DNA from: Spisula solida
Lineage: Eukaryota; Mollusca; Bivalvia; Venerida; Mactridae
DNA length: 64,000 nt
Assembly: GCA_947247005.1 (NCBI GenBank)
Contig: OX365948.1
Coordinates: 57,635,401 to 57,699,400, forward strand
Direction of reading: 5' to 3'
Shown: in pieces, positions 1 to 64,000 of the stretch
Numbering within the stretch: the stretch's first letter is position 1
How the letters are laid out: each line of letters begins with the position of its first letter
The notes under the pieces: model-generated
What the model was told of the DNA's origin: nothing
What the model saw: only the letters and a program-made list of their open reading frames with translations
Databases searched by the model: none
Position numbers and translations under genes: made by a program

Positions 1-270
1 AATTGCGCACTATTTGAGAATTACAAGTCATACGTACAGCATGAATGAAAGTAGAAATTGCATGATTGATAGAATTCTAGATATAGGGATCAACATGGCT
101 TTGTTCATTCTTTCACCTTAGCAAACATCCAATGGACCATATGTAAAATTGATATTACTGTCAAATACTGTATTTAAGTCACAATAAATAGTCGTTTTTA
201 TTATTAATATTATTAAAGCTGGCTTTTTAATGGACTTGCGTAAAATAATACTGAGATACATGACAGGTAC

Positions 271-625
271 CAGGGGTGTGGAAATTCCCAAATTTTTCAC
301 TTGCCCATGGGCAAGTTGGACTGAAAGATCTGCTTGCCCAAAATCTAAATTTACTTGCCCAGAAAAACTCATGCAAAAAAGCAACAAAATTTCAGTTTCA
401 TTCAATTATTTATCATGTGAAAGATTAGAGTACTAGATTTAATTCAAAGTTTGTTCAGTAAATCATTTTTGGTCAGTTATTTAGGTATTTATCATTGTTA
501 ATGAAAAATAAGACACTTGATATTATTTTTCTTGTGATAATTTTGCATTGGATTGAAAAATCTACTTGCCCGCAGACAAAAAAGCCCAAGTCGGGTAAGT
601 CGGACATAGGAATTCCACACCCCTG
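271..625. mobile_element. hAT-like non-autonomous element (MITE)
   Basis: Terminal inverted repeats CAGGGGTGTGGAAATTCC and GGAATTCCACACCCCTG, flanked on both sides by GGTAC. Length 355 bp, no coding capacity. Internal CTTGCCC/GGGCAAG motifs make further inverted pairs. Confidence 0.75.
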
Positions 626-640
626 GGTACAACACATACA

Positions 641-815
641 GGCAATCTCTCAATCTTTCTGCAATCTTTCTGCAATCTTTCTGTAATATTTCTGCAATAT
701 TTCTGCAATCTTTCTGCAATCTTTCCGCAATCTCTCAATCTGTCCACAATCTTTCCACAATCTTTCCACAATCCCTCAATCCTTCTGCCATCGTCCTGCG
801 ATCTGCAACAATCCT
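641..815. repeat. Short tandem repeat, about 11 bp (TCTTTCTGCAA)
   Basis: About 14 imperfect units directly after the hAT-like element, decaying toward TTTCCACAATC and CTCAATC variants. Confidence 0.8.
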
Positions 816-1130
816 CTCTATGAAAATATTTGAATTCTCTACTGTTACCAAGAATTGTTGTGCAAAACTTAACTTTGAATTTAAAATCTTGTTTTTTCCT
901 TGAATTTAATAATGTTTTCTCCTCTGAGGTGCTCTCCTTCTAATTAAGTTGTTTGACCTCGCAGTTTGAGCAGAACGGTTGGACTGTACCATGACATCAC
1001 ACACTGACACATTTAGGAAAGCCACTTCATAAAGTTCATGACAAGATCTCTTCTAGCTTTTGGTTACTTAGTTACAGTTTTATGTACATGTATTTCTACA
1101 ACTTCTTCAAATAATCATTGAATAATTATG

Positions 1131-1390
1131 CTCCCCATCTTTGATGAGGGGGTATATCGATTGCTTTGCACATGTCGGTCGGTAGACCAAATGGTTTCCG
1201 TTCAATAACTCAAGAATGCTTTGCCCTAGGATTTTCAAACTTTACATGGAGGTTGCTCATCAACAGTAGATGACCCTATTTTGATATTGATGTTTAGGTC
1301 AGTAGGACAAAGGTCAAGGTCACTGCAACCTTTACCATTTCTGACTATTTGGCTGCCATGGGGGCATACATGTTTTACAAACATCTCTTG
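1131..1390 (+). repeat. Dispersed repeat R1
   Basis: Begins CCCCATCTTTGATGAGGGGG and ends ACAAACATCTCTTG. The same family occurs at 21151-21411 and 53661-53842 (+) and at 31544-31740, 34756-34957 and 40069-40495 (-). It contains ordered blocks such as AACTCAAGAA, TTTACATGGAGGTTG and AACAGTAGATGAC. Its class is not known to me. Confidence 0.8.
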
Positions 1391-2084
1391 TTTCATTTGA
1401 GAATTACTTGGTTACTATTGCGCATAAATTTGGTATACTTGACAATAGTTGGTCACAGGTAATGTTACTGAAGTACCGGAAGTAACATACATGATCTTTC
1501 TTGAGGGCATGAAAACCACATATTGATGAGAAGATTTTAATCAGATTAGGTCACAATCTATGAATTATGAATATGTGTCCGTAATGTAACGTCTTCTGTC
1601 GTAGGGGCTATCAGGTAAATCTTCATTAATAATCTTATGAAGAATAAATAAATTGGTCAAAGTTCATGCAGACATATGTTGGCCACTTCACTTCACAACA
1701 GGAAATAGATACTAGTATACAATATATTATATTTACTTTTGTGAAGACAATATTTGGTCAAAGTTCATGTGGCCATACTGACCAGTGACCATTTCATGTT
1801 GACCACAATGTTATACGTATATAACAATATATCATACATGACTGACTGGAAATGTGGGTGTGTAATTATTCACTGATTGATAGCTGACCTACATTATTAT
1901 AACCCAGTGAATAATTACTTGGTCCTATATGGTCACCAGCAGTGCGTTCAGGGAAAGCTATGAAATTTTACGTAAAATAATAACGATATTTGAACATGTA
2001 CAGACTCACAGGTTTAACTATTCACATTCTATTATTTGCCTCAGTCAGCCATTCTGGTATGATATACTGGTGTAATGCCATCTG

Positions 2085-2540
2085 GTTTCCTGGTCACATT
2101 GTTACATCGTCACATGGTTACCTGGTCACATTGTTACATCGTCACATGGTTACCTGGTCACATTGTTACATCGTCACATGGTTACCTGGTCACATTGTTA
2201 CATCGTCACATGGTTACCTGGTCACATGGTTTCCTGGTCACATTGTTACATCGTCACATGGTTTCCTGGTCACATTGTTACATCGTCACCTGGTCACATG
2301 GTTACCTGGTCACATGGTTTCCTGGTCACATTGTTACATCGTCACATGGTTTCCTGGTCACATTGTTACATCGTCACATGGTTACCTGGTCACATTGTTA
2401 CATCGTCACATGGTTACCTGGTCACATGGTCATATGGTTACCTGGTCACATGGTTACATGGTTACCTAGTCATATGGTTAACTAGTCACATGATTAACTG
2501 GTCACATGATTTAATGGGTCATATGATTTGGTTGTATGTG
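2085..2540. repeat. Minisatellite built from CACATGGTTACCTGGT and CACATTGTTACATCGT
   Basis: Two related half-units of about 16-17 bp alternate in a higher-order pattern over about 450 bp, decaying at the 3' end. The apparent long reading frames here (repeats of HIVTSSHGYLVT and similar) are by-products of the repeat. Confidence 0.9.
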
Positions 2541-3668
2541 TGGGTTGTAAGACATGTACTAGCCACACCCTTGAGTACTTTATGGTAAAAAAAAGACGAG
2601 ATATTGCTCATCAAATGGTAGGATTGAATGTTCAAAGCTTAGTCCTGAAATGACCTAGAGCTTTTTAACCCACTTTACAGCTGACTTAAGACTCAATAAA
2701 TGGGAAGGGGGACGCGGAACACATGACTGTGTTACATGTACTTAGATTTACATTTTCTTGATATATACTGTGAACCTAAAAAAACAGCTGTTTCTCGTGC
2801 AACAATGAGCCGGCAAAGAGCATCCTGGTGGAAATTAAGTACATGTATAAATTTACTAGCGTTGTGAAAACACTAATTGGTACCTACTGGACGATGTATC
2901 TACATCACAGGTTGCTATAGAAACTCTACTATAGTTTTGTCATCAAAGTAGTCCTACTAATTGTAAAACGCACTAACCTTAGATTTGTTGATGTCTAATA
3001 TTTGGATAAGAGAGAGAGTCGAGGTGATGGGAGTGTTCTGATGCATACGTTAATGTTTAATTGGTTGATAATTGAACAAATTTTGCATGGTTAAGTTTCG
3101 GTTAAGCATAAAAAACAATTACTTTCAAGTAATAATTTTATATTTCGTAGTCAAAATAATTGCGATAAAATATTTTCCAACTGAACTTTATAATTCGATA
3201 GTAGATACACGTTTGTTATAAATAGTTATAACGTTTTAATTAGATACTTGCCATAATGGTAAATGATTGATTGTTGTTGAATTTATATTAGGACTGTTTG
3301 GCATCAAGCTTTCTGCATCATGCAGTTAGTGTTTGTTTCATCAAAATGCTTTCTAAGTTAACTTCATAAATAAAAGAGAAAAAAAATTTCAACAGTTTAC
3401 TATTTCCTTCTCTGTATTTATGTAACATTTTACAACTTTGTGGGAAAACATTGCTCTTACAGTTAAAATCTAATGTTCTAACATATTTAAATATTTCTTC
3501 ATAATACCATGTTTCATAATATTTTAATGAATCACTTTTTTTATATATCTTATAGAATTTAATTACCGAGTAATACTATAAAGTCTATACTAAAAGGTTT
3601 TTAATGATACATGCTGTTTCTATTCTGTCAATGTACACTGACTTCATGTATTCAGTTTTATTTTTTTT

Positions 3669-4029
3669 ATAATAGAGAGGTTGCGATTCGAACGTGTACG
3701 TGTACATGTAGCTAACTGTACATGTATACGTATGCGTTGCAATTAAAATGGCTTGCGAAACACAACGTGTGCGTGTAACATCACATGACAGGTGTAACAT
3801 GATTTCTTCGTGAATCGATAATAAGTGTTTATATAAACTCACTGAGACTACCGGTGATAAACACTTGGGTTTCCCGTGCATACGCATACCTTTGTGATGT
3901 AGTACGCATTATATTTTCGTCTGTCACACGTCCGTTACATGTAGAAAGTACACATACCTGGATGACAAAATACCCAAAAATAGTATTCACGTACACGTTA
4001 CACGTTGCCTTTCGCAACCTCTCTATTAT
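3669..4029. mobile_element. TIR element (MITE), about 360 bp
   Basis: Ends ATAATAGAGAGGTTGCG and CGCAACCTCTCTATTAT are inverted repeats; inner parts (ACGTGTACGTGTAC with GTACACGTTACACGT) extend the pairing. No coding capacity. Confidence 0.75.
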
Positions 4030-4190
4030 CTTATTTCTATAAGTAACAACCTTACAGTTATGATAATTATATAACTTATTTTATTCACTATTTTTAAAAC
4101 ATATGTACAATTTATCACAAAACAAGACTATATTTTAAGTAATGTTCTTTTAAATATATGTGATTCAGGTGTATGTATATGTATCCATAA

Positions 4191-4273
4191 TAACCAACCT
4201 TAATTCCGCGAAATTCTACCACTAACGAACTCTGTGAAATTAAATTGCGCGAAATAATTTCTTGGTTTACAGT
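4191..4273. mobile_element. Short copy of the TTACAGT-ended MITE family
   Basis: Contains TTCCGCGAAATTC and ends TTCTTGGTTTACAGT, the same end as the element at 59345-59551. The left end is truncated. Confidence 0.45.
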
Positions 4274-4734
4274 AATTAGTATTTCAACCTACTGACCTAA
4301 AGACCTTAAGACTAGTATTTCTTGACATGTTACCTGAATCACGTATATAATTATCATGCCGACTTTGTAATAAAAGTCATTTTTACTAAAGAGTCAGAAA
4401 AATTCAAAATCAGTGGTTTATTATTTTTTTTCCTAATTTGACGTTAAAAACTTAAATAATTCTTTTAGTCTAGACCATTTTATTAAGCTTGCCATTTCAA
4501 GTACATTGTAATTAAAACATTTAAAATTGTAATTTTTATGCTAAAATATTATTTGTATAATAAGTTAAAAATGCCATTTTTTGGGTTAAAATATGGTTAT
4601 AACAATATTAAAAATGTCATTTTTATGTTAGAATAAAGTTTAAAATGACAAAATGTCATTTTTGTTTAAAAAACCTATTATAACAATATATTAAATCATA
4701 TTAACGCATGTTTCTGTTTGGTTTACTTTCACAG

Positions 4735-7700
4735 AATGGACAGATTGTGTACGACACTGAATGTGGTATGACGAAGGGATGTTTCGTGAAATGCAGCGGA
4801 TCAGACTGCGAGTACATGGTCACATGGAGAGATATCGGCAATGATATACTGTTTGAGATTTGGGGAAAACCAGAAAATTCCTTCCCAAATGCGTGGGTTG
4901 CTGTGGGTTTTTCCACTGATACTAAAATGGTAAGTTGAGCACCCCGGTGTGTCAGTCAGTTTTATCCCCTGCCCAGAACTAATACCTTGGAAGGCCGAGT
5001 CAACTCGCTTTATCCCCCAGAGATTTTGAAATATTTAAAAATAGAAAAAAAATGTGACGGATAAAAATATTTGTTTGCTTGTCAGAGAGGTGTCCGAAAT
5101 TCTTCCGAAATAAAAGTACTGTTGAATGATAAAGGTACATACTGGACTCTGCACTGCTGTAATATGTTGGTTGTTTTCCACTTCTAGTTTGTTTGTGGAA
5201 TGTGGAAAGATTTTGTTTTGTTGTAAACAAAGATCTAAAAATACAAAGATTTGAATGATCCACCAAATCTCACAATATCACGCACGCGGCAGTCATCTGA
5301 AATCTCATGAAATCTTGTATGTTTTCAATACCTTGTATCTCCTGTTCTAATGAACACACTATTTTGCATTTTATCTCAGCTTACAATTTAGTGTCTAATC
5401 TGTGTATTTTTAGATCTTTGTTGTAAATAACAAGCTCCTTTCTTTGGGTACCACAGACTTTATTTGTCGTTTTGTATTTGAATAGTTTTCAGAAAGCATC
5501 CCTTTGGCGCCACAAGTTTGTATCCACTATTATGGCCAAACTGTAGGTACATGTAAAACCTTGTTGCACCAAAGGGACTTAATCTGTTGTTGTGATACAG
5601 GTAATTCACAGATGACACGCATGTCTGGCCGTATTCACTCCCTATGTATCTGTATAAGCTTGTTACAAAATGACGATACATGTAAAAATGTTGCTAAATT
5701 AGACAAGGCTTGCTTCTGATGTTTTGGCAACATCAACATGAACACAGATTGTATGAACATCAAAATTGCAATCTGTATGTCCGTGTTGTCTTCGTGTTTG
5801 AAACTTGTTTAATCTCATGAAGTTTGTCACTTGAAAAGAAATTTACAAGCTTTGTAAAATAAGAAAAGTCTTATAAAAAAGTTGTTTGTTGAATACTCTT
5901 TGAAGCTGTATTTTTTCTCATTTACATATTGCTTAGCTTAATCCATGAAAGAATAATGTATAAATTTACAAGCTAAGTTTGGTAAATAAAGAAAAATCTT
6001 ACAAAAATACTTGTACAACTGTGACAAGTTTTAAAAAGCTGTGAATTTTTCTCGAATAGCTTGAAGGAAAGAATAATTCGCTGGCTTAAAATAAGAAGGT
6101 AGTTAGTACAAAATCAAAATTTTGAGAAAACAAGAAAAAACTGTTCGAAAACTACTCTTTACTTATGGAAAAATCGGCTTTTTAAACTCCTGTTTACTCA
6201 AAATAGCGTGGTTGTACTTAGGACTTTGAACTCATTCTAAGCCAGCGAATAAGATTTAGCTGACTAATTGTTTAAATTAAAAAATAATGAAATGACATAG
6301 GGTATTATCAAAAACATTTTTCATGTCAGAAAATGTCATAATTTCAACAGTTTATGAGTTTTTGTCTGTCGACATAAAGTTTCTAAGAAGACGGTCAGTA
6401 CATATTCATATAAAGTGACTAGACGTCAAATTCATCACTTATATCTCTCAAGTCAAGTGAAAGAAAACCGCCATCAAGAGTGTATTTCCGTACACAGGGC
6501 ATTGACACGTATTATTTTAATGCTTATGTCTACTGTTTATTATTTAAGAAATAAAAATCTGTTCGCGTTTTTTGTCGGTGAATAAAACACGGGCAGGAGT
6601 TCGGATGCGGAAAAATTAAATCACGAGTGCGTAGCATGAGTGATTTAATTTTCTGCATCTGAACGAGTGCCCGTGTTTTATTCACCGACAAAATACAAGA
6701 ACAGAGTTTTTATTTTGATTCTAAACACGATAATATCCTGTACCATTTAACTGCGCGCATTCCATTTTCACCCATTTGACATTGAACATAATTCCACGCT
6801 GAAAGTGAGTGGCTTATAATATTAGCTGGTACAATTACCTCCCTCGTTAATGAAAACGACCTTCGTAATTTTCTAAAGGCAATAACACATTTTAAACATT
6901 GAAACAATTTTAATAACACGAGTATAGGGTAATTTCATGAAACGAAAAATATAAATGAATTGATTATCTGAAGTTTTTATTAAACTAAGTTTCGAGATTA
7001 TATTGGAGTCTCTAAACATAGATGTGTCATAGCTGTAACACTGGATACTCGTGCAACTTGCCTTGTCATCGCGTCTCGTTGAAGTTTTTACTATAAAGTT
7101 TACGTTCATTCATTCATAAATATGTCACGTGATACAGGGCATAAATAGTAACAGCGAATTTGAGGGGTATGTGGGTATGGGGGTAATAATACATGCCCTA
7201 GTTTGCTCTATGTGTATATGGATCAATCCGCAGATCGTGTTAGAATATGGGTTTACGCCATCAAAAAGTTATTTCCGTACACAGAGCATTGATGCATATT
7301 ATTTTAATGTTTGTGTCAGCCTTATATTATAATGAAATTTAAGGCAAACATAAACGTAAACACAATATGATCAGGAACATTACTTATATTACAGAACATG
7401 CATGATACGGAAAATACAATCCATGGGGTGTATATACACTGTGTTAAATTTCTGTACCTTAGATACGTAAATATTGCGCTTCATTAATATTTCATGTTCT
7501 AATTACAAAAATTGTACATAAAATTAGTAGCATTGTTTTAATATTAATAGCTTCGTCATAATACGTAATCTGATAAACTAGAAACACTTGAAACAATCTA
7601 CACAGTAAGGACGAAGGCCACACAGTAGAGAGTCTCCTTTTTATGCCCCTTGAAGGATGGCATATTACAATTGAACCATCAGTCTGCACACATGTAAGCT

Positions 7701-10700
7701 ACCTTAGGCCAGAGTTCTTTTATTTTTCGTTACTCGGACCCTCCTGCCCAATTTTTTGGCATTTCCAAAAAAAAACTGGAAAAAAAAAATTGCATATAAT
7801 GTTTTGATGATAAATGGACTAGCCTTGTATTATTATTTCATTATTTTGTTAATAATAACTTTTATTATATTAATGTTTCACTGCAGTGTACTAGTCTTAA
7901 GATAAATTGATTGTTTTCTTGAAAACTAACACTGTTGTTGAGTGTTGATTGCTTTAAATCGGACCGTCATTGACTATTCTACCACCAACAGCTTGTGGAA
8001 GCTATATTTTGGGAGTTTTTATTTTTATTTTTTTCCCTCCTCCTGTGGACTTTTTTCTGAAAAATGTCTGAGTAACAAAAAATTAAAAAACTCTGGCCTT
8101 AGGTGGTCGGACGTACGACCTAACACAATAGAAATCTATCTACAAAAGTGGAAAGCTAAAAACATGTAACCCCCTGAATGTTGGCATATTTCTGTATATA
8201 ACACAACGTCCATTTCAAATAAGGTAAATGATATATAATGATGTCATTTACGTCGGCATATGTTTAGCATATAACACCTCAAGCATGCATAATAAGGTTT
8301 CGGAAACCGAACATGCATATTATACAGGAAATCCAATCTGTTGCACTGTATTCCACTTTGTGATTTGGTCTGTATTTGTGACAGACACTGATATGTATAT
8401 ATAAAAGTGTCAATTTTCAGGAATTCCTGATTGATCATTCATGAAAGAGCATTGGCTTCTGACCAAAATAAAAGTTTATTAATGAAAATAGGAAAGAAAT
8501 GTCAAATTTCTGGTGAATTTAATCGGCACTGAAGGATTTTCTTTAAAACAAACTGAGTTAATTATGGAAACAATGTCATTGAAGGCCTTTTGTTTGGCAA
8601 AAACTTTTGGCAACGTATGATTTTTCAGATTTTTAATTTGGCCCTGTTGACACCCCAGATATACAATGTATAATAAATTGTAATGTTTTCAGGGAGAGGA
8701 CAGTGTTACAGAGTGCGTATTCAGTAACGGACAAATACGTGTTTTCAATTCTTATAATTCTGGATATTCAAACAGAAGACTCATTGTAAGTATGATGATT
8801 GTCTTTACCTAATCCAAGAACTTGCTTGGTACTCTCTGCTGTTACTGCTGAGTGCTGCTTTCCCTGTCTAATTTATTATTAGCTCACCTGTCACAAAGTT
8901 ACTGAGTAAGCTTTTGTGATCACTTTTCCTCCGTCGTCCTTCCGTCAACAATTTGCTTGTGTAGACACCAGAGGTCACACTTTTGGCCTAATCTTTACAG
9001 AACTTGGTCACAATGATAATCTCAACAAAATCTAGGTAAAGTTCGATATTGGGTCATCCGGGGTCAAAAACTAGGTCACTAGGTCAAATCATAGAAAACC
9101 CTTGTGAAGTCACTAGAGGTCATAATTTTGACTTAATCTATATTAAACTTGGCCACTATAATCCTCTCAACAAAATCTAGGTCAAGTGCGATATTTGGTC
9201 AAGAACTAGGTCACTAGGTCAAATCACAGGGCTTGCATGCACTACTATGACAGGTGAGCCACCTAGAGCCCTTTGGGCCCTCTTGTTATGTTTTTGGTGG
9301 ATTTGTCCATTATTATTATTAGTTTCTGCACACCTTGTCACCTTTAAGGTTGAGGCCTGTGACCCACGTTAAATTTAACCTGGTGTGCATCTGAGTATTA
9401 ATAAACAGACAGAGACTAATCTCTTAGAATTCTAAATGCTTTTAATTACATGTAATTTACAAATTATTTTCATTCTTACAAAGAAATGAATGCATTACTA
9501 CAAATATACTAGTAAATGGTACCTCAGCTAGATATTAGTCCCCTACCAGTTTTCTACCGAAGGGGACTAATTAGGTTTGCCCTCCTTCCGTCTGTCTGTC
9601 CGTCAAAAATAAGAGTTTCTCAGCTAGGTTTATGAAACTTTGTATGTCGGTAGGTGTCAATAAGGCAATTATGCACATTTAGATTTTTTTTATTCGGGCA
9701 AAAATTGTGGTTGCCGTGGCAACATAAACATTGAAAATTATTTAAAGGGTTATGGCTTCAAACTGATAAGGGGCTTCTGTGTTGCTTGCAATTCTTAATG
9801 ACTTGTTGATCAAGGACTCCTTAGACAGGCTTCAGCGGCTTACTTTCATTCTCTTGTTCACTTGAGTATTGTGCATTTTGCCCTGTGATTGTGGTCTGTG
9901 TTCTGTGCTCGGTTGTTTCAGTTGTGAGCTGCCCTCCTTGTCCGAATTTTCATTATCTTTCAGCTTAGAAAAATTGCATCTTTTGTATTACGGATAAGTA
10001 CAGTTGAATAGGTAACATGTTTTAAGCACAGGTAACCGATCATTGAAAAAGAATTTTTTAAAAATGAAAAAAGAAATTTTTGTAAAATTTATAATTTATT
10101 TTATATCTAAGTTCTGTAAAAATTTCTTCGTCAATGATTCATTTAACCTGTGGTTATAACAGTATCTTAACACAGAAAAATGATCAAATCTATGACTTTG
10201 TGTTTGTAGAATCAGGTTGGTCTAGGTAACGTACAAGAATCATACTTGAATGGCGTGCTAGCTTGTACGTTTACGAGAATGAAGAGTGTTTTACAAATAT
10301 GTGAAATAATCAAATCTATGAATATGTATTTGACTTTTTGTAGAATCAGGTTGGTCTAGGTAATGTACAGGGATCATACTTGAATGGCGTGCTAGCTTGT
10401 ACATTTACGAGAACAAAGAGTGTACCACAGATACCTGAGATGTTTGATCTAAACAATGACTGGCATATTATGTACGCTAATGGAAGAGTTCTACAGTTAC
10501 CAGGTAACATTATGTCATTTTATTTTTAAAGATTTGTTTATTATTATTTATTATTATTTATTATTATTTATTATTATTTATTATTATTTATTATTATTAT
10601 TACTATTATACCATTGGTGCAAGATCAATTTTATTTCACTCGGTGATATAAAATTTAATCTTACACCAAAATCAACAAATATCCTCTATATAATCTGTGA

Positions 10701-13700
10701 GATTAAATAAATTGTTCCTGCAAAGGTTTAAGGCATCCTAGACCAAGGTTATATGTGATAAATGTGATACTGTTCCGTTTTATTCTGTTCTGAGAGTATT
10801 ATATTGTTATATTTCAGCGTGGCAGTTATATATGCACTCAACGGAGAACCTCCCTCCTGCGTCTGCTGCCAGAGTAGACTATCAATCCATGGCCGTTATA
10901 GGAAGTGTCGCTAAGAACAAACTAGTCAAAGCTCATGGTAAGTCAATTTGTTTATCTACATTTTCTGTACAATTCTTGAAAATTTATTTTCCAACTTTCG
11001 TGGTATTATTAAAAATTATTGTTGTTTTGGGAAGGTTATCATGAGGTAACACATTTACATGCAAAGCTGAAGCAATGGTTCTACAGGTTGATCAGATTTG
11101 CATTTAAATTTCCTATAAATAAAGCAAAAACATAATATTAAGTCAGACAGGGAAGGCAGCACTCAACTTAACAAGCCGAACACAGAAAACAATAAAAATA
11201 CACAAGACGCAAGGCCCAGCTGAACCGACCGAGCACAGAAAACGTAAAACACATACAAGGCACACTGCCCAACTAAACAGTAAAGATCTGCCCAAGTCCA
11301 AGCTGGCGAAAAGTATAATGAATTAGCTTCTGCAACCAAAAAACCATGAGCATCCATATGTAAACACATGTCAATGTTGAGTAAAGGCAGGAATTGAAAT
11401 TTCTTCCGATGAAAAAACGTCTTACAAATGATTGTCCAATAGGCATTATTGTGTACACTGTGTTAACACAGTTTGAAGTGTTCTGTAACGGACATCCAAT
11501 GAAAAACTGTTTTACATTATTATTGTCATTGTCAAGCAGTTGAAGTTATTCCTCCGTCATTTTAAAACAATTGTCAGAATCTTGCACTCAGAATATTACA
11601 TTTCTCGTGTTTGTTTTCAGTATGTTTGATGATATTAGCCTGGGTTCTGTTCACTGGTATAGAAGCTTGCACTCAGAATATTACATGTCTCGTGTTTGTT
11701 TTCAGTATGTTTGATGATATTAGCCTGGGTTCTGTTCACTGGTATAGAAGCTTGCACTCAGAATATTACATGTCTCGTGTTTGTTTTCAGTATGTTTGAT
11801 GATATTAGCCTGGGTTCTGTTCACTGGTACAGAAGCTTGCACTCAGAATATTACATTTCTCATGTTTGTTTTCAGGATGTTTGATGATATTAGCCTGGGT
11901 TCTGTTCACTGGTATAGGAATTGTTTCAGCTAGATATTATAAAAATGTTTGGGGAGATAAAACATTCTTAAAACTCAAAATCTGGTTTCAGGTATGAACT
12001 TGTGTATAGTGTATTAGTTTGCTTAGAATTCACTGGCTTAGAATTCACTGGCTTAGAATTCACTGGCTTAGAATTAAACTCAAGCATATTTGAAATCTGC
12101 ATCACAAGGAGCGCTTCTTATGAGCCTATTTTTATGAAAATCAAAAGTAGTCATGTTGACCAAACTGAAGTTGAAAAAGCTTGTTTTTCCATAAGTTAAG
12201 AATAGTTTTCAGACAGTTTTTTCATGTTTTCTCAAAATATTGATTTTGTACTTACGACCTTCTAATTCTAAGCCAGCAAATTTTGTATAGCGTTTTAGTT
12301 TGCCTAGACTTGTGTGAAATCATACAGGCAACGTTTGGCACGTATGTATTACTAGTATTCATGTTCTCTTTAAAACACTTGGCCCGAAAGTGCAGAAAAT
12401 GTTTTCTGTGATGATGTCAAAGGGTGTAAGCATGTGCAGTCTGACCGGGAATTGAAACAGGGACCCCTTTGCTTACAGGGCAAATGCTCTCCCGACTGAG
12501 CTATCCTGTTACTTATACACTGCCTCACCCATATTGTGAACAGGTTTAGACCGTAACAACTTTATCTAAAGAGGCAATGCAGTTTGAAAAGTCCAGTCTT
12601 CCCTGTGAGCCTTTCGGAATAGTTTACTGTAAATCACTTTATATTTGTGTGATCTTTATTTCATAAGTTTTAGTTACAAACTTATTTCAAAGTATATAGT
12701 TTACCTCTATATAATCAATGAAGATCATTTTAACTATGATTTACTTATTACATGTATATTATACAAACCTATTTCAGATACATCGAGCCTGTATGGTGTC
12801 GGCTGTCGTTCTGGATGTTATAGCGTTTATTATTATATTTATTGAAGTAAAAGGATACAGTAAGGTATGAACAAACTATTCCCTTCTTTTCTGGTGACTG
12901 AAACCTTTATACCTACATAGATACTTGTGGCTGGTTTTGGGCCACTGAGTCGGCAGTCTGCTTCGAGTTTGAAATATTTACCTACCTAGTTCTTGTAAAT
13001 CATGTTAAATAATTTCTAGGTTTACAGTAACATGTGGTTTGCCATCGATCGTTAGTGATTGTGGTGTACTGTAACTGATGATTAAATCAATCTTAATTAA
13101 ATGTTTAATGGTATTTGTTCATCAAAGTGAAAGGAATGTTTAATGGGGTTTAAAATTATTCATCAAAAATTAACATTACATTACATGACTGCACAAAGTT
13201 TGTGTAATTTTAAATTTTTGTTTTATCAAAAATTGTTCATTAAAATTTTGCTTGCTTTATAATGACAGTATCAGTTTTATTGGCAAATTGAGAACGGAAT
13301 GTTGAATCATGATTACTTTGGAAAAGAGTGTAATACGTGAATTGCTGCACTGGAAAAGAGTGTGACAACTGGAATAGTGCACATAACCCCGTTTGAACTA
13401 TGATACAAAACAGGAGCACACGCTCTAAAACAAAATATATCGTATTTGATCTCGACTACAACCTTGACTAAATAAGATAACCTAGTGTTTCAGTTCTCTA
13501 TCTACAACTCATCGTATGTTTAACTTATATTTCAGATTCCCAGCATTCCAGGAAAAGAATATTTACAGTCACATCCTGTTATTGGTATTATTGTAACACT
13601 TTTATGCCTAGCAAATGTAAGTACCTGCAGTCTTCTTGTGATCCAAATATGGTACCGTTCCTACATGTCTATATCGAAATATACATATCATTCTTTTCTC

Positions 13701-16700
13701 TGTATATGAGTATGGAGACACCAAAGTCGATTCATTTGTCTGAAATATGTGTGTCTCAGCCATAACATTGTCATGTGTCTCACTCACATTATCACTCAAT
13801 AACCAGTGTCATAGCCGATTTGTTATAATTAAGACACACACGTGAATATGTGAGGATTCAGTGATTCTCATCTGTCTAGAGAAGAACTGGTTAGAAATCC
13901 ACCCTACTGGGTTATACTAATTTTTCCTGCATTTCGTATGATTTTTGGTGCACTATATTAACCGTTGTACATGATTTATGTATTATTTCAGCCTGTGATG
14001 GCGTTATACCGACCTGGGGGATGATAATTATGTTTGATATTGTATTATTTCAGCCTGTGATGGCGTTATTCCGACCTGGTGGGGATCATAAAACAAGACC
14101 AATATTTAACTGGGCTCATTGGGGTGTAGGAATGTCAGCATATGTTTTGTCTGGTAAGTTTGATATATAAAATCCTGCTCATCTAATTATAAAACGGAGT
14201 TTGGAGAAAGTTCTGAAACACCGGATTCTATTTTTAGTTCACAGTCACGTGACTAAAAGTACCGAACTTTTTTACTTCCATAAAAAATTTCATAACATAT
14301 GTACCCTGATGAAGGCTTTGTGAAAGCCGAAACGTCGGTCACTAATAAAATTATGATAACCTTAACCTGCGTTTATCGTGTAGCTACATTTACACTTCGG
14401 TGTCTTTGTTGATGTAATAGAAATGTTAATTGATGCGAGGAACAGCGGTAGATTGGTAGAATGGCAGACTCCTAATGCAAAGTTGTTGGTTCAATTCCAA
14501 CCTGGGATGATATTAAAACTCGACCTTCGCAATCTGTGATACACATATAGGTGCAATGATTGTTAGTAACCAAGGAAACTTTCATTGAGAATTGATACAT
14601 AAAAGTTGGAAAAGCTTGTTGTGTGACTAGTTATACAATAAATAACCATAAACTTAATGAAAAATTAAATTTATGTTATATTTTTCAGCAATATGTATAT
14701 GTTTTGGTTTCAAACTTGGAAAGTCATCAACGCCGGACTATGCCGTATATATAATGATCGTATATGTGTTATATGTCATACTGTTTGATATCGTATTTGA
14801 AGTCATGGAATGTGTCAACAAGAAGGAAAGAAAAGGTACGTACTCATGCTTTATATATTAAAATCCTTGTTAAAGGTACATGACTGGTGTTTCTGGAATA
14901 AATTTTGAAAATTGCAACGAAAACTACGTCTGATGCATGGTTCTTCTTTATATTAGTTACTATAAGAATAAGGATGCCGAGCAAATTAGCCTTTATTTGC
15001 CAATCAGCTTTCTGCTGAAACATGGCAAGCATATGAGTGCCTACTCCCAGATTCGAACCAGGGTCACCAGATTAGACGGCAAGCATGCTAACCACTAAGC
15101 TTACTGTAAGGCTAGTAAATAATTTGCGATGGACACATGATATGCACATTTTATATTCTGGTAAAACTGCCAAATGTTTTTATACATGTGAGATGTTTGT
15201 ATTTAAATCTGAACATTAAATTTGAGCTTCACAAGATGGCAGGGCTTTTTTTCGCTGAATTGTGAAGAGACCCAAGCCCTTTTGTTTTGTGAAAATTTAG
15301 CGCGAAAATTCTCAAAATTGTGGAAAAAAAGACACGAAAATTTTTCAAATTATGAAAAATCACCAAATTGGGAAATAAATTTGTTCAGATGTTGATGTTA
15401 ACTCTTTTTTTGACCACTTGTCCCAAACATGCATGTATCTAAGATATAATACTTGTTATCAAGTCCAGTACAGGAATATATCATTGTTATTTATGTTTGG
15501 TGCTTTGTGGTGAAGTTGATTTTACAAAAACTAAGAGGCCAATTCTAATTGTGAAGGGGCCTGTAGGGCATTGTGAAGGGGCCTTATATAGGCCCCTCGT
15601 ATATAGTGAAAAGAAGCTGTGGATGATGATATGACAGTTGTAATTGCTAAATAAATATTTAATCAAACAAACAGGAAAGCCAACATCATCACATCTTAGA
15701 AGTCCATCAAGTAAAAAATATGCTTTAGGTAACAAATAATAGAAGGAAACCATGTGTAACAAGGAAACTTTGTTAAACATGGACAAACATGTGTTGTAGA
15801 CCATCTGTAGTACGTCAAAATGTTTTCTATTTTTTTTTCAGAAATAATCAAAATCGCAAAAATAAATAAAATAAAATTATAGAGGAATTTTTTGGCTGAT
15901 ATTTTGTTATGTGTACTTTTGGCAAAATTTTATACATTTTAAAATTCAAAAAATTAAAAAACCATATAAAACCTTAGATGCTTTACTATGTATGTTTGAT
16001 TACTGTAATTAGAACTTCTTGTTAGTGAATTCTGCTTACTCTGTGTCTCCTTCTCAGACAACAGACATGTATCAGTTTTTAGACGACCCACGTTAGACAG
16101 CAGACGTGTCACAGATTTACTCTTCTTCGTCTTCGTCTTTCTTTTATCACCAAGTTTCCATTGTTACTTTGCTGTGTACATTATATAAATGTCAGATGCC
16201 TGCCTGCGTGACATTGATATTGGCAGAATGTCATCCCGAGGCATCTGATATTTATTATACTGGACACTATTATAAGTCGATCACATGACCTGACAGTCCG
16301 TTTTTGGTCGATGACAGTCAAAATATCTGCTTCTGGGGGAATGGGACTTTAGCTTTGTAGAAAAAAGTGAGGTTTAATAAGATAACATGATTAAGGGATA
16401 ATATCAAATGAGACTGAAAAATGTTTTTTCAACCCTTATTAAAAATTCTTATTTAAAATTTGTGACCAACCTAATTGCCAAGTGGTTACAGCATCTGCTT
16501 TGCAAACAGGATGTAGCAGGTTCGATCACAGGCTGTGCCATACAACAGTCATTAAAAATGGTTCTAGTATATCTTCTTTGTTTGATGCTCAGCAATTAAG
16601 GGTAGTTCCTGGTCTCTGTTGGTTGGTCAGAATATTGACTGGGTAGTCTCCATTCGACTGAAATACTGACAACCAATGGGAACAGACAATTTATAAAGAC

Positions 16701-19238
16701 TGGGAACTATTTCTGTACCTAGTTTGAGGTCACAAGTTTGTTTATGTTAACAGACCAATATATCCACTGTCTACTTGTTACTTTGCATTAGAAACTATAT
16801 AGCTTTGATTTTCTTTCTTCAAATTGAATATAACCAAGTGTATAACATTTAGGATTGTAGAAATAATGTTTTAGAATTGTTTTAACTGTATGTTTTAAAA
16901 GCCATGTGCTGCCAATGCTCTTTCTTGGCTATTAGAATCACTCTAAAGATTACGCAATAAAAGTCATTCATCGTCTGGACTCTTTTTTATGTAGAACAGT
17001 CGCCAATAGACTGCAGCTGACCAATAAGTTGACCAATGATCATTTCATTAGCCATCTACATGTATATAACATCAAGTAATAATGCATCTCATACAGTGTA
17101 ACATCCCTATTTTTACATCAAGTACATTAATTTGTCTATGTGCCCATTAACAAAATAATTTATCATCACATTAGATGGGCTGTACTCAAATACTCTAAAA
17201 TCACTTATTTTCGTGGGTATTAAAGTTCATGGACTTTTGTCAAATGTAATTTCGCGGTTTTATAATTTTCGTGGATTGCAAAAAATTCTTAAGGAAACCC
17301 TTGTTTCCTATTTCGGTGGTAGAGTTAAATATCAAAATTAACGAAAATTAAAACCCCACAAAAAATGATTTTACAGTTTATCAGATTTCCATGATGCTAT
17401 ATTTCTGTACATATAGTAATGTCACCATTCCTAACTTACATAATTTAAAAAAAAGGGAAAAAATTGATAAAAAAAATGAAAAAAAATAATTTCACTACTG
17501 TAGAGCCTTTATTAAATAGAGGATATTTGTTGATTTTGGTGTAAGATCGTATTTTATTTCATCGAGTGATCAAAGAAAATCAATATTTTCACGAGTGGCG
17601 TAGCCACGAGTGAAAATATAATTTTATGTGATCACGAGTGAAATAAAATTGATCTTTCACCGAAAATCAACAAATTTTCTGTTTATTATATGCTTCAATT
17701 TTTCTTATAAGGGTACCGTAATTGGCTTAATTGGAAAAATCAAGTCGAAATTGGAACGTCACGACGTGACAATTGTGACGTCATGATGACGTAAAGTACA
17801 TTTTAAAGCCCGGCGCCGTTGACGTTACGTTTCTTTTTCTGAACGATACTGGAACCAGCTTCTAAAACAGTGAAAATAACAAAGTGGTAATTTCACTGTT
17901 ATTTTCACTGTTATTTTCACTGAAAAATCTCCGTAATCCATTGAAAGCAAATAATAAAATATATTCTATTACAGGCTCTACAGTAGTGAATTTTTTTTTC
18001 CATTTTTTTAAAATCATTTGCAAGTTCCTGTTTGCTCATCTACATGTATCTTATCTTACAGCTAAAGTTGAAGGTATGGAAATGAGCAACAAGAACGGAA
18101 CAGATAACGGACATATCGCAAATGGAAATAATATCTCTAAAGAGTCTCAGAGAAAAGTAAGTGTTTAATACTAATGTTAGGCTAAAACAAATTAATTATG
18201 TGGTTCTAGTAACATGATGAGAAAATTTAGGGTCGGTCAGTAGTAAAAACATTTTATTTTTCCATCCCGAACAGGTCATTACGAAGAAATCATCACCATC
18301 AATGGCGATACGTGAGAATAATACATCCATAAAAATCGATATTGGAACCACTAAATGGCGTAGTTTTCGTACTGTTCCGGAAAATTGCCGATTCTGCAAA
18401 AAATATGTATTTTTGCTCTGACAATAAAATGTTTTAGGCCGGGCCAAAAACTTAGGGTCAGTCGGGTTACTAGACCACATAATTTATTTGTTTTGGCCTT
18501 ATTAAATAATACTATATTCAGTATGTAACTACTGTATACGGTGATAAACTGTAATACCAAAGCCATATATTGTTGAGGATTCTAAATTTTGAAGACTCTG
18601 GGATGTCTTAAAATTCCAAACAAAGTCTATTATACTGAACCTAAAATTATTTGGTGATTCAAATTCTGACCTATAAGGAATCGTTGTCTGTTAAAAGTCT
18701 TGTGTTCTCCTCAAATCTTAGGGCAAAACTGTAGGTAGGCCCCTACATTAGAATGGTTTGAATGTTGACATACTAAGTATATAATGTTTTAGGCCTTTCT
18801 AGTCAAGGACAACCCATGAAAGTGCAAGTAGAAGAGAAAGAGTTGTGATAAAAGGAATCCCGGTGCGTTACCCTAGCTCGTTCCGAATATACTCCCTGGT
18901 TCTTTAACGTGCCCGGTGTATAGCACCGAAACACACGAGACTACCTCTGGGTTTCCAACCAGTTCATCTCTAGTTCGGTGGGAAACACTGAAAAGCGTTT
19001 CAGAAATGACCAAGTGTCCCGGCTGAGATTCGAACCAGGGACATCTCTATCAGTAGTCGAGTGCGTTATCCACTCGACCACCATGCCATATCCATTTTGA
19101 TTATGAATCCATGTATTAAAACAATTATTCTTTTCTCTATTTCAGAGTGATAAGATTAAAACAATGTTACTAGCGATCCACATTGCGTTCACAGGAGCAT
19201 TCGCCTTGGTCTTAATCCTGGTCGTTGCCTTACACTGA
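4735..19238 (+). CDS. FRRS1: Ferric-chelate reductase 1-like protein (DOMON + cytochrome b561), 5'-partial
   Basis: Eleven coding exons join in phase: 4735-4929, 8693-8785, 10344-10503, 10818-10937, 11876-11991, 12778-12864, 13536-13616, 14054-14153, 14689-14835, 18062-18156 and 19146-19238 (stop TGA). All have AG acceptors and GT donors, giving 428 residues. Residues 1-150 form a DOMON domain (starts NGQIVYDTECGMTKGCF, then YMVTW and WVAVGFS). The rest is a cytochrome b561 domain with about six membrane helices and the four expected haem-ligand histidine contexts: KAHGCLM, IHRACM, SHPVIG and HWGVG. The family moves electrons across membranes and reduces ferric iron or similar acceptors; substrate here is inferred. 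A last hydrophobic helix ends the protein. The 5' end (signal peptide, possible reeler domain) is not recognised upstream, so the first exon shown is internal. Three exons are preceded by partial tandem copies of themselves. The exact paralogue (FRRS1 or another DOMON-b561 protein) is less certain than the family. Confidence 0.88.
6077..6249. mobile_element. TIR element with TTCGCTGGCTTA ends
   Basis: Left TTCGCTGGCTTA and right TAAGCCAGCGAA are perfect inverted repeats enclosing about 170 bp. A related element with TTCACTGGCTTAGAA ends lies at 12026-12280. Confidence 0.7.
6551..6713. mobile_element. Foldback element, near-complete palindrome
   Basis: The two halves pair over about 75 bp each, including GTCGGTGAATAAAACACGGG with CCCGTGTTTTATTCACCGAC. 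The centre is CGAGTGCGTAGC, resembling the centre of the foldback at 17522-17690. Confidence 0.8.
8404..8658. mobile_element. Copy of the hAT-like element seen at 47532, opposite orientation
   Basis: Shares GGCTTCTGACC, AACTCAGTT-type blocks and the end TTGGCCCTGTTGACACCCCAG with the element at 47532-47777. It ends 34 bp before the exon at 8693. Confidence 0.65.
8881..9288. repeat. Dispersed repeat with AGCTCACCTG / CAGGTGAGCC ends
   Basis: Starts AGCTCACCTGTCACAAAG and ends near GGGCCCTCTTGTTA. Inside, two tandem blocks contain CTAGGTCACTAGGTCAAATC. It lies in an intron of the FRRS1-like gene. Confidence 0.65.
9535..9800. repeat. Dispersed repeat with TCCGTCTGTCTGTCCGTC motif
   Basis: Starts AGTCCCCTACCAG and carries GAAGGGGACTAATTAGG followed by the TGTCCGTC simple repeat. 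The simple-repeat part resembles the GACGGACGGACGG run in the repeat at 35124-35392 (opposite strand). Confidence 0.5.
10180..10305 (+). repeat. Partial tandem duplicate of an FRRS1-like exon (acceptor side)
   Basis: A copy of the intron end, the TTTGTAG acceptor and the first about 84 nt of exon 10344-10503, with a spacing of about 130 bp. It encodes the same NQVGLGNVQ...TFTR start with substitutions, has no donor, and reads into a stop if used. Decayed, non-functional copy. Confidence 0.85.
10528..10607. repeat. Simple repeat (TTTATTA)n and (TTA)n
   Basis: About ten units of ATTATTATTT or shorter, 25 bp after the donor of exon 10344-10503. Confidence 0.9.
10609..10702. mobile_element. Fragment of the foldback family of 17522
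   Basis: Contains TTTTATTTCACTCGGTGATA and ACACCAAAATCAACAAATATCCTCTAT, the complement of the start of the copies at 17517 and 59703. Confidence 0.6.
11581..11875 (+). repeat. Three 85-bp tandem copies of an FRRS1-like intron-exon boundary
   Basis: Units start at 11581, 11666 and 11751; a fourth unit (11836 onward) runs into the real exon 11876-11991. Each unit contains a polypyrimidine tract, CAG acceptor and about 46 nt of exon coding CLMILAWVLFTG. The first three acceptors are followed by T and the real one by G. The 85-bp period is not a multiple of three, so use of an upstream acceptor shifts the frame. Confidence 0.9.
12026..12280. mobile_element. TIR element with GAATTCACTGGCTTAG end repeated in tandem
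   Basis: The right end TTCTAAGCCAGCAAA is the complement of the left end, which is present in three 15-bp tandem copies (12026-12071). The element otherwise resembles 6077-6249. Confidence 0.6.
12434..12508 (-). repeat. tRNA-like SINE head
   Basis: On the - strand GGATAGCTCAGTCGGGAGAG looks like a Pol III A box, and TTTCAATTCCC a B box, 35 nt apart. The acceptor ends do not pair, so it is not a tRNA gene. Confidence 0.5.
13979..14040 (+). repeat. Partial tandem duplicate of exon 14054-14153 (acceptor side)
   Basis: A 62-bp unit with the same TATTATTTCAG acceptor and the exon start PVMALYRPGG, then an in-frame TGA. The real exon follows directly with PVMALFRPGG. Splicing into the first acceptor would truncate the protein inside the b561 domain. 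Confidence 0.87.
14284..14345 (+). repeat. Retroelement-like 3' tail
   Basis: Contains GATGAAGGCTTTGTGAAAGC followed by CGAAACGTCGG and then AATAAAATT, a pattern I know from the 3' ends of some invertebrate retroelements. Class not established. Confidence 0.3.
14437..14510 (+). repeat. tRNA-like fragment
   Basis: A-box-like GGTAGATTGGTAGAATGG and B-box-like GGTTCAATTCC at tRNA spacing, without paired acceptor ends. Probably a SINE remnant. Confidence 0.45.
15041..15102 (-). repeat. tRNA-like fragment
   Basis: On the - strand TTAGTGGTTAGCATGCTTGCC and GGTTCGAATCTGGGA are A- and B-box-like sequences at tRNA spacing. Acceptor ends do not pair. Confidence 0.5.
16058..16188 (+). other. Candidate alternative 3' exon of the FRRS1-like gene
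   Basis: A TTCTCAG acceptor ending at 16057 is in phase with the exon ending at 14835 and opens 43 codons (starting DNRHVSVFRRPTLDSRR, then a phenylalanine-rich hydrophobic run) to a TAA. It would replace the cytoplasmic tail and last helix. No similarity known to me supports it. Confidence 0.2.
16470..16540 (+). repeat. tRNA-like fragment
   Basis: CAAGTGGTTACAGCATCTGC and GGTTCGATCACAGG are A- and B-box-like; not a functional tRNA because the acceptor stem is missing. Confidence 0.45.
17190..17380. mobile_element. MITE of the ACTGTAAAATCA family
   Basis: Left TCTAAAATCACTTATTTTCG and right AAAATGATTTTACAGT are imperfect inverted repeats. Related copies at 25467-25635, 56877-57096 and 59345-59551. 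Confidence 0.55.
17440..18010. mobile_element. Composite foldback element, about 550 bp
   Basis: The outer ends TTCACTACTGTAGAGCCT (17491) and AGGCTCTACAGTAGTGAA (to 17990) are perfect inverted repeats extended by A-rich and T-rich runs. Inside, 17522-17690 is an imperfect palindrome centred on CGAGTGGCGTAGCCACGAG, followed by a unique part with CCCGGCGCCGTTGACGTTACG. Most of the interior recurs at 59703-60140 without these outer ends. Confidence 0.7.
18833..19087 (-). mobile_element. tRNA-derived SINE, full copy 1
   Basis: Read on the - strand: a tRNA-like head with GGTCGAGTGGATAACGC (A box) and GGTTCGAATCTCAGCC (B box), then a body with GTGTTTCCCACCGAACTAG, GGAAACCCAGAGGTAGTCTC and GCACGTTAAAGAACCA, ending ATCACAACTCTTTCTC. 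The copy at 49024-49280 matches over its whole length. It lies in the last intron of the FRRS1-like gene. Confidence 0.85.
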
Positions 19239-19390
19239 ACAATCGTGACGTCATAGCGATCAAATCACGTGTCATAATAACTCATTTCATTCGGAGACTG
19301 TACAATTGATCCAACATTCAACAACTTGTAGACCGATAAGTGAACAGTGACTGTTGTGAATTGTATCATGTGTTAAAGCTGTTGTAAAAA

Positions 19391-19488
19391 TGTGAAAAGT
19401 TTCTAACTTCATTATATATGTTAAATTTATAAAATACTATTAAAAGTTTCTAACTTCATTATATATGTTAAATTTATAAAATACTATT
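19391..19488. repeat. 49-bp perfect tandem duplication in the FRRS1-like 3' UTR
   Basis: Unit AAAAGTTTCTAACTTCATTA... TATAAAATACTATT occurs twice in direct succession, about 150 bp after the stop codon. Confidence 0.85.
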
Positions 19489-19500
19489 GTAAAGTACAAA

Positions 19501-19960
19501 CTCATTAACCTGGTCCTGTAACCTTCTGATAGCATAATCTAACAGCCTTAACTTCTTGTCTATAATTTAATTTCGGCCTTTGTTTGTGCATAAGCGGAGA
19601 GAATTATACGGTGCCAAGGATAATGTGATATTTACCAGGATGAATTGATTTGGTCAACTGTTGCAAAATTGGTTTTACAAATTACTAAAGTAAATATGAT
19701 ATATAGATATGTCAGTTTTGTATTTAAATCATCACTGATAAATCGTGCACATCTGATTAATCCACCTTTGTGGAATATATCAAATTTTCATGTCTTTTTT
19801 ATCATCATGGACACACTGTACAAATATGTATAAAGTGTACTATAAACACAAATCAAAATGACCGGTAAGGCATAATTTTCTCGCAGAAATTGATATATTC
19901 TGTGTAAGAAGCTAGCAATATATATTCCTGCATGAAGATCAAGGACCTGATTAATTTGTT
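19501..19960. mobile_element. Divergent copy of the AGAGAATTTGACCTGA TIR family
   Basis: Left block CCTTCTGATAGCATAATCTAACAG and right block AATTTTCTCGCAGAAATTG through GATCAAGGACCTGATTA match the element at 54756-55007 in order; the middle differs and may contain another insertion. Confidence 0.45.
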
Positions 19961-21150
19961 CGGACTACAGGTGGTATTAATTTACAATGGAGGATATTAT
20001 TGTATTTTATCATATTTTAAAACTACTGTAACTAAAAGGTTTGTTTTATGTGCGAGAGTTATATCTGCGGAACTGTAAGAAACAGGAAATAAATAATGGC
20101 TAGAAATTGTAGAATATATTAATTATTTGATGCAATCTTCTTTAAATATCCCGGTTTAAGAATAAAATAAGAATACTTTTGTACCCATACCATATAAGTC
20201 AAATTTTTCAACCTGTCAGACGTATTTGAGATTGAAAAATGCAAGTTAGAAAAATCAGGCCAAGTTAGTTTATTTCAATGAAAATAGTTAATATACCTGT
20301 CTTGTTAAAAGTTGTATTCGGAACATTACCTTGTATATACTGGATATTTGTTTATTTCTGTCTGGGGTCCGTTTTATAGAAATATCATAGCAAAGATTCG
20401 ACTTTTTGTTGGTTATTTGGAGCACACTAAAACAGCTTCAGTGAGATCTCGATATAATGACGCCCAATATACTGACAATTTCATATATCATTTTATGGGG
20501 ACAAATGTTTCCAAAACACACTTTGTATCAATTCAGTATACTGACACATTCGTTGCAATGACGTTTCGATTGTAACAAACAGCGTTGTTGTATCGCATTC
20601 TCGTTCACCACTGGGAACTTGACTAACCACTGATGTATGGAGATGTTGTATCGAGACCTGTCTGTAATACATTTAAGCAAAGTTATGTGAACTAGAATTA
20701 TCGTAAATAACTATTTTAAGTTTACGAAAATGTATAGATTCACTTAGTATGATCTGAATCATATATGGAAAAGTCTGACCTTAGCTAAGGTAGGTCTATG
20801 AAATGGGGCCCAGATTATTAAAGTATTTGTATGTGAATAATTGTTAAAATTGTTAAAGTATTTGTTTGTGTCCCATTTTTAAATTGACAGTATATGTCCT
20901 ATTGTTAAACCGTTTTTACGTGTTCGATTGTTGAACTGTTCGTACATGTCCGATTGTTAAATTGTACATGTCTTGTTGTAAAAATGATGTGGTACATGTT
21001 GAACAGTTTGTTAAGTGGACAATGTATGCTGGTCATCTGATCTGTAGGATATTTGTACTCTGTGTATCCTAGCCTTATTTCCCTTCCCGATTCTTTCATC
21101 TGTTGTGTTCACATCTATACTGATTCTCTAGTATACTGTTTCTATTATTA

Positions 21151-21411
21151 TATCCCCCATCTGATGAGGGGGTATATTGCTTTGCACACGTTGGTCGTTC
21201 TGTCCCTCAGTCGGTCTGTTGACCAAATGTTTCCATTGAATAACTCAAGAACACTTTGCCCAAGGATTCTCAATCTTTACATGGAGGTTGGTCATCAACA
21301 GTAGATGACTTCTATTGATTTTGAGGTCAGTAGGTCAAGGTCTTTGTGACCTTTACCATTTCTGACTGTTTGGCTGCCATTGGGCCATACATGTTTTACA
21401 AACATCTCTTG
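21151..21411 (+). repeat. Dispersed repeat R1
   Basis: Starts ATCCCCCATCTGATGAGGGG and ends ACAAACATCTCTTG; collinear with the copy at 1131-1390. Confidence 0.8.
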
Positions 21412-21755
21412 TTGAAGTATCTAGGCATGAGTCTGTTGTGTCCTTTTCTTCGTTTTTGTTTTCTTATCTTATACTAGTCACTATTTTTGTTATTAACTCT
21501 AAGTCATTTATTTTTCTCTTGATTTTATTACTTCACATTTTTTATAATGCTGTATTAATAATGCTTTTATGAATGTTGACTGTAATGAAAACGTTGTAAG
21601 ATAACAGAGATGTTTTATGGATGTGCATAATTCATCAGCAGCTCTGTGAGCATACTGAATAGAGCATGTGCTTATCGCCGGAGCGATATACATTGACCAG
21701 TAAACACTGTGTCCAAAATTTGATATTAATCACTGAGTTACCTGCGGTTATAGCA

Positions 21756-21997
21756 CAGAGAATTTGACCTGATCCTGATCTTTATGCATGAATATTTTCC
21801 AAGGTACTCGTTGAATAAATAAATTTCTGCGAGCAAATCGTGCAATATCAGTTCTTTCGATTTGTGTTGGTATTACACATCGAGCGTCTTCGTGATACTT
21901 TCCGCTTATGAAAACATACAGTCGGGATTATAAATATTGATAATATATCAGCTGTTAAATTATGCTACTTAAAGGTCGAGTCATGTCAAATTCTCTG
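21756..21997. mobile_element. MITE with AGAGAATTTGACCTGA ends
   Basis: Left AGAGAATTTGACCTGATCC and right GTCATGTCAAATTCTCT form imperfect inverted repeats 240 bp apart. The copy at 54756-55007 is inverted; a partial copy runs off the window end at 63932. Confidence 0.65.
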
Positions 21998-22828
21998 GAC
22001 TATAAAAGCCAAGTATTGTACCAAACATCGACAGGGGAGAGAACTCTAGATACTCTACCATTATTCAGTCTATGTATACATGTACTCAAAATTCTGTGAT
22101 GTTAAATGTGTTCCAAGTATTGATCTAGGTTTTATACATGTGTATGTCTATAAAAACTAAATGTAGCCATATTTTTACTATACCACTCTTTCGTGTTTTT
22201 AAACTCAGATTTGTATTGTTTAATATATTTTAATTACTAGTATATCTATATTTGTGAAGTTTTATATTTTGATTCTTATGATGTAGAGCATGGTGTTTAC
22301 TTGTGATCAAACTTGTTTACTTGTGATCAAACTCTTCCATTTTACCTGTCAGACATGTTACATGCAATAATAGCACAGTAATATTCATAGCTTATGAAAC
22401 CATCCTGTGAAACTTTACCCAATTTGTTACCCCTGACAATGGCACAGTGATATTCTGTGCTTACAGCTTGGTCTATTACTACTTTTAGACTTTTTTCTGT
22501 TTTATTCCTTATTTCATAAATACATTTCCTAGTCTTATTATTACCCACTTTATTACTTTTGAATTATTTTTTATGAACAGCAGAATATATTTAAAGCCAG
22601 TGCACTCTTTATTAAGTGTTGTTGTGATAAGCCAAGTAAATTGAATGCTAGAACTAATGTAGAAAGTTTTACTGAGTAGTAAGGGGAGGTAACTCTGTAA
22701 TGACTCCTGTTACTAGATATTCTGCTGACAATTACAGTTCCATGTCAAATTCTGTTTTCTGTTACAGTATAGATATAAACATTGTGTAAATACATGTACA
22801 TATATTTAATATCATGTAAATAATCATT

Positions 22829-22834
22829 AAATAA
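22829..22834 (+). other. Possible polyadenylation signal of the FRRS1-like gene
   Basis: AATAAA within an AATAAAAATAATAAAAC run, about 3.6 kb after the stop codon. Other AATAAA copies occur earlier (for example near 20088), so the true 3' end is not decided by the sequence. Confidence 0.3.
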
Positions 22835-23080
22835 AAATAATAAAACTATCAAACTGCTAGTGTGTCTTATTCTTTGTTTTTAAACTTAGTTAACATGCCA
22901 GACCCGAGCCTCGTGTCAACTGAAAGCTAATCCAAAGTCGGGTGTCGACTATAAACCAAATCTGGGCTGAATGTAAACTCCAAGCCAAACCCAGGCCAGG
23001 CGTCAATTCAAAGTCAAACCCCAGCCAGACATGTGACCACTTGTTATTTTCTTTATCACAGTTACTATAGAAATGTCCTG

Positions 23081-23830
23081 ATAGTCTAGCTAGTGTGGGA
23101 GGACACTGGTTCGATCCCAGATTGAGTCATACCAAAGACATAGTCTAGCTAGTGTGGTAGGACCCTGGTTTGATCCCAGGTTGAGTCATACCAAAGACAT
23201 AGTCTAGCTAGTGTGGTAGGACCCTGGTTTGATCCCAGGTTGAGTCATACCAAAGACGTAGTCTAGCTAGTGTGGTAGGACCCTGGTTTGATCCCAGGTT
23301 GAGTCATACCAAAGACATAGTCTAGCTAGTGTGGCAGGACCCTGGTTTGATCCCAGGTTGAGTCATACCAAAGACATAGTCTAGCTAGTGTGGCAGGACC
23401 CTGGTTTGATCCCAGGTTGAGTCATACCAAAGACATAGTCTAGCTAGTGTGGTAGGACCCTGGTTTGATCCCAGGTTGAGTCATACCAAAGACATAGTCT
23501 AGCTAGTGTGGTAGGACCCTGGTTTGATCCCAGGTTGAGTCATACCAAAGACATAGTCTAGCTAGTGTGGTAGGACCCTGGTTTGATCCCAGGTTGAGTC
23601 ATACCAAAGACATAGTCTAGCTAGTAGCAGAGCGTCCACTTGAAGTATGGGAGGACTTTGATTCTATCCCAGGTTGAGTCATACCAAAGACATAGTCTAG
23701 CTAGTGTGGTAGGACCCTGGTTTGATCCCAGGTTGAGTCATACCAAAGACATAGTCTAGCTAGTAGCAGAGCATCCACTTGAAGTATGGGAGGACTTTGA
23801 TTCTATCCCAGGTTGAGTCATACCAAAGAC
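23081..23830 (+). repeat. 59-bp tandem array derived from a tRNA-like unit
   Basis: About ten units, most 59 bp, each with GTCTAGCTAGTGTGGTAGGA and GGTTTGATCCCAGGTTGAGTC. Two longer units (around 23630 and 23765) insert AGCAGAGCGTCCACTTGAAG and a TATGGGAGGAC segment, restoring an almost complete tRNA-like sequence with A and B box. The short unit is therefore a deleted form of the long one. Confidence 0.85.
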
Positions 23831-24064
23831 AACATGGAAATGGTACAAGTAATTACCTTCCTAGACGGCAGTAGATACTCTGCATAAACAGAAAAGCTAG
23901 CAATGGATAACATCAGGAATGAGGTGTCGAGAGTGATTAATATAAGTTACAAGAACTTCTTTCACTCACAATCAACCAAAAATAAATTAGTACAGTAATA
24001 AGTAACATCAGTTGGGGACAAAATACACAAAACAAGGTAGCTACGTATGTACACCAATGTTTGC

Positions 24065-24070
24065 TTTATT
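24065..24070 (-). other. Possible IFT52 polyadenylation signal
   Basis: AATAAA on the - strand, 1.7 kb after the IFT52 stop codon, with no strong repeat between 24070 and 25440, which would fit a long 3' UTR. The end of the transcript is inferred. Confidence 0.3.
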
Positions 24071-25466
24071 TTGAAATAGAATTACAATGTATACGACATT
24101 TTATGGACGGACAACTTGGCTTCATATTGACACAAAATAATTCATAATTCAGATCATTTAACAACTTCACAAGGAAAGAATATTCTGTATTAAAAATAAA
24201 TTCATTGAATATATACATCAGTGATATGTGACTATGATTAATGCCAATTATTTAACATCATTTCAATTTAGACTAATTAGCAAACTATGAACTTAACACA
24301 ATTTGAGGTTTACAGGGTGTTAAAAAAGTTTGTTCTCAAAATTAAATTCATACTAAATTTTATCTGAGCTATGTATGCAGTGTACAATGTTAATTTCTTC
24401 CACAATTAGCTTCATTTAATGCTCCAAAGATTAGAACAATGGTAGAACCTTCAGGAATTTAACCTGAAAATTTTACATTCTTCTAACGTCAGAAAAAATA
24501 AAAATTCCTGACTTAAACAATGAGAACGCACCTTTTTAACACCCTGTATATATGATGGTCATTTCAACAATTTACATTTCAACAACATGAGATGACAGTA
24601 CTATATTTGTTCTTTTTAACATAATATTGTGATCAGAATTAAGATCCTTTCAGCGACAGAGATTCCACTAAGCCTGGATGTAAAACTCCAGCATATCTAA
24701 CTATAATAACCAAGCACTAACAAAGTTGTTTAAAATCAATAAATACATGTAGATATAATGAAAATGTATGAAACATTAATAAATTAGACACAACTTACAA
24801 GGACAGATAAAAGACAATATTTACAAATACCAGTAGTGAGTTATCACTGCGGACTGAAGATGTCTGATCTATTTTCACCTTACATGAATAATATTCTGGG
24901 CATTTTCCCACTCAGTCAACACTTAATTATAATGTATGAGAGCTTGTTCATGAGTGAGGATACAAACACACAAGAAAATCTCACGCTCTTCATGGAAAGT
25001 GTCAAGTGTCTAGCACAATCGAGCCTGAGAGTGTATATAGGGTTCCCACAATTTTTTATCAATGAAATTTCTGACTATTCATGACCGGGATTCGAGTTTA
25101 TCGATTTCCAGACTCTTTCCTGTTTTCCCAGATCCGTGGGAACGCTGTGTATAGAGCATTCACCAGAATCAATAATGAAATTGTTACCAGATTACTGTAC
25201 GAGAGTCATCCTTCATTGACAAAGTGTATATCAATGATAAATGCATAGAAATATAGATACAAGTACAATACTGAAGGAAATTTCAAACAATAGAAATCAC
25301 AAACAATAGTCTCAGTAAGATGGCCACATATCATATACACATGTTTACACTCATGAAACACACAGATCTAATCCAGGCATTATGTACAATGTTAAATGTG
25401 TGATTGAAGAACAATTTTTCAAACTTAAACCATATTTCACATTATGTCTCAAACTATAAAGCTCGT

Positions 25467-25635
25467 ATATAATCACACATTTTCACGAATTATAATTTTC
25501 GCAAAATTTTATGCAGTAAAACACAAAAATCTTTCTTTCTTAAGTGTTAAAGTAACAAAATTCTTAGCGTATTAACTACTTTAGAATATCAAATTTGCGA
25601 AGAATTGGACCTCACAAAATATGTGATTTTACAGT
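25467..25635. mobile_element. MITE of the ACTGTAAAATCA family
   Basis: Contains ATAATCACACATTTTCACG at the left and AAATATGTGATTTTACAGT at the right. Lies 160 bp downstream of the IFT52 stop codon, probably in its 3' UTR. Confidence 0.5.
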
Positions 25636-25797
25636 TAATCGAGACAAAACGAATTTTAACAATTTGATAAACCAGTGTCTGGTATAGAATCGTCTCCTAG
25701 CAATTTTAGAAGTTGGTTTTTGGTCCGCATGTAAACCAGACCAGGTGTAGTATCACAGTCTATAGTATGAGAGGTTCGAACACAATCTGTTATAACG

Positions 25798-28700
25798 CTA
25801 CATCGCTAACATATCTGCCCCGCCTCCAAAATGTCCAGTGTCATAATCACGTTCCTGAAATTAACGACATTATGTAATTAGAACACAATTCTAAAATTTT
25901 ATAAATTTTTGAAAGTTTATGTCAAGAATTTTATCAAATACTGGGTTTGTGAAACGCATGCTACAATTATGACTAATAACATTTAAATGACATTTTTAAT
26001 ATTACACTAAAAATGTAAGCATAGGTTGATCCTTTTTAAGATCTGTAACTTTGTAAATGGTTAAAGCTCAAATTTTCAGAAACGGTTCATAAGAATCTTG
26101 TCTTTCTAACAATGCATTTTCTCCGCCGTTGCTAATGAGAGATAGGCCCGTTGCTAATGGAAGATAACTTTATCTTACATTAGCAACATCTTTCTTACAT
26201 GAGCGACCAGCGCGTGATTTAATTCCGACCTTAGTTTCAGGATTTCGTGTTCATAGCGATCTAATGCTAATGAAGACGAACACCAATAGGCTCTATACAA
26301 TTTAAAAAGCATATTCTTGAGCGTACCACAACATCGTACACTTTATTAACGTTATTATTAATGATTGTTTTGAATGAGAACGTACGGCAAACAGCACGTT
26401 ATGATGACGTTATGATGACGTCATGTTGACGCCATGAAAGCTAATTTGTGTTATAAAGTCCCATTTTCTCAAATTGCGTCGGAGAAAAAGCCTCGTCCCT
26501 GGTTAAAATCCGATCCCTCAGGTGAGATATCCTTATCCTACATGATGGATTCTTATAATCCTAATTTTCATTATTTTTGTCATTTGGCCCAATTTTCCAG
26601 GAAAAGGGCTAATATCAATTTTTGACAAACTCAGTTTAGAAATAGATGAGTTAAAATGGATTTCATGAATCTTGAAGAAAATGACTGACGATAAATGAGG
26701 AAGAACGTACTTGATTCAATTTCTTGAATTCGACAACTTGTGTGAAGATATATTCCAGTATGTGTTTAGCATCTCTATTGTCTTGTGGTAAATTCTGGGT
26801 AACACCCAAAATGTCGCCACATTCTCGAACATAGTATTCCAAATCATCATCCGAACCTGTAAATATAAGAATCTTGTTTTAACCAATCAACAAACTGGAT
26901 TTTCATCGTCGATTCCTTGAAGAAATTTCTATTTTTTCAAGTGCAATTAGACCTTGCCTGTTCATGAAATTTGTGCAACGGACAGCGTGTGGTACGATAA
27001 CCAAGAAATATCAACAAGTAGTATCATTACGAAAACAATTTGTAATACACGCATTTTATTGGTGAATACTTGGGCCCATACACCAGCTTTATTTGCACAG
27101 ATTTACCATAATTTTGTACTTTGAACCAAATTTACTAGATCGTATGCGAAAAATATTCAATACTTAAAAAATTCTATTCTTTTCAAAATTTGTCAATTTT
27201 TCAGTCCAAATCTTCCTCGAAATCTCTTTAAGTGGTAAAAAACAATTAAAACAATTGAACATCATTTTGTATCAGGTGGTCCGTGCGCTTTCCACTCTTC
27301 AACCACTAAAAATTATTTTAATGGGATTCCTCAGACAGAATCCTTGTTTCCTCAGGTTACACAAATAGTTGGACGACAATGAAATACTATACATGTATAC
27401 TGTGAGACACACATAGAACTAACATTTATTTGTTTGTTGTGCCAGCCTGACTTTCTCGGATGAGAATTGTTCATCGAGATCAAACAAGTCTAGAGAAGGG
27501 GCAGGTAACTCTCGGAATTGTGGTGGGAATACCTGTAACATATCAAACATATCATCTATATATACAACAAACATTCAAGATGATTAATTCTTATATATAA
27601 TTTATACTTACGTTTATATTATTAGATTTGAAAGTTACTTCATTTCATTCCCACTGAATGCCAGAATGATTTCCATTAATACAGCCCTGTGTTCAACAAA
27701 GAATTACGTGACGCACATTTCGTACCTGGGGCTGATTCACATAACCAGTTTACATGGACTGTATCCGAACTTCTCTACTGGACCATGGCTGTGGCTCCAG
27801 AAAATGCCAGAATAAACTTATAATACTTTCAAGAAGGTATATAAAGTGTGGTATATGAATCTGGGTTCATGAGCCGAGCTTTGAAACTTAAAGTTGCAAC
27901 AGGAACTGGATTTTTGACAGACAGACAGAGGCGAAGGGTAAATCAATAGAGTATGATACCAATATATTTATACTTACAGCTGGCTGTAGTGGTGGTAGTG
28001 GAGTCTCAAACGATGGTGTTATCAACGTCAGTGACTCATGTTTCGTATGCAACTGTTCATATGCACTACAATATCAAAACATTTGTAATGTTGAGTACAT
28101 TAAATACATGTTGGAAATTCATGATCAGGGGTTTTCCTACCAATATATTAGGTCCTAAAAACGGACCCAATCCCGACCCATTCCTAAAGCAGAAGGACCT
28201 ATTCCAAATGGAATGTCTTAATTAAAAGGCAATACAGTGAAAATAGACTGTGGTCATATTTTGAGGTTGGTTCGTTCTATGTCTGACTCATGCACGGGTG
28301 GCTAGGCATTCATGGCCGTAACTAGGGGGGTGCGAACGCACCCCCCTTTTTCGCCAAAGTAGCCTTTTTTGTTGGTGAAATTTACAAACCTTGCAATTTT
28401 TTCGAGATCACTTCGCTCACAAAATTACTTTTCAGTCAATATATTCAAGCTTAGTACGGGTCTGTGGCATGCTGTTTAGATAAACAATGAATTTTTTCTA
28501 GCTCGCTCCGCTCGCAAAATAAATATAATAGAACATTTAGAGAACCGGTTTTCTGGTTTGCTGCTAGGCTGAAGACTGCGTTTTCTTCTTTTAGCTGGCA
28601 TTCTGTTCAGATTGAACAATGCATTTTTATGGATGAAATTTATAAATTCCGAATTCGCTCAATAACTTTATCATCATGGCTTCGCTCGGTCATTTAAAAA

Positions 28701-31700
28701 TTGAATAGTATAAAGTTGAGAAAGGGTTTGGGTGGTTTGCATCAGTAAGCTGCATTGCATTTTTCTTCCAGCTCGTTTCGCTCGATGTTTATTAAAAATT
28801 TTACAGTGAATAGTAGATAAGGTAGAGAATTGGTTTGTGTCAGAAAAACAAAGCAATTTTCTTCTAATTTGATTCTCTCGCTTGTAGTCATTGAGTAACA
28901 TCAAGTAGAGAACGATTTTGTGTTCCATGCAGCTCAGAAAACATTATTATATGCTCGCTCAATATTTAAACTTAATCTGTATAAAATAACAAGTAGAGCA
29001 CAAAAAAACACATGGAATTTTGTGTCCCATGCAGGTCAGATAACTAATGTGTTTTTTCTCGCTCGCTTCGAAATAGTGTCATTTGAAGAACAAGTTTGTA
29101 TGCATATCAGATAAATTATGCAGTTTTTCTAGCACACTTCGCTCGCACAATAACAGTTTACTGCCTGTGCATTGTGTCAATAAAAGAACGAGTTTGTGTG
29201 GTATAGAAGGCATCTCAGATAAACAGAACATTTTTCTCAATGAATGTACTGTGTAATTAGCCACAACCTCCGTCAGCAGGAGGGGCAGATCTACACACCC
29301 CTCCTTATCTCAACAATCCCGTCACCTCTTCAAGACCCGATTTCGCACCCCCTCTTGAAAAATCCTAGTTACGGCCATGACATTGCCACCATTTCTTTGT
29401 GGCTTTGGATTGTTAGTGTGTTACAGTATTTATCATTAAAGTTGTCTGAAACTGGGGTTTTTACTTTATATTCAAAATGAAGTAAGAACTTATACTCACT
29501 TAATTGATTTAGGGACTAGACTTGTATCGAGTTTGAACAAAGAATTATCAAACAGTGAGGTTATATCTCGTGGTATATCTTCACTTTCTTGTAAGCACGT
29601 CTTCAAGTTGGCTGATATCTTTGCTATGTCTGGTAACGTGTTGTAATCTGAGATCTGTAATAATACATTGGTGCATGCTAAAAATTATGAAAAACCTGAA
29701 ATTCTGAAAAAATGTATATATAAACTTTTTGGTCAATCAAAAACCTGAAATCAGGTGTAAACCAGAAAACTTGCACCTATGATAATACACACATAAAATG
29801 TTCACAATTTCAGTATAACTTTTAATCTTTGATGCCTTAAACTGCCTTTGGACCGAAAAAATTGCTTTTGGCTTGAGCCATCCCCCATATACTAGTACAT
29901 CATCATTTTATACGGTCCAAAGAACCTTGCTGTTTGACAATTGCAGCAGAATTTTTTATGTCTCAAGCTGCCTTTAACCGGAAACATTAATTGAGTCATG
30001 TATCTGTTTGATCCATCTAATGTGTTCTAGTAGCACCATTCTATATGGACCGAAAAACATGTTTGAGGTATTGAAGTTGAACCGTATATAATTCCAAAAC
30101 ATTACTTACCAGGTTTATGGTTGCAAAACATAAGAACAAAAAATGTGGAAATTACAGGAAAAGGTTTTCCCCGAAAACATGAACCATAAATTGATAACTA
30201 ACCATAAGTCCTCAAACTGGGTTGTACAATGTCTCATAAATTTGAAGATTACTCAATACTGTAAACTTTCACAATTAAACTTTTTTTTAGTTATGCTTTA
30301 ACAAAAATAATAATATTGAGGCACTGAACAATAGTTGAAGTTCCCTCAACAAGAGCATTGTACATTGTCACAATGATAACAGACAATTGTTTCAGATGAT
30401 GTCAACAGCTACTCTCGGGAGAGATATAAAATAGTATGAACACGACATTTACCTCTGGATCTTCGGCATCAATAGCATTTAATCTGATCTCCTCTGTTGT
30501 CAAAAACCGCAATATAACATCCTGAAATAAACATATTCAATGGTGTAATACTATCCTACTTCACATTGCTGAGCAAGGCGGCATACATACAGTAAGTGTT
30601 CGAATCCCACTATAGGTACAAACTTTTTATCAATAATATTAATGTCAACTAAACAACATTTACTGCGAAACAAAATGAATGTCTAAAATAACTTTTTCAT
30701 CCATGCACATGTGCCAATCATTTTTTTTTAAATTTAGGGCGGTCAAGTGGAGCATGTGTCCGGGAGCATGCCCGGTCCTTTTTTCACAGCACCTGCCCTT
30801 TTTGTGGTTCTATAATAATCACTTTATACCATTCTCTCTCCTTTAAGGTACAAAATGATTAATTGTGTTCAACTTAGTAAAGCTTTCTACTCATTGATTT
30901 GTCTTGTCAAATTAACACTTAATTTCAAAATCAATAAATTAACGTGTTTTGATGTAAACAAGACAAAGTAATGTGCTTTATTTTGATTGGTAAATGATTG
31001 AGACATTAGGTTTATACCTCTTCCTTCTATGTTTAATGAGTTTAGGACTGTCAGTAAATCACATACACTTTCACTGACAAATGTACTTAAATACAGTGTT
31101 TCTAGTGCAACGTTTTAATTAAATTAACAATTTAGTGACAAGTCCTGGCTGTTTAGTTTGTTTATTTGGGTTTAACACTGATTCAAAAAACCAGCACTAG
31201 TCCACCCTTCCACAAAGAACCAGCAACTTCTCCACATGTGGAGGAAGTTCGAAACTATTGTCAAATTTTCATGGCAGGGTACGACCCAATTCAAATCCAG
31301 CAAACTAAACACTGGACCACAAGCATCAACCCCTGGGACTCATAGTATGCAGTGTTTTAGCACAAAGTTGATATAACTTTATTTAAGTCACTGACTGTTT
31401 CCAGGATATTCATCCACAAGACTTACCAGTATTTTACTATTTTCTTCCTTGTCAATATATTGATCATGAAACATATGTACTGAACCAAGCACAGCAAGCT
31501 TGCCCGAATTCTACAATACAAGAAATAATACATTGTCATAATAACAAGAGATGTTTGTAAAACATGTATGCCCCCATGGAAACCAAGTAGTCAAAAATGG
31601 TAAAGGTCACAGGGACCTTGACCTTTGACCTACTGACCTCAAAATCAATAGGGTCATCTACTGTTGATGACCAACCTCCATGTAAAGTTTGAAGATCTTA

Positions 31701-34700
31701 GGGCAAAGCATTCTTGAGTTATTGAATGGAAACCATTTGGTAATTATTTTTACAAATACCTAATTTTTAGAGGCATGAATAGAACATATTTTATATCTGT
31801 CTGTCAAGTAAATAAATCATTTAAAGAAATTATCAGTAGCACTTACAGGAACTTTAGTTTATTAGAATGAATTAAATACAATTTAAGTCTAAACAGAAAT
31901 ATTTATTTTACACTTATAAAGATTAAGTAACAATAAAAGATTGCTTGTATAATCAATGTCCTACTTACTCTGTGGTTATATAGAGCACATACAGGTCTGT
32001 TGAGTGGGAATGATACTCCACCGGTAGATAACACGGCCACCGCCGGCTTCATAGCTGTAATAGTGGCACCATATGGATACAGGAACTGTAGTGCTCTGAA
32101 ATAGTAGGTCAACATACACTTACTATAAGACAGGGGTTCTACTGAGGCAATCCTGAAAATGTGTCAGAAGTATTTTTCGGACGCGGTTAGCCCACATCCC
32201 TACACCTTAACTAGGAGTCAAACATTGTTTTATTGTTAAAATTCAGATATTGGACCTTCAAATGACCATAACTTTGTCAATTCTTTGAATTGAATCTTTT
32301 CATCAAATAACTTTTATTTTGTGCAGAAAAGATTATTCTTTCTAAGGCAAATCCGGATTTCCGTATTAATCCGGAATTGTAGGACCCCTGTATAAGAACA
32401 ATCTCGTCATTCACTTCTTTTTTATGTCCAACCAACAGTATTCCAGTCATACAGAGACTACCCAGTCACATTAAGGCCCCACCAGCAGTTTTCTGAAAGT
32501 GCCCTCATATACTGAGCGCCACAAAGTGAACTATACCAGCGTCATTTTAATTTTATTCTACCACCTTTGGTACGCTGCGGATTAATAGAATGATGAACGG
32601 TCCATTCATGAGGCAACCTAAGCAATATTGTCAACTTTTAGAACCAAAATTAGATCCTTTTATTATTCAACTCTAAATTGCGTCTGACTCATTATGTCAA
32701 TAAAGATTAAGACTGAATTGTTCACCATCCAACAAATTGTGTTTCTATTTGTGCTTTTAAAGGGGGAAAGATGACATTTTTTACTTGATGAAATTTTTTA
32801 CTTGATGAAATGTTTACTTGTTAAGTATTGGGACATGGATAAGGTTGAATGCAACTTAACTTACGTAGCATTGTTTTCATCATCGCCTCCGAAGCCGATG
32901 TTTTACTTGATGAAATGTTTACTTGTTAAGTATTGGGACATGGTTTAGGTGGAATGCAACTAAACTTATGTAGCATTGTTTTCATCATCACCTCCGAAGC
33001 CGATGTTTTACTTGATGAAATGTTTACTTGTTAAGTATTGGGACATGGATAAGGTTGAATGCAACTAAACTTACGTAGCATTGTTTTCATCATCACCTCC
33101 GAAGCCGATGCTTTTACCAGCTGCCTGACTTATAGCACGATTCAATACACCGTTAGATATCAAACATTCCTTGGGGTGGAAATATTTGTAGTATGACGTT
33201 CTCACAACAGCATCTGTCCATAAAACAAGAGATGTTTATAAAACATGTATGCTACAACTTCCGCCAGCAAAATAGTCACTGAGACCTTGAGCTTTGGTCA
33301 ACAAAACTTTACCAACTAGCTTTGAGATCGATAGACTTATTAAGGGTCAATATTAATCTAACATGGTTTTATGAACAACAGACCACTAAGCATGTGTAAA
33401 GTAGTATAATTACGGTAGCCTCATTTTTTCGAAGGAGGGACAATAAAAAAGATAACTATTTGACTAAGACTCCATTGGAGTAAAATATGTAAACAACTGG
33501 AAACAACTTTACAGATAACCAAGCAATATCTTGGATGGTCAAGGCAACGCTAACCCGTCAAAATATCTTGTATACACCAATACTGTCATACCACCTGTCA
33601 ATACCTTAATTTTATTCTATTGAAAATTGAATTATTTCAATGTTGAATATATATTGTATAGTATGAATATTGTATATATGTACAGTCTGCTAAATGGATA
33701 CTTTATAAGTTCATTTACTTAAGAATATTAGTTCCTTACTACAACATCTAATTTAGAAATTTTTACATATTTATAAAAACAAACCTGAATTAATGTTGAT
33801 TCCAAACTCTTCCAAGAAGAAGTTGATATTTGTATCAAATCTGGATTCTCCACCTTCACCTAGCAACACTAGAACACTTCCACCCGTATCCATATATCTC
33901 TTTAATACATCAAACTGAAACATAACAATAACATACATGTATTAACAACATCACAACTCCACTAAAATTTCTACATTCACAACCAAATACATCTTAGGAG
34001 GCATGTAGAATCTGAAATAAGCCGGTGGGTGGTAAAATCCACTGGCTATTTACATGTGCTTGACGGCTACTTTTAGTCATTTTCTTCTTTGTAATACTTT
34101 AAGTGAGATTTGAAACCATTCTTCAGAAAATAAACTGGCTATATGAAAATATTTCTGCACTCCTGCTGGACTTGCCCAAACAGGATTCAGTAATCAGTAA
34201 TGCAAAACTTATTAGCTTCAACCATCAGCCAGAATCATGAGGATTAATATGTTAATTGTGTCACATATTTGTATATGAAGTAATGAACTCTGGGGTCTCA
34301 TGAAATCCCTGGGTTTTACAGAAGTTCATTTCAAACATCTCCAATGTTCTAGAGATGTTAACAAATATATGTATGACTATAACCACTCTACCTCAGCTTG
34401 TGAAAACTTCTCCCTACATCCAGCTAGTACAAATATCCTCGATCCTGCAAGTTTCTCATCTGTGATTTCATCTTTATTTCTAAAATTGATAATAAATGGT
34501 GGTGAAGTCATAGAGATTATTCAGTATTACCCAGTATAACCCGGGTTTTCCCACTATTTCCCACTGGGCTGGGTTTTACGCTAAAAACGCTTTTTGCCAA
34601 CCTTGGATTATTGTCATTTGACTTAGGGTTGATTGCAGATCTGTGTTAGAATAGTTGATACAAATCCGCTAATTTTGGAGAAATCTGATGATTATTCTAT

Positions 34701-35098
34701 TTGCCTAACCCAACCTCAAGCATGACTAAAAAAATACTGATCATGATACTTATAAGAATTTGCAACAGTGACCTTGAACTTAGTCTAACTGACCCTCAAA
34801 GTCAATAGGGGTCATCTACTGTTGCTGATCAACCTCCCTGTAAAATTTGAAGCATTCTTAAGTTATTAAATGAAAACCATTTGGTCTACTGACCGACTAA
34901 CCAAAAGTCATCATGTGCAAAGCAATATACCCCCTCATCAAAGATGGGGAGGCATAATAATAAAGAAACCACCTACGTGTTGATCTTCCAAGTAGATCTT
35001 AGCTTTCTGTTTAAAGATTTAAACCCACTACTGGGTGTAAACAATTCTTTCTTTGTTGCATTGAACAAAAACACGTTGCTTTGAACTTTTTCCTCCAT
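25798..35098 (-). CDS. IFT52: Intraflagellar transport protein 52 (complete, 12 coding exons)
   Basis: Exons in transcript order: 35098-34977, 34479-34392, 33914-33785, 33213-33075, 32095-31969, 31510-31427, 30521-30453, 29654-29500, 28065-27978, 27532-27424, 26856-26711 and 25854-25798 (stop TAG). Every junction has GT-AG and the phases close, giving 1314 nt or 437 residues, the length known for vertebrate IFT52. Recognisable blocks: LFNATKKELFT near the start, REKFSQAE, MDTGGSVLVLLGEGGES, YFHPKE, YPYGATITAMKPAVAVLSTG, DQYIDKEENSK, NAIDAEDPEISDY, ETPLPPLQPA, FRELPAPSLDLFDLDE and GDILGVTQNLPQD. The protein is a core subunit of IFT-B in cilia; the N-terminal half is the GIFT domain, the middle binds IFT88 and the C-terminus binds IFT46 in studied species. 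The start at 35098 matches the family start, but an upstream exon could add eight in-frame residues. The exon ending at 33075 is partly duplicated downstream (32796-33005). Confidence 0.95.
28311..29379. mobile_element. 1.07-kb TIR element with internal GCTCGCTTCGCTCGC subrepeats
   Basis: Ends CATGGCCGTAACTAGG and CCTAGTTACGGCCATG are perfect inverted repeats. The interior carries about seven degenerate subrepeats of a TTTTCTAGCTCGCTTCGCTCGC type at irregular 80-130 bp intervals, separated by AT-rich spacers. No coding capacity. Inserted in the IFT52 intron 28066-29499. Confidence 0.75.
31150..31310 (-). repeat. Dispersed repeat containing the 22-bp minisatellite seed
   Basis: On the - strand it reads CTCCACATGTGGAGAAGTTG, then CTGGTTCTTTGTGGAAGGGT and ACTAGTGCTGGTT. 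The same order occurs at 60390-60600, and the array at 58463-59040 is a tandem expansion of its middle part. Confidence 0.6.
31544..31740 (-). repeat. Dispersed repeat R1 (3' part)
   Basis: Complement of the R1 end, starting ACAAGAGATGTTTGTAAAAC on the + strand. Lies in an IFT52 intron. Confidence 0.75.
32131..32390. mobile_element. hAT-like MITE with 7-bp target duplication
   Basis: Starts CAGGGGTTCTAC and ends GTAGGACCCCTG; both sides are flanked by TATAAGA. 260 bp, no coding capacity. It lies 35 bp upstream (transcript sense) of the acceptor of the IFT52 exon 32095-31969. Confidence 0.82.
32796..33005 (-). repeat. Two 105-bp tandem partial copies of an IFT52 exon (donor side)
   Basis: Units 32796-32900 and 32901-33005 repeat the block 33006-33110, which holds the last 36 nt of exon 33213-33075 (coding GFGGDDENNAT) plus its donor and intron start. 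The copy nearer the exon (32970-33005) has lost the donor (AT for GT); the far copy keeps GTAAGT. Neither has an acceptor. Confidence 0.88.
33222..33400 (-). repeat. Degenerate R1 fragment
   Basis: Begins ACAAGAGATGTTTATAAAAC directly next to the acceptor of IFT52 exon 33213-33075; the rest is weakly similar to R1. Confidence 0.4.
34756..34957 (-). repeat. Dispersed repeat R1 (5' part)
   Basis: Complement of R1, ending ATACCCCCTCATCAAAGATG on the + strand, just downstream (transcript sense) of the first IFT52 family-start exon. Confidence 0.75.
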
Positions 35099-35123
35099 GC
35101 CCTGAAAAGAATAGAAAACAAGA

Positions 35124-35392
35124 CTGCGTTCAATAAACGCTTATGCCCCCTGTGGAAGCCTTGTCCATAAATAAGTCTAAGTCCAAAATTAGGTCAAGGT
35201 GAAGGTCAAAATGGGGTCAGGTGATACAGGTGTGTGGAGAGTGTTCATATACAACATCCATGCAAGTTTGGAAGCTTTGTAGCAAGCCATAAAGATGCTA
35301 GAAGAAACGGTCAATTTGGGTTAACCAGGACGGACGGACGGACGGACAGGTGAATCACTATATGCCTCCCGATCTATCGATACGGGGGCATA
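35124..35392 (-). repeat. Dispersed repeat with GACGGACGGACGG run
   Basis: Spans CTTATGCCCCCTGTGGAAGC to the complement end GATACGGGGGCATAA; includes four GGAC units. Located 23 bp upstream of the acceptor of the first IFT52 coding exon. Confidence 0.6.
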
Positions 35393-36349
35393 AAAATAAT
35401 TTCTGTGCAGAGAACTTACAGGGTACCAACAAGACAGGAACCACTGATATATGGAGTCAACCGATGGAAGGTTTGGCACCAGCAGTGATCATGTACACTA
35501 TTTTTTCCAAGGCTCACCTCGGATCACTGAAATTTGAAAGCTGAATGTATGACTGGTGTGCCTGCTGTCTATCAGTATCTAAGCCTAAATCTGTATAATT
35601 ATATTTCTGCAAGGTTGAGCATTAATTAATAACGTTTCGACCCATGAATAGGACTATTATTTCATTATTTTTGGTGCAATACATAATCATTAAACAAAGC
35701 ACTAAAAGCAGACATTATTCTTTGCCAAGGCCCTGAATGTCACCTGTAGGCTCTTTTCTTACGGGAACCATGCTCTATTAGAAACCATGTTAATTGACTC
35801 CATCAGTTAAGATGTTGATGTGAGAATGTACATGAAATTGATGTCAAGAAGACTGGACGGTTATTTGAAGCCCAAATTACCCGGATGCTGGTCGATGTCT
35901 CAGCAATGTGCTGATAGATGATCAGTATTGAATCCTGGAAAACTGTGATGGCTGGGCCTTGCAATCATACAATGATCTATCAGTCTTTCATGGACTTCAT
36001 CCCGTCATAAGATGGTCACCTGTCAGTTCTAGACATATATAGCTAAGCAATGTCTTGATTTAGAAATACCGGACAGATGTACGTCTGTCTGGTATGAGCC
36101 AAATTAGCCTAAAAGACTGTATGCCAGTCGATCAAATGAGGATCCGACTGAATTTGTGACCTAGGTATATATAAGTGCCTTGATGGTCGAAAAATATCTG
36201 AGCATATCTTTTCTTATATTTCTATCCTTTTCTATCATGCATATCTCCATCCTCTTGAACGAATCTATACTCCCATACCTTTTCTATCTAAGCGCACCGT
36301 TAAATAATTGTCAAGTCTGACAGCTTAACGTATTATGTAGATGTTATGT

Positions 36350-37859
36350 CAGGGCTCACACTGGCCATTTTAAAATAATAGCCATTTATTTTTGCCCAAC
36401 AAAAATTATAGCCAAAATTGACGCGAACTTATAATCTATGCATGGTGACTCGAACTTTATGCATGGTACATAAAGCTTTTTATGAATCATAGTCAGGGCC
36501 ATAGCTGATCATAATGAATATGTGTGGCATCTTATGCTAGGAAGTTTGGCACATACTCCAATTGCAAATTTTTTAATTTGATAGGGCTTCAGGTGCCTTT
36601 TGGGCAGTTTTCAATCTAGAAATCCTGACTAGTTATGACTCAGTCTAGTGACAGGTCAAAGACAAATTGATCATCATTTAACTTAATTAAGAATTGTCTT
36701 CATACAAATAGGCACCATTTTACTAGGGTGTGTCCAGAGGTATGCTCCCTCAAGTTCAATGAATTTGAATTCTACACTGAACATTGCATGCGACTGCGAG
36801 TTAAGGGCAGCATTGAAACAATCATTTTGTTTTGCATTTTTTCATACCTTGGGTAAATCAATAATTGTCTAGGCATATGCCTATAGAAAGCTATGCACCT
36901 GCTCTTAAAAATACACCATGTGTAATTTATAATAATATTACCTTGCACTTAATTTGTTTACTTTCCTTTATTACTCTGATAAGTACAGTGTCCATTTACA
37001 TGACACAGACAGTTGAGGAAATTGATGCCATTACAAAAGGGACAGTCAAACCACTTGTTCAATCAAATTGTCATTTCTTGATAACCATTATCTTTTCAAA
37101 CAATATAGCAGCAAGATATCCATATAAAACAGCTGCAGTGATTTTATAAATATAAGAAAAAGATATAAATATGTCCTGATAAAACCTTTCTTTTGACCAA
37201 GACTTATAGCTCAAGCAACAATCTGAAGCCTCATGAACCTTTTAAAATGGATAATTGTATTTAAAGTTTTTTAAAAAATAAGCACTTATATTTTACGAAT
37301 ATCCGAATTTTGCATGTCCGAATACTAGTCAACTTACGTTTTTGCAAACAGCTCGTAAAAATAAGTTTTATTGAATAGTTTGTTCATTTTTTAGTCAAAG
37401 CAGTCATTAGTCGATAGATTATAAATCAAATCACCTATTATTAACTATAATTAACCCTAAATTGCAATTAATCTTGTCTGCATCCCACGTCCCGGATTCG
37501 TCAGTATTTTAGACATGTTCGTCAGTATTTTAGTCCTGTCCCACGAATGTTGTTGACAGTTGATTACACCAATTAAATGGGGATTAAAAGATGGTATCAC
37601 AACAATTTATCAGTAATTAGACCTCCTGGGGCTAATGGTAATTAACAATGAAGATTATATGGGTCCAGTTTGAAGTGTGAACTTGAAAATTTGTGACACT
37701 CGATACATAGCTGATAGATAAAATAAGAAGTTATGGAGATATTTTTTTTGCAGTTTGATAAAATTATCGCCATTTTTCATCGCCAAATTGAAATAATAAT
37801 CGCCACTTTGATAAAATTATCGCAAATGGCGATAATGTCGATTGACAGCGTGAGCCCTG
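36350..37859. mobile_element. 1.5-kb non-autonomous DNA element with 6-bp flanking repeat
   Basis: Ends CAGGGCTCACACTGG and CAGCGTGAGCCCTG are inverted repeats, flanked on both sides by TTATGT. Near both ends it carries repeated motifs resembling ATCGCCATTT or TAGCCATTTA. No transposase frame is seen. Confidence 0.72.
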
Positions 37860-37906
37860 TTATGTAGATGTAGACTGTGTAAGGAAAGAATGAATATTTA
37901 TAGTAG

Positions 37907-38180
37907 CTAGCAGTGGTATGATTGATTAGTATGAATTTGTCTGTATGAAAGTGAGTGCATGTGGCGTGTCACTCTCACAGGTGCCACAAGATATGATGGA
38001 ACTGGCACGGCCACCAAACCATACACAATTTTATAAAACATGGTCAGTCTAGTGAGGTCTCCTCTGTCGCGTAGGGTCTGCCAACCAAGTTCGTTTTGCA
38101 TGCTGGTGACACTGTCATACGGGAGTAGTTATTTTTCACCAATCTTATGGCTCTACGTTGGACTTTTTCTATTTTGTTAA
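37907..38180 (-). pseudogene. Non-LTR retrotransposon fragment (end of reverse transcriptase)
   Basis: On the - strand QRRAIRLVKNNYSRMT, then after a frameshift LGWQTLRDRGDLTRLTMFYK followed by IVYGLVAVPVPSYL. This is the typical C-terminal tail of CR1/L2/Jockey-type reverse transcriptases (QRRA..., LGW.TL..RR...RL.MFYKI). Only this end is present; the frame is broken. It lies in the intron upstream of the first IFT52 coding exon. Confidence 0.7.
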
Positions 38181-38657
38181 TATTAGTTTGAGTATGGGTC
38201 TAGACCAAGATGGTATGGCAGCGGCACTACTATGCCTGAGTTTATACCGTCCAAAACAATACCGACAAATTGACAAGATTTCAATTTTTAAACATGAATC
38301 CAAAACACACATCACATTATGCACAGGTTGTCATTTATATCACAGATAGAACAATTAGAGTACGAATAACTTTAACATGACAAGACCAACTGTTTTGTAA
38401 TGTATGGACTAAAACAACGATTATATCACAGTAATCGTTACGACGAATCATATTTTTGTAAATCAAAACATTCCACTTCCCCACCCACGAAAGCGTGCTT
38501 GACTACGGATAAATCGATTCATTTTCCAACCGCGAGTTGAATATTTTAGAACTAGACAACTCTCCAATGTATTAGGGTACAATTTAACAATCTATTTGGA
38601 AAACAAGTCAAGTATTTCATTGAGTAAATGAATCGCAAATGTGATAAATATTTTTAC

Positions 38658-38675
38658 CTCAGCTGTCGGCGCCAT
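38658..38675 (-). CDS. IFT52: Possible upstream first coding exon of IFT52 (N-terminal extension)
   Basis: On the - strand an ATG at 38675 opens six codons (MAPTAE) ending at a GTAAAA donor at 38657. Joined to the AG acceptor ending at 35102, it continues in frame through one glycine codon into the usual IFT52 start, giving MAPTAEGMEEKVQ. The exon probably begins upstream near 38750 as 5' UTR. In-frame joining can occur by chance (one in three), and the known family start is the second methionine, so this may only be a 5' UTR exon. The intron 35102-38657 holds a non-autonomous element and a LINE fragment. Confidence 0.45.
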
Positions 38676-39629
38676 AGTCCGAAAAATATGCAGGTGGTTT
38701 GTGGGTAATATGACACGGGAAAAATCCAGTTTTCCGGTAGCGGACGGATATTTATCAATTCTTACCTCCCTTTTGTGATGTATACTCATCCCGTTGTATT
38801 TGTTGTAGAAATGTGTGTTAAACGTTTTTGTGATTTATAGTTTGATTATGTATAATATATTTTCAAAATTATAAATCAGTTGTCACGAATTTGTGACAGA
38901 AAAGTATCAAGTGATATTATTGCTGGAACCAGAATCTTATAAACCACCTTGTAGAAAAGGTGCGCCATAATTTTTCTCTCCTGAATGTAAATGCACCTAT
39001 CAATATTTTGAACCAGGGAGAGGCAGCGGGCATACAAAGGACGTAAGACGATTCCCCACAGTTGGGAAATTTGACACGGCAAATGATTCCCAGTCCTGGG
39101 AAATAGACTTATGCAAGATTTCAGATTGGTTAATTTAGACGTGCAAAAAAAGCAGACAAACATTTAATAATGGTGGGCCATTTGATACACCAAGCGTCTC
39201 CTACTGTGGGGATTAAGACAATTTTTTGGCTCTTAGGTGGGAAATAAGACCCCCCCACAAAGAAAGTCTAATTCCCCTGGGTCTGCCCACCACTCCCATG
39301 GAAATAATAGTGAAGGGTTCACATAAAGGGTGTTGAGCGTCTTCATATCAAATATCTTCATATTGGTAATGTTGTTGTTAACTGATATAAAATATCGACT
39401 TAAGCCTATGTTACTCCCCTGTGTAGCATAGGCCGCAGACGATTCCTCTCCTTCTCACTCCGTTCCTTGCTAGCTGTTGCAGGATGTTCATTTGGTGGAT
39501 GGTTATGCTCGGCTGGACTTAATACAAATGTTTAAGATGTAATCTTTGAAATGTATACATATAAAGTTATTGTTCTGTTCTGCACCATGCATAGAGAAGA
39601 AATGCTTCCGACAAACTTCAATTAGACAT

Positions 39630-40065
39630 AAGACCTTCAACTGTGACCTTGGCGTTTGAGATAGGAACCTTGGGTTTGCAAATGACACTCCCTCTCATGG
39701 AGATTAACACATGTGCTAAATATAAGCAAGATTGGTCAATGCATGACAAGTTGTGGTCCATACAAACTTTAACTTGACCTCCCAACTGTGACCTTGACGT
39801 TTGAGATAGGAACCTTGGGTTTGCGTATGACACTCCCTCATGGCGATTAACACATGTGCCAAATATAAGCAAGATTGGTCAATGCATGACAAGTTGTGGT
39901 CCATACAAACTTTAACTTGACCTTTGACCTCCAACTGTGACATTGACCTTTAAGATAGGAACCTTGGGTCTGTGTATGACACACCCCTTCATGCAGGGTA
40001 ACATTTATGCCAAATATAAACAAGATTGGTAAATGCATGACAAAGTTATGGTCCAGTCAAAAATA
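39630..40065. repeat. Tandem triplicate of a GACCTTTGACC-type dispersed repeat
   Basis: Three units of about 150 bp, each with GAGATAGGAACCTTGGGT, ATGACACTCCCTC, ACACATGTGCCAAATATAAG and GCATGACAAGTTGTGGTCC. Units 1 and 2 are closest. Reading frames here are repeat by-products. Confidence 0.8.
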
Positions 40066-40068
40066 AAA

Positions 40069-40495
40069 CAAGAGATGTTTGTAAAACACGTATGCCCCCA
40101 TGGCAGCCCAATAGTCAGAAATGGTGAAGGCCACAGTGACCTTTACCTTTAACCCACTGACCTCAAAATCAATAGGGGTCATCAACTGTTGCTGACCAAC
40201 CTCCATGTAATGTTTGAAGATCCTAGGTCAAAGCGTTCTGGAGTTATTGAACGGAAACCATTCAAATAGTCCGAAATAGCAAAGGTCACTGACCTTGACC
40301 TTTAACCCACTGACCTCAAAATCAATAGGGGTCATCTACTGTTGCTGACCAACCTCCATGTAGAGTTTGAAGATCCTAGATCAAAGCGTTCTCGAGTTAT
40401 TGAACGGAAACCAATTTATACGACCGATAGACAGACCGACCGACCGACCGACATGTGCAAAGCAATATACCCCCTCATCAAAGATGGGGGCATAA
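40069..40495 (-). repeat. Two nested R1 copies
   Basis: The second R1 unit begins inside the first, so ACTGACCTCAAAATCAATAG and GACCAACCTCCATGTA occur twice. It ends ATACCCCCTCATCAAAGATG, preceded by four CCGA units. Confidence 0.78.
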
Positions 40496-41057
40496 AAATA
40501 ATCAGGCAGTTGTATCTCCAGCAAGCTCTAGTATGCAATTTATTTTTTGTGTTCTGATGTTTCTTTGTAGATGGTGTAGCGCAAGGTTTTTCAACTTTTA
40601 TTTTTACTTACCTTTTGATTTGTCTGAAAGAACACGTTTCCTAAGCTAAGCGCTCTTTCATTCAGTTACCTCCCTTTTAATTAATTAGAGAAGGCATAGA
40701 TTACTTCCAGCACTTTGGTTAGGCAACAGGATACTGGTTTCTGTAGGTCATATGCGCCCATCCTTTGTCATTGTTGTATGTTTAGTAACATCATTTTACT
40801 TCCATCACAGATAAATGTACCATTGATAAAGAACTTCTTGTTTACAGAAATTGATATACACGACATAATATATCTTATAAAGTTTTCTTTAAATGTTTTT
40901 ATTCTTTTTCAATGATACATTTACCTGTAGTTTAAGTTTTGTGCAATAACTGGAGGTGTTAACCTATCGAAGGCTTCAGAGAAATCCAACACAAGGTTTG
41001 TAGATGGGTCACCTAGGGTTTTGTCTAAATAGATGTATTCTGGAACACTGCATCATC

Positions 41058-41204
41058 CAGGGCTCGACACTAACACTGGTCCGAGACCAGTGAAAATCCT
41101 GAAGGACCAGTGAAAATTCTGGAGGACCAGTAACTGTCCTATTTACAAATTTGGCGCTTTTGCCCAGTCGTACCAGTGCCCAAAATAGTTAGTGTCAAGG
41201 CCTG
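41058..41204. mobile_element. Short hAT-like MITE, 147 bp
   Basis: Ends CAGGGCTCGACACTAAC and GTTAGTGTCAAGGCCTG are inverted repeats, flanked on both sides by TCATC. Interior has two GGACCAGTGAAAAT units. Confidence 0.7.
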
Positions 41205-41361
41205 TCATCGCTTTGCTAATACTAAATATGTAGAGGAAATCTCGACTAAAATCGAGATTCTGATGTTGAGATAAATCTGAAGTTTTAATATGCCTGGGAT
41301 TCCAGGACATTCAATATAATAAAGGAAAGAGAACATAAAACAAATTTCCTCAAAACTGCAC

Positions 41362-41367
41362 TTTATT
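41362..41367 (-). other. RPS12 polyadenylation signal
   Basis: AATAAA on the - strand about 55 nt after the RPS12 stop codon, at the distance expected for a short ribosomal-protein 3' UTR. Confidence 0.65.
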
Positions 41368-41419
41368 AATGTACACTTTTACAGGCGTTTCATTTTTTTC
41401 TTGTCTTGTAGATGACAGT

Positions 41420-44400
41420 TTACTTCTTCTTGTTGAAGTATTCATTCAATACATCTAAGGCTTGGGATTCCTTGCCGTAGTCCTGTAATTATAAACATAA
41501 CACAACATGGCTAACTTGAATACTAACAGATTAAAATGCCTGGAAATATTGCAATCCAGGTTACTGGATGACAAAACTATTTAAGTCTCGAAATCACGAA
41601 ACCGCCAAAGTTTGACATAAATTACTTCATTTTCCAACATTTTCTTTATATAACATTTGAAGTCCCACAGTATTTAAGTTATATTTTGACTTCCCAGTCA
41701 CATTATCCAAACACTGGACCAACCAGCAGTTATCTGAAACAACCCTCAATATGCAGAGCGCAAGCAAGGGAGATATACAAAATATATAAAATATACAATG
41801 AGTTTGATAATTGGGTGAAACCTTAGCTGTTATGAGATCAAGTTCAGTAGCAGACAAGTTTTGAACGGTATGTTAATCATTCAGACAGATGGTCACATGA
41901 TATAACTTCACCAACACATTCAGAAGAGGGAGCATGTGGTTCCTCGTCAAAAATAAACACAATATAAACTAGTCCTAATTTCTACAGTTCTAGATGGGGA
42001 CAATCTCAAGCCTCATTTATGTTACAAAGCTTTGTCTACTAGACTCGAAACTTGGAAGTAGGTTTTAACACTGGAGTTGTCAAGTCAAGTTTTAGTTTGA
42101 TGATAATGGCTTTATTATGCTATAGTAAAAGAAAACACTCAGAAACATGTGATTCGGTGGATGTGTGTCATCCAAGATGGTTTCAGCGTGGTACATGGGT
42201 TGTCATCATATATGCTTTCATTACCAATGGCACATTTAAGCCGAGTTAGGCTAAGCACATTTTAGGCAAATATTAGAGCACTCAGAATTCTTTGGGTGTT
42301 AACATGAATCATCAACATACTTAAGATGGTGGTACATGATCTTGTCATCATAGTGCTACATGCTTACATCAGATTTAACATTTAACTTACAATTCTGATG
42401 TACAACTTAAAGACTTGAGTTTTGGTTTTAATAAAATTTCTAGCTCAAGAAAACACTCAGAAACATGTGATTCGGTGGATGTGTGTCATCCAAGATGGTT
42501 TCAGCGTGGTACATGGGTTGTCATCATATATGTTTTCTTTGCAACATTAATAGATTCTAAGCAATTTTTTGTTCATGTTTAGTGATTTTATCATGATTCT
42601 ATATAGTTGAGGAGAAACTCGGTATTGTTCTACAGTAAATGTTAATCATTCAGACAGATGGTCACATGACATAACTTCACCAACACATTCAGAAGAGGGA
42701 GCATGTGGTTCCTCATCATAAATCAACATAATATCAATTTGTTCTAAATTTTACAGTTTTGGATGATGGAGTCAACCTCAAGCCTCATTTATGTTACAAA
42801 GCTTTTGTTTACTCGACTCAAAACTTAGTTGGTATTTACACCGGAGTTGGCAAGTCAAGTTAAAGTTTGAAAATAATGGTTTTATTATGCTATAGTATAT
42901 GAAAACACTCAGAAACATGTGATTCGGTGGATGTGTGTCATCCAAGATGGTTTCAGCGTGGTACATGGTTTGTCATCATACATGTTTTCATTGTCAAGCA
43001 CAATATGCACGATTTTAGTTACTTTCTTCGATGTTAAGTTTTATTCGAGCATCATTCTAGTAATGTTTAACTTTATACTTCCTATGTACAATTTTTACAA
43101 AGAAAGCAAGCAACAAGTCTTATATAGAGTTGATTGGTACAACTTACAAGGCATGAAGTGGTAGAGCCTACTAGAGAATGTAATTATTAGAGCACTTGGA
43201 GTTCTTTGGGTGTTAACATGAATCATCAACAAACTTAAGATGGTGGTACATGATCTTGTCATCATAGTGCTACATGCTTACATCAGATTTAAGAGAAAAC
43301 TTCCAATTTTTGATATTTAACTTAAAGACTAGTTGGGCTTTGATACAATGTTCGCTAAAGAAAACACTCAGAAACATGTGATTCGGTGGATGTGTGTCAT
43401 CCAAGATGGTTTCAGCGTGGTACATGGGTTGTCATCATATATGTCTTCTTTGCGACATTAATAGATTCTAAGCAAATTTGTATTCATGTTTAGTGATTTT
43501 ATTATGATTATATATAGTTTAGGAGAAACTCATGGGTTGTCATCATGATGTTTTCTATACCAAGCATGCAAGATTTTCTTCACAATTATGTTTTATATCA
43601 ACTCACATTATCACATTATCCTTATCACCCTAGTCAATTTATACTTTCTACAACAGGAGTTCACAAATAGCAAATCTAGAGAGCAATGGTAAAATTTCTA
43701 GCTAAAGAAAACACTCAGAAACATGTGATTCGGTGGATGTGTGTCATCCAAGATGGTTTCAGCGTGGTACATGGGTTGTCATCATATTTGTTTTCTTTGC
43801 AACATTAATAGATTCTAAGCAATTTTGTATTCATGTTTAGTGATTTTATCATGATTATATATAGTTCAGGAGAAACTCAGTATTGTTCTACAGTAAATGT
43901 TAATCATTCAGACAGATGGTCACATGACATAACTTCACCAACACATTCAGAAGAGGGAGCATGTGGTTCCTCATCATAGATTAACATAATATCAATTTGT
44001 TCTAAATTTTACAGTTTTGGATGATGGAGTCAACCTCAAGCCTCATTTATGTTACAAAGCTTTTGTTTATTCGACTCGAGACTAAGTTGGTATTTACACC
44101 GGAGTTGGCAAGTCAAGTTAAAGTTTGAAAATAATGGTTTTATTATGCTGTAGTATATGAAAACACTCAGAAACATGTGATTCGGTGGATGTGTGTCATC
44201 CAAGATGGTTTCAGCGTGGTACATGGGTTGTCATCATACATGTTTTCATTGTCAAGCACAATATGCACGATTTTAGTTACTTTCTTCGATGTTAAGTTTT
44301 ATTCGAGCATCATTCTAGTAGTAACGTTTAACTTTATACTTCCTATGTGCAATTTTTACAAAGAAAGCAAGCAACAAGTCTTATATTGGGTTGATTAATA

Positions 44401-47400
44401 CAAGGCATAAAGTGGTAGAGCCTACTAGAGGATGTAATTATTAGAGCACTCAGAATTCTTTGGGTGTTATAACATGAATCATCAACAAACTTAAGATGGT
44501 GGTACATGATCTTGTCATCATAGTGATACATGCTTACATCAGATTTAAGAGAAAACTTCCAATTTTTGATATTAAACTTAAAGACTAGTAGGGCTTTGAT
44601 ACAATGTTCGCTAAAGAAAACACTCAGAAACATGTGATTCGGTGGATGTGTGTCATCCAAGATGGTTTCAGCGTGGTACATGGGTTGTCATCATATATGT
44701 TTTCTTTGCAACATTAATAGATTCTAAGCAATTTGTTATTCATGTTTAGTGATTTTATCATGATTAAATATAGTTAAGGAGACACTCTGTATTGTTCTAC
44801 AGTAAATGTTAATCATTCAGACAAATAGTCACATGACATAACTTCACCAACACATTCAGAAGAGGGAGCATGTGGTTCCTCATCATAGATTAACAAAATA
44901 TCAACGATTCTATTCTTGATTTAAAAGTATGGGATGATGGGACAATCTCAGGCCGCATTTATGTTAAAAAAGTTTTATTTATGAGACTCAAAATTGGAGT
45001 TTGTTTTTACACTGGAGTTGCCTGGTAGTTTTAGTTTTATAAAAATGCAATATTATATGAAAACACTCAGAAACATGTGATTCGGTGGATGTGTGTCATC
45101 CAAGATGGTTTCAGCGTGGTACATGGGTTGTCATCATATATGTTTTCTTTGCAACATTAATAGATTCTAAGCAAATTTTTATTCATGTTTAGTGATTTTA
45201 TCAAGATTATATATCGTTTAGGAGACACTCTGTATTGTTCTACAGTAAATGTTAATCATTCAGACAGATGGTCACATGACATAACTTCACCAACACATTC
45301 AGAAGAGGGAGCATGTGGTTCCTCATCATAGATTAACATCACACCTTTAGTTCTAAATGTTTGGGACAGTAGGACAATCTTGATGCATCATTTATGTTCA
45401 TAAGACTCGAAACTTGAAATTGGGTTTTAGACCGGATTTTCTATTATGTTTGGCAGGTCAAGTTTAGTTTGATAACAATGCAATATTATATGAAAACACT
45501 CAGAAACATGTGATTCGGTGGATGTGTGTCATCCAAGATGGTTTCAGCGTGGTACATGGTTTGTCATCATACATGTTTTCATTGTCACGCACAATATGCC
45601 TGATTTTAGTTACTTTCTTCGATGTTTAAGTTTTATTCGAGCATTATTCTAGTAAAGTTTGACTTTATACTTCCTATGTACAATTTTTACAAAGAAAGCA
45701 AGCAACAAGTCTTATATTGAGTTGATTGGTACAACTTACAAGGCATGAAGTGGTAGAGCCTATTAGAGGATGTAATTATTAGAGCACTCAGAATTGTATT
45801 GGTGTTAACATGAATCATCAACAAACTTAAGATGGTGGTACATGATCTTGTCATCATAGTGCTACATGCTTACATCAGATTCAATATTTAACTTACATTT
45901 CTAATATTAATCTTCAAGACTTGAGTTTGGCTTTGATAGAATTTCTAGCTAAAGAAAACACTCAGAAACATGTGATTCGGTGGATGTGTGTCATCCAAGA
46001 TGGTTTCAGCGTGGTACATGGGTTGTCATCATATATGTTTTCTTTGTTAGAAATTTATTCTTAAACTAAGATTCATAGCAAACTGAATTTGATTTGTAAT
46101 CAGTAACAGAAGTCTGTGTTGTGTGAATTAAATTGTATGACATTAAGCATGAGAATAAGGGGGTGGAGCAGAACAGCGGGACAATCAGTATAATGTTAAT
46201 CATTCAGACAGATAGTCACATGACATAACTTCACCAACACATTCAGAAGAGGGAGCATGTGGTTCCTCATCATAGATTAACAAAATATCAACGAATCTAT
46301 TCTTGATTTAAAAGTATGGGATGATGGGACAATCTCAGGCCGCATTTATGTTAAAAAGGCTTTATTTACGAGAATCAAAATTGGAGTTGTTTTTCCACTG
46401 GAGTTGCCCGGTAGTTTTAGTTTTATAACAATGCAATATTATTTGAAAACACTCAGAAACATGTGATTCGGTGGATGTGTGTCATCCAAGATGGTTTCAG
46501 CGTGGTACATGGGTTGTCATCATATATGTTTTCTTTGCAACATTAATAGATTCTAAGCAAATTTTTATTCATGTTTAGTGATTTTATCAAGATTATATAT
46601 CATTTAGGAGAAACTCTGTATTGTTCTATAGTAAATGTTAATCATTCAGACAGATGGTCACATGACATAACTTCACCAACACATTCAGAAGAGGGAGCAT
46701 GTGGTTCCTCATCATAGATTAACGAAGTATCAACTTGTTCTATTATATAAATTTTACAGTTTTGGACGATGAGTCGATCTGATTGAAGTTGCACAATTGC
46801 CTTGTTAAGTAACTCAAAATTTGAAATTAGCTTTTGTGAAGTGGCTAGCTAAATATTCTTTTTAGCAATCTTGAATGCAAAAGTGGGTCTTTTATTGTAA
46901 TGCCAACATCTGGGGAAACATTCTTTTTATGAATGATTGACTTTTATTTCAAAGAATTTAAGAATTTCAGATTAGATTGAAGATTGATCTACAGATATTT
47001 ATTTAATCAACATGTTACAGGAACATATTTAAAATCCCAATAAAATTTTACAAGCCTCATCAGACATAAGAACACATGTTTCTCTGCATGGGGTCTCTCA
47101 GAAGAGGGAGCATGTGGTTCCTCATCAAATAAGGCTAGATCTTGTACAATAATCGAGTATTGTTAAAGAAATCTTGCCAAAAGAAAGCGATAAACTTTGC
47201 TAAATTGTTCTATATTTAACTTTAGGCAACTACTCTATAATAGACAATCTGAAAAGACATGATTTAGTAACACTAAACATCTGACAAAACCATGTACCTA
47301 TATCTGTTATCTAAGGTCATGGGGTCATACTCACAATTTGAAAATTAACCAGTGTCAAAACACTGATCCTAGAATAGATAAGCTCTCCTGGTGAACCTTT

Positions 47401-50254
47401 TAAATGCTGTTGAAATTGTGATTTTGTGAATTTATTGCAAATGTATTAAAGAAGATTAAATCAACGATACTCTTGACTTGACCAGCAACGGTTTTCCTGT
47501 GTTTCTTTCAAGAGACAATGCTTAACTATATCAGTGGTGTCAACGAGGCCAAATTAAAAATCAGGAAATCGTATGTGGCCGACCATTTTGGCCAAACAAG
47601 AGGCCTTCAATGACGTTGTTTCCATAATTAACTCAGTTTGTTTTAAAGAAAAATACTATAACTTTGCCATTTCTTGAGATATTTTCATCAAATAACTGTC
47701 AGAAGGCTTCAAGCCATTGCTCTTTCAGGTATGATAAATCCGGAATTCCGGACAAATCAGGAAAATTGACACCCCTGCTATATACGGTTTGCTAGAAAAT
47801 AATACTGTACCTTAACAACAACACAACTACAGCCAACAACTTTTCGGGCCTTTCCTTCTTTGTCGATTTTACACAAGCCGACCCATTCACCAAGTTTCTT
47901 GTTATCATCAACCTGAAGTAAATACATATCATACTTGTTACATACAACAACATTCAATTGCTGGTGTCGAAAAACGGGATTCAATTAAATATTTCCACAT
48001 TTTAGTTAATTTTATGTCCTTTGCCATCTAAATCAGATATATGATAGTAGCCAGTATTTTCAACTATTCATTATTAACCGATTGCCAGATGAATCCTGAT
48101 TATAATTATTCTGAAACGCTGAAAGATACAATAAACTTGAAAGATATATGCGAACCTCATTAGAAGCCTGAATATTTAAAGGCTAAAAGGCAACCATAAA
48201 TTTTTGGTCAACACTCAAACGAGATGTATGATACGGGAACCTCATCAGAGAACAATACACACGTTTCTCAACACCACTTTCAGAAGAGGGAGCATGTGTT
48301 TCCTCATCATCAAAGGCACATTATCCATAATATCAATGAATTATCAGGAGAGTAGAAATTAGCTGGTAAAATCCACTGGCTATTAATTTGAACATGTTTG
48401 CCGTCTGATTTTTGTCATTTTCTTCTTTGTTATTTGAAGCAAGATTTCAAACCAACCACCTACATTTAAAGATTAACAGGCTTCATGAAAACATTTCAAC
48501 ACCCCTGTAATATTATCACTTTCTCTCGACCCGATATAGAATATGGTTAACTTCCACCCTTAAAGCATCAACATAAGAAAATTGAAGCTGTAAGATTATT
48601 ATTTAAGCCAATTAATACTGTCAATACACAGCTTCCAAATTATTTGTTTAAAGCCCTTTCAAGAGGGATTTTTCTGCACTGGAACTTTTTTTTTGGGGGG
48701 GGGGGGGATAGTTTCTGTTTGGGGACTGCCGCTGAATTTTGGCTGTATACTTGATAGATTGAAGGCCCTGAAAAATGTTTACCTTGATCAGGTTGATGCC
48801 ATGTTCAGCACAGAGAGCTTCCACAAGCTTCACGTACATGGCTTCATCACAGTTGTTTGCCAACACACACAAATGGGCTTGACGTCTGAAAATATCCAAA
48901 AAATGTTTAGTTACAGACAGTGTAAATGTGCAATTTCCATAATTCAAGGGCCACAACTCCAGTCCGAAACTTTTTAGAAACTGACCAGCACACTTTTTAT
49001 TGAAGATTTTAATATGCTGTATAGGTGGCACATTGGTCTAGTGGTAACGCGCTTGACTACAGATCGAGAGGTCCCTGGTTCGAATCTCGGCCGGGGCACT
49101 TGGTCATTTATGAAACGCTTTTAGTGTTTCCCACCTAACTAGAGACGAAACTGGTTGGAAACCCAGAGGTAGTCTCGAGTGTATAGGTGCTATACACTGA
49201 GCACGTTAAAGAACCAAGGAGTCTATTCGAAATGAGCTAGTGTAACGCACCCGGATTCCTAGTATCACACCTCTTTCTCTTGATTTTAAGTCTGCCTAGA
49301 CAAATGTCTACGTCCCCGTGAGGGGTTTGACATTAATTGAAGATAGGAAGTGATAACATGTTTATAGCTTACTTGTCAAGAGCTTTAGCACACTCGTGAA
49401 GTCCACGAGCTAATCCATCATGAATAAGTGCAGTTTTGAGTACTTCTTGGAGCCCGGTCATGACATCCATGGCACCGGCCACCCCAGTGGGAATATCATC
49501 TCTGCAAAATAAAAATTTAAGTATAAAGAGACATTCACCCTTCACCACTGTGATTTAGACAGAAAACTAGACTATTTACACGAAACCAAAACCTCAATTC
49601 TATGTCTTTCATATGCAACAACCATTACCTTTACTTTGTATCGCTTCCTACCACCGGCAGCTATGTCACAGTATGTGCAAAGGACCGCTCAATAGCAATT
49701 AGCAGTATGCGAGCACTGCCTGATAGCTAATAACTTTTCACTTCTTTGTGGGAGAAAACTTGTTTCCTAGCTAATAAGCAAAGCACATTCCTTAGGCATG
49801 GCTATTACTAGCCACATTGAGCGACTTTGGAAGACTGCTGTGTGAATCACACAAGGTGGGATACACTACCCTCTTTCCGAAGCAACATTCATGTTCACTG
49901 GCCAGGATTTGAACCATGTACCTTGGATTGGGTAGCTTTAAGTAGTTAAAATTCTAGCAACTGACGAACTGTTCCACGAGTGGATGCTTACCACTACCAG
50001 ACAAGGTATTGGGTCCGAAGACCTGCAACATGCGTGAACGATCTCAGACTCTCTGCAGCAGAGTCTTTATCACCCCTGAAGATGCCTTGTGGTACAATGG
50101 CATGCATTACATGATCAAACATAACTGTAATTGAGGTTTATATTTGAAAATGAATAGCTGTCATATTGTCTAAACAAGTCATTGCTAATACAAATGATGC
50201 TGTCAGACGGATTTATAAAGCAAATACATACCCTTCCGTATCTGAACCAGCCAT
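41420..50254 (-). CDS. RPS12: 40S ribosomal protein S12 (complete)
   Basis: Five coding exons in transcript order: 50254-50232, 49501-49373, 48885-48783, 47912-47811 and 41482-41420 (stop TAA). Phases close and all junctions are GT-AG; total 420 nt, 139 residues, against about 132 in vertebrates. The protein starts [14 protein letters not shown] and shows the S12 blocks [67 protein letters not shown] and [17 protein letters not shown], ending in NKKK. It is an L7Ae/L30e-fold protein of the small ribosomal subunit. The first intron separates a non-coding TOP exon (50433-50392) from the ATG exon (acceptor at 50275). The last intron is unusually long (6.3 kb) and packed with box C/D snoRNA units in the same orientation. 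Vertebrate RPS12 is also a snoRNA host gene. Confidence 0.97.
41872..41957 (-). ncRNA. Box C/D snoRNA family A, copy 1 (degenerate C box)
   Basis: Sense to RPS12. The 18S-complementary guide and both CTGA boxes are kept, but the C box reads TGACGA and the 5' stem is altered, so it may no longer be made. It is the copy nearest the last exon. Confidence 0.6.
42131..42219 (-). ncRNA. Box C/D snoRNA family B, copy 1
   Basis: C box ATGATGA, D' CTGA after guide CCCATGTACCACG, C'-like GGATGAC, D box CTGA after guide CGAATCACATGTTT. The terminal stem has one change (GAAAGCA against TGTTTTC). Confidence 0.8.
42274..42358 (-). ncRNA. Box C/D snoRNA family C, copy 1
   Basis: 5' stem TAGCAC, C box ATGATGA, C' TTGATGA, D box CTGA and 3' stem GTGCTCTA. 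The guide before D is CACCCAAAGAATT. The D' box is weak (CTTA-like). Sense to RPS12. Confidence 0.78.
42449..42537 (-). ncRNA. Box C/D snoRNA family B, copy 2
   Basis: All boxes present; 5' GAAAACA pairs perfectly with 3' TGTTTTC as terminal stem. Core identical to the other B copies. Confidence 0.84.
42641..42727 (-). ncRNA. Box C/D snoRNA family A, copy 2
   Basis: C box ATGATGA, guide ending GCTCCCTCTT before the internal CTGA (D'), terminal D box CTGA. The terminal stem is slightly weakened on the 5' side (GTTGATT against GATTAAC). Confidence 0.8.
42901..42989 (-). ncRNA. Box C/D snoRNA family B, copy 3
   Basis: All boxes and the terminal stem are intact; one change in the first guide (CAAACC for CAACCC near the C box). 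Confidence 0.83.
43188..43272 (-). ncRNA. Box C/D snoRNA family C, copy 2 (D box lost)
   Basis: C, C' and the terminal stem are kept, but the D box position reads CTCCA in place of CTGA, so this copy is probably not assembled into an snoRNP. Confidence 0.5.
43360..43448 (-). ncRNA. Box C/D snoRNA family B, copy 4
   Basis: Core identical to the family; one mismatch in the terminal stem (GAAGACA). Confidence 0.82.
43528..43556 (-). pseudogene. Fragment of a family B snoRNA
   Basis: Only the C box and the start of the first guide remain (about 25 nt); the D' half and D box are missing. It sits between B copies 4 and 5, where the alternating order would predict an A or C unit, so it may mark a recombination point. 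Confidence 0.6.
43707..43795 (-). ncRNA. Box C/D snoRNA family B, copy 5
   Basis: Core identical to the family; terminal stem GAAAACA with TGTTTTC intact. Confidence 0.84.
43899..43985 (-). ncRNA. Box C/D snoRNA family A, copy 3
   Basis: An 87-nt unit: 5' stem GTTAATC, C box ATGATGA, D' CTGA, C'-like GGTGAAG, D box CTGA and 3' stem GATTAAC, which pairs perfectly over 7 bp. The guide before D' carries GCTCCCTCT, complementary to the conserved 18S rRNA segment AGAGGGAGC. This is a reference copy for the family. Confidence 0.87.
44159..44247 (-). ncRNA. Box C/D snoRNA family B, copy 6
   Basis: Core boxes, both guides and the terminal stem intact. Confidence 0.84.
44442..44528 (-). ncRNA. Box C/D snoRNA family C, copy 3
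   Basis: C, C' and D boxes are intact; a two-base insertion follows C' and one stem base is changed (TATCAC). Confidence 0.7.
44616..44704 (-). ncRNA. Box C/D snoRNA family B, copy 7
   Basis: Core boxes, both guides and the terminal stem intact. Confidence 0.84.
44808..44894 (-). ncRNA. Box C/D snoRNA family A, copy 4
   Basis: All boxes and the perfect 7-bp terminal stem are present. Two substitutions lie in the D guide compared with copy 3. Confidence 0.85.
45059..45147 (-). ncRNA. Box C/D snoRNA family B, copy 8
   Basis: Core boxes, both guides and the terminal stem intact. Confidence 0.84.
45251..45337 (-). ncRNA. Box C/D snoRNA family A, copy 5
   Basis: All boxes, both guides and the 7-bp terminal stem match copy 3. 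Confidence 0.87.
45492..45580 (-). ncRNA. Box C/D snoRNA family B, copy 9
   Basis: Boxes and stem intact; shares the CAAACC variant with copy 3, and its flanks are also most like copy 3, so the two probably come from one duplicated block. Confidence 0.83.
45780..45864 (-). ncRNA. Box C/D snoRNA family C, copy 4
   Basis: Boxes and terminal stem intact; two substitutions in the D guide (ACCAATACAATT for ACCCAAAGAATT), which would change its pairing. Confidence 0.72.
45954..46042 (-). ncRNA. Box C/D snoRNA family B, copy 10
   Basis: Core boxes, both guides and the terminal stem intact. Confidence 0.84.
46195..46281 (-). ncRNA. Box C/D snoRNA family A, copy 6
   Basis: All boxes and the terminal stem are intact; one change in the D guide relative to copy 3, shared with copy 4. 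Confidence 0.86.
46445..46533 (-). ncRNA. Box C/D snoRNA family B, copy 11
   Basis: Core boxes, both guides and the terminal stem intact; first B unit in transcript order. Confidence 0.84.
46637..46723 (-). ncRNA. Box C/D snoRNA family A, copy 7
   Basis: All boxes, guides and terminal stem intact and nearly identical to copies 3 and 5. Confidence 0.87.
47053..47136 (-). ncRNA. Box C/D snoRNA family A, divergent copy 8
   Basis: The C-box half and the 18S-complementary guide are kept exactly (TGATGA, GCTCCCTCTT, CTGA), but the second half differs fully from copies 1-7, with a D box in GTCTGATG and its own stem (AGCCT with AGGCT). It resembles the intron-2 copy and looks like the older form of the family. 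Confidence 0.78.
47532..47777. mobile_element. hAT-like MITE with 6-bp target duplication
   Basis: Ends CAGTGGTGTCAACG and TTGACACCCCTG are inverted repeats flanked by CTATAT on both sides. It sits in the long RPS12 intron only 33 bp from the donor of exon 47811-47912. Confidence 0.78.
48236..48317 (-). ncRNA. Box C/D snoRNA family A, divergent copy 9 (preceding RPS12 intron)
   Basis: Lies in the intron 47913-48782. C box GATGATGA, the same guide GCTCCCTCTT before CTGA, and a D box in CTCTGATG. This one-per-intron copy is a candidate ancestral SNORD100-like gene. The terminal stem is poorly defined. Confidence 0.72.
49024..49280 (+). mobile_element. tRNA-derived SINE, full copy 2
   Basis: Same order of head and body as the copy at 18833-19087: GGTCTAGTGGTAACGCGC, GGTTCGAATCTCGGCC, then GTTTCCCACCTAACTAGAG and GCACGTTAAAGAACCA, ending ACACCTCTTTCTC. 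Inserted antisense in an RPS12 intron. Confidence 0.85.
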
Positions 50255-50391
50255 GTCTAGAAACGGACGTCCTTCTGTAAAATATAGAATAATATCAATT
50301 AGACATAGTTATAGCATTGAATTGACATAAAAACCGTCAATCAAATGTGGTTCTTAACACCGATTAAAGGCGATAAGGTAGCAGCACTTAC

Positions 50392-50433
50392 AATGAAGTT
50401 CCACTTGGGAAAAATATCCGCGTAGAAAGGAAG
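50392..50433 (-). promoter_or_regulatory. RPS12 non-coding exon 1 with 5' TOP tract and transcription start
   Basis: On the - strand the sequence CTTCCTTTC (50433-50425) is a pyrimidine tract as found at the 5' end of ribosomal protein mRNAs (TOP motif), where transcription starts at the first C. It is followed by about 33 nt of leader and a GTAAGT donor at 50391. The ATG exon has its acceptor about 115 nt further on. TOP mRNAs are translationally controlled through the mTOR/LARP1 pathway in studied animals. The start position is inferred from the motif only. Confidence 0.6.
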
Positions 50434-53400
50434 CGGAAGTTGCAATCGATCTGCTTAATGACATACATTGACAGTTGAGAACATGTTCCCCACCTTTGAC
50501 CAAACTGTCAAGAAAATGAACCGAATATGAAACGACGCGTTTTTTCGACTTTCCCGTAAAATAGATTGAAAACTATTGCTGTTGACGGTTATTGGGCGTA
50601 AAATCTGATCTAATGTGTGTATAATTTATTGAAATTTTTTCTACAGTTGAGCACTCACCGTTTGATCATTGTACACTCATATGCCAACTTAAAGTTCACA
50701 AAATACGAAAATGATTACATTTTTGGGGTGTATTTACTCAGCTAAAACAGCACAGCAGGAGCAATTTAACCCTTACGTGACTATGTTGACTATTAATAAG
50801 TAGAATACTCAATTTCTGACAGAACTAAGCAATTCTAGAACACCACTAAAAATCTACCACTAGTCTACTTGATAATGTTGCCATGGTATTTGAATATAAT
50901 TTGTCTTTGAAAACAAAATATTGTAACTTTAAATAAAGCTTATTTGAAAAAAATCGATTTCTAAGATGCAAATAGCAAGCATTTAAATTTTGTTTCGATA
51001 TTTGCAAATAATAAAATGACAAATTTTACATGGGAGTCAATGGGAACCATGTTTCGTGTTGTACTACTTTCAAATAGAAAATCTTGACATTTGCCAAAGT
51101 GATCTCTTTATATGAAATGAACCATACACAAATGAATGGCAATCATTCCTTATCATTGATCAACAAAATTCTGAATATTTGTAACCACGGCAACACAACT
51201 TATTCTACAGGTCAGGGATTTTCATTGGCATTCTAAAATTGCCTAGTAACAAGAAACGTAATACATAAAACATATTTTCTGACCTGAATCAAATCACTGT
51301 TAGATCATTCTAGCTAGCGTATGGCGTCATATTCTAACTTGGATGATTTCTTAAAATCCTGTCATTCAATTTTAAATACAGAAAACCTGTCAAAATTTCA
51401 ATGAAATTTGCACATTGTGAACTTTAATTTGGCACCCGCTAATGTATAAAAGTATATTCAATTATAACGATTATCCGTTAAAGAAGACGAAGGAGAAGTA
51501 TGTAGAAGTAGCAAAAGAAGAAGCAACAGGAGCAGCAGAAGATATCTTAGGACACCCATGAAATTAAATGACGTGTGTGAGATATAATTTCATGGATCTT
51601 CTGTAGACGCAGGTTCTATTTACAACTTCTATATCAAACTCTTTTTCTGAAGTACATGTATCATCAACTATATTTTACCCTGAATGTTACTTGTATGCAT
51701 GCTGTCACATCTTGCACTTGTGAATGTAAGGTATGCTTCCAATATTTCAGTTCTTGGCCCAAAAAGTTTGAAAATGATAAACCTAAACTTGTTTTAAAAA
51801 ATCACTTTGTTAGCAGATACATGCATCCCGACGATTTGGGCAAGACCGTCCCATGTGCATCTACAATTCTGAATTGTCTCTTGAATAATAATAGATGGTT
51901 TTACATTGTTTCTTCTTAATTAAGTTTTAGATTGTGTCAAAGATCTAAAAACAAGTATTTTTGTATCTTTGATTATAAATCTCCTCTTGTTTTTGTACGG
52001 TTTGTTCTTGACGGTGAATATTATTGATACATGTATAGTAGTGGCTTAATTGTACTTGTCATGCGCATATTAAAAATCTACATACATTACATGAACCCAA
52101 AGATATTAAAAAACAACTGTACAAGAAAGGCATAATATTAACGCATTTGTATGACGAGTGCTTAATTAAAAATCGTCACCTTAGCAGAGTAAGTCGTTTA
52201 CAAGCCTTCTTATGATAACATATGCAACTTTAAGTGCTTTTTGTTAAAGTGACGAAAAAGATAGAAAGTTTGTTATGTTAAAGTATTTTGTGACATAATA
52301 TACTAAATCTAAAGTTTGGTCATTGTTAGAATGCACGTGCGTCTCGTGCATAATATGAGTGTCACACCCGCAAGCTCTGAGACGGTTAACAGGTTCTAGG
52401 TAAAGTATCTGTCAAAATAAATTCTTAATAAAGTGCTCGGGATAAACAGGTAGGCTTTTTTTTTGGTGATAGTTGACTGCATTACCGACACATAATGTGA
52501 GGCTGCCGATTTTTAGTTCAATTTGTGGTGAATAAAATCGAGCACAGCTGGATTAACCACTTGCAAATAGGAAGAATTCTGTAAGTTTATTAAAATATGC
52601 AATCATTTATTATCCTTAATATCAGCAAAATGTATTTATTCTACCTTTTCTTATATGCGTGTGTAATGTCATGTACAAGAAATGCTGGGGGAGTGCATTG
52701 ACGTGGGTTTTAATAACTAGTATATATTCGGACATTAATCATTTCGGATAAGCAATTATCATTTTAATTTATTATTTTAAGGAATATATTTCATATTTGT
52801 TGATAAATGATTCTAGTCGAAGTTAGCTGCTTTTTTAATTCGATATTGTAGTTTGTATAACTGTGTAGTTCTACCATTCTCTAATCAGATGTTCAGATAT
52901 TAAGATATTGACTGACTTTAGCCTGACTGACTGCTGTCCATTGTTGATGATCTAGTTTATTATTATTATTGTACTCGACTTAATTACTCTTCTTTGCATT
53001 TCTCTTGATTATTTCTTGACTCCATATATACACATGACAACATACTGGCTGTGTGCTTCATCTCCATACTGTTAATTGGAAAATAATTGGAAATTAATTG
53101 GTGATCACATGAATGCTAATGGGGTAAGAAAAGGCAGTACCATGGAGTAAATGGTTGAATGTATTGGACTGTGTATTGATTCATTCCACAGGGGTTCCCT
53201 TTGTGAAACCAGTTAATATCCAAATGATTGTTTTCCGTAAAAATGGTCCTTGGTACCTAACCTGGAGGGGGGGGGGGGGGGGCACTCACCACTGTAAGAT
53301 CCATTCCATCCCATCCAATGGTGGACACGTGTGTTGAAACCCCATCCTGCCATCCAGCCATCCTAGATAAAATACTGTAAGATGTAAAGCATACATATAC

Positions 53401-53660
53401 TTTATAATACAATTGACCTCCACAGGATGTGCTTATTTTTGTGTCACCATCACAGTATTAATTTTATTCTTTTGCTTGAGCAGGGCAACTCCTACTTTAG
53501 AGGTCATGGAAAGTCATGCTGAAGTCCTTTGAGGATTCTTTTTTGCTAATTACAATGCTAAATGAGCTGTTTCAAAATCTGAAATAGTAACACTGCAATT
53601 ACTAATGTACTTGTTATCTAAATGAGCAGCACATGCAGTCTAAATTATACTTTGATTTTT

Positions 53661-53842
53661 TTATATCCCCCCATCTTGCTTTGCACATATTGCTGGGTCT
53701 TTCAGTTTGGTGACCAAATGGTTTCTGTTCAATAACTCAAGAACAATTGATCTTAGGATCCCCAGACTTTACATGACTTTGAGGTCAGTAGGACCTTATC
53801 GTTTCTAACTATTGGGCTGCCATGGGGGCATACATGTTTTAA
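53661..53842 (+). repeat. Dispersed repeat R1, internally deleted
   Basis: Matches R1 from ATCCCCCCATCTT to GGGGGCATACATGTTTTA, with the middle shortened. Confidence 0.7.
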
Positions 53843-54755
53843 ACCTTTACAGTAAGCAGTTTCAAAAAAATAATTTACAGTGTATATTAATAAGCAGGCT
53901 AGTGGCTAGATAAATGTAGCATATAACAAATGACAAGTCATAGACACTATCCACTCATGAATTCCAAACACCACGAATTGTGTAGTCCACTGATGATAAG
54001 TTTGATATCACTAGCCTTTGTTTACAAATAAAAATGATAATTGAATGCATTTTCGATGTCCATTTTTGTTCAATCTTGTGCATAATCACTTTTAATGCAT
54101 GTACTCTTTCAATCTACAGTAAGCGGTTACTCAACTGAGCAGTGTCTATATTATCCTTGTTTGTTTATTGATAAGGCCAGAGTTATTTTCATTGCTTCCT
54201 CCTACTGTTATCTAGTGGAATACATTGCATTGTTGTCTCTGGTTTTAGGTCAATAATGACTCAATGACTTTATCAATTTTTAAGGTATAACCCACCTGGG
54301 TACTGTTTTATCAAAGCACTTACGGAAATCATAAACTTACAATCAAATTTAAATTCTTCATAATTTGTTATCAATTATAAAGTGTGTTAAATGGAGCTGC
54401 AATACTAATAATGATTCAGTTAATGAACTCCTACAAACTGTATCCGTTCATATTTTGGAGTTGTTATAGTATTATAAAGAGCGTAACTGTAAGATTTTTG
54501 TAAGGGCTTTAATAAAACAGAATCCAGTACAGCTTGTTTTCTGTTTTTGACTACATATATTTTTTCTGGTAGTCTGTGGCAGATATATATGAAATATACA
54601 TATCTCATGTACTTGATGTTGATTTTGTTACTTGCTGAAAGATGTATCCCAGGTGGCATGAGTAATAGAGCGATATATATCAGCTGTCATTCTCTGCATA
54701 ACATTATGTAATAATGTATGGAGCATAAAAATATTGTCAATTGTATTGTATAGTT

Positions 54756-55007
54756 TGGAGAATTTGTCACGATTCTCGACCTTCTGTTAGCATAATTTAA
54801 TAGCTGATATATTGTCTGTACATTGTATTTGTAATCCAGGTTTTATATTTTCATTAGCGGGAAGTATCACAACGGCACTAGAGGTGTAATACCAACACAA
54901 ATCTAAAGGACCTATATTGCATGATTTTCTTGCGAAAATTTATACATTCAACACAAGAACCTTGTAACATATTCATGCATAAAGGTCAGCATCAGGTCAA
55001 ATTCTCT
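54756..55007. mobile_element. MITE with AGAGAATTTGACCTGA ends, inverted copy
   Basis: Left GGAGAATTTGTCACGATTC and right CATCAGGTCAAATTCTCT; interior collinear with the complement of 21756-21997 (CATGCATAAAGGTCAGC, CGGGAAGTATCAC). Confidence 0.62.
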
Positions 55008-55660
55008 GTGCTGTATAACTGCATGAAGATGAGTGCTGCCAGTGCAGTTCTCAGGGAGTCATTCAAAAAATGCTAACTGCAGTATGTAGTTAATCGATGC
55101 AGGAAAATGTGCTAAATCATGGAGTTTTTTGTTATATCATAGGGGCTGTTATAAGCCTGTTCCCTTGAAGAAAATCTTTAAAATAATGCAGTTTTCCCCA
55201 AACATGAAGTTTACCTCAACAAAATCCAGTGATTTTTCTTGAACAAAATTTAACAGCCTGTGCCTTTAAAATTGGGAAATATTAGCGCAATGATTCAGGA
55301 ATTATTAAAAAAAGATTGTTTTGGTTATAAATTGTTCATATTTTGCTATTTTCTACTGATAATACTCTTGTCATAATTATGTGGTAGTGACTTTTGCAAG
55401 TATGAAAATCTGTTGATTTAACTTACAGCTATACTGTAGTTGCTTTGAAACAGGGGGGAAATATGCATACTTTTTGGGAAAAAGTTATAATTTTTTGGGA
55501 AAAATGGATGTTATTTTGCTAGGGGAAGGTGTCTGTATTCGGCCCTAAAAATAGCCAAAAAATCACTGAAATCATTACCTATGTTATCAAAATACCAATA
55601 TGTATTCTCCTAATTCAGGGTAAGGCCCCATCCCCAACTGCAGGGGTTCGAAAAAAAACT

Positions 55661-55731
55661 CCTGCCAATGTAGGACTTGAACCCACAACACCCAAAAATC
55701 GACTGATCCAACTAGATGGCTGTCCACATGT
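55661..55731 (-). repeat. tRNA-like fragment
   Basis: On the - strand ACAGCCATCTAGTTGGATCAG and GGGTTCAAGTCCTAC resemble A and B boxes; no paired acceptor stem. Confidence 0.4.
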
Positions 55732-56876
55732 TCCTCCTGATATTTTAGGTCTGGCTGTAAACAAGATGGTAAACAAGATGGTTTCTGATTTATTCACTCA
55801 AGAAACCTTGGACCTCAAATTTGATGTGACCACTATGATTGGACCTAGGTTAAAACAGTTTCTCAGCTTCAGAATTCTTGATTAGCCAAATGCTCATAAG
55901 CCATATCAAAATGAATTAAGGAGGTATGAGCTGCCTTGTGCGCATGCGCGAAATTTCAAAATCTTATTAGATAAGAACAAACATGAATTTTAGTTTCAAT
56001 GATCGCATATGAATGTTGATTAATGAAAATAAACAAAATATTATCGCACAAATTAGATATTTTTAACTTTTTATTTTTTGCCTGTATGAAAAAGTGGGTG
56101 GGGAACGGCAAAATTGTGAATAATGTTGGTTCACAATAAGTCCCTACAATTGTTCAAATGCATATGCTTATATATAATATGTAGTGCATGGTTTAGTTAT
56201 AAGAGGTAGCCACACTTTGAAATATTTTTAATAAAATTTATTTCATTACAATATGCAAATTAGGTTAATTTTATGCAAATTTTTTTATAATTAATACTTT
56301 TTTATGCACAACTCCCAAAAAAGGCTGGTGACCCCTATTTTTTATTTGACTAAACTGGTGTTCTATTTGATACTAAACTTAGGGCCAATTTTAAATCATT
56401 TTCGATCGTTGGGTATTTTTTGACGTTTATTTGAAATCGTTTGAAAATCACACTTTTTTGCAAGTGGGTGGGGTAACTATTTATCATGTTCAAATACTGA
56501 ATTTGTTCACCAGGCAGCTTGAATTGTGACTAATGTCAATAGGAATGACCATTGAACACACAAAATATCATGCATTGTTTAAAAGTGGTTTCATATAGTA
56601 ATAATCTTACAAAAAACATAATTGTGCCATAAATGCAGGAAATAGATAAAATGACCAAAATACAATGGTAGGTCATTAGAAAGCCATGTATGTCGAAAAC
56701 GAGCCTGGTGACATATCTTTTTTATGATTTCAATGTTGTTCTAGAAGACTGTTCTGTCATTTTAAGATGTTTCAAGGAAAATTCGATCGTTAGATAAAAG
56801 GTGCGCGTACCTCCTTAACAGTGGGGATTTCTTGGCACCACAAAGTCCTGACTTAATCTTTGGTTTAATCTTATCT

Positions 56877-57096
56877 ACTGTAAAATCACATATTTTCGTG
56901 ACTGTTAAATTTCGTGTATTTGAATAAAAAAAGCATTTTCACTGGGTTGTAAATTCGTGGATTACATAACATGGAAAGGCTAATCCTATGTTCTGTATAC
57001 GGGAGGATGATTAATCGAGGGGATTTGATTTCATTGTCTAGTTGTTCAACGAAATTAACAAAAATTCAACTCCCCGAAAAATAATTATTTTACAGT
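56877..57096. mobile_element. MITE of the ACTGTAAAATCA family
   Basis: Left ACTGTAAAATCACATATTTTC and right AATAATTATTTTACAGT are inverted repeats 220 bp apart; interior has TTCGTGG-type motifs as in the copy at 17190. Confidence 0.65.
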
Positions 57097-58462
57097 ATCT
57101 GCATTTTGCTGGCATCAAGTGCTCGGTGTCTGTGGATGCAGCAATACGCAACAAGGCATTAGACAACCCTAATCATCAATTAGTTCTAAATTAAGTAGAA
57201 AATGACTTAATAATACAAATTGCATCATTCAGCTGGTACATAGAAAAGACTTTCAAAAGTAAACACAATGAACTAAATGTCCCTGAAAACAAGATTTGTT
57301 GTATTCTTTTGAGAATTAAATTAAGTTACTTAGTATTCTAAAGTTAATAAACTCCTTCTCAGACAGCAAGTAGTTTGTAATAATCAGTGGATATCTCCAG
57401 TGCGCCGGGAGGCTTTGTAAAACTAAAATTGCAATAATATCGCTTGCTGGCTTCAAAGCAAATCGATGAATGTACATTTTGTACCAATCAAGTTTAGATA
57501 AGTTCACATTTTATGATCAGTATAATTATGTTATAAGGGCCAATGATTTCACTTTGATGAAATGTACAGAAATTACTTTTTCTTATACTTTAAATTCAGT
57601 GTGGGTTTTTTTCGGGTGATTTTATTGCTGCTTATGGGCTACGGTATGTTCCCTATTGAAAATCAAATTATCCTTTATTCATAATTTCAAGCAAAAAAAA
57701 TCCCAATTGAGATAAAAAAAATCCTGAGAAGAGTTATTCTGTAAAAACAAAAAGCACAACTAAACCCGAGTCTAAAAACACAAAATTACAGTTATTTAAA
57801 CATAAACTTTAGTTATTGTATACATAGGTTAGGGTATTAAATTTGTACTTTTCCCAACTTTTACCAAAACCTTTAAACGCTGCTAAAATTCCCAACCCCA
57901 AAGCCATGAGCTATTAAAAATATAAGTTCCCAAAAAAGGAGGAAAAACACTGAAATTTCATGTATTTTATAACATTTCATCAAACATGTACCGGTAATCA
58001 GTTTTCAACCCCCACTGGTGAACTATATTCACAAGTCACATATTCTAGGTATATGTATACCCAGCAGGAATGTAGGTTATATGTATAGACTCTGTCTACA
58101 AAATTAAATTTCCATGTTGTATAATTGAATTTAATGTGCTGATAATATTTAGGCCATTGCAAGTGAAATGTAGGTAACAAACAATATGACATAATCATTA
58201 TTAACTATATAGCCTCTCATTGTCTGGCTACCTACGAGATAAGTTCTAGTTTTGCGAGATTTTATTTTGGGCTTGATTACCTTATATATTTGAGGTTGAA
58301 AAGGGAAATAATTTCATGAAAAAAAAGTAAACTCTTAAATTAGCTCCTATAAATCATAGGGTTGTATAGTGACGCACCCTCTCCATGAAAGCTCCTTTCC
58401 TTATGGTGGTTATTACTAAGGGTGCTTATGTTTAGTAATGTGGGGATTGAAGTTTGATTAAG

Positions 58463-59040
58463 ATGTGGAGAAGATGCTGGTTCCTTGTGGAGAAGTTGCT
58501 GGTTCCTTGTGGAGAAGTTGCTGGTTCCTTGTGGAGAATATGCTGGTTCCTTGTGGAGAAGTTGCTGGTTCCTTGTGGAGAAGTTGCTGGTTCCTTGTGG
58601 AGAAGTTGCTGGTTCCATGTGGAGAAGTTGCTGGTTCCATGTGGAGAAGTTGCTGGTTCCTTGTGGAGAATTTGCTGGTTCCTTGTGGAGAAGTTGCTGG
58701 TTCCTTGTGGAGAAGATGCTGGTTCCTTGTGGAGAAGTTGCTGGTTCCTTGTGGAGAATTTGCTGGTTCCTTGTGGAGAAGTTGCTGGTTCCATGTGGAG
58801 AAGATGCTGATTCCTTGTGGAGAAGTTGCTGGTTCCTTGTGGAGAAGTTGCTGGTTCCTTGTGGAGAAGATGCTGGTTCCTTGTGGAGAAGTTGCTGGTT
58901 CCTTGTGGAGAAGTTGCTGGTTCCTTGTGGAGAAGTTGCTGGTTCCATGTGGAGAAGTTGCTGGTTCCATGTGGAGAAGTTGCTGGTTCCATGTGGAGAA
59001 GTTGCTGGTTCCTTGTGGAGAAATTGCTGGTTCCTTGTGT
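58463..59040. repeat. 22-bp minisatellite (GTTGCTGGTTCCTTGTGGAGAA)n
   Basis: About 26 units of 22 bp (unit differing mainly at GTT/GAT/TTT/TAT and CTT/CAT). Because the unit is 22 bp and holds no stop in any phase, long open frames run through it on both strands and in several phases. They are not genes: no start context, no similarity, and composition follows the repeat. Confidence 0.95.
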
Positions 59041-59344
59041 AAGGGTATGTTGGTACTGGTTAGAATGAAGTCGGCTGCCATAATATTATACTGAAAAATT
59101 GCTGAGAAAAAGATAACTTTTCGATTGTGACTCACTCACGGTACAGTACAGCAAGGCTGTGTGCTACATCTCGTAAATGTCATTTATAATATGTGTCCAT
59201 TCAATTTTATGCAGTGAAAGCATCTGGCAAGAATGTTGAAAAGTTTTTTTGAACAGGGTGGTTGAGTTCTATATTTGATGTTAAATGATTACAAATCGCT
59301 GTAGAATGGTAGATGTTTAGATTTGAATGTATGATACCCTTAAT

Positions 59345-59551
59345 ACTGTAAACCAATTTACTTTGGCGAATACTAACTTTCGCGTTTTGCTGACCAACTG
59401 GATATTTGCGACTACAAATTTCCGCGTTTTTAAGTTTCCTGTAATGTCTATATTAATGTTTTAACAATTGCAGCGACTTAATTTTGCGCATTTCTATCAC
59501 TCCCGAAATCTGCGAAACTAAATCAAATGAAAGAATTTCTTGGTTTACAGT
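59345..59551. mobile_element. MITE with ACTGTAAACCAA ends
   Basis: Left ACTGTAAACCAATTTAC and right TTCTTGGTTTACAGT are inverted repeats; interior repeats TTTCGCG/CTGCGAAA motifs. Confidence 0.65.
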
Positions 59552-59702
59552 AGACAGTTTGTGTTTAATGATGAATAAACCTGCTGTTATACGTTAATTG
59601 AAGGTTTGAATGGTTGCAGCCAGTGGAATGTTTATATCTTGCCTTATAATCAAGTGTTAATATTGTGTTAAATAATGTTCATCAGGCCAATATGATAATA
59701 TA

Positions 59703-60140
59703 TAGAGGATATTTGTTGATTTTGGTGTAAAATCGGATTTTTTTTCACCTAGTGATCACAGAAAATAATATTTTTACCAGTGGCATAGCCACTAGTTAAA
59801 ATTTAATTTTATGTCATAACAAGTGAAATAACGTTGGTCTTACACTAAAAATCAACAAATTCTCTGTTTATAATATGCCTCAATTTCTCATAAAATGTGA
59901 CGTACTTGGCTTAATTGGAAAAAATCACGTCGAAATTGGAACGTCACAATGTGAGAATTATGACGTCATGATGACGTAACACATATTTTGAAGCCCGGCG
60001 CCATTGACGTTATGTAACGTTTCTTTTTCTGCATGGTACTGGAACCAGCTTCTTAAACAGTGAAAATAACAAAGTGGTAATTTCACTGTTATTTTCACTG
60101 AAAAAACTTCATAATCCATTGATAGCAAATAATAATGTAT
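59703..60140. mobile_element. Second copy of the foldback family of 17522
   Basis: Collinear with 17517-17960 from AGAGGATATTTGTTGATTTT through CCCGGCGCCATTGACGTTA to TGGTAATTTCACTGTTATTT, with many substitutions in the palindromic part. Confidence 0.8.
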
Positions 60141-60389
60141 ACTTATTCAGCTATCATACTTATATACAGCACAAACTCTCCAGAGCGCCCTCTGTAGAGC
60201 AACAATGTCTCTATAACAACATCTTCAAAGCCCTAACCCCATATTTACTATAAATTTAACCTCAGTAGAACAACAACCTCTAAACATTGGCTAATATTTG
60301 CAGCTCCCCAAAGGGTATTGCTCTACAGAAGTTGCACTGTATTATGTTTTATGGTCCATTTCTCCATGAGCTAGGGCTATGGTACATGT

Positions 60390-60600
60390 TTAGTACGCTG
60401 ATTTTGTAACCAGGTCGCTGTTGGCCATACATTCCATGACAACAATGTTTGATTTTCCTCCACATGTGGAGAAGTTGTCAGTTTCTTGTGGAAGGGTAAG
60501 TTAGTACTGGTTTGAATACAGTACAGAAGAACTGGTTAGGAGAATATTGGTCGCTATATATAACTGAAAAGTTGTTGAGAAATGTTGTTAAACCCCCCAT
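60390..60600 (+). repeat. Dispersed repeat containing the 22-bp minisatellite seed
   Basis: CTCCACATGTGGAGAAGTTG, then TTTCTTGTGGAAGGGTAAGT and AGTACTGGTTTGAAT. The flank after the minisatellite (GGGTATGTTGGTACTGGTTAG through TGAAAAATTGCTGAGAAA) has the same order. Confidence 0.7.
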
Positions 60601-60646
60601 TACAAACAAGCCAAGTAAATTTTATGGGTTTTCATTTTGGTCATTT

Positions 60647-62256
60647 CCCCTGTGAAATGAACTGTTACAGTTCATGAATTTTTCATGAAATATACATGAA
60701 TAGTTTATTTCCATATATCATGAAAAATTCATAAAAATCCTTGAACTCTAAATGAGACTTTTCTTGAAGTGACCATGAAATATTGATTCATGAACTGGGC
60801 ATGGTTCATGAACAGGGCATGAGTCATACCATCAAGGATTTTTTAAGTACTAATCATGCACAGATGTTCTTCAATAAATCATGAACTGTTGAAGGACAAA
60901 CTGATTTTATGTACAGTTCATGAAAATAAATGTTCATGAACAGTTCATGAACTTTTTGCTATATATCTCTATTGTCTCATTTAGACTTCATATTTTGGAC
61001 ATGAACTGTTCATGATTACAAATTTCATGAAAATTTCAAGGACAAACATATTTTATGTACAGTTCAAGAAGATAAATGTATTCATGAACAACCCATGAAA
61101 TAAACTAAGTGTATCAAAATGCATAAAATGAAACTCTATTGTGTGTATGAAGACTAAGTCCAACATGTGTTTTAAGTATAAATAGTAAATATATTATTGG
61201 TACAATGATTGCCTCATGATATTAAAAATAAGAAAAGAATCATTGTGTATGTATATTCATCTTCATAAAAGTTGCAAATCGGGAACATAGCTGAAGGATG
61301 ATGTACGTGCCAGAATATCAGATAAAACCTAATGGAACATTGTTATTTTATCATTACAATTGTTTGCCTCAATCAGATTAATAGTTTAGCTATCTTTTGT
61401 ACCTTTTGCAACATGATTTTCTGTTCACATTGTTGTTTTGAACAGTTTGAGTGTATTTTATTTGGTATATCTCATTTCCATATTTACATGCATGCTCAAT
61501 AGCTTTTCAAAGACTACACTGACAGAGTTTAAAACTACCAACTATTCAATTTACAAAAATCAGCAATTAATAAATATTACATTTATCTATGACAATATAC
61601 TGTAACCTTATATGATATAAATAAATAAACATACAAAAAAAGACGCATTGTTTCTTGAACACTTCATGAACACTTCATGAATACTAATTCTTAAAACCAC
61701 ATGCTAGGCGTACCCCACCCACTTGCTAATTTGTTTTCCTATATTTTTCACACAATTATTTTTAAAATTAGATATTTAAAGTCACACAAGATACTTTTAA
61801 ACTTGACATGCTTAACTCTGCAACTTACCTTTTATAAGATCACATATTAAGATAAAACCACCCATTAAAATTTGTCAAACATCAGCACATGTCATTGCTG
61901 TCAGCCATTTTGAAAATCTGTGATGTCGTCAACATGTGACAGGAAGTCAATTTTCATGAATACTTTAATAACTTTTCATGAATTAATTGATGGACAGTTC
62001 AGGAATGGTTTAAGAACAGGCTAGAAATAATTGTTCTTGAAATGTTCATCAGGTACTTTTTATGGCTGGGTCAAGGACAGTTAATGAACTCTTAAGTATC
62101 CATCAAAAATTCATGAACTGTTCATGAACACATTTTAAGAATAGTTCATGTCCAAAAGTTCATGAACCAGGTTCAAGAACTTATCAGTACCTGTTCATGA
62201 ACAGTTCTTGATTGGAGTCAAGTGTCCATGAAATCATGAACTACATTTCGCAGGGG
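60647..62256. mobile_element. 1.6-kb element filled with TTCATGAAC-type palindromes
   Basis: Ends CCCCTGTGAAATG and CATTTCGCAGGGG are inverted repeats. The two outer parts (about 60650-61110 and 61650-62240) are full of TTCATGAA, GTTCATGAAC and related motifs on both strands, so large parts can self-pair; the centre (61110-61640) lacks them. No coding capacity. Confidence 0.65.
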
Positions 62257-63931
62257 TTAAGTTCAGTAATCTCACCACAGTGATACTCTTACAGTATAAG
62301 AAGGATTCTCAACAGTGGAGTCTTTAGTAGTGGCATATTGTAGGTTGTAGGTGCCCATTGTTCTTTGGGACAGTCAATTCAGTTTATAAATAACTAATGT
62401 AGAAACATATTAAAACCTTCCCTGATTTGATATCCTCGTAAAATGTTTCTGTATAATATGTGGGTGATGATGCGGTATTGATAAAATCACAATCTGGGGA
62501 TCAGCTGTAGAATTATTATATACTTCCAGATAGAACAAACTATGATTATTATGTAGTAATTCCGGAGCCAATTCCCGGCTTGCTCTCTGATATCTTTATG
62601 TAAAATTATAAATATACATTATTAGGCTTGTTGGAAAAGCATTCCGGTGTATAAAGACATAAATGTGCAATTACGATCAAAAAGATTATGAAAATATTCC
62701 TGTGTTTATAATTTGAAGTCTGAACAGTTAAATTACGCTTCATATACGCTATGTTGTTGATAAATCGTCCAATATATGCTGATCAATGGTCCAGCATGCA
62801 TTTGATTACTTTCTTAAAGAGCAAACTGCTTGCACAATTATTGATCCAGTAAATGTCGTTGAACTTTCTGGCATTAAGGAATCATATAAATTATGTAATA
62901 ATTATATTAGTACATGATTGAAACCTTGCCATTGATGTTTCTATGAACTGTTTTATTCTAGGTCTAATTTGAAACTCGCCTTAAATACCCCCATCACACT
63001 AAATTTGTGCTCAGTATGTTCTGAAAAATGCATTGGAACAAGCTAATACACTGCTTGCAAATAATGGACAGAAAATTGTAGCCATGATTTGTGGTTTGTT
63101 TAGTTTCTGAAGATTCAGACATATTAGAAACAGAGAAAATAATTTGAAAGACATATTAATATGGACATGTAGTTTTGTGTATTTTCATATTTTAGTTCAC
63201 ATAATTATTCATTTGGCAGAACTGACTTCTTTGATTTATGCAGCTTAGGCATCATTTATTTCAACGTGTTTTAAATTTCATGTGAGGAGCAGACGTACAT
63301 TTGTTTTATATGCTGTACCTTGAAAACTACACCTTGCTATTGTTTCGTGAAAAATATAATCAGTTTGTTTTGCTCCAGGTGATATTTCACTTTGAAACTT
63401 CATTCTCAATTAAGGTTGCATAAAAAACTTTCATTGTAATTGTCTCATCCATTATAGTGATACAGTTAGCAGTGTTTAATGTGCATCAAATTGAAGGAAT
63501 ATCTGTATTTTATCAGTTAGTGACAACTTAATGTGGGGGAGATTAATATCTCATATACCTCATCATCAACAGTGAAATGTACGAAAAAGTTTTCATTTAG
63601 TACATAGTATATGACTTTTGTGGGTGTTCAGACAAAAGAGCTGTAAAACATCAAAAATGATGATATGCCCATATGGAAGTTTGCATTATTGTAAATATGT
63701 TAGCCTCGTAAAATAAAGACTTTGCTTACTAACTTACTAATGATCTTCTTCTATAAGGTGTCTTTTGTTAAGCCCATTTTGATTATTGGATTGTCTCCCC
63801 TATTACATTATAAAGTAATGGATGGTATGTACTTGGGATATTTAGGTTGTAAATATGACATATTTATGGAGTAAAGGCGTAAAGTTAATCTTTCTCTTTG
63901 GTAACATATGCTTGTGGTTGTAGAGTACGTA

Positions 63932-64000
63932 GAATTGGACTTGATCCTGACCTTTATGCATGAATATAATACAAGGTACTGTGTTGAATATATAAATTTC
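63932..64000. mobile_element. Partial MITE of the 21756 family at the window end
   Basis: GTAGAATTGGACTTGATCCTG through CCTTTATGCATGAATATAA and AAGGTACTGTGTTGAATA match the start of 21756-21997; cut by the window end. Confidence 0.55.

Follow-up and report, generated by a model that had tools for sequence, protein, structure and literature searches.

The last intron of the RPS12 (eS12) gene of the bivalve Spisula solida harbors 23 box C/D snoRNA-like units of three kinds, and we consider it probable that this tandemly duplicated array is cut out as mature guides for the 2′-O-methylation of 18S rRNA, raising guide dosage. In our model, tandem duplication within one RPS12 intron would have multiplied a SNORD100-like ancestor (family A) and a paralogous pair (families B and C). 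The units would be cotranscribed with RPS12, the C/D proteins would recognize each of them by its kink-turn and, in most units, by a terminal stem of 5 to 7 bp, and the spacers would be cleared by cutting and exonuclease trimming. The mature RNAs would then direct methylation to the equivalents of human 18S G436 (A), G1328 (B), and U1326 (C), and more copies would mean a higher guide dosage per host transcript; transcription, snoRNP assembly, methylation, and dosage are steps that we infer from the DNA.

The window, i.e., the whole stretch of 64,000 nucleotides analyzed, contains an intact RPS12 reading frame, and protein comparison revealed the best likeness to heterodont bivalves (95% identity to Mactra antiquata). 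Exon translations and splice context identify the host of the array as a GT..AG intron of 6.3 kb, the last one of RPS12, and in the genomic sequence all 23 units sit between one donor and one acceptor (Table 1). Searches of both strands of the whole window with the family cores, allowing two to six mismatches, returned 8 A, 11 B, and 4 C units on the minus strand (41872 to 47139), the sense strand of RPS12, exactly as counted in the first-pass annotation. The plus strand and the rest of the 64 kb beyond the RPS12 introns gave no family-core match, and an ARAGORN run gave no tRNA gene. A scan for boxes and stem (RTGATGA, CTGA, and a stem of at least 5 bp) had 20 matches in the RPS12 introns, 19 of them in the host intron, two on the minus strand outside the RPS12 introns, and none on the plus strand. 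The twentieth of the matches in RPS12 introns is a ninth A-like unit, one intron further upstream in the gene, which the core search also found and which had been absent from the first-pass annotation.

Table 1. RPS12 exons, host intron, and snoRNA-like units (positions in the window)
Feature	Positions	Strand	Evidence
RPS12 last coding exon, coding part (20 residues)	41420..41482	-	exon translation; protein eS12
RPS12 host intron (last)	41483..47810	-	donor GTACAG, acceptor TAATTACAG
A1, degenerate SNORD100-like unit with C box UUGACGA and a single stem mismatch	41872..41958	-	
B1, stem kept via G.U pair	42131..42219	-	
C1, intact	42276..42357	-	
B2	42449..42537	-	
A2, stem with two changes that leave G.U pairs	42641..42727	-	
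B3	42901..42989	-	
C2, box D lost (CCAA), probable pseudogene	43190..43271	-	
B4, stem kept via G.U pair	43360..43448	-	
Truncated B fragment, at repeat slot missing its A unit	43531..43555	-	
B5	43707..43795	-	
A3	43899..43985	-	Rfam SNORD100 match + alignment
B6	44159..44247	-	
C3, one stem mismatch + 2-nt insertion	44446..44529	-	
B7	44616..44704	-	
A4	44808..44894	-	Rfam SNORD100 match + alignment
B8	45059..45147	-	
A5	45251..45337	-	Rfam SNORD100 match + alignment
B9	45492..45580	-	
C4, D-side guide diverged	45782..45863	-	
B10	45954..46042	-	
A6	46195..46281	-	Rfam SNORD100 match + alignment
B11	46445..46533	-	
A7	46637..46723	-	Rfam SNORD100 match + alignment
A8, divergent SNORD100-like, first in RNA	47050..47139	-	core match; Rfam SNORD100 at E 1.7
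RPS12 coding exon preceding host intron	47811..47912	-	exon translation, ending ...VVVK
A9, A-like, next RPS12 intron upstream	48230..48319	-	core match; Rfam names snoR30, E 0.044

The first-pass annotation had assigned a C box and a terminal CTGA to every unit. Closer inspection found UGAUGA and CUGA both intact in 21 of the 23 units (7 of 8 A, 11 of 11 B, and 3 of 4 C); the C box is broken in A1 and box D is lost in C2, and A8 has the C box UUGAUGA. A perfect terminal stem had likewise been claimed earlier for most copies. A 7-bp stem is present in all B copies (two with one G.U) and in A2 to A7 (A2 with two G.U), C1 and C4 have a 5-bp stem, as does C2 when read from the alignment, and the stem is broken in C3 and mismatched in A1. 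In B1 to B11 and A2 to A7, every stem pair on the RPS12 strand survives the changes observed, four of which lead to G.U. The unit stems have no covariation, and a shuffle control was uninformative because the 3′ strand of the stem never varies.

Rfam at gathering thresholds gave no match in the whole window. The covariance-model search proposed earlier, carried out as an Rfam search, did match A2 to A7 to SNORD100 (RF00609; E = 4.6e-5 to 5.4e-4), but the best score of 38.3 bits is under the gathering score of 58, and we therefore class A as SNORD100-like and not as a formal member of the family; A1 (E = 0.11) and A8 are weak matches. A shares with SNORD100 the host gene, the box C/D form, and a predicted D′-side guide for 18S G436. 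From sponges to vertebrates, RPS12 is reported to host SNORD100 (PMC3412847). A single copy is the known state in the literature consulted, whereas here eight copies lie in one intron and one in the next.

Each family appears to carry a guide for a conserved 18S methylation site, and the antisense element by D′ pairs rRNA at the +5 base in A, B, and C. Against a human 18S sequence, the D′-side guides of A, B, and C form 10 bp (1 G.U) at G436, 11 bp (1 G.U) at G1328, and 14 bp (3 G.U) at U1326, respectively; 3 of 300 shuffled guides equal the B match and none of 300 the C match, although the D′ box of C is a degenerate CUUA. All three sites were recovered on real eukaryotic rDNA (L007), with 0 of 100 shuffles each for B and C. 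For A, a G.U-rich other site slightly outscores G436 on both 18S sequences (25.5 versus 24.5), and its best score is equalled by 8 of 300 and 2 of 100 shuffles. The D-side guides of A and B have no convincing match in the rRNAs tested; that of B is nonetheless invariant. A D-side target of C at 18S 1153 (9 bp) was rejected, being equalled by 13 of 300 shuffles and lost in C4. SNORD32 and SNORD33 are tabulated for G1328 and U1326, respectively, in PMC6466398, and the B and C guides aim at these same bases. Unlike SNORD32A and SNORD33, which reside in RPL13A introns, B and C lie in RPS12 and have the guide on the D′ side, and neither family is among the Rfam matches listed for 36000 to 56000 (E up to 10; seven lower-scoring matches of the same clan left out). 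B and C look like paralogues in which 8 extra bases gave B its D′ box and moved the aimed base by two. A kinship of A and B was discarded as unsupported, with 20 of 300 shuffles equally good.

The units are ordered as an A-B-A-B-C-B higher-order repeat of about 1.3 kb, which is not strictly periodic, since one A is replaced by a B fragment. Repeats of more than 1 kb are a known source of misassembly, and haplotypes or reads might have been falsely joined in tandem; with spacers of the same slot differing by 2% to more than 30% and this aperiodic order, we regard such an artefact as very improbable. Another alternative is a mostly passive repeat, in which a few units function and the rest are a recent satellite-like amplification, homogenized by unequal exchange and gene conversion and free of any dosage role. 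The higher-order repeat itself, spacers only 2 to 9% different in some slots, the broken boxes of A1 and C2, and the truncated B fragment would all be expected from it. Its test is the divergence of units relative to spacers, compared among copies within this locus of one genome and in pairs chosen by us, some spacers being shared between the A and B sets. In disjoint pairs, changes amount to 3/356 in B units versus 32/821 in spacers (p = 0.004) and to 3/261 in A units versus 22/542 in spacers (p = 0.03); older B pairs, with the close pair B4-B7 counted on the unit side only, gave 4/267 versus 40/259 (p = 1.6e-9). Expressed as ratios, spacers diverge about 5 to 10 times faster than B units and 3.5 times faster than A units. 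The units of B2-B10 and B4-B10 are identical or one base apart, whereas their C-B spacers are 14 to 23% different. Furthermore, 84 of 89 columns are invariant across the 11 B copies, and the changes spare boxes and paired guide bases in every copy. These features of B speak against a passive repeat, which we consider unlikely, although gene conversion could partially mimic unit conservation. C, on the other hand, diverges like its spacers (8/162 versus 23/369, p = 0.69), as a passive repeat would. Of 12 earlier flank-versus-unit tests, five had p < 0.05 (B, 4 of 6; C, 1 of 3; A, 0 of 3); three whole-block comparisons (units, 1.2 to 1.8%; spacers, 11 to 26%) were set aside, as they mixed non-homologous spacers.

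Decay at the spacer rate, which the first-pass annotation had named as evidence against functional units, is thus seen in C and not in A and B. Taking together the slow divergence of A and B, the spacer-like rate of C, and the one C without box D, A and B seem to be maintained as genes and C to be in partial decay. The proposed box C/D snoRNA cluster is supported by the boxes and, in addition, by the SNORD100 matches of A2 to A7 and the predicted 18S guides, with the reservation that C is conserved no better than its spacers.

How would the units be released? In animals, exonuclease digestion of the debranched intron usually ends at one protected particle. Folding of 24 intron stretches revealed no RNase III-type hairpins between units (z of −1.4 to +1.9), and the longest helices (6 to 15 bp) are not common to homologous slots. 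XendoU-type enzymes cut at U-rich sites, and a signal of this type was not found either: U-runs of at least four occur in just 10 of 22 spacers, whose A content (38%) exceeds that of U (33%). Spacers of this kind are compatible with a multi-unit sno-lncRNA, i.e., an intron left incompletely cut after debranching because exonucleases halt at the outermost snoRNPs, and two-snoRNA introns are reported to yield sno-lncRNAs (PMC11028025). We find this outcome improbable, as the 3′-outermost unit, A1, is expected to be a poor blocker with its broken C box and the spacers vary more freely than the A and B units, like discarded RNA. Hidden small non-coding exons might instead divide the 6.3 kb and distribute the units over mini-introns of their own, the arrangement known from GAS5 and the SNORD115/116 host. 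Donor-like words are indeed present, with GTAAGT in two C-B (42390, 45896) and two B-C spacers (43147, 45739) and GTGAGT in a B-B spacer (43606) and ahead of A8 (47334). However, in this search for five donor words, GTAAGT is found in just two of four C-B and two of four B-C spacers, and the A-B and B-A spacers have none. We judge hidden exons quite improbable.

The array of individually excised guides, our preferred reading, also has to be seen against known clusters. SNORD115 and SNORD116 have one unit per host intron, an imprinted non-coding host, and orphan guides; here, all units share a single ribosomal-protein intron and carry predicted rRNA guides. Alike is the tandem amplification of box C/D genes, which reaches 30 to 50 copies in SNORD115/SNORD116 (PMC3349704). 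The single snoRNA per animal intron invoked by the first-pass annotation is the usual rule (PMC11028025), but rice and Drosophila have several snoRNA genes inside one intron (PMC2780460). At the DNA level, the present array resembles those clusters in this respect and differs in its 23 units of only three kinds, its ordered higher-order repeat, and its occurrence in a bivalve. Intronic snoRNA clusters are therefore already known, and 23 units in a single animal intron are an extreme case; in the open literature searched, to which most subscription papers do not belong, no animal intron with so many snoRNAs was recognized.

A bolder reading, which we put forward tentatively and with considerable doubt, sees the RPS12 intron as an 18S methylation dosage amplifier. 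Splicing-linked opening of 23 units without spacer hairpins would release about 20 guide snoRNPs per transcript, or a long multi-snoRNP RNA would be left. In addition, a short insertion would have shifted the D′ box and so turned a single guide into a pair whose aimed bases differ by two positions.

In sum, the three small RNA families seem made for guiding chemical modification of the ribosome. A 23-unit intron would not be resolvable by exonuclease trimming alone, and the locus therefore opens the question of internal cutting in animals to direct testing. It also connects copy number with three 18S sites, of which two lie two bases from each other, and illustrates how a slightly displaced D′ box may create a new methylation target.

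An intact RPS12 (eS12) gene lies on the minus strand, and its five coding exons give a protein of 139 residues with a Ribosomal_L7Ae domain that is closest, among the best 120 of 3518 matches, to that of Mactra antiquata (95% identity) and then Dreissena polymorpha (92%), which makes a heterodont bivalve the most likely origin of the DNA. Its last intron, 41483-47810, is bounded by GT..AG and holds 23 box C/D snoRNA units of three families (8 A, 11 B and 4 C, numbered by rising coordinate), all on the minus strand and making up 32% of its length. The first-pass annotation had proposed these numbers and the RPS12-sense orientation, and both are borne out by a family-core search of the whole window, which gave no other match outside this intron except A9, the ninth A-like unit, located one RPS12 intron further upstream. 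A9 is similar to A8 and may be the old single copy. In the RNA, the units follow each other as A8 A7 B11 A6 B10 C4 B9 A5 B8 A4 B7 C3 B6 A3 B5 B4 C2 B3 A2 B2 C1 B1 A1, that is, as an A-B-A-B-C-B repeat of ~1.3 kb present three to four times. One truncated B is fused to sequence that elsewhere flanks A and marks a rearrangement at a place that lacks its A unit.

When RTGATGA, CTGA and a stem of at least 5 bp were sought together, 20 matches fell in RPS12 introns; the rest of the minus strand gave 2 and the plus strand none. A C box and a terminal CTGA had been ascribed to each unit; UGAUGA and CUGA are both retained in 21/23, the exceptions being A1 (C box UGACGA) and C2 (box D replaced by CCAA). 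Perfect terminal stems, claimed for most copies, were found as an identical 7-bp stem in all 11 B units (two with one G.U) and likewise as a 7-bp stem in A2-A7 (two G.U pairs in A2), with one mismatch in A1 and a mismatch plus a 2-nt insertion in C3; A8 is divergent. The stem changes in B and A2-A7, four in all, keep pairing and are not covariation; with the opposite strand read as RNA, they would break pairs.

Decay of the units like their spacers had been named as the refuting observation. In hand-chosen disjoint unit pairs, each compared with its own spacers, fewer changes were found in units than in spacers for B (3/356 versus 32/821, p 0.004; older pairs, also chosen, 4/267 versus 40/259, p 1.6e-9) and for A (3/261 versus 22/542, p 0.03), whereas C changed like its spacers (8/162 versus 23/369, p 0.69), retaining UGAUGA and the D' guide in 4/4 copies while its D side decays. 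In a separate set of 12 flank-versus-unit tests, p was < 0.05 in 5 (B 4/6, C 1/3, A 0/3). Variation in B is limited to five columns, which fall in the stem or linker apart from one guide base outside the paired stretch. Since changes are fewer in units than in spacers and those of B spare the boxes and the paired guide, A and B appear to behave as maintained genes, although unit-confined conversion could mimic part of this conservation.

At curated thresholds, nothing in the window matches Rfam. Relaxing the limit to E 10 brings up SNORD100 on the correct strand for A2-A7, with E from 4.6e-5 to 5.4e-4 and 34.5-38.3 bits, short of the gathering score (58). SNORD100 also matches A1 (E 0.11) and A8 (E 1.7), though weakly, and A9 is named snoR30 (E 0.044). 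SNORD100 is reported to reside in RPS12 from sponges to vertebrates, excepting animals with heavy intron loss, and to have 18S G436 as its predicted target (PMC3412847). Because of these sub-gathering matches, the reported location and the G436 guide, we name the A family SNORD100-like and regard it as a probable orthologue of SNORD100. C matched other C/D families weakly (snoZ221_snoR21b, E 0.038; SNORD96, E 0.063), whose E values are far below that of the one match, at E 9.4, of two B units.

Guides were placed on a human 18S sequence of 1869 nt, with 300 shuffled guides, the aimed base being the one opposite the fifth guide nucleotide upstream of D'. The D' guides of A, B and C aim at G436 (10 bp, 1 G.U), G1328 (11 bp, 1 G.U; equalled by 3/300 shuffles) and U1326 (14 bp, 3 G.U; 0/300), respectively; A's guide has a marginally better score (25.5 versus 24.5) at a G.U-rich site, 1167, and 8/300 shuffles reach 25.5. 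On a real eukaryotic rDNA sequence (L007), the sites recur at 18S positions 388, 1271 and 1269; those of B and C rank first (0/100 shuffles each), and that of A is tied second, A's best site being reached by 2/100. L007 is one of seven records (L001-L007) labelled viral or bacterial contigs that contain eukaryotic 18S rDNA, probably through contamination of public collections. G1328 and U1326 are tabulated as targets of SNORD32 and SNORD33 (PMC6466398). By their guides, B and C would work like these snoRNAs; we liken them to, rather than assign them to, SNORD32 and SNORD33, neither family being among the Rfam matches listed (E up to 10). For the D-side guides of A and B, no fitting site was found in the rRNAs tested. 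That of B, the 20 nt before box D (e.g., in 46445-46533), is nonetheless invariant in 11/11 copies: an apparently constrained orphan guide.

B and C appear to be paralogous: their alignment score (54.8) exceeds all 300 inner shuffles (best, 52.6). On this one alignment, 8 extra bases in B contain the D' box CTGA; in C, which is without them, the same antisense stretch precedes CUUA and aims two bases earlier. Kinship of A and B is unsupported, as 20/300 shuffles align equally well.

Features of the window outside the 23 units
Feature	Position	Strand	Remark
Minisatellite, 16-bp unit	2083-2508		
Minisatellite, 85-bp unit	11576-11917		
Minisatellite, 59-bp unit	23081-23625		
Truncated B (5' part of unit)	43531-43555	-	where the third repeat is without one A
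A9, A-like unit	48230-48319	-	boxes and G436 guide core present
Minisatellite, 22-bp unit	58464-59039		

An RPS12 intron carries, at ~49020-49330, a tRNA-like stretch and, behind it, a longer tail; the whole is SINE-like by eye and not reported by ARAGORN.

One snoRNA per intron is described as the pattern of most animal intronic snoRNAs (PMC11028025). In our model, the units would be transcribed together with RPS12, C/D core proteins would bind the kink-turn of each, and the intron would be excised, its spacers removed and the ends trimmed to the stems; the mature RNAs would then direct 2'-O-methylation of three 18S bases. A1, the final unit in the RNA, lies 388 nt upstream of the acceptor, far from the usual distance, and stable terminal stems are reported to offset an unusual distance (PMC10234308, citing Hirose and Steitz). 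No spacer folds better than its own shuffles by more than 1.4 SD, and the spacers have no U-rich bias. Donor-like GTAAGT words, present in 2/4 C-B and 2/4 B-C spacers, are too scarce for a model in which every unit has its own mini-intron. A multi-unit sno-lncRNA derived from the host intron is a live rival to release of single units. Introns with several snoRNA genes have been reported from rice and Drosophila (PMC2780460). Tandem C/D arrays are already known, as described for SNORD115/116 (PMC3349704), and a search of the open literature found no animal intron in which snoRNAs are similarly numerous.
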